A stretch of 36,132 bases of DNA from a virus, in IMG/VR virus record IMGVR_UViG_3300042691_041564, positions 1 to 36,132 of that record; one strand, 5' to 3'. The notes beneath the pieces were generated by a model. It did no database searches and was not told where the DNA came from. It worked only from the letters and a program-made list of their open reading frames with translations. This document shows, piece after piece, positions 1 through 36,132 of this stretch. Position numbers and translations under genes: made by a program. The stretch's first letter is position 1. Every line of letters begins with the position of its first letter.

Positions 1-2
1 TG

Positions 3-50
3 CAGAAAGTCTATGAGCGCTTTGTAGAAGACAAGAAGATCGACCCATAA
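3..50 (+). CDS. 3' end of an unidentified gene (truncated by the window)
   Basis: Only the last 15 codons are visible, reading QKVYERFVEDKKIDP before a TAA at 48-50. The 5' part lies outside the window. The frame is inferred from its position just upstream of the next gene, whose ATG begins one base after this stop, suggesting a shared transcript. The visible residues are charged and helical-looking. No function can be assigned. Confidence 0.4.
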   Translation, partial: QKVYERFVEDKKIDP

Positions 51-51
51 G

Positions 52-630
52 ATGATGAGGTTGCTGCATATCGTGCTACCGTCAATAGCGGCCTACTGCT
101 TCTGGCAGTGGGTTTCTTTTGCACATTTGCCGCTCACTCTTTCACAGATGACCAGTGCTCTTTCCATTTTCATCGCGGCAGTGCTCGTTCGTCTGGCCCG
201 TGGGATGCCGACGTTAGACTGGAAGACAGTTCCGATCGAGAAGAGAAAGGTTCTTACCGGTCAACTGGTTGACGTTTCGCGCGAATACGCCGGTCTGCTT
301 GCATTGCTGATGCTTCTTCTCATCATGGCAGTTTCGATTGGGACCACCTCGGTCTGGTTGGCCAGTCTAGATGAAAAATGGGGCCGTTTGGTCTCTGCAG
401 TCACCGGGTTTCTTGTTGTTCTGTCGGTACTTCGGTTCGGCTATGTGGTTTGGCGAGACTTGGACATTGTTTCACTTCAAAAAGTTGTCATCGACGAAAT
501 GGCCGACCAAGAGCGTGCCGTAAAGAACGCCGAGATAGCCAGTGGAAAACTTCAGCAAATGCGGCAAGCCAATTTGTCCGGTGGGCCTGGACCAGTGATC
601 GAAACGCTTGAGGACAACGAAAAGCACTAG
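52..630 (+). CDS. Small multi-pass membrane protein, unknown function
   Basis: 192 aa. I do not recognise the family. Hydrophobic stretches at about residues 5-23, 35-50, 80-104 and 113-135 suggest three or four membrane helices. They are followed by a charged, probably helical tail (about 136-175) facing the cytoplasm or periplasm. It starts one base after the preceding stop, so the two genes are probably cotranscribed. The start could be the first or second of two consecutive ATGs (52 or 55), and neither has a convincing ribosome binding site. Base composition is visibly less GC-rich than the prophage genes to the right, so it may belong to a different segment, either older host DNA or another accessory cassette. 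A membrane partner of the truncated upstream gene is possible but unproven. Confidence 0.6.
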   Translation: MMRLLHIVLPSIAAYCFWQWVSFAHLPLTLSQMTSALSIFIAAVLVRLARGMPTLDWKTVPIEKRKVLTGQLVDVSREYAGLLALLMLLLIMAVSIGTTSVWLASLDEKWGRLVSAVTGFLVVLSVLRFGYVVWRDLDIVSLQKVVIDEMADQERAVKNAEIASGKLQQMRQANLSGGPGPVIETLEDNEKH

Positions 631-796
631 CTCAAGAGCGTTGAACTACTTGAAAGACCAAACAAGCCGTCAGGCTGCGGCTGGCTTCGGACAGCTGATC
701 GCGTCTCTCTCCCCCTCCCAATGGTTCCTCCCCGGCCCCAAGTGTATGCGGGGGGGCGCAGCGCGGCATTTCGTTAGCGACAGGTAGTTTCACCGG

Positions 797-956
797 GGAA
801 GCCAGGCGGAATCCACCTGCCTGGCAGCCTTGGGAAAAATATATCTTTATCATAGACTTGCGGAATCACGATCTGGGCGCGCTGGATTCTTTTGTGGAAT
901 CCACTTGAGCGAGTTTTCGGAAGCCACTTCGTGGAAGCCACCACGCCGGAAGCCAC
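797..956. repeat. Cluster of GGAAKCCAC 9-mer repeats
   Basis: GGAATCCAC occurs at 808-816 and 896-904. GGAAGCCAC occurs at 919-927, 933-941 and 948-956, with a near copy GGAAGCCAG at 797-805. Two copies sit in small inverted repeats, GTGG-AAT-CCAC at 894-904 and GTGG-AAG-CCAC at 931-941. The spacing is irregular (about 14 bases between the last three), so this is not a CRISPR array. It could be protein-binding sites or decayed tandem DNA. Confidence 0.5.
801..825. repeat. 7-bp perfect inverted repeat
   Basis: GCCAGGC at 801-807 pairs with GCCTGGC at 819-825 across an 11-base loop. The loop contains one of the GGAATCCAC 9-mers. There is no T-tract on either side, so it is a weak terminator candidate. 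It may be a binding site or a decayed end of an inserted segment. Confidence 0.35.
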
Positions 957-1025
957 CCACACAATTGGGCAATCGACGCCGCGAAAGTGCCGCGCTCGTC
1001 GAGCGCGGCAGCAAGATCGGGCAGG

Positions 1026-1652
1026 TCAGGCCCGACCGGTGTACTTGTCCAGCAGCCCCTCCAGCAGGGCCATCCGGTCACCGCTGAAATCACCCGTCTG
1101 CGGTGTCGGGTCCTGCATCGAACGCACGAAGAACTGACGAAAGTCCTGGCGCTCGGCGCACCAGGCCAGCAGCTTCACCCCTTGCGGCGGATGCACCAGC
1201 GCCAGCGGCAGGACGGTGCGCGTCGTCTTGTTGCCTTCGAGGTCGGTGTAGCCGAAGGCGACCGGCTGGCAGGCACGGATCGCTGTATGCAGGATTGCGA
1301 GGTCTGCCGCCGCGGCGGCGGGGACATCCTCGGGCCAGTAGGCGGCCGGGCGCACATCGAGCATCTGGTAGATGCGCCCAAGCAATCCCGCCTCGGGATC
1401 GGCTTCCGCCAGCCGGGCCAACGCTGCATTCGCCGCCGCCGCCGTGACCGGATCGCCGCGATAGCCAGCCAGCGCCAGGCCACGCAGTGCAGCATCGCGC
1501 AGGTCAGGGTCCATCACCGGCATCAGGTTCGCCGCCCCACTGGCCGCAGCGCCCTGCCCAAAACCGATTACGGCAGCGGCCCCGGCAAGCCGGGTGCCGA
1601 GTGCGCGGCGGGTCAGGGTTTGGGTCGGGCTTGGGGTGCGACCGGGTCGCAT
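1026..1652 (-). CDS. WYL-domain protein with N-terminal twin-arginine-like leader
   Basis: 208 aa. The C-terminal half (about 118-200) resembles a WYL domain, the ligand-sensing module of many bacterial regulators, including defence and phage regulators. It has an ILHTAIR helix, a YTDLEGN turn, and a GVKLLAW...DFRQFFVRSM strand pair matching the family's W-YL...R-FR pattern. There is no helix-turn-helix. The N-terminus instead carries TRRALG (14-19) followed by a small-residue hydrophobic run to about 41, resembling a Tat export signal. The ATG at 1652 is chosen because AAGGAGG lies seven bases upstream; the frame extends further but without an initiation signal. It is divergent from the methyltransferase genes and stands alone. 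A cytosolic WYL protein whose leader merely resembles a signal remains possible. Confidence 0.75.
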   Translation of the reverse strand: MRPGRTPSPTQTLTRRALGTRLAGAAAVIGFGQGAAASGAANLMPVMDPDLRDAALRGLALAGYRGDPVTAAAANAALARLAEADPEAGLLGRIYQMLDVRPAAYWPEDVPAAAAADLAILHTAIRACQPVAFGYTDLEGNKTTRTVLPLALVHPPQGVKLLAWCAERQDFRQFFVRSMQDPTPQTGDFSGDRMALLEGLLDKYTGRA

Positions 1653-1972
1653 GGCGAATCCTCCTTGGGGTGTAAAAGGTGCCCTCAATCGCATGTCTGG
1701 AGGCCTCCGGTCTACTATTTTCACAGGGCGGGGATTAGCGCGAAGCACCGACCGTTCAGGTTTCAGCCCCATGCATTGAATCCCATTGATTCCACTTCAT
1801 TTTTTCATTTGACAAAGCTGCCCATCTTGACCTACCCCTTGATCATCGAAGAATTGCGCTCGGAGGACACCCCTCGCGGGCGCTTTTGATTTCCCCACAT
1901 CGCGGATCCCGATCCTGACGCTGGTATCGCCCAGCGGCTTTGGCACGTCCGCCTGTCCGAGAGAGCCACCCC
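1653..1972. promoter_or_regulatory. Divergent intergenic region between WYL gene and methyltransferase operon
   Basis: These 320 bases separate two divergently read genes and must hold both promoters. Visible elements are an AT-rich patch around 1786-1814, a perfect TTGACA at 1809-1814 on the plus strand (no good -10 hexamer at the right distance), a GGAGGCCTCC palindrome at 1699-1708, and the strong Shine-Dalgarno of the WYL gene adjoining 1652. No gene is supported here. Confidence 0.4.
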
Positions 1973-3235
1973 ATGGACCTGGTCTTTGCGCCAAGCCAGA
2001 TCGAGACCTGGCCTCTCGATCGGCTGCGCCCATATGCACGCAACGCTAAGATCCACGGCACGGACCAGGTCGCCAAGATCGCTGCCAGCATGGCCAAGTT
2101 CGGCTGGACCGTGCCCTGCTTGGTGGCTGACGATGGCGAGCTGATCGCCGGGCACGGCCGGGTGTTGGCCGCCATCATGCTGGGGCTGACCGAGGTGCCT
2201 GTGATCCGGCTCGGCCATCTGGATGAAGCCGAGCGCCGGGCCTACCGGATCGCCGACAACAAGCTGACCGAGCTGGGCGAATGGGACGAGGCCATTCTGC
2301 GCGATGAAATCGCGGCGCTGCTGGCCGAGGATTTCGACCTATCGCTACTTGGCATCGCCGACGAGGATCTGGACGCCCTGTTGCGCGATCCAGATCAGGT
2401 GGAAGGCGGTGCGGTCGAGGGCGAAGATGACATTCCGGAACCGCCGGTCACGCCGGTTTCGGTGGTGGGTGACCTGTGGCAGCTCGGATCACACCGGCTG
2501 ATCTGCGGCGACAGCACATCCGCCGATGTGGTTCAACAGCTTCTGGGCGATGTTCGCCCGCTCCTGATGGTGACTGATCCGCCCTATGGCGTGGAATACG
2601 ATCCGTCCTGGCGCAACCAGGCGGGTGCGGCCAAGACAAAACGCACCGGCAAGGTGCTGAACGATGACCGGGCCGACTGGCGCGAAGCGTGGGCGCTGTT
2701 CCCCGGCGACGTTGCCTATGTCTGGCACGGCGCGCTGCATGCGGGCGAGGTGGCCGACAGTCTGGTTGCGGCGGGTTTCGCCGTCCGGTCACAGATCATC
2801 TGGGCCAAGGACCGCCTTGTCCTCAGCCGGGGCGATTATCACTGGCAACATGAACCCTGCTGGTATGCGGTACGCGTCAAGGGCAAGGGCCATTGGGCTG
2901 GGGACCGCAAGCAGACGACGCTCTGGCACATTTCCGGCAAAGACCAGGACGCGGCCACGGTGCACGGCACTCAAAAGCCAGTCGAATGCATGCGCCGCCC
3001 GATCCTGAACAACTCCAGTCCCGGTCAAGCGGTGTTCGAACCCTTCATGGGATCCGGCACCACGCTGATCGCGGCTGAAACCACGGGCCGCGTCTGCTTC
3101 GGCATCGAATTGAACCCGGCCTATGTCGATGTGGCAATCGAGCGCTGGCAACACCTGAGCGGCCAAACCGCCACCCTCGAAGGCGATGGACGGTCCTTCG
3201 CCGAGATGCAGGCCGAACGGAAAGGTGCCGCCTGA
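1973..3235 (+). CDS. ParB-domain DNA methyltransferase 1 (DPPY type)
   Basis: 420 aa from the ATG at 1973; an in-frame TTG at 1940 is a less likely start. The N-terminal domain (about 8-110) is a ParB/sulfiredoxin-like module with the box ELIAGHGRVLAA (56-67) and the following IADNKL. The C-terminal domain is an amino-methyltransferase with motif IV DPPY (202-205) ahead of motif I FEPFMGSGT (355-363), the beta-class order used by N6-adenine or N4-cytosine enzymes. HGTQKPVE (331-338) is also typical. Such ParB-methyltransferase fusions are common in alphaproteobacterial prophages, where they modify phage DNA to escape host restriction. No restriction endonuclease gene is adjacent. The stop overlaps the next start by one base, so translation is probably coupled. 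Confidence 0.93.
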   Translation: MDLVFAPSQIETWPLDRLRPYARNAKIHGTDQVAKIAASMAKFGWTVPCLVADDGELIAGHGRVLAAIMLGLTEVPVIRLGHLDEAERRAYRIADNKLTELGEWDEAILRDEIAALLAEDFDLSLLGIADEDLDALLRDPDQVEGGAVEGEDDIPEPPVTPVSVVGDLWQLGSHRLICGDSTSADVVQQLLGDVRPLLMVTDPPYGVEYDPSWRNQAGAAKTKRTGKVLNDDRADWREAWALFPGDVAYVWHGALHAGEVADSLVAAGFAVRSQIIWAKDRLVLSRGDYHWQHEPCWYAVRVKGKGHWAGDRKQTTLWHISGKDQDAATVHGTQKPVECMRRPILNNSSPGQAVFEPFMGSGTTLIAAETTGRVCFGIELNPAYVDVAIERWQHLSGQTATLEGDGRSFAEMQAERKGAA

Positions 3236-3432
3236 TGAAGCGCAAGGTGTGTCCGGCCAAAAAGGTGAAGCTGACGAAAGCGACCCCCGGTTCCGTGTGT
3301 CCCGGGTGGAACGACGACGCTTTGCGGCAATCGATTGAGGCACTGTGTTCACCGGAGGTGCGCGCGCTCATGCAACCAGACGTGGACAGGATGATTTTGA
3401 TGGGCGCGCTCGAGCCGGATTTCGTGTTGTGA
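3235..3432 (+). CDS. 65-aa protein between the two methyltransferases
   Basis: 65 aa, unrecognised. It is strongly basic at the N-terminus (MKRKVCPAKKVKLTK) and acidic and helical towards the C-terminus, with two cysteines in the first 22 residues. It begins with ATGA overlapping the stop of methyltransferase 1, and its own TGA overlaps the GTG start of methyltransferase 2. The three genes therefore form a tight, translationally coupled unit. That tight packing is the main reason to accept it as real. A small DNA-binding or accessory role is conceivable but cannot be shown. Confidence 0.75.
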   Translation: MKRKVCPAKKVKLTKATPGSVCPGWNDDALRQSIEALCSPEVRALMQPDVDRMILMGALEPDFVL

Positions 3433-4754
3433 TACACGTCGAAATGATGCCGACCGCGCGCCTGGTTCCTTACGCGCGGAACGCCCGAACACACTCAGAC
3501 CAGCAAATCGCGCAGATTGCGGCGTCGATGGCCGAGTTTGGCTTCGTCAACCCGATCCTGATCGGCGACGACAACGTGATTATCGCAGGGCACGGGCGGC
3601 TGATGGCCGCACAGCGGCTGGGTATGTCCGAGGCGCCGGTGATCGTGCTGGGCCATTTGACTGCGGCACAGCGCCGTGCGCTGGTGATCGCAGACAACAA
3701 GATCGGCGAGAACGCTGGATGGGACGAGGCCCAGTTGTCGCTCGAATTGCAGGCGCTGCTGTCCGATGGTTTTGACCTGGGGCTGCTCGGGATCCCCGAA
3801 GACGAGCTGGATGCACTGCTGGCCGAGGCCGAGGGCAGCCCGGAAATTTCCGACGATGCGGCCGATGCAATACCTGAACCGCCAGCGGAACCGATCACCC
3901 GCCCCGGCGATATCTGGCAGCTCGGGCGGCACCGACTGTGCTGCGGCGATGCCACCGATCCTGCCGCTGTCGCGAGGCTGATGCAGGGCGAACAGGCCAC
4001 ACTGATGTTCACCTCGCCGCCCTACGCGCAGCAGCGCGACTATGGCGCGGCGAAGGAAAAGGTCGGCGATTGGGATGCGTTGATGCAAGGCGTGTTCGCC
4101 GCCGCGCCGGTCACAGCAGATGCGCAGCTGCTGGTCAACCTCGGCCTCGTGCACCGCGACAGCGAATGGCAGCCCTATTGGGAAGGATGGGTGGAATGGA
4201 TGCGCGCGTCTGGCTGGCGGCGATTTGGTTGGTATGTGTGGGATCAGGGACCGGGATTGCCGGGCGACTGGAACGGCCGCCTGGCCCCGTCGCACGAGTT
4301 CGTCTTTCACTTCAACCGCAGCCCGCGAAAACCGCACAAGACAGTCCCATCCAAGCACGCGGGCGAAACTCTCGGCGGTGGTGGTCTTCGCGGGGCCGAC
4401 GGCACCGTCCACGCCAAGACCGGGACCGGCAACGCGATCCAAAGCCACCGCATCCCTGACAGCGTATTCCGGATCATGCGACACAAGGGTGGGCTGGGTG
4501 CTGCCGGATCGCATCCGGCGGTGTTCCCTGTGGCGCTGGTCGAGGCCGTGCTGACTGCGTTCAGCGATCCGGGCGATCTGACCTATGAGCCGTTCTGTGG
4601 TTCAGGTACGCAGATCGTCGCTGCCGAACGCACTGGGCGGCGCTGCTTTGCGATGGAATTGGACCCGGTCTATTGCGACGTCGCCGTGCGACGGTGGGAG
4701 ATGGCGACCGGGAAGATCGCGCAAAGATCCTCCGCTGACGCAGCCACGAAATAA
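3429..4754 (+). CDS. ParB-domain DNA methyltransferase 2 (TSPPY type)
   Basis: 441 aa from a GTG at 3429 that overlaps the previous stop (GTGA); an ATG at 3444 is the alternative. The N-terminal ParB-like domain (about 5-110) has IIAGHGRLMAAQRLG (51-65) and VIADNKIGE. The methyltransferase domain carries TSPPY (195-199) and then YEPFCGSGT (386-394). SPPY is the motif IV form usual in N4-cytosine methyltransferases, whereas the upstream paralogue has DPPY. The two enzymes share layout but differ in motif IV and in the region between the motifs, so they probably modify different bases or sites. The gene ends four bases before a strong hairpin that mainly serves the opposing operon. Confidence 0.92.
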   Translation: MIHVEMMPTARLVPYARNARTHSDQQIAQIAASMAEFGFVNPILIGDDNVIIAGHGRLMAAQRLGMSEAPVIVLGHLTAAQRRALVIADNKIGENAGWDEAQLSLELQALLSDGFDLGLLGIPEDELDALLAEAEGSPEISDDAADAIPEPPAEPITRPGDIWQLGRHRLCCGDATDPAAVARLMQGEQATLMFTSPPYAQQRDYGAAKEKVGDWDALMQGVFAAAPVTADAQLLVNLGLVHRDSEWQPYWEGWVEWMRASGWRRFGWYVWDQGPGLPGDWNGRLAPSHEFVFHFNRSPRKPHKTVPSKHAGETLGGGGLRGADGTVHAKTGTGNAIQSHRIPDSVFRIMRHKGGLGAAGSHPAVFPVALVEAVLTAFSDPGDLTYEPFCGSGTQIVAAERTGRRCFAMELDPVYCDVAVRRWEMATGKIAQRSSADAATK

Positions 4755-4780
4755 AGCCGCCGCCCGGGTTGGGCGGCGGT
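4750..4780 (-). terminator. Strong hairpin terminator between convergent genes
   Basis: CCGCCGCCC (4757-4765) pairs perfectly with GGGCGGCGG (4771-4779) across a 5-base loop. Read on the minus strand, the stem is followed by CTTTATTT, fitting a Rho-independent terminator for the small-gene operon. On the plus strand it lies right after the stop of methyltransferase 2 but lacks a T-run there. Confidence 0.8.
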
Positions 4781-4806
4781 CAAGTCGAAGTCGAAGAGGA
4801 AGCGGG

Positions 4807-5361
4807 TCATGCCACAGGCAATCGATACACCCTTCCCCGCGCGTCATCCTTTTCCGAGCTGACCTCGAGGCCCAGCTTCTTCTTCAATGCCCCAGCCATC
4901 GCGCCTCGAACCGTGTGCGACTGCCAGCCTGTGGCTGTCATGATCTCCTCAATCGTAGCGCCATCGGGCGCGCGAAGCATGGAAATCAGGGTGGCTTGCT
5001 TGGTGCCGGTGCGCAGCTTCGGCTGAATGGCAGCAGGCGATGCGGGCGCAGGCATCTCAGCCGTATGTTTGCGGATGGCGACAACGGTCTTGACGACCAC
5101 CGGGTCGATCCCGATGGCCAGCAAGCCAGCATCCGTCACCACCAGCGTGGTGCCATGGCCATCGCCAGTTTCGCGCCAAAGCGGCTCATTGCGGCGCAAG
5201 TTGGCGTCGACCTCCTGCAGCCAGCCGTGTTCGATCATCTTCGACACAGCCATCTTGGCCGCCGCACCGACCAGCCCGTTGGGCAGCGGCAGGGCAATGT
5301 TTTCGGGGCGCTGGGCCCCGGCGCTGAGGATGACGGTCTGGGTTTCAGTTAGCTTGGTCAT
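4807..5361 (-). CDS. DUF3489-domain protein
   Basis: 184 aa. The C-terminal 70 residues match the DUF3489 pattern seen in alphaproteobacterial phage and plasmid genes: TKQATLISMLRAPDGATIEE, TGWQSHTVRGAMAGALKKK, and a terminal GRGRVYRL. It reads like a winged-helix DNA-binding fold. The N-terminal part (about 1-100) contains LTETQTVILSAGAQRPE and a second helix-rich segment, suggesting two tandem helix-turn-helix-like units. It is the last gene of the minus-strand run and is followed by the hairpin at 4757-4779. AGGGGA precedes the ATG. A regulatory role is plausible but not established for the family. Confidence 0.85.
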   Translation of the reverse strand: MTKLTETQTVILSAGAQRPENIALPLPNGLVGAAAKMAVSKMIEHGWLQEVDANLRRNEPLWRETGDGHGTTLVVTDAGLLAIGIDPVVVKTVVAIRKHTAEMPAPASPAAIQPKLRTGTKQATLISMLRAPDGATIEEIMTATGWQSHTVRGAMAGALKKKLGLEVSSEKDDARGRVYRLPVA

Positions 5362-5370
5362 GGCGTTCCC

Positions 5371-5595
5371 CTATCGGTCGTTGGCGGCAAGGAAGGAAGC
5401 GATGCGCGACATCAGATCGTTGTGGCCGTCGGCATCCGTGCCGATGATCACGTCCCCGTCGTCATCACGTTCCAGATCGGCGATCTCGCGCAGCAGGGCG
5501 ATGGCCTCGTCGCAGGCGGCGAGGCGTTCGGCCTCCCATGCGGCGGTGATGGCATCCTGTTCGATCTGGTGGCGCTGGGCGGGGTCAAGCGACAT
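5371..5595 (-). CDS. Small acidic phage protein, unknown function
   Basis: 74 aa from the ATG at 5595, chosen because AAGGAGG lies about eight bases upstream. It is helix-rich with an acidic centre (DLERDDDGDV). No family is recognised. It overlaps the upstream small gene by 11 bases, and the DUF3489 gene starts nine bases after its stop, so the genes are read as one transcript. Small proteins of this kind are typical of the variable left side of Rhodobacterales prophage packaging clusters. Confidence 0.65.
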   Translation of the reverse strand: MSLDPAQRHQIEQDAITAAWEAERLAACDEAIALLREIADLERDDDGDVIIGTDADGHNDLMSRIASFLAANDR

Positions 5596-5812
5596 GTTCG
5601 CCCTCCTTGAAGGCGGCATCGGTGATCTGGCGCAGCAGGCTGGCGTAGTGGTTCAGGGTGCCGACGTGGCCCCAGTTGATCTCGTCGGGATGGGTCTCGA
5701 AATGGTCGTCACTCAGGGCCTTCAGCCGCTCCAGCATCGCGTCGATCTGGAACTTGGTGGTCATGAAGGCGTCGAGGGCTTTGGCATTGTCGGTCGCGCG
5801 GCGGGTGGTCAT
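5585..5812 (-). CDS. Small helical phage protein, unknown function
   Basis: 75 aa from the ATG at 5812 (MTTRRATDNAKALDAF). An in-frame ATG at 5839 would add nine residues. The downstream start is preferred because the 33 bases around it (5804-5836) are repeated almost exactly at the start of the gene at 6657, including a GGAG eight bases before the ATG. Helical content is high, with LERLKALSDDHFETHPDEINW in the middle. No family is recognised. It may have its own promoter in the gap at 5813-5914. Confidence 0.65.
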   Translation of the reverse strand: MTTRRATDNAKALDAFMTTKFQIDAMLERLKALSDDHFETHPDEINWGHVGTLNHYASLLRQITDAAFKEGEHVA

Positions 5813-5836
5813 GGCGTGGTCTCCGGGGGTGAGTTG
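5804..5836 (-). repeat. Duplicated ribosome-binding/start region, copy 1
   Basis: 33 bases covering the first codons and leader of the gene starting at 5812. They match 6649-6681 with a single mismatch. Both copies place the same GGAG motif and the same MTT start, so the leader is a recent duplication or is under strong sequence constraint. Confidence 0.8.
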
Positions 5837-5839
5837 CAT

Positions 5840-5920
5840 GGTTCTGGTGTAATCACCATCGCTCTGGTGGGGTGGCTATTGTAGGTAAATCCAAGCAATA
5901 TCAGTGCTTTCTGATTACAC
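5840..5920. promoter_or_regulatory. Intergenic gap with inverted TGATTACAC motifs
   Basis: The 9-mer GTGTAATCA lies at 5847-5855 and its exact reverse complement TGATTACAC at 5912-5920. The latter overlaps the end of the gene that starts at 6211. A third copy lies at 6720-6728 in the operon's head region. In two places the 9-mer sits upstream of the duplicated start regions and close to the octamer ATCGCTCT. This looks like a shared regulatory site for the small genes, possibly an operator. Confidence 0.45.
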
Positions 5921-6211
5921 TTCGGGCGCATCGGCCTGCGGCACCACATGCACCCACTGGCATCCGATCCACATGTAGAGATGCGCGAATTCGCGCGTCG
6001 GGCGCGGCAGGATGCGGGGATCGCGGGGCGGGCTGAAGCAATCCAGTGCCTCGGGCGTGACCTGCCGGATTTCACGCGCGGCGAGGACATCCTCGGGCTT
6101 CCAACGCGCCAGCGCGGGCAGCATGTGGGCGGGATAGCCGTCGAAATGGACGTAGACATGCGCCCAGTCCTCGGGGCCGATCTGGATGGCAATCTGCGCG
6201 CGGGTGCTCAT
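5915..6211 (-). CDS. Conserved phage hypothetical protein
   Basis: 98 aa. It begins MSTRAQIAIQIG and has a compact mixed alpha/beta look: VYVHFDGYPAHMLPAL, then RDPRILPRPT and a tryptophan-rich end (LYMWIGCQWVHVV). The start fragment resembles small proteins annotated as hypothetical in Rhodobacterales prophages, but no function is known to me. It follows the gene at 6221-6442 after a 9-base gap and belongs to the same minus-strand operon. Confidence 0.7.
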   Translation of the reverse strand: MSTRAQIAIQIGPEDWAHVYVHFDGYPAHMLPALARWKPEDVLAAREIRQVTPEALDCFSPPRDPRILPRPTREFAHLYMWIGCQWVHVVPQADAPEV

Positions 6212-6220
6212 GGCGTGGCC

Positions 6221-6442
6221 TCAGATCAGCTGCAGTTCGACCAGCACGGCGCTGGCGGCGGCCAGTTGCGCGGTCGGCAGGTCGATCTTGATGTGCGAGA
6301 AAAGGTCCGAGCAGTCAGCATTGATCCCGCCCTCGCGCAGCGCGGCTTCGATCACCTCCGCCACCACACTAGGGCGGCTGCGGTCGAGATGGTCGGGCAG
6401 AGTGTCGATGTCGATACGGACGGTGGTGGTGGCCATGGTCAT
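6221..6442 (-). CDS. Small phage protein, unknown function
   Basis: 73 aa. The ATG at 6442 is preferred over 6436 because AAGGAGG lies eight bases upstream. The sequence begins with a beta-like segment (TTVRIDIDTL), followed by a helix (SVVAEVIEAALREGG) and a C-terminal helix. The layout recalls small ribbon-helix-helix-like or phage accessory proteins, but no family can be named. The gene is 14 bases downstream of its neighbour. Confidence 0.65.
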   Translation of the reverse strand: MTMATTTVRIDIDTLPDHLDRSRPSVVAEVIEAALREGGINADCSDLFSHIKIDLPTAQLAAASAVLVELQLI

Positions 6443-6456
6443 GTCCCTGCCCTCCT

Positions 6457-6657
6457 TCAGCGTTTCGCAGCGGCGGCGACGCCAGCGGCGTAGGCTGCTT
6501 CCAGCGCGGCGCGGATCGCCCAGACCGCCACATCGTGGAAATCCAAACGGTCGCTATTCTGGGTCTCCAGCGTCTCGATGCTGTGGAAATGCTTGGTCGC
6601 GATTTCCAGCAGCAAGGCTTCGCTGGGAGCTTTTGCGGGGGCGGTCTTGGTGGTCAT
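6457..6657 (-). CDS. Small helical phage protein, first gene of the minus-strand operon
   Basis: 66 aa from the ATG at 6657 (MTTKTAPAKAP), placed by the GGAG in the duplicated leader. It is alanine-rich and helical (WAIRAALEAAYAAGVAAAAKR at the C-terminus). It shares its leader and first three residues with the gene at 5812, but the proteins then diverge. Function unknown. It is divergent from the terminase genes across a 129-base control region. Confidence 0.6.
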   Translation of the reverse strand: MTTKTAPAKAPSEALLLEIATKHFHSIETLETQNSDRLDFHDVAVWAIRAALEAAYAAGVAAAAKR

Positions 6658-6681
6658 GGCGTCGTCTCCGGGGGTGAGTTG
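6649..6681 (-). repeat. Duplicated ribosome-binding/start region, copy 2
   Basis: Matches 5804-5836 with one mismatch over 33 bases. It covers the start codon region and leader of the first gene in the minus-strand operon. Confidence 0.8.
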
Positions 6682-6786
6682 TCTCGTTTTCCTTGGACAC
6701 AGAATCGCTCTATGCGGGAGTGTAATCAACTGAATAAGAAGATCATTTCCGTTTAACTTCAATATCTTGAGGCGCATCCAATCACC
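6682..6786. promoter_or_regulatory. Divergent control region for small-gene operon and late operon
   Basis: An AT-rich patch (about 6720-6775) lies between the divergent starts. On the minus strand TTGAAG and TCTTAT are spaced by 17 bases, a modest sigma70-like match. GTGTAATCA at 6720-6728 is the third copy of the motif also found at 5847 and 5912. No clear hexamer pair is seen for the plus-strand terminase genes, so a phage late activator may be needed. Confidence 0.4.
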
Positions 6787-7323
6787 ATGGAAGGTATGTC
6801 CGAGCGGGAGTATTCCGCCCATTCAGGCCTCTCTCGCGGGGCGATCCAGAAGGCGCGCCGCGCCAGCCGCCTGGTGGTTTACAGCGACGGGTCGATCAAT
6901 GCCGCCGCCTCCGATGTGCGCCGGGCCGACATGACCGACCCGGACCAGCAACGCCGCAGCACCGGCGGCGATAGCGGGTTCAGCGGTCCCGCAGACAGCT
7001 CGTCTTATCTGAAGGCCCGCACGGCGCTGACGGTCTACCAAGCGCAGGACAAGCAGCTGGGCATCCAGAAGAAGAAGGGCACGCTGGTCGACCGCGCCCG
7101 GGCGGAAGCGCTTGTGTTCCGATTGGCCCGACAGGAACGCGATACTTGGGTCACCTGGCCCAACAGAGTGGCAGCGCTGATGGCGGCGGAAGTGGCCTTG
7201 GGAATGGAGAAACAAACCGGAACGCCGGTGATCATCGAGGCCGCGATCCTGCAGAGGGTGTTGGAAGCCCATGTCAGACAGCACCTCGACGCCCTCGCTG
7301 ATCTCAGGGTCTCGCTTGGATGA
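6787..7323 (+). CDS. Terminase small subunit (Nu1-like)
   Basis: 178 aa; an ATG at 6796 is also possible. The N-terminus (MSEREYSAHSGLSRGAIQKA) is a helix-turn-helix of the type that lets the small terminase subunit bind packaging sites on phage DNA. The middle, YLKARTALTVYQAQDKQLG followed by KKKGTLVDRARAEALVFRLA, is the hallmark segment of Nu1-like small subunits in alphaproteobacterial phages, sometimes annotated as 'elements of external origin'. It should pair with the large subunit, whose ATG lies 53 bases inside this gene's 3' end. It heads the plus-strand late operon. Confidence 0.88.
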   Translation: MEGMSEREYSAHSGLSRGAIQKARRASRLVVYSDGSINAAASDVRRADMTDPDQQRRSTGGDSGFSGPADSSSYLKARTALTVYQAQDKQLGIQKKKGTLVDRARAEALVFRLARQERDTWVTWPNRVAALMAAEVALGMEKQTGTPVIIEAAILQRVLEAHVRQHLDALADLRVSLG

Positions 7324-9319
7324 TGGAGAAGAACTCGACCTGGCAGACGGCCTCGACCTCGAATTTGACGGGGCCGAGGACATATTGCGTAGCTGGCGCA
7401 AGGGGATGCGCCCCGATCCAGACCTGACGGTGTCGGAATGGGCGGATGAACACCGCTGGCTGTCGTCACGCGGTGCGGCCGAACCGGGGCGATACCGGAC
7501 GGCGCGCGCGCCCTACCTGCGCGAGATCATGGACGCGCTGTCGCCGCGCCACCCGGCGCAGCGTGTGACCTTCATGAAGGCGGCGCAGGTCGGCGCGACC
7601 GAGGCTGGCAACAACTGGATCGGCTTTGTCATCCATCACGCGCCGGGGCCAATGCTGGCGGTATTGCCATCGCTGGAACTGGCCAAGCGCACGTCGCGGG
7701 GCCGTCTTGATCCATTGATCGCGGACAGCCCGGCTCTGCGCGAAAGGGTCAATCCCGCCCGGTCGCGCGATGCTGGCAATTCGATGCTGTCGAAGGAATT
7801 CCCCGGCGGCATCCTGGTGCTGACCGGTGCCAACAGCGCCACCGGCCTGCGGTCGATGCCCGCGCGCTACATCTTCCTCGACGAGGTCGATGCCTATCCG
7901 GCCTCGGCTGACGAGGAAGGCGACCCGGTCACTCTGGCCGAAGCGCGGACCACCACCTTTTCGCATCGGCGCAAGGTATTTATGGTCTCAACCCCGACGA
8001 TCCGGGGATTGTCCCGCATTGAACGGGAGTTTGATGCCAGCGACAAGCGCCGCTACTTCGTGCCCTGCCCCCACTGCGGGGCGATGCAATGGCTGCAGTT
8101 CGAACGCCTACGCTGGGCCAAAGGTCGGCCCGACACGGCGGCATATTATTGCGAGCGCTGCGAACGCCCCATCGCCGAGCATCACAAGACGCAGATGCTG
8201 GAACGGGGCGAATGGCGGGCAATGGCAGTGTCCGCCGATCCCCACTCCATCGGCTTCCACATTTCGGCACTTTATTCGCCGCTGGGCTGGAAAAGCTGGC
8301 AGCAAATCGCGCGCGAGTGGCTCGCAGCCCAAGGCTCGGAAGAGATGCTGCGCGTCGCGCGCAATACCCTGCTGGGCGAAACTTGGGTGGAGAGCGGCGA
8401 CGCACCGGAATGGCAACGACTGGCCGAACGCCGTGAAAGCTACGCGGGCGTGCAAATCCCCGTCGGCGGGTTGTTCCTGACGGCTGGCGTCGATGTGCAA
8501 AAGGATCGGATCGAGATCGATGTCTGGGCGTGGGGCCGAGGCTTGGAGTCCTGGCTGGTCGATCACATCGTGATCGCGGGTGGCCCGGACGATCCGGCCT
8601 GCTGGGACAAGCTGACAGCTTTGCTTGGCCGAACATGGACCTGCGCCAATGGCGCGGTGATGCTGATCGGCAAACTCGCCATCGACACTGGCTATGAAGC
8701 CCCGGCGGTTTACGCATGGGCGCGGAAACAGGGGTTCGACCAGGTGGCCCCGATCAAGGGCCTCGAAGGCTTCAACCGCGCAACACCGGTGTCGGGGCCG
8801 ACCTTCGTCGACGCCACCATCGGGGGCAAACGTCTGCGCCGCGGGGCACGACTTTGGTCGGTAGCAACCGCGACGTTCAAAACTGAAACCTACCGCTTTC
8901 TCCGGCTGGAACGCCCCAGCGATGAGGACCGCGCACTGGGCGTGCTGGACGCCCCCGGCACGGTGCACTTGCCCGACTGGATCGACACCGAATGGCTGAA
9001 GCAGCTGGTGGCGGAACAGCTGGTCACGGTGCGGAACAAGCGCGGCTATGCCCACCCCGAATGGCAGAAGATGCGGGAACGCAACGAGGCGCTGGACACC
9101 CGGGTCTATGCGCGTGCCGCGGCCTGGATCATGGGCGCCGATCGTTGGGACGAGGCGACCTGGCGGCGGCTCGAGGCGCAGGCCGGGGTGGAAACCCGAC
9201 CGGCGCCCACGCCTGCCATCGCTACTGAACTTGCACCGCCCGCCGCGCCAACGGCCGGAACACCGACAACGCAACGGCGCAAACGCCGGGCTTACACGCC
9301 GAACTTCATGAGGGATTGA
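7271..9319 (+). CDS. Terminase large subunit, lambda GpA family
   Basis: 682 aa, close to the usual GpA length. The ATPase domain holds a Walker A-like loop FMKAAQVGATEAGNNW (101-116) and Walker B YIFLDEVDAY (200-209). CPHC (266-269) and CERC (294-297) form a zinc-ribbon-like insert. The nuclease domain starts around 400 with AGVDVQKDRIEID, whose aspartate 408 is a likely metal ligand. The enzyme cuts concatemeric DNA and drives it into the prohead through the portal. The C-terminus is proline/alanine-rich and ends in a basic patch (QRRKRRAYTP). The start overlaps the small subunit gene in another frame. Confidence 0.97.
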   Translation: MSDSTSTPSLISGSRLDDGEELDLADGLDLEFDGAEDILRSWRKGMRPDPDLTVSEWADEHRWLSSRGAAEPGRYRTARAPYLREIMDALSPRHPAQRVTFMKAAQVGATEAGNNWIGFVIHHAPGPMLAVLPSLELAKRTSRGRLDPLIADSPALRERVNPARSRDAGNSMLSKEFPGGILVLTGANSATGLRSMPARYIFLDEVDAYPASADEEGDPVTLAEARTTTFSHRRKVFMVSTPTIRGLSRIEREFDASDKRRYFVPCPHCGAMQWLQFERLRWAKGRPDTAAYYCERCERPIAEHHKTQMLERGEWRAMAVSADPHSIGFHISALYSPLGWKSWQQIAREWLAAQGSEEMLRVARNTLLGETWVESGDAPEWQRLAERRESYAGVQIPVGGLFLTAGVDVQKDRIEIDVWAWGRGLESWLVDHIVIAGGPDDPACWDKLTALLGRTWTCANGAVMLIGKLAIDTGYEAPAVYAWARKQGFDQVAPIKGLEGFNRATPVSGPTFVDATIGGKRLRRGARLWSVATATFKTETYRFLRLERPSDEDRALGVLDAPGTVHLPDWIDTEWLKQLVAEQLVTVRNKRGYAHPEWQKMRERNEALDTRVYARAAAWIMGADRWDEATWRRLEAQAGVETRPAPTPAIATELAPPAAPTAGTPTTQRRKRRAYTPNFMRD

Positions 9320-9320
9320 G

Positions 9321-9536
9321 ATGGATCTGGAACGAATGCGCGCCCTGTTGGCCGCGCTGCAGGAGGCCCGTTATGCGGGCGTCCGGTCGGTCAGCTATGA
9401 CGGCAAATCGATCAACTATGGCTCGGACGCGGAACTCGCGAATGCCATCAGCGATCTGGAAACCCGGATCGCCACAGCCACGACCGGCACCCCGCGTCGT
9501 CGGCGCTGGGGCACGGTCGCCTCGAAAGGTCTGTGA
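9321..9536 (+). CDS. Head-tail joining protein, gpW-like
   Basis: 71 aa, matching the short gpW family. It has an N-terminal helix (LERMRALLAALQEARYAG), a beta hairpin (VRSVSYDGKSINYGS), a second helix (ANAISDLETRIATA) and a basic tail. In lambda, W seals the filled head and prepares it for tail addition. The position between terminase and portal is exactly the lambda order. GAGGGA precedes the ATG, and the portal gene begins three bases after the stop. Confidence 0.9.
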   Translation: MDLERMRALLAALQEARYAGVRSVSYDGKSINYGSDAELANAISDLETRIATATTGTPRRRRWGTVASKGL

Positions 9537-9539
9537 TCC

Positions 9540-11036
9540 ATGGCCTTCGAGGCTTTCCGTCAGCGGCTGGGGTCGATCATTGGCGGCTTCGATGCCGCAC
9601 AGGCCCACCGTCGCCTGCGCGGGTTCCGTGCATCCCGCGCCCATGTGAACACGCTGATCGCAGCCTCGGGCGACACCATCACCGCCCGCGCCCGCTGGCT
9701 GGTCCGGAACAATGGCTATGCGGCAAACGCAGTGGAAAGCTTCGCCACCAATGTCGTCGGCGATGGCATCAAACCCTCTTCGACCATCGCGGATGCGGCC
9801 AAGAAGGAAGAGCTGCAGGCGCTGTGGCTCGCCTGGACCGACGATGCAGATGCCGAGGGCCTGACCGATTTCTATGGGTTGCAGCGCCGCGCGGCGCGCG
9901 AAGTGTTCCTGTCAGGCGAGGTGTTCATTCGCATCAGGCCCCGTCGCGCGGAAGATGGCCTGACGGTCCCACTTCAGCTGCAGATGCTGCCTGCGGAAAT
10001 GCTGCCCTTGGATATGAACCGCACCTTGCCCGGTACCGGGCTGATCCGGCAGGGCATCGAGTTCGACGGCATCGGTCGCCGCGTTGCCTATCACTTCCTG
10101 CGCCGCCATCCGGGCGATCTGACCGACCCCGGCCTCGCGGGCGAAACCGTCCGTGTCCCCGCCACCGACGTGATCCACGTCCTTGATCCGGTCGAGGCAG
10201 GGCAGCTGCGCGGCGTGTCCCGCTTTGCTGCCGCCATCGTCAAGCTGTTCACGCTGGACCTCTATGACGATGCCGAACTGGAACGGAAGAAGATCGCGGC
10301 GATGTTCGCGATGTTCATCACCTCGCCCGCACCCGAAACGCCGCTGGAGCCGACCGAGGAGGATTTGGAGGTTGAACCCGGACAGGTGGTGCGGCTCGAT
10401 CCCGGTGAAGATGTGTCGACCCCGGCGACCCCGGACTCGGGCGGCACCTATGAGCCGTTCCAGTACCGCACGCTGCTGCAAATCGCCGCCGCGCTGGGCG
10501 TGCCCTATGGCTATCTGACCGGCGACACGGCGAAGGGCAACTTCTCGAACACACGGATCAGCTTGATCGAATTCCGCCGCCGTATCTCCGCCTGGCAGCA
10601 TGGCGTGCTGGTCTATCAGCTTTGTCGCGCGGTCTGGGTGCGCTGGATGGACACTGCCGTGTTGTCCGGTGCGCTGGACCTGCCCGGCTACGACAGCCAG
10701 CGGCGACAATATCAGGCCTGCGCCTGGCTTCCGACCAAATGGGACTGGATTGACCCGATGAAAGACGCCTCAGCCGAGATCCTGCAGATCGAAGCGGGCT
10801 TGAAATCCCGCACGCAAGCCTTGGCAGAGCGTGGGTACGACGCCGAACAGGTTGATCGGGAAATCGCCGCCGAGCGGAAACGCGAGGCGGCGCTGGGCCT
10901 TGATTTCCGCCGCCCGGGATCCCCGGCGCAGGGGCCGGGCGAAAGCGGCAAGACGGATGAAGATCCCAACGCAGAAAAGGACGACGAGGACGACGATACC
11001 GGCGATGAAAAACCGAGGCCCAAGGAGGGCGCATGA
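9540..11036 (+). CDS. Portal protein, lambda family (gpB-like)
   Basis: 498 aa. Typical lambda-portal features are the N-terminal RARWLVRNNGYAANAVESF segment, the crown region with YEPFQYRTLLQIAAALGVPY, and the following TGDTAKGNFSNTRISLIEFR, which is diagnostic of this family. It forms the dodecameric ring at one head vertex through which terminase packs DNA. The C-terminal 40 residues are a highly charged, disordered-looking tail (EDPNAEKDDEDDDTGDEKP). Its stop overlaps the next start by four bases (ATGA). Confidence 0.96.
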   Translation: MAFEAFRQRLGSIIGGFDAAQAHRRLRGFRASRAHVNTLIAASGDTITARARWLVRNNGYAANAVESFATNVVGDGIKPSSTIADAAKKEELQALWLAWTDDADAEGLTDFYGLQRRAAREVFLSGEVFIRIRPRRAEDGLTVPLQLQMLPAEMLPLDMNRTLPGTGLIRQGIEFDGIGRRVAYHFLRRHPGDLTDPGLAGETVRVPATDVIHVLDPVEAGQLRGVSRFAAAIVKLFTLDLYDDAELERKKIAAMFAMFITSPAPETPLEPTEEDLEVEPGQVVRLDPGEDVSTPATPDSGGTYEPFQYRTLLQIAAALGVPYGYLTGDTAKGNFSNTRISLIEFRRRISAWQHGVLVYQLCRAVWVRWMDTAVLSGALDLPGYDSQRRQYQACAWLPTKWDWIDPMKDASAEILQIEAGLKSRTQALAERGYDAEQVDREIAAERKREAALGLDFRRPGSPAQGPGESGKTDEDPNAEKDDEDDDTGDEKPRPKEGA

Positions 11037-12340
11037 TGCACCACGCCCAGATCGCCCAGCGCGCGTTCAACACACCGCTGATGGTAGACCCGGCCAAGGC
11101 GCTGGCCTTCCTGTCCGGGCTTGGGCCGCGCATCACCGGACAGGAGATCATCTTCCAAGGGCTGGAGGTCGACAGCGTTGATCAGGCAACAGCCGCCATT
11201 CACGCTCGCGCGTCTCTGTTCGGAAATGATCTGGCCCAGCGCCATCAGTGCAACGGAAGCCAGCCCTTCGCCATGATCGACGGCATCGCGGTGATCGAAA
11301 TCGCGGGCACACTTGTGCACCGTGGCGCGTGGATCGGGCAATCCTCGGGCCTGACCTCCTATGAGGGGATCGCCGCCCAGCTGCAGGCGGCGCTGGCCGA
11401 TCCCGGCGTTCGCGGCATTGCGCTCGACATAGACAGCTTCGGTGGTGAGGTCGCCGGGGCCTTCGATCTGGCGGATCGCATCCGTGCCGCCCGGGCGCAG
11501 AAACCGGTCCATGCCTTTGTCGCCGAACACGCCCTGTCGGCTGGCTATGTCCTCGCCTCCCAGGCCGACCGCGTCATCCTGCCCCGCACCGGCGCTGTCG
11601 GCAGCATCGGGGTCGTGGCGCTGCACACGGACATGAGCGGCGCGCTCGATCAGAAAGGGATCGCCGTCACGCTGATCCATGCCGGGGCCCACAAGGTCGA
11701 TGCGAACCCCTATCAGCCCCTGCCCGAAGCGGTGCACGACCAGATGCAGCGCGAGCTGGAGGTGGTCCGTTTCCTCTTCGCGGAAACCGTCGCCGCCGGT
11801 CGCGGGGATCGGCTGACCCAAGCGGCCGCGCTGGCGACCGAAGCTGCCGTGTTCCGCGGGGCCGACGCCATCGCGGCCGGTCTGGCTGACGAGCTTGCCG
11901 ATCCCGTCACCGCTTTTCACGCCTTCGCCGCCGCACCCCGCGGCACAATCTCCCCCAGCAGAAAGGGTCCGCAGATGACCACCACGCCTGAAAACCCCAT
12001 CGAAACGCCTGCACAGGTTGCGTCAAACCCGGCAGTACCGACCGTGGATGCCGTCACTTCGACCAACCCGTCCGCGATGACCGCCGAGGCCGTGCGCGCC
12101 GAGGCGGCCGAGGTGGCGCAGGTTTGCGCGCAGGCCGCGCGGCTCGGGGTGACCATCGACGCGGCTGATGCCGTCACCAAGGGTCTGAAGCCTGAAGTCT
12201 TGCGTGCCCGGATTCTGGCCGATCTCGCCGCCCGTAGCGATGCGGCAGGCATCATCGCCACCGCCCCGGCCGCAGCTGCCGCCAAAGACAGCCCGATCAT
12301 CGCTGCCGCCAAGAAGGCCGCGACCGACGCCAAGCGCTGA
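11033..12340 (+). CDS. Capsid maturation protease, S49/ClpP-like (gpC-like), with C-terminal scaffold
   Basis: 435 aa. The N-terminal 310 residues form an S49 (SppA-like) serine protease: LDIDSFGGEVAGAFDLAD (131-148) precedes the likely nucleophile Ser169 in EHALSAGYVLAS, and Lys221 in AGAHKVDANPY is the probable general base. In lambda the homologue C processes the prohead. The remaining ~120 residues are alanine-rich and helical, with no protease features, and correspond to the scaffold (Nu3) region, which also has an internal start at 11975. The start codon overlaps the portal stop. Confidence 0.94.
   Translation: MMHHAQIAQRAFNTPLMVDPAKALAFLSGLGPRITGQEIIFQGLEVDSVDQATAAIHARASLFGNDLAQRHQCNGSQPFAMIDGIAVIEIAGTLVHRGAWIGQSSGLTSYEGIAAQLQAALADPGVRGIALDIDSFGGEVAGAFDLADRIRAARAQKPVHAFVAEHALSAGYVLASQADRVILPRTGAVGSIGVVALHTDMSGALDQKGIAVTLIHAGAHKVDANPYQPLPEAVHDQMQRELEVVRFLFAETVAAGRGDRLTQAAALATEAAVFRGADAIAAGLADELADPVTAFHAFAAAPRGTISPSRKGPQMTTTPENPIETPAQVASNPAVPTVDAVTSTNPSAMTAEAVRAEAAEVAQVCAQAARLGVTIDAADAVTKGLKPEVLRARILADLAARSDAAGIIATAPAAAAAKDSPIIAAAKKAATDAKR
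11975..12340 (+). CDS. Nested capsid scaffold protein (Nu3-like) from internal start
   Basis: 121 aa, in frame with and inside the 3' end of the protease gene. The ATG is preceded by AAAGG eight bases upstream. The encoded segment (MTTTPENPIETPAQVAS...) begins exactly where protease similarity ends. It is low-complexity and helical (AEAVRAEAAEVAQVCAQAARLG), as expected for an internal scaffold. In lambda, Nu3 is made the same way from within C. Expression from this start is inferred from context and ribosome binding site, not proven. Confidence 0.7.
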   Translation: MTTTPENPIETPAQVASNPAVPTVDAVTSTNPSAMTAEAVRAEAAEVAQVCAQAARLGVTIDAADAVTKGLKPEVLRARILADLAARSDAAGIIATAPAAAAAKDSPIIAAAKKAATDAKR

Positions 12341-12382
12341 TTTAGCGCCCCTTACCTATCCCCAAACCATGGAGACTGACCA

Positions 12383-12763
12383 ATGCCCGTCCTGACGGAA
12401 CCGCCCAGCATGGGCGATGTCCTCAAATATGAGGTCAACCCGAACTACACCCGCGAGGTGATCACGCTGCTGATCGGCACCTCCTATCCCTCTGGTGCCG
12501 TCCTTGGCCGGATCACCGCCAGTGGCAAATACACGCTGTCCGCCGCAACCGGGGCCGATGGTGCGCAGGTCGCCGTCGCGGTCCTTCTGTATCCCGTGAA
12601 TGCCACGTTGGCAGACGCGGTCGGCATCGTCGTCGCCCGTGGCCCCTCGATCGTGTCGCGCGCAGGACTTGCCTACGAGGGCACCGTCAACGACGCGGCC
12701 AAGATCACCGCCAAGATCGGCCAGCTTGCCGCCGTCGGCATCATCGCCCGCGACGGCGTCTGA
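12383..12763 (+). CDS. Head decoration protein, gpD-like
   Basis: 126 aa. The sequence MPVLTEPPSMGDVLKYEVNP, the YPSGAVLGRITASGKY strand and the VARGPSIVSRAGL segment match the head decoration (HDPD) family. Trimers of this protein cap the expanded capsid surface and stabilise it against internal DNA pressure. GGAG lies upstream of the ATG. It sits between scaffold and major capsid genes, as in lambda. Confidence 0.92.
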   Translation: MPVLTEPPSMGDVLKYEVNPNYTREVITLLIGTSYPSGAVLGRITASGKYTLSAATGADGAQVAVAVLLYPVNATLADAVGIVVARGPSIVSRAGLAYEGTVNDAAKITAKIGQLAAVGIIARDGV

Positions 12764-12795
12764 CGTCCAATTCCCCCAATCCCCCGGAGCACCCC

Positions 12796-13818
12796 ATGAC
12801 CATCGTTCGCAATCCCTTTGATGCTGGCGGTTACTCGCTGGCCGAGATGACGCAGGCCATCAACATCCTGCCCAACCTTTACACCCGCCTCGGCCAGATC
12901 GGCCTGTTCCGCTTCGAGGGCGTCACCCAACGTTCGGTGATCATCGAGCAATATGAGGGTGTCCTGAACCTGCTGCCCTCGGTTCCACTGGGTGGCCCCT
13001 CTACCGTCGGCACCCGCGAAGGGCGCTCGATGCGGTCCTTCGCTCTGCCGTGGATCCCGCACGACGATGTCATCTTGCCTGGCGACATTCAGGGCCAGCC
13101 CGCGCTGGGCGCTTTTGATGCGGCCGATCCTTTGGTCGAGGTGATGAACCGCAAGCTGCAGCTGATGCGCCGAAAGCATGCCCAGACCCGCGAATACATG
13201 GAGATGAACGCGCTGCGCGGGATCGTGAAGGACGGCGCTGGCACCACCCTCTACAACTACTTCACCGAATTTGGCCTCGCGCAAATCTCGGTGGACTTCC
13301 TGCTGGGCACGGCAGGCACCCTCGTTCAAAGCAAGGTCCGCGAGGTTTTGCGGGCAATCGAGGACAACCTTCTCGGCGAAAGCATGTCGGACGTGCACGC
13401 CCTCGTCAGCCGCGAATTCTTCGACAAGCTGATCGCGCATCCCAAGACCGAGGAAGCCTACAAGTTCTATGCCGCGACCGGCGCGCAGCCCTTGCGCCAG
13501 GATGTGCGCCGCAACTTCCCCTTCGCTGGCATCGTGTTCGAAGAATACGCGGGCACGGTCACGCTTTCCACCAAGGCGACCGAACGGCTGGTCCCGGCGA
13601 ACGAAGGCATCGCCTTCCCCTTGGGCACGATGGACACCTTCACCACTTATGGCGGCCCGGCGAACTTGCTGGAGGCGGCGAATACCCTCGGCCTGCCGCT
13701 CTACGCCCGCCAGCACCTCGACGAGAAGGGTCGCTGGATCGACCTGATGACGGAAGCCTCGATCTTGCCGGTGAATAAGCGGCCGCGCATCGCGATCCGC
13801 ATCCACACCTCGAACTGA
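12796..13818 (+). CDS. Major capsid protein, lambda gpE family
   Basis: 340 aa, the standard length of the gpE family. Typical landmarks are the N-terminal NPFDAGGYSLAEMTQAIN, IPHDDVILPGDIQG, and the C-terminal segment with TYGGPANLLEAANTLGLPLYA and ITVNKRP-like INKRPRIAIRI-type ending (VNKRPRIAIRIH). It adopts the HK97 fold and builds the icosahedral shell. There is no N-terminal propeptide of HK97 type, in keeping with a separate scaffold. GGAG precedes the ATG. Confidence 0.95.
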   Translation: MTIVRNPFDAGGYSLAEMTQAINILPNLYTRLGQIGLFRFEGVTQRSVIIEQYEGVLNLLPSVPLGGPSTVGTREGRSMRSFALPWIPHDDVILPGDIQGQPALGAFDAADPLVEVMNRKLQLMRRKHAQTREYMEMNALRGIVKDGAGTTLYNYFTEFGLAQISVDFLLGTAGTLVQSKVREVLRAIEDNLLGESMSDVHALVSREFFDKLIAHPKTEEAYKFYAATGAQPLRQDVRRNFPFAGIVFEEYAGTVTLSTKATERLVPANEGIAFPLGTMDTFTTYGGPANLLEAANTLGLPLYARQHLDEKGRWIDLMTEASILPVNKRPRIAIRIHTSN

Positions 13819-13824
13819 CCGTCT

Positions 13825-14139
13825 ATGAACGTCTTCGCCGCCGCCATGGACCGGATCTATGCCAACCCGTCCATGGCGGTGGCCGCTGTCTGGATTTCCG
13901 CCACAACGTCCGAGGAACGCCCCATACACGTCATCCGCCGTGCCCCGGATCGCATCACCGAATTTGGCGCTGGGCGCTTTGTCAGCGACACCATGATGGT
14001 GGATGTGCGTTTGTCCGACCTGCCCGATCCCCGCACGGGCGATCTGATCGTGATCGGGACCGACAGCTTCACCATTCAGGGCGAGCCGGTGCGCGACCGC
14101 GAACGCCTGATCTGGACACTGGACCTGCGCCCATCATGA
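13825..14139 (+). CDS. Head-tail attachment protein, FII-like
   Basis: 104 aa. A short beta-rich protein with TTSEERPIHVIRRAPDR and VDVRLSDLPDPRTGDLIVIG, ending in RERLIWTLDLRP, as in FII-like head-tail connectors. It would plug the head exit below gpW and dock the tail. The weak ribosome binding site is compensated by the 6-base gap after the capsid gene stop. The stop overlaps the next ATG. Confidence 0.8.
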   Translation: MNVFAAAMDRIYANPSMAVAAVWISATTSEERPIHVIRRAPDRITEFGAGRFVSDTMMVDVRLSDLPDPRTGDLIVIGTDSFTIQGEPVRDRERLIWTLDLRPS

Positions 14140-14759
14140 AACTGAAGGTCCAGTTCGATCCCGACCTCGTCGCCCTGATGCAGGCGGAGATTTCCGCAGG
14201 GGAAAAGGCCGTGTCGGCCGCGATGCGCGAAGCGGGCACGTCCCTGAAATCGGCTTGGCGCGGCCAGATCACCGGCGCTGGCCTAGGCACCCGACTTGGC
14301 AACTCCATCCGCCTCGCCAGCTTCCCGAAATCCGGCGATAGCCTGAACGCGGCAGCGCTGGTCTGGTCGAACGCCCCGGTCATCATTGGCGCCCATGACG
14401 CCGGGCCGCTGATCCGGTCCAAGGATGGGTTCTGGCTTGCGATCCCCACCCCCGCTGCTGGCAAAAGCACCAAGGGCGGCAGAATCACGCCAGGCGAATG
14501 GGAACGCCGCACCGGGTTGCGCCTGCGGTTCATCTATCGTCGTCGTGGGCCGAGCCTGCTGGTGGCCGAGGGGCGGTTGAACAGCAAGGGACGCGCAGTG
14601 GCGTCCCGCGCGAAAACCGGCCGCGGACTGACCACCGTGCCGATCTTCCTGTTGGTGCCGCAGGTCAAGCTGCGCAGGCGGCTGGATCTGGCGCGGGATG
14701 CGGAGCGGGCGGTGGACGGCGTGCCGGGGTTGATCGTGGCGGCGTGGATGGAAAAGTAA
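14136..14759 (+). CDS. DUF6441 family phage tail/neck protein
   Basis: 207 aa. The segments WRGQITGAGLGTRLGNSIR, KDGFWLAIPT, GGRITPGEWERRTGLRLRF and TVPIFLLVPQVKL are characteristic of DUF6441, a protein found in alphaproteobacterial siphoviruses at the position of the lambda tail completion protein Z. It probably completes the tail-neck interface. Basic residues are abundant. It starts by ATGA overlap with the FII-like gene. The next virion gene is 1.3 kb away, because a toxin-antitoxin pair lies in between. Confidence 0.85.
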   Translation: MKLKVQFDPDLVALMQAEISAGEKAVSAAMREAGTSLKSAWRGQITGAGLGTRLGNSIRLASFPKSGDSLNAAALVWSNAPVIIGAHDAGPLIRSKDGFWLAIPTPAAGKSTKGGRITPGEWERRTGLRLRFIYRRRGPSLLVAEGRLNSKGRAVASRAKTGRGLTTVPIFLLVPQVKLRRRLDLARDAERAVDGVPGLIVAAWMEK

Positions 14760-14769
14760 TGTTCGAACA
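14760..14769. repeat. 10-bp palindrome at the left edge of the toxin-antitoxin insert
   Basis: TGTTCGAACA is a perfect palindrome beginning on the base after the stop of the DUF6441 gene. A different 10-bp palindrome, TCAGATCTGA, lies at the other edge of the insert (15950-15959). They are not copies of each other, so they are not a target-site duplication. Confidence 0.3.
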
Positions 14770-14868
14770 GTTGCGTCACGCTGCTCAGCTCCCAACTTGG
14801 TCGGAATAGGCCTATGGGATGTGACCATTCCTGTTGCTTCCAGCCGCAACGCAGCTACAAACAGCATC

Positions 14869-15570
14869 ATGAACCACCAAAAGCCCATGCATGAGTTTGT
14901 TGGGGTCGGCCTTTACTCATTGGTCGATGCAGCACAGCTCCTGAAGGCCCCGCCGCGGAAGCTCCGTCGGTGGATGGATGGTTATGACTACAAGGAAGAT
15001 GACGGACTTCACCACGTTGCCCCCCTTTGGGTGCCAGATATCCCCAAGATCGATGATCAGATCGAACTGAGTTTTCGCGACCTGATCGAGCTTCGATTTG
15101 TCCGAGCATTTCTGGAAAAAGGCATCGGGCTCAAGGCTGTGCGAAACTGCCTCGACTATGCGCGGCTATGCATGCACACAGATCGCCCGTTTTCGTCCGG
15201 GCGTTTCCGGACGGATGGGCGGACGATCTTCCTCGAGAGCCTTGAAGCTGCTGGCGAACCGAAGCTGCTCGACCTCAAGGAAAAGCAGTACGTTTTCAAG
15301 CAGGTGGTCGAGCAGAGCTTCAAGGATCTGGATCTGGAAGGTGACATCGTCACGCGGTGGCGTCCGTATCGGGGCAAGGACAGTATTGTCGTCGACCCGA
15401 CACGATCCTTCGGCCAGCCAGTTGCGTCCGCCTCTGGTGTCCCGACGATTGTGCTGGCAGAAGCCGTCAAGGCTGAAGGCTCTCTGTCTCGTGTAGCTGC
15501 GATGTACGAAGTCGAAAAGTCGGTCGTCCAGGATGCCGTCAGGTTCCATGAGGAGCTGATGGCCGCTTGA
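14869..15570 (+). CDS. DUF433-type antitoxin with MerR-like N-terminus
   Basis: 233 aa from the ATG at 14869. A TTG at 14797 would add a doubtful 24 residues, and an ATG at 14887 is also possible. The N-terminal part has a MerR-like helix-turn-helix flavour (LYSLVDAAQLLKAPPRKLRRW, then FRDLIELRFVRAFLEKGIGL). The C-terminal 50 residues match DUF433 (PVASASGVPTIVLAEAV...LSRVAAMYEVEKSVVQDAVRFHEEL), the antitoxin usually paired with PIN-like DUF5615 toxins. It would bind and neutralise the toxin and repress its own promoter. A weak hexamer pair (TTGCTT, 16 bases, TACAAA) lies at 14834-14861. The stop overlaps the toxin start. Confidence 0.85.
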   Translation: MNHQKPMHEFVGVGLYSLVDAAQLLKAPPRKLRRWMDGYDYKEDDGLHHVAPLWVPDIPKIDDQIELSFRDLIELRFVRAFLEKGIGLKAVRNCLDYARLCMHTDRPFSSGRFRTDGRTIFLESLEAAGEPKLLDLKEKQYVFKQVVEQSFKDLDLEGDIVTRWRPYRGKDSIVVDPTRSFGQPVASASGVPTIVLAEAVKAEGSLSRVAAMYEVEKSVVQDAVRFHEELMAA

Positions 15571-15959
15571 AGGTGATGGTTGATGAAAACCTGCCTCCGG
15601 CCATGGCGAAAGCGCTCGCCGCCCTTTTCGCTGGCAAACACGAGGTCGTTCACCTGAGAGAAAAGTTCGGCGCGGCGGTCAAGGATACCGAGTGGATCGG
15701 GACTTTGAACGCGGAGGGCCACTGGGTCATTATCTCAGCAGACCGTCGGATCACGAAAAACAAGGCCGAACAACAGGCGTTCAAGAGTTCGAAGCTGGTC
15801 GGATTTTTCCTCGCATCAGGGCTTCAGAAGGCCAAGTTGACCAAGCAGATGGAACGCCTGATGGCGCTTTGGGAAACCATCGAAAAGCAGGCCGAGTTGG
15901 TCGGAGGCGGTGCCATGTTCGAAGTCCCGATGAAAAGCAGCAAGCTCAATCAGATCTGA
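15567..15959 (+). CDS. DUF5615 PIN-like toxin
   Basis: 130 aa from a TTG at 15567 that overlaps the antitoxin stop (TTGA). Starting at the ATG at 15576 would cut off the first beta strand, so the TTG is preferred. The pattern KVMVDENLPPAMAKAL at the N-terminus and VIISADRRITKNKAEQQAF match the DUF5615 PIN-like family. Acidic residues D6, D40/E42 and D59 are candidates for the metal-binding site of an RNase. The product is predicted to cleave cellular RNA when free of antitoxin. It could stabilise the prophage or act in superinfection exclusion. Confidence 0.85.
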   Translation: MKVMVDENLPPAMAKALAALFAGKHEVVHLREKFGAAVKDTEWIGTLNAEGHWVIISADRRITKNKAEQQAFKSSKLVGFFLASGLQKAKLTKQMERLMALWETIEKQAELVGGGAMFEVPMKSSKLNQI

Positions 15960-15970
15960 CCGTCAGATCT
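15950..15970. repeat. Palindrome and direct repeat at the right edge of the toxin-antitoxin insert
   Basis: TCAGATCTGA (15950-15959) is a perfect palindrome covering the toxin stop, and TCAGATCT recurs at 15963-15970. It marks the boundary between the accessory pair and the 89-base gap before the next tail gene. Confidence 0.3.
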
Positions 15971-16048
15971 CGACGCTGCGTCTAACGCCCTGCATCGCCT
16001 TGCAAAAGCATCGCGACCACCGGCAATTTCCGTTGGAACAGCTCCGAA

Positions 16049-16471
16049 ATGCCCACCACCCGCGAAACCATCCTCGCCGCACTGCATGCGCGGCTGCAGC
16101 CCATTGCCGCCCTTAATCTGCGCGATGATATCTTGCCAGAGCGGATCCCGGCGGCCGGGCTTATCATCTTGCGCGATGGCCAGCCGGGCGAACCGGAAGT
16201 GACACTGTCGCCGCTGCGATACCACTATCAGCACAGGGCGGAGCTGGAGGTCGTCGTCCAGGCAGGCACCGGTCGGGCCAGCGCCTTCGACACACTGATC
16301 GCCGCCATCGGAACGGCGCTGGAAACCGACCGCACGCTGGGTGGCCTCTGCGATTGGGTCGAACCAGAAGCCCCAGCCTCGGTCGATCTGCCCATCGAGG
16401 GCGCGGCAGCACTGAAGGCGGCGATCGTCACCATCGTGTTACACTACACCACCACCGGCCCTCTGGCCTGA
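16049..16471 (+). CDS. Tail terminator-like protein (gpU position)
   Basis: 140 aa. The sequence RETILAALHARLQPIAAL and the strands RYHYQHRAELEVVVQAG and AAIVTIVLHYTTTGPLA fit the small alpha/beta proteins that cap the tail tube in siphoviruses. Homologues in Rhodobacterales phages are often labelled 'acyl-CoA transferase' without basis. Its place directly upstream of the tail tube gene supports a gpU-like role. The start codon has no strong ribosome binding site. The 89 bases before it hold no gene and probably belong to the junction with the toxin-antitoxin insert. Confidence 0.7.
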   Translation: MPTTRETILAALHARLQPIAALNLRDDILPERIPAAGLIILRDGQPGEPEVTLSPLRYHYQHRAELEVVVQAGTGRASAFDTLIAAIGTALETDRTLGGLCDWVEPEAPASVDLPIEGAAALKAAIVTIVLHYTTTGPLA

Positions 16472-16496
16472 CCATCCCAACATAAAGGAGACCCCC

Positions 16497-17435
16497 ATGG
16501 CACGTGCGCAAGGCGCGCGGGCGCAGATGGCGCTTGCGTATGAGACGGTTTACGGCACCCCGCCGGTGAGTGGGTTCCGCTTGATGCCCTTTGCCCGGAC
16601 TACACTGGGATCGGAGCAGCCGCTGCTGGAATCCGAACTTCTTGGCTATGGCCGCGATCCGCTGGCCCCGATCAAGGATGCAGTCACCGCCGATGGTGAG
16701 GTGGTGATCCCCATCGATGTCGAGGCGTTCGGGTTTTGGCTGAAGGCAGCGTTTGGTCAGCCGGTCACCAGCGGCACCACGCCCAAGACCCACACATTCC
16801 AGTCGGGCAACTGGACGCTGCCCAGCATGGCCATTGAGACGGCGATGCCGGAGGTGCCCCGCTTTGCCATGTATTCCGGCTGCGTTCTGGATCAGCTGAC
16901 GTGGCAAATGCAGCGCTCCGGACTGCTGACAGCCACCGCCCGCCTTGTAGCTCAAGGCGAAACCATCGCCGCCGCCACTGCGGCTGGCACGCCCACGGCG
17001 CTGGGCTTGCAGCGCTTCGGCCATTTCAACGGCACGGTGAAGCGCAACGGCTCGGCCTTGGGCAATGTGGTCTCCGCCGAGATCACCTATTCCAACAACC
17101 TCGACCGGATCGAGACCATCCGCGGCGATGGCCGCATCGATGGCGCCGATCCCGCGATGGCGGCCCTGTCGGGACGGATCGAGGTGCGGTTTTCCGACAC
17201 GGCACTGATCACCCAAGCCATCGACGGAACCCCCTGCGAGCTGGAGTTCAACTACAGCCTCGGGGCCAACGCCAGCTTCACCTTCACTGCCCACGCCGTC
17301 TATCTACCCCGCCCGCGCATCGAGATCGCCGGGCCCCAGGGCGTGCAGGCGACGTTCGACTGGATGGCGGCCAAGGCCACCAGCCCCGCCCGCATGTGCA
17401 CCGCCGTTCTCGTCAACACCCTTACAGGATACTGA
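16497..17435 (+). CDS. Major tail tube protein
   Basis: 312 aa. ARAQGARAQMALAYETVYGTPP at the start and the repeated beta pattern through the central region match phage tail tube proteins of the alphaproteobacterial siphovirus type. The central region includes DAVTADGEVVIPIDVEAFGF, SAEITYSNNLDRIETIRGDGRIDGADPA and the closing NASFTFTAHAVYLPRPR. It polymerises into the hollow tube that conducts DNA. AAGGAG is six bases ahead of the ATG. The next gene starts two bases after its stop. Confidence 0.88.
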   Translation: MARAQGARAQMALAYETVYGTPPVSGFRLMPFARTTLGSEQPLLESELLGYGRDPLAPIKDAVTADGEVVIPIDVEAFGFWLKAAFGQPVTSGTTPKTHTFQSGNWTLPSMAIETAMPEVPRFAMYSGCVLDQLTWQMQRSGLLTATARLVAQGETIAAATAAGTPTALGLQRFGHFNGTVKRNGSALGNVVSAEITYSNNLDRIETIRGDGRIDGADPAMAALSGRIEVRFSDTALITQAIDGTPCELEFNYSLGANASFTFTAHAVYLPRPRIEIAGPQGVQATFDWMAAKATSPARMCTAVLVNTLTGY

Positions 17436-17437
17436 TC

Positions 17438-17875
17438 ATGATCCGACTGAACCTGACCGCCACGCCGCAATGGCTGGACCTCGCCCCCGGCCTGCGCCTG
17501 CTCGTCGGCCCGCTGACAACTGCCCTGATGGTCTCGGCCCGGGCCGATCCGGCCATTGAAGCCTTGCCCGATGGAGCGTCGCAGGAGGCGTTGGCCCTCG
17601 CCATGGCGAAAGCCGTAGCCCGTCGTGCGGTACTGGATTGGGAGGGCGTCGGCGACGACGCAGGCAATATCGTGCCCGTCACGCCCGAAGGCATCGACGC
17701 CCTCTTGGAAATCTGGCCGGTCTTCGAGGCCTTCCAGACGCAGTATGTTGCCAAGGGTCTGATCCTGGACGCCGAAAAAAACGTCTCCGCGCCCTCGCCG
17801 ACTGGTCCTTCGGCGGTGGCAACCGGTACTGCGCGGCCTGCCAAGTTGCCTGCCCCGACTGCCCTGCAAGACTGA
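17438..17875 (+). CDS. Tail assembly chaperone, short form (gpG-like)
   Basis: 145 aa. It starts MIRLNLTATPQWLDLAPG and contains an alanine-rich helix (EALALAMAKAVARRAVLDW) and a second helix (GIDALLEIWPVFEAFQTQYV). Its position between tail tube and tape measure is that of lambda G. It carries the slippery heptamer A AAA AAC at codons 113-115, after which -1 frameshifting would replace the last 30 residues by a longer tail. The residues after the slip site in this frame (proline, serine and alanine rich) look unstructured, consistent with a terminating short product. Confidence 0.8.
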   Translation: MIRLNLTATPQWLDLAPGLRLLVGPLTTALMVSARADPAIEALPDGASQEALALAMAKAVARRAVLDWEGVGDDAGNIVPVTPEGIDALLEIWPVFEAFQTQYVAKGLILDAEKNVSAPSPTGPSAVATGTARPAKLPAPTALQD

Positions 17876-18105
17876 ACCGACCCCAAACGCCGGAAAGCTG
17901 GCAGGTTTGGGATCTGGTCGGCCGCCTTGGCGGGCAACTCCGCGTGATCCCCGGCGCGGTCCTCGGTTGGGACATGGGCGCTGCCCTCGCCCTCGCACAG
18001 GCGCTGGGCATCGACACCATGATCGCCGCCGAGCTGCTGCCCGAGATCGAGGCGGTCATGGTGCGCAAGCTGAACGAACAGATGGAAGGAGGCCGCGATG
18101 GCTGA
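17438..18105 (+). CDS. Tail assembly chaperone, -1 frameshift form (gpGT-like)
   Basis: Predicted 222-aa fusion made by slipping back one base at 17776-17782 and continuing in the frame that ends at 18105 (115 residues before, 107 after). The extension contains RALADWSFGGGNRYCAACQ and VACPDCPARL, a four-cysteine set that may bind zinc, and then a helical part (WDMGAALALAQALGIDTMIA, LPEIEAVMVRKLNEQMEGG). The extension frame has no good start codon of its own near the junction, and its amino-acid content is protein-like, which favours frameshifting. In siphoviruses the long form bridges tail tube and tape measure subunits during assembly. It overlaps the tape measure start by eight bases. Confidence 0.78.
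17776..17815 (+). promoter_or_regulatory. Programmed -1 frameshift signal
   Basis: The heptamer A AAA AAC occupies 17776-17782, in phase as X XXY YYZ with the codons GAA AAA AAC. Thirteen bases later CGCCGA (17796-17801) can pair with TCGGCG (17810-17815) around an 8-base loop, a candidate stimulatory hairpin. The -1 frame is open from here to 18105, while the zero frame ends at 17875. This is the layout of tail-chaperone frameshift sites. Confidence 0.8.
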
Positions 18106-20524
18106 AAAAAGGGTCAGCGTCCGCCTCGTCGCGGAGGGCGGCCGCCAGGTGCGTGCGGAGCTGGAAGGCATCGGTAATGCGGGCGCGCGGAGTTTTGGTC
18201 GCCTCTCGACCGAGATGGAACTGGCCAACACTCGGCTGGCCAGCTTCGCCCGCAAGGCAGGGATTGCCCTGGCCGCAGTGACGGTTGCCGCCGCCGCCGC
18301 TGGCGTAGCCATGGTCCGATCCGGATTGGAAACCATCGGCGCGCAAGCCGACATGGCCGCTTCGCTAAAAACCACAGTCGAAAGCCTACAGGTGCTGACT
18401 TGGGCTGGAGAACTGGCCGGGGTTTCCATGGGCGAGATCGAACAGGCAACCAAGAAGTTGACCACCCGGTTGTCAGAAGCGGCAACAGGAACAGGATCGG
18501 CGGTCGGGGCCTTGAAGCGGTTGAACCTGACCGCCGCCGAACTGCAGTCCCTGCCACTCGACCAGCGCATCGTCGCCATTCAGGAAGCGTTGAACCGGTT
18601 TGTGCCGGAAGCCGAACGGGCTGCTGTCGCTTCTGACCTTTTCGGCGACAAGGCGGCACTGGCATTTCTGCGCATCGATCCCGCGACCTTGCGCGAAGCG
18701 GCGCAGGATGTGCGGGATTTCGGCGTGGCGGTCAGCGCGGCCGACGCCGCTCAGATCGAGCGCACCGGCGACGCCATCGCCAAACTCAGCCTGATCTGGC
18801 TGGGGCTGACCAACCGGCTGACGGCGGCCGTGGCTCCAGCGCTGGAAACCATCGCCAATACGCTGGCCGATATGGCGCGCAGCACTGGCCCGATTGGCAT
18901 CGCGATCAACGCCCTTTTCGACAATATTGGTCGCCTGACCACCTATGCGGCCACTTTCGCCACGCTGATGGCCGGGCGCTGGGTGGCGGGGCTGGCGGCG
19001 GCAGCGCTGTCCGTACGCGGGCTCGCCACCGGTCTCGTCATTCTGCGCGGCGCATTGATCCGGACCGGCATCGGTGCGCTGATCGTCGGCGCTGGCGAGT
19101 TGGTGTTCCAGTTCACCCGGCTCGTCGCAGGTGCAGGAGGGTTTGGCGCGGCGATTGGCCTTCTGAAGGACCTGGCGCTCGAGGTCTGGGACCGCATCGG
19201 CCTTGGCGCGGCCTCGGCCTGGTCGAAGATTGAGGCCAGCTGGGCCGGGCTGCAGGCCACGATCTACAGCGCGATGCAGTCATCGGCGGAGGCGGTGACC
19301 AGCTTTGCCAATTCGGCGGCTGGCATCTTCAAGGGGGCCTATGATGCGGTGAAGGCGATCTGGGGCCAGCTGCCGAGTGCCATCGGCGATTTCGCCTTCC
19401 AGGCCGCCAACGGTCTTATCGGCGGGGTGGAAGCCATGCTGAATGGCGTCGTCACCCGCATCAACAACTTCATCAACGGCTTGAACGCAGCTCTCGACCT
19501 CTTGCCCGATTGGGCCGTGGGAGAAGGTGGCGCGCGGATCGGCACGCTCGATCCAGTCGCGCTGGGCCGGATCGACAATCCCTTCGCAGGATCAGCCGCT
19601 GCGGCCGGAGCCGCTGCGGCCGAAGCCTTCTCGGCGGCGATGGCGCAGACCTACGTCACCACACCCGATCTTGGCCTTACGGGGATGGCGGAGGATGCCA
19701 CCGCCCGGGCCGAAGCCTATCGCGAGGCTTCTGGCATGCTGGCCGATGCCGCCACCCGTCCGATGCAAAGCTGGCAAGCGCTGAAGGATGCCGTTGCCGG
19801 GGCGGGCAGCGAGGGCGAATCCGCACTGGACGGGGCCGTAGACGCTGCCGACCGGCTGGACGAGTCGATGACCGAGGCCGGGCGCGCCGCCGGTGGCGCC
19901 GGTGCCGCTGCTGCGGCCGGAGCCGAAGTGGCCAAGACCGGATGGGAGGCGGCCGTGGCCACGCTCGCCGATTATGCTGCCAAGGCCCGCGACATCGGCG
20001 GCGATATCGGCAATGCACTGGTCAGCGCCTTCACCTCGGCGGAGAATGCCGTGGGCGAGTTTGTAAAAACCGGCAAGCTGGACTTCCGCGACCTGGTCAC
20101 ATCGATGATTGCCGATCTCGCGAAACTGGCGGCGCGGCGCTTCATTCTCGGCCCCATCGCCAACGCGCTATCGGGCGCGCTGAGCGGTGCGGGTGGCATC
20201 TTTGCCAACATTCTGCATGCGGGAGGCATGGTCGGATCACCAGGACCCGGTCGTATGGTCCCGGCCACGGCATTCGCCAGTGCCCCGCGCATGCACGCAG
20301 GCGGTTGGGCCGGAATCAAGCCTGACGAAGTGCCTGCAATTCTGCAGCGGGGCGAGCGGGTTCTGTCACGCCGCGAGGCGGCTGGATATGGCCAAGGGCA
20401 AGGCGCGGCCCCGAACGTCTCAGTCACCATCATGGCCCGTGACGCCGAAAGCTTCCGGCAATCCCGCACGCAAGTCGCGGCCGATATCGCCCGCGCGGTG
20501 TCCCTTGGCCGGAGGGGCATGTGA
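18098..20524 (+). CDS. Tail tape measure protein
   Basis: 808 aa. Long alpha-helical regions alternate with hydrophobic stretches (about 270-345, ATFATLMAGRWVAGLAAAALS and similar). The end carries FRDLVTSMIADLAKLAARRF, GPIANALSGALSGAGG and ILHAGGMVGSPGPGRMVPATAF, the classic C-terminal signature of lambda-family tape measures. The protein sets tail length and takes part in DNA ejection across the envelope. At 808 aa a tail of roughly 120 nm would be expected from the usual 1.5 Angstrom per residue rule. Start overlaps the chaperone extension. Confidence 0.95.
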   Translation: MAEKRVSVRLVAEGGRQVRAELEGIGNAGARSFGRLSTEMELANTRLASFARKAGIALAAVTVAAAAAGVAMVRSGLETIGAQADMAASLKTTVESLQVLTWAGELAGVSMGEIEQATKKLTTRLSEAATGTGSAVGALKRLNLTAAELQSLPLDQRIVAIQEALNRFVPEAERAAVASDLFGDKAALAFLRIDPATLREAAQDVRDFGVAVSAADAAQIERTGDAIAKLSLIWLGLTNRLTAAVAPALETIANTLADMARSTGPIGIAINALFDNIGRLTTYAATFATLMAGRWVAGLAAAALSVRGLATGLVILRGALIRTGIGALIVGAGELVFQFTRLVAGAGGFGAAIGLLKDLALEVWDRIGLGAASAWSKIEASWAGLQATIYSAMQSSAEAVTSFANSAAGIFKGAYDAVKAIWGQLPSAIGDFAFQAANGLIGGVEAMLNGVVTRINNFINGLNAALDLLPDWAVGEGGARIGTLDPVALGRIDNPFAGSAAAAGAAAAEAFSAAMAQTYVTTPDLGLTGMAEDATARAEAYREASGMLADAATRPMQSWQALKDAVAGAGSEGESALDGAVDAADRLDESMTEAGRAAGGAGAAAAAGAEVAKTGWEAAVATLADYAAKARDIGGDIGNALVSAFTSAENAVGEFVKTGKLDFRDLVTSMIADLAKLAARRFILGPIANALSGALSGAGGIFANILHAGGMVGSPGPGRMVPATAFASAPRMHAGGWAGIKPDEVPAILQRGERVLSRREAAGYGQGQGAAPNVSVTIMARDAESFRQSRTQVAADIARAVSLGRRGM

Positions 20525-21150
20525 TGGCGTTCCATGAAGTGCGCTTCCCCGACAACATCAGCCGCGGGGCACGGGGCGGACCAGAACGGCGCACGCAAGT
20601 AGTGGAGCTGGCGAGCGGCGACGAGGAACGAAACGCTAGCTGGGCCGACAGCCGCCGCCGCTATGATATCGCCTATGGCATCCGCCGCGCCGACGATCTG
20701 GCATCGGTTGTCGCCTTCTTCGAGGCGCGGAACGGTCGCCTGCATGGGTTTCGCTACAAGGATTGGGCGGACTACAAATCTGCCCTGCCGTCGCAGGCGA
20801 TCTCCCCAACCGATCAGCAGATCGGCACCGGGACCGGCAGCCTGCAAACCTTCCAGCTGTCGAAACGCTATACATCCGGCGCGCAGACATCGGTCAGGAC
20901 CATCACCAAACCTGTCGCCGGGACCGTCCGCGTCGCGCTGGGCATGGTCGAGCAGATGTCAGGCTGGATCGTGGACACGACGACTGGCGTCGTCACCTTC
21001 ACCACTGCACCAGCGGGCGGCGTCATCGTGCGGGCGGGCTTCGAATTCGATGTGCCGGTGCGCTTCGACAGCGACACCCTCGATGTGACACTCGATTTTG
21101 AACGGCTGGGATCGATCACCGCCATCCCGCTTCTGGAACTCCGCAGATGA
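20524..21150 (+). CDS. Distal tail protein, DUF2460/TIGR02217 family (GTA orf12-like)
   Basis: 208 aa from the ATG at 20524 (TGATG overlap with the tape measure stop; a GTG at 20521 is possible). It begins FHEVRFPDNISRGARGGPER, contains RRRYDIAYGIRRADDLA, FFEARNGRLHGFRYKDWADY and VRFDSDTLDVTLDFERLGSI, all diagnostic for DUF2460. The homologue in the Rhodobacter capsulatus gene transfer agent is the distal tail hub component. It starts the GTA-like four-gene tail-tip block. Confidence 0.95.
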   Translation: MAFHEVRFPDNISRGARGGPERRTQVVELASGDEERNASWADSRRRYDIAYGIRRADDLASVVAFFEARNGRLHGFRYKDWADYKSALPSQAISPTDQQIGTGTGSLQTFQLSKRYTSGAQTSVRTITKPVAGTVRVALGMVEQMSGWIVDTTTGVVTFTTAPAGGVIVRAGFEFDVPVRFDSDTLDVTLDFERLGSITAIPLLELRR

Positions 21151-22031
21151 AAGCCCTCTCCCCCGCATTGCAGGCCCATCTCGATGACGGCACCACGACC
21201 TTGTCCTGGTGCTGGCGGATCAGCCGCGCCGACGGCGTGGCACTGGGCTTTACTGATCATGATCGCGCGCTGACCTTCGATGGCACCGGGTTTGAGCCGG
21301 AAAGCGGGTTCGCCGCCTCGGAAATCCGTTCTGGCTCCGATCTGTCCGTCGATGCGCAGGATGCGACCGGCGTGCTGACCTCGGATCGGATCACCGAAAC
21401 CGACATTCTCTATGGGCGCTGGGACAATGCGGCGGTGGAGCTGTGGCGGGTCAATTGGGCCGATACCAGCCAGCGCGTACTCTTGCGCCGGGGTGCTGTC
21501 GGGCAAATCCGTCGTGGCCGCATGGCCTTTGTCGCCGAGGTGCGCAGCCTCGCGCATGTCCTCGGTCAGACGGTCGGGCGAACGTTTCAGGCGGGATGCG
21601 ATGCTGCACTTGGCGATCTGCGCTGCGGGATCGATCTGGAAAACCCGATCTACAAGGGCATGGGTGTCGTGACAGACCTGTTGCGCGACCGGGCGTTCAT
21701 GGCCTCGGGGTTGTCCGGGTTTGACGCTGGCTGGTTCACCTCCGGCACCTTGACCTGGACCAGCGGGGCGAATGCCGGCCGCATCACCGAGGTGCTGTCT
21801 AATGGCTTGGCCGATGCCATCGCCATGTTGACTCTACTGGAAGCGCCAGTTCTGCCCATCGCCGAGGGCGACAGCTTCATCGCCTGCGCGGGCTGCGACA
21901 AGAGCATCGCGACCTGCAGCGCAAAGTTCGCCAACACGGCCAACTTCCGGGGCTTCCCCAACATCCCCGGTCAGGATGCGGTCCTGCGCTATGCCAGTCA
22001 GGACGGCGGCCATGAAGGAAACGTGCTGTGA
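21147..22031 (+). CDS. Tail hub protein, DUF2163/TIGR02218 family (GTA orf13-like)
   Basis: 294 aa. Landmarks are LSPALQAHLDDGTTTLSWCW, GFTDHDRALTFDGTGFEPES, and the C-terminal cysteine-rich FIACAGCDKSIATCSAKFAN followed by NFRGFPNIPGQD, a family hallmark. Those cysteines are thought to hold an iron-sulfur cluster or disulfides in the GTA homologue. It joins the distal tail ring to the tip. ATGA overlap with the gene before and TGATG overlap with the gene after. Confidence 0.95.
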   Translation: MKALSPALQAHLDDGTTTLSWCWRISRADGVALGFTDHDRALTFDGTGFEPESGFAASEIRSGSDLSVDAQDATGVLTSDRITETDILYGRWDNAAVELWRVNWADTSQRVLLRRGAVGQIRRGRMAFVAEVRSLAHVLGQTVGRTFQAGCDAALGDLRCGIDLENPIYKGMGVVTDLLRDRAFMASGLSGFDAGWFTSGTLTWTSGANAGRITEVLSNGLADAIAMLTLLEAPVLPIAEGDSFIACAGCDKSIATCSAKFANTANFRGFPNIPGQDAVLRYASQDGGHEGNVL

Positions 22032-22462
22032 TGGCCGCCGATCCAGCTATCGTTGTCGCCACCGCCCGCAGCTGGCTCGGCACACCCTACCATGATCAGG
22101 CCAGTCTGCGCGGTGTCGGCTGCGATTGCCTCGGCCTCGCGCGCGGTGTCTGGCGTGAGGTAGTCGGCGACGAGCCTTTCCCCATTCCGCCTTACAGCCG
22201 GGATTGGGGCGAGACCGGTCCGCGCGAGGTGCTGGCGGAAGGCGCGCGCCAGATGATGCAAGAAATTACGCCCTCTCACGCCGGGCCCGGCACACTGATC
22301 CTGTTCCGGATGGCCCCGCGCGCCATCGCCAAGCACGTCGGGATCCTGACCGGCCCCGACCGTTTCATCCACGCCTATGAACGGCTGGGCGTTGTCGAGG
22401 AAGTCCTGACCCCGACGTGGGCGCGCAAGATCGCCTTCGCATTCCTGTTCCCCAGAGATTGA
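22031..22462 (+). CDS. Tail-associated NlpC/P60 cell-wall peptidase (GTA orf14-like)
   Basis: 143 aa from the ATG at 22031; a GTG at 22028 is an alternative. The catalytic cysteine is C33 in GVGCDCLGLARGVWR, and H102 in AKHVGIL is the catalytic histidine. The family (TIGR02219) is found in phage tails and GTAs, where it cuts peptidoglycan peptide links during entry. PYHDQASLRGVG before the cysteine is typical. It is distinct from the free endolysin encoded at 28787. Confidence 0.93.
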   Translation: MAADPAIVVATARSWLGTPYHDQASLRGVGCDCLGLARGVWREVVGDEPFPIPPYSRDWGETGPREVLAEGARQMMQEITPSHAGPGTLILFRMAPRAIAKHVGILTGPDRFIHAYERLGVVEEVLTPTWARKIAFAFLFPRD

Positions 22463-22472
22463 GACCCCGCAC

Positions 22473-25400
22473 ATGGCAACTTTGGTTCTCGGCGCCGTCG
22501 GCTCCGCGATTGGCGGCGCATTTGGCGGCGCCATCCTCGGCTTTTCCGGCGCGGCGATCGGCGGTTTCATCGGCTCGACCATCGGGTCGGTCGTCGACAA
22601 CTGGATCGTGTCGTCCCTCGCCCCGGCCCAACGGATCGAGGGCGCGCGGCTGGACAGCTTGCGCATCACCTCCTCGACCGAAGGCGCTGTGATCCCGCGC
22701 CTGTTCGGTCGCATGCGCATCGGCGGCAACATCATCTGGGCCACGGATTTCCGCGAGGAGGTCAACACAACCAGCCAGGGCGGTGGCAAGGGCAGCGGGC
22801 CAAAGGTCACGACGACCGAGTATCTCTACTTTGCGTCCTTCGCCATAGCGCTGTGCGAGGGCGAGATCACCGGCATCGGCCGCGTCTGGGCCGACGGCAA
22901 AGCCATGGACATGACCGGCGTGACCTGGCGCTGGTATCCGGGTGACGAGGTTCAGTCCCCCGATCCCTTCATCGCTGCAAAAATGGGTGCCGCCAACACC
23001 CCCGGCTATCGCGGCACCGCCTATGTCGTGTTCGAGGAACTGAACCTCAGCGCTTTCGGCAACCGCCTGCCGCAGATCAGCTTTGAGGTGTTCCGGCCGC
23101 TCGCGGATCCCGACACTGCCGAAGGGCTGGTCAAGGCGGTGACGATGATCCCGGCCTCGGGCGAGTTCACCTATGCGACCGCCCCGGTCAAAAAATCCAC
23201 CGGCTCCGGCGGTGCAACTGTGGCCGAGAACCTTAACGCGATCACCGACACCGCCGACATCGTGGTGGCGCTGGACCGGCTGCAGTCCCTCGCTCCGGCG
23301 GTGGAAAGCGTCAGCCTGGTGGTTGCCTGGTTCGGCGATGATCTGCGCACCGGGAACTGCAAGGTGCGTCCTGGCGTCGAGGTGGCGGCCAAGACCACCA
23401 CGCCTTCGGCTTGGGTCGTGAACGGCGTTGCACGCGCCGATGCGTTTCTGGTCAGCCGCGATGTCGAGGACCGTCCCGTTTATGGTGGCACGCCTGCTGA
23501 CTTCGCAGTGGTGCAGGCGATCCAGGAGATGAAGGCACGCGGTTTGCGCGTGACCTTCTATCCCTTCTTGCTCATGGATGTGCCGCCCGGGAACACCAAG
23601 CCCAATCCCTACAGCGCCAATGCTGCCACCGCTGGCCAGCCCTCATTCCCCTGGCGCGGCCGGATCACCTGTTCCCCAGCCGCAGGTTTTGCAGGATCGG
23701 TGGATAAAACCGCCACTGCCGCCACGCAAGTATCGGCGCTGTTCGGAACGGCGACGCCCGCCAACTTCAGCGTGTCAGGCACCACTGTCAGCTGGACTGG
23801 TCCTTTCGGCGAATGGTCCCTTCGCCGGATGATCCTGCACTACGCGCATCTGTGCAAAGCGGCCGGGGGCGTCGATGCCTTCCTGATCGGGTCGGAAATG
23901 CCCGGTCTGACCACGATCCGTTCGGGTGCCAGCACCTATCCTGCCGTCACCGCCTTCAAATCCCTTGCTGCCGATGTGCGTTCCATCCTCGGCGCTGGAC
24001 CCAAGGTCGGCTATGCCGCCGACTGGTCGGAATACTTCGGTCACCACCCTGCCGACGGTAGCAGCGATGTGTTCTTTCACCTCGACCCACTCTGGTCTGA
24101 CGCCAACATCAATTTCATCGGCATCGACAACTACATGCCGCTGTCCGATTTGCGCGACGGGTTCGATCATGCCGATGCCGCGCTGGCGCCTGCAATCTAT
24201 GACCGGACCTACCTGCAATCGAACATCACTGGCGGCGAAGGCTTCGATTGGTTCTATGCCAGCGCCCTTGATCGAACCGCGCAGAACCGTACCCCGATCA
24301 CCGATGGTGCTGTCGCCAAGCCATGGGTCTTTCGCTTCAAGGATCTGCGCGCCTGGTGGCAAAACCCGCACTTCAACCGCCCGGGCGGCGTCGAGAGCGG
24401 CACGCAGACGGCATGGGTGCCGCAGTCCAAGCCGATCTGGTTTACGGAGCTGGGGTGCCCGGCGATTGACCGCGGCACCAATCAGCCGAACGTGTTCTTC
24501 GACCCGAAATCGTCGGAAAGCTTCACGCCCTATTTTTCGCGCGGCTGGCGAGATGATGCGATCCAGCGCGCCTATCTGGAGGCGACCTATCTGTTCTGGG
24601 ATGCCGCGGCGAACAATCCGACGTCATCTGTCTATGGGGCGCGCATGGTGCATGTCCCCGAATGCGCGGCTTGGACCTGGGATGCCCGGCCCTATCCGTT
24701 CTTCCCCGAGCTGACCGATGTCTGGACCGATGGGCCGAACTGGCGGTTGGGGCATTGGCTGACCGGGCGGCTGGGCGCAGTATCGCTGGCGGCACTGGTG
24801 CGCCACCTTTGCCTGCGCGCGGGAATGCCCGAGGAACTCATCGACGTGACAGGCCTCTGGGGCGCGGTCGAGGGTTATGTGATCTCCGCTCTGGAAGCCC
24901 CGCGTGCGTCCATTTCCACGCTGGCGCGGCATTTTGGCTTCGATGCCGTGGAAAGCGAGGGGCGGATCAAGTTCCTGATGCGGGGCCGGATCGCCAGCGC
25001 CACGGTGACGCCCGACAGCATGGTGGCCCCCGCCTCTGCGCAGGGCGATGTGATGGAACTGACCCGGGCGCAGGAAACCGAACTGCCGCAAGCGCTGAAG
25101 TGGCAAGTCGCCCGCGCCGACGAGGATTACGACGCGGCACAGGTCGAAGCGCGCCGGATCACCGTCGACACCACCCGCATCGCGTCCGAGTCCTTCCCGA
25201 TGGCAATTCCGCCAGAGGAGGCCGAACGCCGCTGTCGTCGCGCGCTGATGGAAGCTTGGGTGGGTCGGGAAAGTGCCGTCTTCCGTTTGCCGCCCTCGCG
25301 TCTGGCGCTGGATCCCTGCGATGTGATCCTCTTGGACCACGATGGCCGCCTGACGGAAATGCGGCTCGTGTCCATCGCTGACTCCGACCTGCGCAGCGTC

Positions 25401-26444
25401 GATGCGGTGCGCCAGGATCGCGCGGTTTATGACTTGCCACCCGGCGAACCGCGCCCTGCGTCCTTGTCCACGCCGACCGTGTTTGGCGCGCCGGATGTGC
25501 TGCTGCTGGACCTGCCACAGTTGCGCGAAGATCAGCCTGCGCATCGGCCCATGGTCGCGGCGCAGGCCAAACCATGGCCCGGCGAGATTGCCGTCTACCG
25601 CAGCGCCGCAACGGATGGCTTTGCGCTGCTGACGACCTTTGGCACCCGGGCACGCATGGGTGTGCTGGCGGCGGACTTCTTTGCCGGGCCGGTCTCGCGC
25701 TTTGATCTGGGCAATGCGCTGGTCGCCGATCTCTATTCCGGCACCTTGGAAAGCGTCACGGACCTAACGCTGCTGGGCGGAGCCAATGCGCTGGCAGTCG
25801 AAACCGGCGCTGGGCAATGGGAAATCGTCCAGGCGGGCGCGGCCGAGTTGATCGCGCCCGGCCGCTATCGGCTCACCCGATTGCTGCGCGGCCAGCGTGG
25901 GACCGAAGGTGCGATGGTCAGCATGGTGCCGAGCGGCGCACGCGTCGTGGTTCTCGACACTGCCGTGGCCTCCTTGCCGATCTCCGAAGTCGATCTGGGT
26001 CTGCCTTGGAACTGGCGGATCGGTCCTGCATCAAAACCAGCCAGCGACGAGACCTTTGTCGCAACCAGCTTCACCCCGGAAGGCGCTGGGCTGCGGCCGT
26101 TTTCGGTGGCCCATGTCGAACAGCCTTGGCGCACTGCCCGCAGCCCCGGCGACCTCACGATCCACTGGACGCGCCGGTCGCGGTCATTGGCCGCTGATAC
26201 GTGGGGCGCTGGCGACGTGCCCTTGGCCGAGGACAGTGAGGCCTATCAGGTCGACATTCTGGATGGGTCAGTTGTCAAGCGATCCTTGACGACTGCCACA
26301 ACCAGCGCCCTCTACACCGCCGCCCAGCAGACCACCGATTGGGGGGCGCCTCTCGGACCTGGCCAATCCCTCGCCATCCGCATCTACCAGCTCTCCGCCC
26401 TGATCGGCCGGGGTGCTGGGCGATCCGTCACCCTCAGTTTCTGA
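22473..26444 (+). CDS. Tail tip host-specificity 'megatron' with GTA TIM-barrel domain
   Basis: 1323 aa. A glycine-rich hydrophobic N-terminus (AIGGAFGGAILGFSGAAIGG, about 8-40) is followed by VIPRLFGRMRIGGNIIWATD and TEYLYFASFAIALCEGEITG, as in phage tail tip proteins. The centre (about 440-720) is the GTA TIM-barrel-like domain: LHYAHLCKAAGGVDAFLIGS, GYAADWSEYFGHHP, FIGIDNYMPLSDLRDG and PIWFTELGCPAIDRG. A Phage-tail_3-like region follows (about 760-930). It forms the central tip that contacts the receptor and pierces the outer membrane. The TIM barrel looks glycosidase-derived, and acidic residues in DWSEYFG and FTELGCP sit where catalytic acids would be. Confidence 0.96.
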   Translation: MATLVLGAVGSAIGGAFGGAILGFSGAAIGGFIGSTIGSVVDNWIVSSLAPAQRIEGARLDSLRITSSTEGAVIPRLFGRMRIGGNIIWATDFREEVNTTSQGGGKGSGPKVTTTEYLYFASFAIALCEGEITGIGRVWADGKAMDMTGVTWRWYPGDEVQSPDPFIAAKMGAANTPGYRGTAYVVFEELNLSAFGNRLPQISFEVFRPLADPDTAEGLVKAVTMIPASGEFTYATAPVKKSTGSGGATVAENLNAITDTADIVVALDRLQSLAPAVESVSLVVAWFGDDLRTGNCKVRPGVEVAAKTTTPSAWVVNGVARADAFLVSRDVEDRPVYGGTPADFAVVQAIQEMKARGLRVTFYPFLLMDVPPGNTKPNPYSANAATAGQPSFPWRGRITCSPAAGFAGSVDKTATAATQVSALFGTATPANFSVSGTTVSWTGPFGEWSLRRMILHYAHLCKAAGGVDAFLIGSEMPGLTTIRSGASTYPAVTAFKSLAADVRSILGAGPKVGYAADWSEYFGHHPADGSSDVFFHLDPLWSDANINFIGIDNYMPLSDLRDGFDHADAALAPAIYDRTYLQSNITGGEGFDWFYASALDRTAQNRTPITDGAVAKPWVFRFKDLRAWWQNPHFNRPGGVESGTQTAWVPQSKPIWFTELGCPAIDRGTNQPNVFFDPKSSESFTPYFSRGWRDDAIQRAYLEATYLFWDAAANNPTSSVYGARMVHVPECAAWTWDARPYPFFPELTDVWTDGPNWRLGHWLTGRLGAVSLAALVRHLCLRAGMPEELIDVTGLWGAVEGYVISALEAPRASISTLARHFGFDAVESEGRIKFLMRGRIASATVTPDSMVAPASAQGDVMELTRAQETELPQALKWQVARADEDYDAAQVEARRITVDTTRIASESFPMAIPPEEAERRCRRALMEAWVGRESAVFRLPPSRLALDPCDVILLDHDGRLTEMRLVSIADSDLRSVDAVRQDRAVYDLPPGEPRPASLSTPTVFGAPDVLLLDLPQLREDQPAHRPMVAAQAKPWPGEIAVYRSAATDGFALLTTFGTRARMGVLAADFFAGPVSRFDLGNALVADLYSGTLESVTDLTLLGGANALAVETGAGQWEIVQAGAAELIAPGRYRLTRLLRGQRGTEGAMVSMVPSGARVVVLDTAVASLPISEVDLGLPWNWRIGPASKPASDETFVATSFTPEGAGLRPFSVAHVEQPWRTARSPGDLTIHWTRRSRSLAADTWGAGDVPLAEDSEAYQVDILDGSVVKRSLTTATTSALYTAAQQTTDWGAPLGPGQSLAIRIYQLSALIGRGAGRSVTLSF

Positions 26445-26455
26445 AAGCGGCCTCC

Positions 26456-28378
26456 ATGTCCGACATCACCACCCACCTCCTGCTGCCCTACATCCTGGCA
26501 TCGCAGGCCCAAAAGCATGTCACCCACAATGAAGCGCTGCGGCTGCTGGACGCGATGGTGCAGCTGTCGGTCCTCGACCGCATCCTCACCGCCCCACCAG
26601 TCAGCCCGACCGATGGCGACCGACATATCGTGGCATCGGGCGCGACAGGCCTCTGGGCAGGCTGGGATTTGAACGTGGCCTTCTGGGTCGATGGGGTCTG
26701 GATGCGGCTGGTGCCCCGCCCGGGTTGGTTGGCGTGGATCGCGGCAGAACAGATGTTTCTGGTCTGGAATGGGTCGTCCTGGGATTCGGTCGGCGAACCG
26801 GTTGATGTGTCGGATGCCATCTTTAGTCTGGTGAACGAGGCCGATCCGACCAAGAAGGCGCTGTTCTCGCTGTCCGGGATCACTAGCGGCACGACCCGGA
26901 CCTTCACCCTGCCAAACACCTCGTCGGAACTGGCGATCCTCGCGGGCACTCAGACCTTCAGCGGCAGCAAGACCTTCTCCGGCACTCTGACCGCCTCGGG
27001 CACCGTCACGGTTTCGGCGGCCGCGGCCACCATCGGCACGGCGACGACGACCGCCACCTACGGCATGGGCACTGGAGCCACGACCACCGGCGTCACCAAG
27101 ACTGTGAACCTCGGCACCGGCGGCGCATCCGGATCGACAACGGTTGTCAACATCGGGTCGGCCACAGCTGGGGCGGGCGGGACAACGGTCATGAATACGC
27201 CCACGGTGACCTTCGCCAATGCAGTGACACAGGTCGGCATGCCGCAGGCGAACCTGACCGCTCAGCTTCTGGGCCTTGGTGGGGCGACGGCCGACAGCTT
27301 CAACCGCCTGTCGATGAACACGCCTGCGGTGCTCTTGAACAACGCAGGCGCGGGGATCGAAGCCACTGTCAACAAGGCGGCTGCCGGGAATGACGCCGCC
27401 TTCGCCTTCAAGACCGGGTTCTCGGTTCGGGCTCTGATAGGCCTTCTCGGCAACGACAACTTCAGCTTCAAGGTCAGCCCGAATGGGTCGACGTTCTTCG
27501 ATGCCATTGTGGTCGACCGGACCAATGGCCAGGTGGAACTGCCGCAGCCAACCGTGCTGCCGGGGCTGAATGCGGCTCCGGCCCCACCACCCTCGGGCAA
27601 GACCTCGGTCTACGCCCGCAACCGCGCTGGGGCCCCATGGATCGACGTGATGCGGCCCTCAGGACGTGACTTTCCGCTGCAGCCGCATTTCGGGGTGAAC
27701 AGGATTGCCAACTGGTCGCCTTCGATCACGACCACGATCACCACCGAGGGTCTGCCTATCACCAACGTCGGCACCGTGTCGCACCCGACGCTGGCCGCCA
27801 CCAACCTCGCCGCCAGCATGCGGCGCTGGCGTCTTACCTCGGCTGCGGTGGTGGATTCGGTCGCCGAACAGCGCTCGGCCGGGTGGGCATGCTGGCGTGG
27901 CAATGCGGCCGGATTGGGTGGCTGGACCTATGTCACGCGGATTTCGCTGACCACTCTGCAGGCGACCGGCATGGGCTTCTTCGGTCTTTACGGCTCAATC
28001 GCCGCGCTGGCCGTCAACCTGACGCTGGCTGCGGCGATCAATGCGGTCGGCATCGGTTTCCAGCGCGGCACCCATGCCAACTGGCAGCTGGTCACCAATG
28101 ACGGCACCGGCGCGCCGACCTTGACCGACATGGGCGCGCCCTTCGGTATCGCACTGGGTGGCGTGCTGACCCTATTCATCGCCGCGCCACCCAATGGAAC
28201 ATCAGTGTGGGTGCGGGCGGTGAACGAAGTCACCGGCGCGGTCTTTGAGCAGGAGATCACAACCGACCTGCCCGCCAACACGCAATTCCTCTCGCCGCGC
28301 CTTTACCTGAACACCGGCGCGACTGCCGCCGCCGTGGCCTACGACTGCGCGGGCCTCTATCTCGAAACGGACTATTGA
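26456..28378 (+). CDS. Tail fibre protein with N-terminal DUF2793 domain
   Basis: 640 aa from the ATG at 26456; the frame extends upstream over the megatron end but without an initiation signal. Residues 5-115 match DUF2793 (LPYILASQAQKHVTHNEALR, GDRHIVASG, MFLVWNGSSWDSVG), the fibre-attachment module common in Rhodobacterales phages. Residues about 165-255 are Gly/Thr/Ser-rich short repeats (ATYGMGTGATTTGVTKTVNL, GSTTVVNIGSATAGAGGTTV) typical of trimeric beta-helical fibre shafts. The C-terminal 300 residues, mixed beta-type, probably bind the host receptor. This region is the most likely determinant of host range. Confidence 0.9.
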   Translation: MSDITTHLLLPYILASQAQKHVTHNEALRLLDAMVQLSVLDRILTAPPVSPTDGDRHIVASGATGLWAGWDLNVAFWVDGVWMRLVPRPGWLAWIAAEQMFLVWNGSSWDSVGEPVDVSDAIFSLVNEADPTKKALFSLSGITSGTTRTFTLPNTSSELAILAGTQTFSGSKTFSGTLTASGTVTVSAAAATIGTATTTATYGMGTGATTTGVTKTVNLGTGGASGSTTVVNIGSATAGAGGTTVMNTPTVTFANAVTQVGMPQANLTAQLLGLGGATADSFNRLSMNTPAVLLNNAGAGIEATVNKAAAGNDAAFAFKTGFSVRALIGLLGNDNFSFKVSPNGSTFFDAIVVDRTNGQVELPQPTVLPGLNAAPAPPPSGKTSVYARNRAGAPWIDVMRPSGRDFPLQPHFGVNRIANWSPSITTTITTEGLPITNVGTVSHPTLAATNLAASMRRWRLTSAAVVDSVAEQRSAGWACWRGNAAGLGGWTYVTRISLTTLQATGMGFFGLYGSIAALAVNLTLAAAINAVGIGFQRGTHANWQLVTNDGTGAPTLTDMGAPFGIALGGVLTLFIAAPPNGTSVWVRAVNEVTGAVFEQEITTDLPANTQFLSPRLYLNTGATAAAVAYDCAGLYLETDY

Positions 28379-28388
28379 AGGGACCATC

Positions 28389-28697
28389 ATGACCGAACGC
28401 ACCACCATCCTGCAGGAGGTCGGCCAGGCCTTCCGCGAAAACGGCCTGACCGCAGCTATCACCGCGCTGGTCGGTGGTTCTCTGGCCATCGCCGCCACCG
28501 TCACCCGCAAGGCATTCACCAATGAAGCGATGCTGGAGCGGCTCGACCGGGAACTGCACCTCGAACGCGAGCGAACCGACAAACAGCGCGCAGATGACCG
28601 CAAGGCCGATGCCGACCGGCTGGAACGCATCGAGACCGACATCCGCGCCATGCGGGACGTGATGTTCGAGGCCTTCCAGCGCGGCCGCACCGACTGA
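28389..28697 (+). CDS. Membrane-anchored coiled-coil protein, lysis-region candidate
   Basis: 102 aa. One hydrophobic stretch (LTAAITALVGGSLAIAATVT, about 20-39) is followed by a long charged helix likely to form a coiled coil (LERLDRELHLERERTDKQRA to about 90). It resembles XhlA-type haemolysin/holin helpers and class II holin-like small proteins in outline, but no family is certain. AAGGGA precedes the ATG. It is the last gene before a Rho-independent terminator and may act in lysis or as a structural membrane protein. Confidence 0.6.
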   Translation: MTERTTILQEVGQAFRENGLTAAITALVGGSLAIAATVTRKAFTNEAMLERLDRELHLERERTDKQRADDRKADADRLERIETDIRAMRDVMFEAFQRGRTD

Positions 28698-28730
28698 CGA
28701 TCACCACACACCACTACGTCGATCCACCCC

Positions 28731-28755
28731 ACCCGCCCCCGAGGCGGGTTTTTTG
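28731..28755 (+). terminator. Rho-independent terminator of the late operon
   Basis: ACCCGCC (28731-28737) pairs with GGCGGGT (28743-28749) across a 5-base loop, followed by a run of six T (28749-28754). The 33 bases from the preceding stop to the stem contain no gene. It separates the virion operon from the endolysin gene, which begins 31 bases further on with its own strong AAGGAG. Confidence 0.9.
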
Positions 28756-28786
28756 TTGCCCGAGGCCGGGCTAAAGGAGCGTTTTC

Positions 28787-29440
28787 ATGTCCACCGACCA
28801 GACCGACGCCATCCGCTTGATCCAGAGCGGGTTGAACAAACTGGGCCACAGCCCGGGTGCCATCGACGGCCAATGGGGTGTCCGCACCGCACGGGCGCTG
28901 AAGCAATTGCTGTCTGCAAATGGACGGTCGGCCGCCTTGGCCCCATCCGGCCCGCTGCCATGGATCACCGAGGCGAAAACAGCGCTGGGCCGCAACGAAG
29001 CGCGCGACCGATCTTGGCTGATGGACTGGCTGAAGCGTGATGGCCGCTCCTTGGGCGACCCCAGCAAGAACCCGTGGTGCGGCGACTTCGTGGAAACTTG
29101 CATCCGCATGGCCCTGCCGGATGAGCCGCTTCTCGGCGCGCTGGGCACCAATCCCTATTGGGCGCGCAACTGGCTGCTCTTCGGGCAGGAGACCAAACCC
29201 GTCACAGGTGCTGTGCTGATCTTTGAGCGCGGTTCCGGCGGCCACGTCGGATTCGCGGTCGGCCAGGATGACACGCATCTCTACGTGCTGGGCGGCAACC
29301 AGTCCGACGCCGTCACCATCGCCCGCATCGCCAAGTCACGCCTTCTGGGCGCGCGCTGGCCCGCGACCTTTCCGCCCCGCCCCCAACGCCTGCCGACCAT
29401 GAAGCCGGGCGAATTCCTCGCAACCACCAATGAAATCTGA
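28787..29440 (+). CDS. Endolysin: peptidoglycan-binding domain plus TIGR02594/CHAP-like peptidase
   Basis: 217 aa. Residues about 5-45 form a peptidoglycan-binding domain (AIRLIQSGLNKLGHSPGAID, WGVRTARALKQLL). Residues 60-185 form a cysteine peptidase of the TIGR02594 type: C98 in NPWCGDFVETCIR, H153 in GGHVGFAVGQD and N171 in VLGGNQSDAV are the expected catalytic triad. There is no signal peptide, so a holin must let it reach the wall. AAGGAG is seven bases upstream. It is separated from the tail genes by a terminator and so could be timed independently. Confidence 0.93.
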   Translation: MSTDQTDAIRLIQSGLNKLGHSPGAIDGQWGVRTARALKQLLSANGRSAALAPSGPLPWITEAKTALGRNEARDRSWLMDWLKRDGRSLGDPSKNPWCGDFVETCIRMALPDEPLLGALGTNPYWARNWLLFGQETKPVTGAVLIFERGSGGHVGFAVGQDDTHLYVLGGNQSDAVTIARIAKSRLLGARWPATFPPRPQRLPTMKPGEFLATTNEI

Positions 29441-29453
29441 ACTGGAGACCACC

Positions 29454-29627
29454 ATGCTGAAACCTGCAATCCTCGCCCTCATCCGCCAAATCCTGACCGT
29501 CGCGGGCACCGCGCTGGTCGCCAAGGGCTACGTTCAAGCCTCCGATATCGAGCCAGTCATCGGCGCGCTGCTGACCATTGGGTCGGTCGTTTGGTCGGTC
29601 GCCGACAAGAGAGTGAGGTCGAACTAA
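29454..29627 (+). CDS. Small holin-like membrane protein
   Basis: 57 aa from the ATG at 29454, six bases after GGAG; the longer frame from 29430 overlaps the endolysin end. Two hydrophobic segments (about 5-20, LALIRQILTVAGTALV; about 33-50, VIGALLTIGSVVWSV) are joined by a short loop (KGYVQASDIEP), ending in a basic KRVRSN. This fits a two-helix class II holin similar to the Pam3-gp28-type putative holins. It would release the endolysin by forming membrane holes. It lies 13 bases after the endolysin stop. Confidence 0.75.
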   Translation: MLKPAILALIRQILTVAGTALVAKGYVQASDIEPVIGALLTIGSVVWSVADKRVRSN

Positions 29628-29763
29628 GGGACACTCGCCCCTCCGGCTTGAGTGAGGCACCGAAATCGCTGCCCACGTTGGAAACACCATACCAGCGGTA
29701 CGTCTTGCCACTTGGTCTTTTTCGACGTATATTCCGCCAAACTTCATGTCGAAGGGCGATACG
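29628..29763 (+). promoter_or_regulatory. Promoter of the accessory two-gene unit
   Basis: TTGCCA at 29705-29710 and TATATT at 29728-29733 are separated by exactly 17 bases, a strong sigma70-type promoter. Transcription would start near 29740. The Shine-Dalgarno AAGGG (29752-29756) with a 7-base gap then points to the GTG at 29764. The rest of the interval has no gene. Confidence 0.7.
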
Positions 29764-30483
29764 GTGAGTGAAGCAGATATTTTGAATGTCCTGCAACGAG
29801 ATCTTCCAGAGCCCTTCCTGGTCTCGCTGCAGGATGGTCTTCGTGGCGAGTACTCAAAGGCTTACGATGACGTAGCTAGCCCACCGGGTGGTTTCGTTGT
29901 TCCTCGTCCAAGTTCGGAATGGGATAAAGTCGATCTGCGCGTCGTGCGTAGCGCGCGTAGGAGCAACGGGATGCGTGCTCTGATGCGCGCGTGTGGAGAG
30001 CATGGCGCTCCGTTTCAGGTCAAGACACTGGCCTGCAACGGTCAAGCCATCGTGGTTGGGCAGGTTGGCCAGCTGTTGATCATAACCGAGCCGATTGACA
30101 GCCTTTTGTCTCGCCCTGATCAGGCCGCATACAAAGCTGATCTTGCGGCTTCGCATTTCTCGATCCGGCAACTTGAGATGGACCTTGGGGATGGCTGGAG
30201 ACAACGTATTGACGCTCGGAACACCATCCTAGTCGTCGTTCAACATGGGATGCGGATAGGCGGCTTCAACCGTCGTGACACCGCGCTCGAGATGATGCGG
30301 GTTGTCGTCCCCGATGCTTCATTCGGCTCATGGCTGATCAAGGCGAACGTGATGAACGGTGAGCTGGGCGCCATGCTCGACTGGTCGACGTTCGACAAAA
30401 CAAAGACGGCGCGCCCGACACAGGAAGATCGCGTTGTTGTGACGCTCAAGAAAAACTTGGGAGAGAGAGCCTTTGAACAATGA
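29764..30483 (+). CDS. Unknown 239-aa partner of the XRE-ImmA/IrrE protein
   Basis: 239 aa from a GTG at 29764 (SEADILNVLQRDLPEPFLVS). An ATG at 29746 would lie only about six bases from the predicted transcript start and has no ribosome binding site. I recognise no domain. The protein is mixed alpha/beta with a central SNGMRALMRACGEHGAPFQV and a hydrophobic QAIVVGQVGQLLIITEPI. The C-terminal third includes NGELGAMLDWSTFDKTKT. Its ATGA overlap with the next gene makes a coupled pair, so it is a candidate substrate, toxin or regulator of the metallopeptidase. The lower GC of the pair relative to the virion genes suggests separate acquisition. Confidence 0.8.
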   Translation: MSEADILNVLQRDLPEPFLVSLQDGLRGEYSKAYDDVASPPGGFVVPRPSSEWDKVDLRVVRSARRSNGMRALMRACGEHGAPFQVKTLACNGQAIVVGQVGQLLIITEPIDSLLSRPDQAAYKADLAASHFSIRQLEMDLGDGWRQRIDARNTILVVVQHGMRIGGFNRRDTALEMMRVVVPDASFGSWLIKANVMNGELGAMLDWSTFDKTKTARPTQEDRVVVTLKKNLGERAFEQ

Positions 30484-31628
30484 AACGCGTAGAAGGATTC
30501 ATCTGCGGGCGCCTGACACAAGCTCGTGAAGCTCGGGGGCTTACCAAGACTGCGTTGAGCGGCATGCTGGATATTTCGTCCAATGCCTTGTCTGCACTTG
30601 AGGCGGGCGAATCCCTTCCGCGGCAAGACACGTTCGATGCTATTGTTGAGAAAACTGCATTCCCGAGGCAGTTCTTCATGCGGCCCTTGCCGCCGCCCAT
30701 GAGCGGTCCGGTTTTCTGGCGGCGGCAGGCATCTGAGCCGCTGCGGTCGCAAAACAAAACTGCACAAAGGATCGAATGGGCAGCAGAAGCCTTCGATATC
30801 TTGTCAGAGTTTGTTGACTTCCCAAAGCTCAAGCTTCCGCATCAGGATGATTGGCCGACGAATTGGGCCGCCGTATCGAATGAACGGATTGAGGACTTTG
30901 CTGATTACTGCCGCAGCGTTTGGGGGATCGGATCCTATCCGATCCCAGACATGTGTTTGGCTCTGGAAAACATCGGCATCCCAGTACTCGCTTTCGAGAT
31001 CGAGAACGAAAAGCAATCGGGGTATTCGCGATGGGCAGACCACATTGCTCGACCAATCGTCGGCGTGAACACCCTCGAGTCATCCGCTGTCCGGATGCGG
31101 TTCAATCTTGCGCATGAACTTTATCATGTGCTCGCGCATTTCGGCACGGTTGCAGAAAAGGAAGTACGCCACGCGCAAACATACCAGGCGATTGAGAAGC
31201 AAGCGCACAGGTTCGCGGCCGCGCTTCTTTTTCCGCGTGACGCATTTCTGAAAAATGTGCGTTACCCCTCACTTGAGGAGTTTGCTTCACATAAGCAGGA
31301 GTGGGGAATTTCGATCCTCGCTCAAATCAGGCGGGCACAGGATTTGGGAGTATGTGACCCGGAATGGGCCCGTGCTTTGAATATGCGCGCGTCAAAGAAT
31401 GGTTACCGCGGGAAGCGAGGCGAACCATTTGACAAGGAAATGCCGCTAGAAAGGCCCCGCATGCTGCGCCGGGCTGTTGAAGCGATTGAATCCGGAAGTG
31501 AGTTGTTGCTGGAACAAGCCCGGCAGCGACTGTCGCTGCCACGCATCGGAGAAATTGAGATTTTCGGGCGGCCCTTGGCTGCATCGGGCTCAAACGTGGT
31601 GCAGCTGAAGCCAGTGGAAATCAACTGA
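30480..31628 (+). CDS. XRE helix-turn-helix plus ImmA/IrrE metallopeptidase
   Basis: 382 aa. Residues about 8-60 form an XRE-type helix-turn-helix (RLTQAREARGLTKTALSGML, then SSNALSALEAGESLP). The peptidase domain has the zinc motif HELYH (212-216) in RFNLAHELYHVLAHF and the downstream glutamate E239 in AIEKQAHRFAAALLFP, the usual third ligand. In mobile elements such as ICEBs1, ImmA cleaves the partner repressor to switch the element on; other fused versions act in toxin-antitoxin or stress circuits. Here the DNA-binding and protease parts are in one chain, and the coupled upstream gene is the likeliest target. The C-terminal 70 residues are variable, helical and arginine-rich. Confidence 0.92.
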   Translation: MKRVEGFICGRLTQAREARGLTKTALSGMLDISSNALSALEAGESLPRQDTFDAIVEKTAFPRQFFMRPLPPPMSGPVFWRRQASEPLRSQNKTAQRIEWAAEAFDILSEFVDFPKLKLPHQDDWPTNWAAVSNERIEDFADYCRSVWGIGSYPIPDMCLALENIGIPVLAFEIENEKQSGYSRWADHIARPIVGVNTLESSAVRMRFNLAHELYHVLAHFGTVAEKEVRHAQTYQAIEKQAHRFAAALLFPRDAFLKNVRYPSLEEFASHKQEWGISILAQIRRAQDLGVCDPEWARALNMRASKNGYRGKRGEPFDKEMPLERPRMLRRAVEAIESGSELLLEQARQRLSLPRIGEIEIFGRPLAASGSNVVQLKPVEIN

Positions 31629-31652
31629 AGGTCATCGGCAGAAGGTTAGTCT

Positions 31653-31678
31653 GGCATGGGCACAATTGTGCACATGCC
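31653..31678. repeat. 26-bp near-perfect palindrome between convergent genes
   Basis: GGCATG, one base, GCACAATTGTGC, one base, CATGCC: two-fold symmetric about 31665/31666 with only the single pair at 31659/31672 not matching. It lies between the stops of the ImmA/IrrE gene and mcrC. No T-run follows on either strand, so it is either a bidirectional transcript end of unusual type or a dimer-binding operator. Confidence 0.65.
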
Positions 31679-31697
31679 GGGCACTTACCACTGCCGG

Positions 31698-33014
31698 TCA
31701 CTGAAGTTCCAAAGCTGCCTTGTCGATTCCAGCAAGAATTCGGTTCAAGATGCGGTCCACAAGGTCGGCACCGGTGGAGATGTCGAAGCTCGCCGTTTCC
31801 AGCAGTGTTTCCTGACCCGTCACCCGGAACCGCGCGCGGATCCCTTCCTCGTCGCCCAGGCCCGCATGGTGGGGATAAAGCAGCGTCAGCCGCGGGGCCT
31901 TGTAGAGGTGGGCATAGGCCATCATCTGATAGATATCCGCTTGGGACACCCCCTGCTTCGGATCGTCTACTCGGGCGGAAATCCGCTTCCATTTGGTGTC
32001 GATCACATGGACAACCTGATCGGCCCGTTTGATCAGGATATCGGGCTTGGTCTGGAATACCGCACGATCCTCATCGAGCGACGTCAGGCAGAATAGTCGG
32101 CCGCCCTGCAGGGTCACGCGGAACTCGGACCCCGCCAGCGCCCGCGTCACCAGACGGCCGATGTACTCCTCGAACAGGGCATTCATCTCGAACAGCAGTG
32201 CCGATCCCTGCCCCGACCCGGCGCTGGTGGTCTGGTATCGGTTGCGCAGAAACAGTTGCGCCATTCCAAAGAGTTCCTGCCACGCGCTGTTCGTGCGGTC
32301 GATGACAACATCGTCCCACCGCAGGGCCGGGCGCTGCACCTCCGCGACCTCGGCATAAACGAAGGCCAGTTCCCGCAGCCGCTGGACATTCGTAGCGTTG
32401 CGCGACATGCCCGCCAGATGCGTGATAGTCGCCTTCATGATGCGGTTGAGGGCGATATCCTCGGACAACTCGTCATACCGGCAGGCCAGACGGCCCGGGT
32501 TTGCGATGTGACGGGTGAACTGGCGCGGGATATCCAGCGATCCACGCAACGTCGGCAGGTCGTCGTCGTGGAGGGTGTAGCGCCGCGGCATGCCTCGCCG
32601 AACCGCCTCTGTCAGCTTGTCGCAAAAGATGCGGATCAGGATTTCCAGCAGCGTTTCGCGCTGCCAGTCGAGGTCGGTCATGCGCCCGGTCTCGACCTTG
32701 AGATTGAGGGCCACTGCGAGCATGTGCACAAGGCGCTTGCGGATCTCGCGCGTCTCTTGGGCCGAGCCTTCCTTCTCGCCGACGTCGATCTTCGGCAGGA
32801 TTTCCAGCGTGCAGCCCGGCACCGCCAGAACGCCAACCACCCCGCGCGCCCGCAGGTCATGGCGCCGATCCTCGAGAACGCCACCGCCGCCACGCCCGGC
32901 GAAAGGAGATGCCTTGGCCAGAGTCACAAGGCGCTGGGCAAGATGCGGGGGAATGCATCCCTCCCCATCGCCATGGGGCACGGACTCCCATTCGCGCACG
33001 GAGTAGGCGGGCAT
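31698..33014 (-). CDS. mcrC: McrC, nuclease subunit of McrBC type IV restriction
   Basis: 438 aa. The N-terminal part has GVVGVLAVPGCTLEILPKID (58-77), the McrC beta domain. The C-terminal nuclease has KPDILI (D325) and HVIDTKWKR (D339, K341), the PD-(D/E)xK active site, preceded by the conserved ALLFEMNALFEEYIGRL (272-288). McrC binds the McrB hexamer, stimulates its nucleotide hydrolysis, and cuts DNA that carries modified cytosines. It overlaps the mcrB stop (ATGA), so the subunits are translated in a coupled way. It ends 70 bases from the ImmA/IrrE gene, which is convergent. Confidence 0.95.
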   Translation of the reverse strand: MPAYSVREWESVPHGDGEGCIPPHLAQRLVTLAKASPFAGRGGGGVLEDRRHDLRARGVVGVLAVPGCTLEILPKIDVGEKEGSAQETREIRKRLVHMLAVALNLKVETGRMTDLDWQRETLLEILIRIFCDKLTEAVRRGMPRRYTLHDDDLPTLRGSLDIPRQFTRHIANPGRLACRYDELSEDIALNRIMKATITHLAGMSRNATNVQRLRELAFVYAEVAEVQRPALRWDDVVIDRTNSAWQELFGMAQLFLRNRYQTTSAGSGQGSALLFEMNALFEEYIGRLVTRALAGSEFRVTLQGGRLFCLTSLDEDRAVFQTKPDILIKRADQVVHVIDTKWKRISARVDDPKQGVSQADIYQMMAYAHLYKAPRLTLLYPHHAGLGDEEGIRARFRVTGQETLLETASFDISTGADLVDRILNRILAGIDKAALELQ

Positions 33015-35779
33015 CAGGCCGCGAACTCGGAGAAGTCGAACTGGTCCTTCACCCGCCAGCGCAGTCTCTCGCCGCTGAAATCATCCGCGGCAATTCCCGG
33101 CGGCGCAGTCAGGCGGCGCGCCTCCAGAAACCGGGATGGGCCCTGCGGGCCATCGCCCAGAACGGCAGCGACCTTCGACCAATCCTCGTAGAAATACTCG
33201 GACAGGAGCGGAATGACCTTGTGCCGCATCACTCCCTCGACGGCCTCTCGCGTTTTGCAGCCGGTGAAATAGGCGTGCCCAATCTGGTGTTCGCGGTCGA
33301 ACAGATACTCAATGCGGTCGTTGATCGTGGTCAGCAGCTTCTGGAGATTTATCCCGCCGACATTCAGGGACAGGACAGAGGGTTTCGGCATCAGCTCCTT
33401 GAAGGTGAACCGACGGCGCAAGGCCGTGTCCAGCAGCGCAATCGAGCGGTCGGCCGTGTTCATGGTGCCGATGATGTGCAGATTGGGCGGCACCCCGAAG
33501 CGCTTCTTCGAATAGGGCAAGGTCAGCTGGATCCCGTCACGTCGCCAAAGGCGCTTGTCCGGCTCGAGGAGCGTGATCAGTTCGCCGAACACCTTCGAGA
33601 TATTGGCCCGGTTGATCTCGTCGATGATCAACACATAGTCACGCGCCGTATTGTCTGCCACCGCAGCGCGCTTGCCGAAGACGATCTCTTCCAGCGCGTC
33701 CCAATCGATGAGGGACTGGTTGAGCTTGTAGACAGAATGCCGCCTGAACGCGTTAGGGTAAAATCTGTTGCGATCGGTCCCGGCTTCGTCGCGCCAAATC
33801 CAATCGACGGTTCTTCGGTGGGGATGAAATTCCGCGCCCTCGTCGAAGTAATAATCGCCCTTGATCCTGCCAAATGCCTGGATGCGGTCACGTCCGTCAG
33901 ACACCACAACGTAGTCACCAATCTGCATGTCCGATCTGAACGAGTAGGTGACGACGATGTTGCCGTCATGGCCTGTCGCGTCTGAGTCTTTGCGAGACCG
34001 CCACTCGTTGTAAATCTGGTCGAAATCATCGAACCGTTCGTCGGACCAATCGATGTCCCCGCCCCAGCCCACATGGATCAATCCGTTCTCCAGACCGAAG
34101 CGTATCCTGTGCTCTTCCACTTGGCGGCGCCCGAGTGCCACTTTGAACACGCGCGCGGTCCTGTCGAGACGTGAGACGGCCCCTGCCTGCGAACTGTCGA
34201 GGCGCGCGCGTTCGCTCATCTTCTTGAACACCCCGTCGGTCGGTTTCAGACGGAAGCCCACAGCAGCGCCGAGCTCTTCCGGCCCCTCTCTGGCATCTTC
34301 GCCCGTACTTGGCTGAAGCCCTTCAACGAATTCCTCATATGACATGGACTGGTGGAAGGTGACGAACTCGATCCGCTCTTCCTTCATCAGGCTTTGGTAC
34401 TCGGCCATCAGCTGGTCACGGTTCTCTTCGCCGGAGAGATCAGCAGCAACAGCGTCGCCCAAGCAGAGACGAACCGCCTCCCACGCCGTCTGGTAAGTCT
34501 TGCCGGTGCCGGGGGGGCCGTAGAGGATCAGGTTGGTCGTCTCGATCTGTAGGGCATGCGACATGGACGGGTTCTTCGCCTTTCCGTCCTGCGTCAGGAC
34601 AAAGGTATACTCGGTAGTGGTGCTGCGCTCCGGCCCGGATCGCGTGGGCGCCGGGACCGAAGCAAGCTTCTGGAAAGCCTCCTTCTCCAACGCCTGGCAG
34701 ACATTCGCCCAGTTTTTCACAAGGCCTGACATGTCGTGCAGGTCACCGGCGCGGATGGTTACCGAATGAAGTCCGGCTTCCCGTGCGGGAGCGATGAAGT
34801 AGTTGAGAGCCACGAGACGGGCGCGTTCCGCCCCGCGCATCAGATGTGTGTGCTGGTCGGGTAGCGGCAACGGCGTGTCATGCTGGTCGACGATGACGTA
34901 ACCCGCCGCATGCAGTCTTGCGGCCGCGTCGCCCGGTTGGCTCCACCCGCCATTGAATGTGTTCGACGCCTTGCCCAAGAGGTAACCGACAATTGGCTTC
35001 GTCGGGAAGCGCTTGTCCTGCCGCGGGCGGCTGGACCGCACCCAAAAATCCTTCGGCTCGCCGAAACTCGAGAACGCATCGGCATGTGCACCTGACCTGC
35101 GGAACTCTTCGTAGGCGTCCATCGCACCCTCGATCCGGTCGCGAGTGAAGGCGTCATCCTTGTCAGTGGCCCCCTTGCGAATGACCTGGAACCCGAGTGC
35201 CTCAAGTTTGGCGAACGATTGCGCCTCTCCGAAGCCGTTGAAGAATTCCTTCGCTGCGAGAGCGCGGCAATCGGGAAGATTCCCCAAGGCTGCTGCGACG
35301 GTGGCCTTCGCGGGATAGGGCTGATCCTTGCCTTCATCGCTGACCCAGACCTGTGGGCTGGCAAAGCCACCACGGGCAAGAAACGCCTTCAAGCCCAACT
35401 GGTCGCATTCCTGCATTGCCGCCTCGACTTCCTCGCGGCTGAGGCGGTCGACCAATGCCTGGTGTTCTGCCGTGTCGGGCACATTGGACTGTTCGGTCAG
35501 GAAGGAATGGTACAGCTTCAGGGCCTGCTGGAGGCTGGCAAGACCCGTGCGCAAGACACCGTCGATGGGAACAGGCGAGGGATTGGGGCGTTCTGCCCGT
35601 TCATCCTCGGCGGTGTAGGCAAATCGGTTCAGGACGCTGTCCCGATCCTCTTGCGCGAACAGCTCGTCCAGATCGCCGAGGTACTGTTCAACGCGTTTGG
35701 CACTACTCACGCGAGAGGAAGCGGTCGCATCCGTCTGCCCCTGCGCCATCAGCCAATTCCGGAAGTCGTCCTGCTTCAT
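33014..35779 (-). CDS. mcrB: McrB, AAA+ motor and specificity subunit with multidomain N-terminus
   Basis: 921 aa from the ATG at 35779; the frame runs on to 35947 without start signals. The AAA+ core has Walker A GPPGTGKT (421-428), TFHQSMSYEEFVEGLQP (474-490), Walker B LIIDEINRANISKVFGE (717-733) and the McrB signature GTMNTADRS (771-779) with DTALRRRF. About 543-690 interrupts this core with a PUA/EVE-like module (IHVGWGGDIDW, MQIGDYVVVSDGRDRIQAFG), a fold known to read modified bases. Upstream, two similar segments (about 130-200 and 225-298: WVSDEGKDQPYPAKATVAAA and WVRSSRPRQDKRFPTKPIVG, each ending in a hydrophobic LEALGFQVI/LHAAGYVIV) resemble the head domain of ScoMcrA-type enzymes. 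A fourth segment (HSVTIRAGDLHDMSGLVKN) precedes the AAA+ part. Confidence 0.95.
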   Translation of the reverse strand: MKQDDFRNWLMAQGQTDATASSRVSSAKRVEQYLGDLDELFAQEDRDSVLNRFAYTAEDERAERPNPSPVPIDGVLRTGLASLQQALKLYHSFLTEQSNVPDTAEHQALVDRLSREEVEAAMQECDQLGLKAFLARGGFASPQVWVSDEGKDQPYPAKATVAAALGNLPDCRALAAKEFFNGFGEAQSFAKLEALGFQVIRKGATDKDDAFTRDRIEGAMDAYEEFRRSGAHADAFSSFGEPKDFWVRSSRPRQDKRFPTKPIVGYLLGKASNTFNGGWSQPGDAAARLHAAGYVIVDQHDTPLPLPDQHTHLMRGAERARLVALNYFIAPAREAGLHSVTIRAGDLHDMSGLVKNWANVCQALEKEAFQKLASVPAPTRSGPERSTTTEYTFVLTQDGKAKNPSMSHALQIETTNLILYGPPGTGKTYQTAWEAVRLCLGDAVAADLSGEENRDQLMAEYQSLMKEERIEFVTFHQSMSYEEFVEGLQPSTGEDAREGPEELGAAVGFRLKPTDGVFKKMSERARLDSSQAGAVSRLDRTARVFKVALGRRQVEEHRIRFGLENGLIHVGWGGDIDWSDERFDDFDQIYNEWRSRKDSDATGHDGNIVVTYSFRSDMQIGDYVVVSDGRDRIQAFGRIKGDYYFDEGAEFHPHRRTVDWIWRDEAGTDRNRFYPNAFRRHSVYKLNQSLIDWDALEEIVFGKRAAVADNTARDYVLIIDEINRANISKVFGELITLLEPDKRLWRRDGIQLTLPYSKKRFGVPPNLHIIGTMNTADRSIALLDTALRRRFTFKELMPKPSVLSLNVGGINLQKLLTTINDRIEYLFDREHQIGHAYFTGCKTREAVEGVMRHKVIPLLSEYFYEDWSKVAAVLGDGPQGPSRFLEARRLTAPPGIAADDFSGERLRWRVKDQFDFSEFAA

Positions 35780-35945
35780 CGTTTGCCCGTTTATCTGCTT
35801 GCGAGGTGCTGATCCGAGGGCAAAATCCTTCGTCGTCAATTCACCGTCTAGAGAACTACGGGATGATGATGGCTGGAACCGGATGCGCACGCAACTGCGA
35901 GTTGCCTGAGACGATGGGCAGATGGATTTCGTTCCCCCCAAACGC
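35780..35945 (-). promoter_or_regulatory. Upstream region of mcrB with candidate operator
   Basis: GCAACT (35891-35896) and AGTTGC (35900-35905) form a perfect inverted repeat with a 3-base spacer, placed about 110 bases upstream of the mcrB start, suiting a repressor site. A TTGACG hexamer on the minus strand (35834-35839) is a possible -35, but its -10 is poor. No gene is seen here. Confidence 0.4.
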
Positions 35946-35970
35946 AAAAGGCCCCCGCTTTTCAGGGGGG
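35946..35970 (-). terminator. Terminator ahead of mcrB, facing the tRNA
   Basis: CCCCC (35952-35956) pairs with GGGGG (35965-35969) around an 8-base loop. Read on the minus strand the stem is followed by CCTTTTG, fitting a Rho-independent terminator for transcripts coming from the tRNA side. It would insulate mcrB from tRNA transcription. Confidence 0.6.
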
Positions 35971-35980
35971 ACTCGTCAAA

Positions 35981-36000
35981 CGTTGAGGTGGCGTTGAGGT
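35981..36000. repeat. Tandem CGTTGAGGT repeat with 11-base period
   Basis: CGTTGAGGT occurs at 35981-35989 and 35992-36000, starting 11 bases apart, about one helix turn. Such phased repeats near a tRNA 3' end recall arm-type recombinase or regulator sites, but two copies can also be chance. Confidence 0.4.
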
Positions 36001-36039
36001 AAAACCCGAGTGTCTATACACAAGTGTTTTTGTCGGATT

Positions 36040-36060
36040 CTAACCATTTGGAAAGGTTAG
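36040..36060. repeat. 6-bp inverted repeat beside the tRNA 3' end
   Basis: CTAACC (36040-36045) and GGTTAG (36055-36060) flank a 9-base AT-rich loop, ending six bases from the tRNA CCA end. There is no T-run on the minus strand directly after it. It could be a processing or recombination site. Confidence 0.4.
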
Positions 36061-36066
36061 GAATTT

Positions 36067-36132
<66 letters not shown>

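Follow-up and report, generated by a model that had tools for sequence, protein, structure and literature searches.

An mcrBC locus lies on the reverse strand of the window, the 36,132-nt stretch of viral DNA analyzed here (IMG/VR record IMGVR_UViG_3300042691_041564). It sits at a recurrent prophage site, alongside phage tail genes that are the same in seven relatives. The mcrB frame is open and its AAA+ motifs are intact: Walker A GPPGTGKT (residues 421–428), Walker B LIIDEINR and the GTPase signature NxxD as MNTADRS. McrB matches AAA_5 at 2.5e-15 and, by phmmer, known McrB structures at 8e-57 to 4e-28 (Thermococcus gammatolerans 8e-57, E. coli 5e-29). The next gene is mcrC, whose first base is the final base of the mcrB stop codon, a 1-base overlap. 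Its product matches PF10117 over residues 54–381 (E 1.8e-74) and NCBIfam McrC (6.6e-35), with a PD-(D/E)xK nuclease motif (KPDI ... VIDTKWK) beside DUF2357. By motif and domain content, the pair is an McrBC restriction system, for which GTP-dependent, modification-dependent cleavage is predicted.

Table 1. Genes and predicted modules of the mcrBC locus, in window coordinates
Feature	Position	Strand	Basis
mcrB, 921 aa + stop	33014..35779	(-)	open frame; AAA_5; phmmer to McrBs
Residues 1–108, helical N-terminal module	35456..35779	(-)	all-helical in AlphaFold model; matches elsewhere in family
Residues 110–203, head module A (ScoMcrA-head-like)	35171..35452	(-)	ScoMcrA head profile; repeat of B
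Residues 206–300, head module B, diverged copy	34880..35164	(-)	alignment vs shuffles; hhalign
Residues 311–396, winged-helix-like segment	34592..34849	(-)	predicted secondary structure; two allele classes in relatives
AAA+ core part 1: Walker A, FHQS motif, helix-2 region	34223..34519	(-)	phmmer; Walker spacing
Residues 520–715, insert before Walker B	33635..34222	(-)	model; Foldseek; replaced or absent in relatives
YTH/EVE-like fold core of the insert, residues about 544–702	33674–34150	(-)	AlphaFold model
AAA+ core part 2: Walker B, MNTADRS, arginine-finger region	33017..33634	(-)	AAA_5; phmmer
mcrC, DUF2357 + PD-(D/E)xK nuclease	31698..33014	(-)	PF10117; NCBIfam McrC

The N terminus of McrB is an array of small modules, two of which are, judged by sequence comparison, diverged copies of one ScoMcrA-head-like module. 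A first-pass annotation had proposed tandem modules of this kind, and both shuffle tests and profile comparisons bore it out. Residues 110–203 recur in 206–300 with a local alignment score of 61, against 24.8 ± 4.5 for shuffled sequences and reached by none of 2000 shuffles. This excludes a single unrelated domain across residues 130–298, the limits first given, which widen slightly to 110–300. Profile comparison of the two copies agrees (hhalign, 97.4%, E 1e-11), and the AlphaFold model gives both the identical succession of helices and strands. Searched with the copy A profile, the ScoMcrA head (PDB 5zmm, residues 7–91) scores E 2.5e-5, a pair of natural proteins that bear a head score 5e-12 and 1e-10, and decoys begin only at E 3.5; copy B is linked to that family only by profile–profile comparison (83%). 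The family was first reached with a consensus peptide (ScoMcrA 5zmm, 3.8e-17), and the likeness test itself used natural sequences only. Preceding the copies, the helical module of residues 1–108 matches short stand-alone and fused versions in the family's other genomes. Head copy number in relatives ranges from 0 to 3. Scans of the N-terminal modules against Pfam, PADLOC and NCBIfam gave no usable name, and a PDB profile search with the N-terminal alignment gave nothing significant. In its crystal structure, part of the ScoMcrA head is disordered, and the domain has no known function; the readers of that enzyme are its SBD and SRA domains (PMC6224610).

Between the heads and the motor lies a segment that looks winged-helix-like, with a predicted H-E-H-H-H-E-E order. 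The name rests on predicted secondary structure, since the model of the N-terminal 412 residues (pTM only 0.62) has no PDB match in Foldseek at E<0.001.

The AAA+ core itself is split by a 196-residue insert between its helix-2 region and Walker B. Walker A and Walker B stand 295 residues apart here, against 104 in an insert-less relative (L055). That relative has only 14 residues at the position, which marks the insert as a removable module. The AlphaFold model of the insert (pLDDT 86.7) has 35 Foldseek matches in the PDB at E<1e-3, the best being YTH domains, along with the EVE-like PH1033/MJECL36. Matches to YTH structures reach E 3.5e-5 and prob 1.00, with TM-scores of only 0.4–0.6 and sequence identity of about 10%. 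On this predicted structure the insert belongs to the YTH/EVE (PUA-like) superfamily and is a candidate modified-base reader. The EVE-like module first reported to split the motor is thus upheld, though better called YTH-like, and its limits move from 543–690 to 520–715. It is no ordinary AAA+ linker, as it folds as a separate domain and is absent from L055. In the insert alignment D58 and W141 are invariant, and the residue after D58 is W or F, and in a few inserts L; these aromatic positions are candidates for a pocket that binds the modified base. A Pfam scan of 34 inserts found no family at E≤0.05, and a PDB profile search with the insert alignment found nothing significant. PADLOC PDC-S02, matching at 3e-10, was the sole usable name from the Pfam, PADLOC and NCBIfam scans. 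Most related McrBs that we found, including those on Klebsiella plasmids, carry the insert. Among the McrB modules it alone resembles a known modified-base reader. Up to three such readers had been suggested initially; the fold of the insert supports one, whereas the head modules share a family with a domain of no known function.

Among close relatives, the insert and the winged-helix-like segment have each been exchanged on its own, apart from the motor and from the other module. Relatives were sampled with peptide patterns and are few, 19 entering the block analysis. In close relatives, the insert is swapped for a version at 19–34% identity or for an unrelated module of ~80 residues, while the Walker-B side stays at 80–96%. 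Five McrBs (L019, L020, L022, L032 and L054) carry the ~80-residue module at the insert position, and two (L045 and L046) carry both modules in tandem. The short module received no usable Pfam, PADLOC or NCBIfam name, and a PDB profile search with its alignment returned no significant match. Swap boundaries are visible in DNA: L010 is 80–97% identical to the window over residues 1–450, 35–57% over 476–725 and 81–99% over 726–921. The converse occurs in L008 and L009, with the insert at 87–100% yet only 44–53% over residues 351–400. Residues ~330–400 fall into two allele classes, 34–41% identical to each other there, against 80–96% for the Walker-B-side block. These two classes and six insert classes form ten combinations, four of the insert classes occurring with both winged-helix classes. 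Walker-B-side identity is at least 92% in 54 pairs whose insert identity is 40% or less. AU tests reject joint inheritance of insert and winged-helix segment (p 0.002 and 6e-14). Meanwhile, McrC DNA is 79–97% identical between carriers of different inserts, the last ~40 codons excepted. This exchange lends support to the composite specificity first suggested, and changed specificity explains it no less well than broadened specificity.

We infer that the locus probably encodes a prophage-carried McrBC with a composite, exchangeable target-recognition part. The YTH-like insert and the winged-helix-like segment would be its main target readers, the insert recognizing a modified base and the segment supplying sequence context or a second mark. 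A precedent is the YTH domain of T. gammatolerans McrB, which PMC7680126, citing Hosford 2020, describes as reading m6A DNA. The head modules may act as DNA-binding or positioning units, variable in number. As in known McrBC, GTP-bound McrB hexamers would join McrC, ring-borne readers would engage invading DNA, and McrC would cut. Recombination of readers could then alter the targets of the prophage's superinfection defense while motor and nuclease stay constant. A broader reading is plausible but tentative: this McrB lineage may be a combinatorial platform with a winged-helix slot and an in-motor slot filled independently from a reader pool, letting prophages redirect their superinfection defense through recombination; the in-motor reader might also link recognition directly to GTP hydrolysis. 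The pool would hold YTH-like classes, the unclassified ~80-residue module, or both in tandem, making the scheme a Type IV analogue of HsdS shuffling.

Could the system instead cut unmodified sites, as LlaJI does, with the phage's own DNA guarded by its two ParB-methyltransferases? McrBC relatives with methyltransferases that act on unmodified sites are known (PMC12707154). The window encodes two N6/N4 methyltransferases of this type (1940–3232 and 3345–4751), and the three other mcrBC virus records longer than 50 kb carry such genes as well. Those in the window, however, lie ~27 kb from mcrBC on the opposite strand, and specificity does not seem to track. Prophages L002 and L004 keep the methyltransferases at 81–87% identity despite inserts only 31–33% identical to the window's, which argues against methylase-matched specificity. 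The insert also has a YTH-type fold, whereas LlaJI has a B3 domain, and we consider site-specific cleavage unlikely.

Alternatively, the insert and segment may have diversified to evade phage inhibitors and not to change specificity. Both might be surface modules that contact McrC, the DNA backbone or other defense proteins and vary under phage-encoded inhibitors. Their rapid change fits an arms race, and the insert follows the helix-2 region, where inserts ring the McrC finger tip in solved McrBC (PMC7680126). A matched contact with McrC is nonetheless improbable given how little McrC differs between carriers of different inserts, and the fold of the insert is that of a nucleic-acid-reader superfamily; we hold this account to be rather improbable as a whole. 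Modified RNA is a very unlikely target, even though most of the matched YTH structures bind m6A RNA and Bell et al. 2024, in their census (PMC11090510), argued that a related branch, the CoCoNuTs with YTH-like domains, targets RNA. The GTPase signature here is NxxD, against NxD in CoCoNuTs, scans found no coiled-coil or HEPN family, and McrC keeps its PD-(D/E)xK motif. Signature and scans also led us to reject identity with CoCoNuTs themselves, systems marked by the NxD motif, coiled coils and tandem nucleases.

Little is known about how McrBC enzymes switch targets. The natural variants of this prophage-borne McrBC, with near-constant motor and nuclease and an exchanged insert and winged-helix segment, form a ready-made domain-swap series. 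It could reveal what each module reads and whether recognition inside the core is coupled to GTP hydrolysis.

The rarity first claimed for this layout was too strong: the Bell census calls GTPase-domain inserts in McrB "frequent", a tandem-EVE McrB relative exists (PMC10602043), and the insert is common in relatives. Specificity-type domains inserted in McrB GTPases were thus already on record there. The main text of Bell et al. gives no account of the window insert's fold, replacement, tandem stacking or independent exchange, and relative to it the independent exchange of insert and winged-helix-like segment is what is new. The best PDB sequence match, T. gammatolerans McrBC (6UT5), likewise pairs McrC with an NxxD AAA+ GTPase bearing a YTH fold; its YTH domain is N-terminal, whereas the YTH-like domain here lies inside the motor and other modules are N-terminal. 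PcdA, an S. aureus McrB relative, likewise joins two reader-type domains to an McrB AAA+, but both are N-terminal EVE domains, the AAA+ is degenerate and the role is in cell division (PMC10602043). Module A, and at greater distance module B, belongs to the domain family of the ScoMcrA head; ScoMcrA itself is an HNH enzyme with a single head. The exchange pattern resembles target-domain shuffling in Type I HsdS, where two recognition modules recombine independently within a conserved frame, but occurs in a Type IV-like enzyme. Unlike Type I systems, this McrBC has no methyltransferase subunit, and its modules sit in or before the GTPase motor rather than on a separate specificity subunit.

The two putative specificity modules of McrB, a winged-helix-like segment (residues 311–396) and an insert in the AAA+ core (residues 520–715), have, as sequence comparison shows, recombined independently within a near-constant motor. 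Compared with related mcrBC loci (handles beginning with L), DNA identity to the window shifts block by block along mcrB. In L010, it is 80–97% over residues 1–450, 35–57% over residues 476–725 and 81–99% beyond. L008 and L009 carry the window's insert at 87–100%, yet match the window at only 44–53% over residues 351–400; L012 diverges in head module B (51–73%) and L005 in head module A (59–68%). At the protein level, inserts of other classes are 19–34% identical to the window's, and the Walker-B-side block of close relatives is 80–96% identical. In DNA, mcrC is 79–97% identical between carriers of different inserts, excluding its last ~40 codons. A 50% cut-off yields two winged-helix classes and six insert classes in ten combinations, four insert classes occurring with both winged-helix classes; frequencies are not a census, the relatives having been gathered by scanning for peptide patterns and by a single genome search at family level, and including two pairs identical in sequence (L004 and L011; L002 and L013). 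Trees forcing one module to follow the other were rejected (p-AU 0.0023 and 6e-14). The Tabrizicola aquatica genome holds two mcrBC copies ~46 kb apart, L007 and L008, which share an insert class and differ in winged-helix class. In L015 (Aquimixticola soesokkakensis, 8277–10528), mcrB is naturally disrupted after residue ~751 by ~2.2 kb of other DNA.

The insert's 196 residues separate the helix-2 region (GVFKKMSERA) from Walker B. PADLOC PDC-S02 matches it (3e-10), and no model in a Pfam scan reaches it. In the PDB, its structure model (pLDDT 86.7) remotely matches YTH domains best (lowest E 3.5e-5, probability 1.00, TM 0.4–0.6), and the EVE-like proteins MJECL36 and PH1033 are among these top matches. 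By its model the insert is therefore a YTH/EVE-type domain, bearing out the first-pass annotation, which had placed an EVE-like domain within the AAA+ core. Across an alignment of 34, related inserts are 24–57% identical to the window's, with one near-identical at 95%; D58, R96, G110, Y124, R137, V139, W141 and Y165 are invariant. YTH-like inserts occupy the equivalent position in plasmid proteins of Klebsiella, Sphingobium, Sphingomonas and Croceicoccus, so the arrangement appears common in this McrB lineage. The core seemingly also serves as a frame without an insert, as in L055, which has 14 residues at this position and a Walker A–B spacing of 104. L019, L020, L022, L032 and L054 instead hold an unrelated ~80-residue module in the slot, and L045 and L046 carry it in tandem behind the YTH-like insert. 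It has the sequence pattern GFS..QYREAL..G.E.TGGWE.HNMP.W (for example L019:2085–2318, +), and Pfam, PADLOC and PDB searches with this module gave no match.

The N-terminus contains one module in two copies (residues 110–203 and 206–300), as first proposed. Direct alignment of heads A and B scored 61 (shuffles 24.8 ± 4.5, 0/2000 reaching 61), profile–profile comparison gave 97.4% (E 1e-11), and helix–strand order is identical in the AlphaFold model (pLDDT 81, pTM 0.62). The copy-A profile matched the heads of ScoMcrA (5zmm 7–91, E 2.5e-5), of an HNH endonuclease from Rhodococcus (5e-12) and of a DUF3883 protein encoded on an E. coli plasmid (1e-10), with the first decoy at E 3.5; copy B is linked to this family only via profile–profile comparison (83%). 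McrB carries one head in L025, L023 and L037, two in the window and three in L026; none was detected in L024, L027 or L042. The heads had also been proposed as modified-base readers, but cannot be counted as such because the ScoMcrA head has no assigned function (PMC6224610). By predicted secondary structure alone (H-E-H-H-H-E-E), residues 311–396 resemble a winged helix. Residues 1–108 are helical and weakly match BrxB (E 5e-4); in other genomes, short proteins consist of this module by itself.

Features of the window
Feature	Position	Strand	Remark
ParB-domain + N6/N4 DNA methyltransferase genes, related pair (phrog_498)	1940–3232 and 3345–4751	+	adjacent
terminase	7271–9316		
portal	9540–11033		
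head protease	11033–12337		
major head protein	12796–13815		
tape measure	18098–20521		
tail protein	22473–26441		
RosmerTA-like pair	29746–31628	+	between tail/lysis genes and mcrBC
mcrC	31698–33014	-	right end of window
mcrB	33014–35779	-	right end of window
McrB residues 1–108	35456–35779	-	

Gene order across the 36,132-base virus record is of siphophage type. The 921-residue McrB retains GPPGTGKT (421–428), the FHQS motif, LIIDEINR and MNTADRS; McrC matches PF10117 (1.8e-74) with its KPDI...DTK nuclease motif unbroken. Homologues of the tail genes at 25.4–28.75 kb adjoin mcrBC in L002/L013, L003/L007, L005, L006, L010, L012 and L022, the related prophages coming mostly from Paracoccaceae/Rhodobacteraceae. 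mcrBC therefore occupies a recurrent cargo site. Together with a RosmerTA-like (RmrT/RmrA) toxin–antitoxin pair (RmrA match 7e-86, RmrT weak at 1e-5), it makes up a small cluster of defence cargo at the end of the prophage.

The same phage encodes paired ParB-methyltransferases, 81–92% identical in three other mcrBC virus records >50 kb, and McrBC could be site-specific and matched to a methylase, as in LlaJI. The evidence speaks against this, because similar ParB-methyltransferases accompany dissimilar inserts: in two of those records, L002 and L004, the inserts are just 31–33% identical to the window's. A phage that methylates its own DNA while carrying a possibly modification-dependent nuclease must avoid self-attack.

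For target recognition, the best candidates are the insert, with its YTH-like fold, and the winged-helix-like segment, because both are variable and have reader-type folds, modelled for the insert and predicted for the segment. That an inserted reader might be coupled to GTP hydrolysis is speculative. In solved McrBC structures, McrC enters the pore of GTP-bound McrB hexamers and reader domains lie outside the ring (PMC7680126). According to Bell et al. 2024 (PMC11090510), McrB GTPase domains often hold inserts "likely encoding specificity domains", and EVE/YTH–McrB fusions are common (PMC7641849); the architecture is therefore a variant of a reported arrangement, not wholly new. Independent two-module exchange, tandem stacking in the slot and a form naturally lacking the insert did not turn up in the main texts of the papers searched. 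The closest precedent for the modified-base recognition we infer here is the YTH domain of T. gammatolerans McrB, which reads m6A according to Hosford 2020 as cited in PMC7680126.
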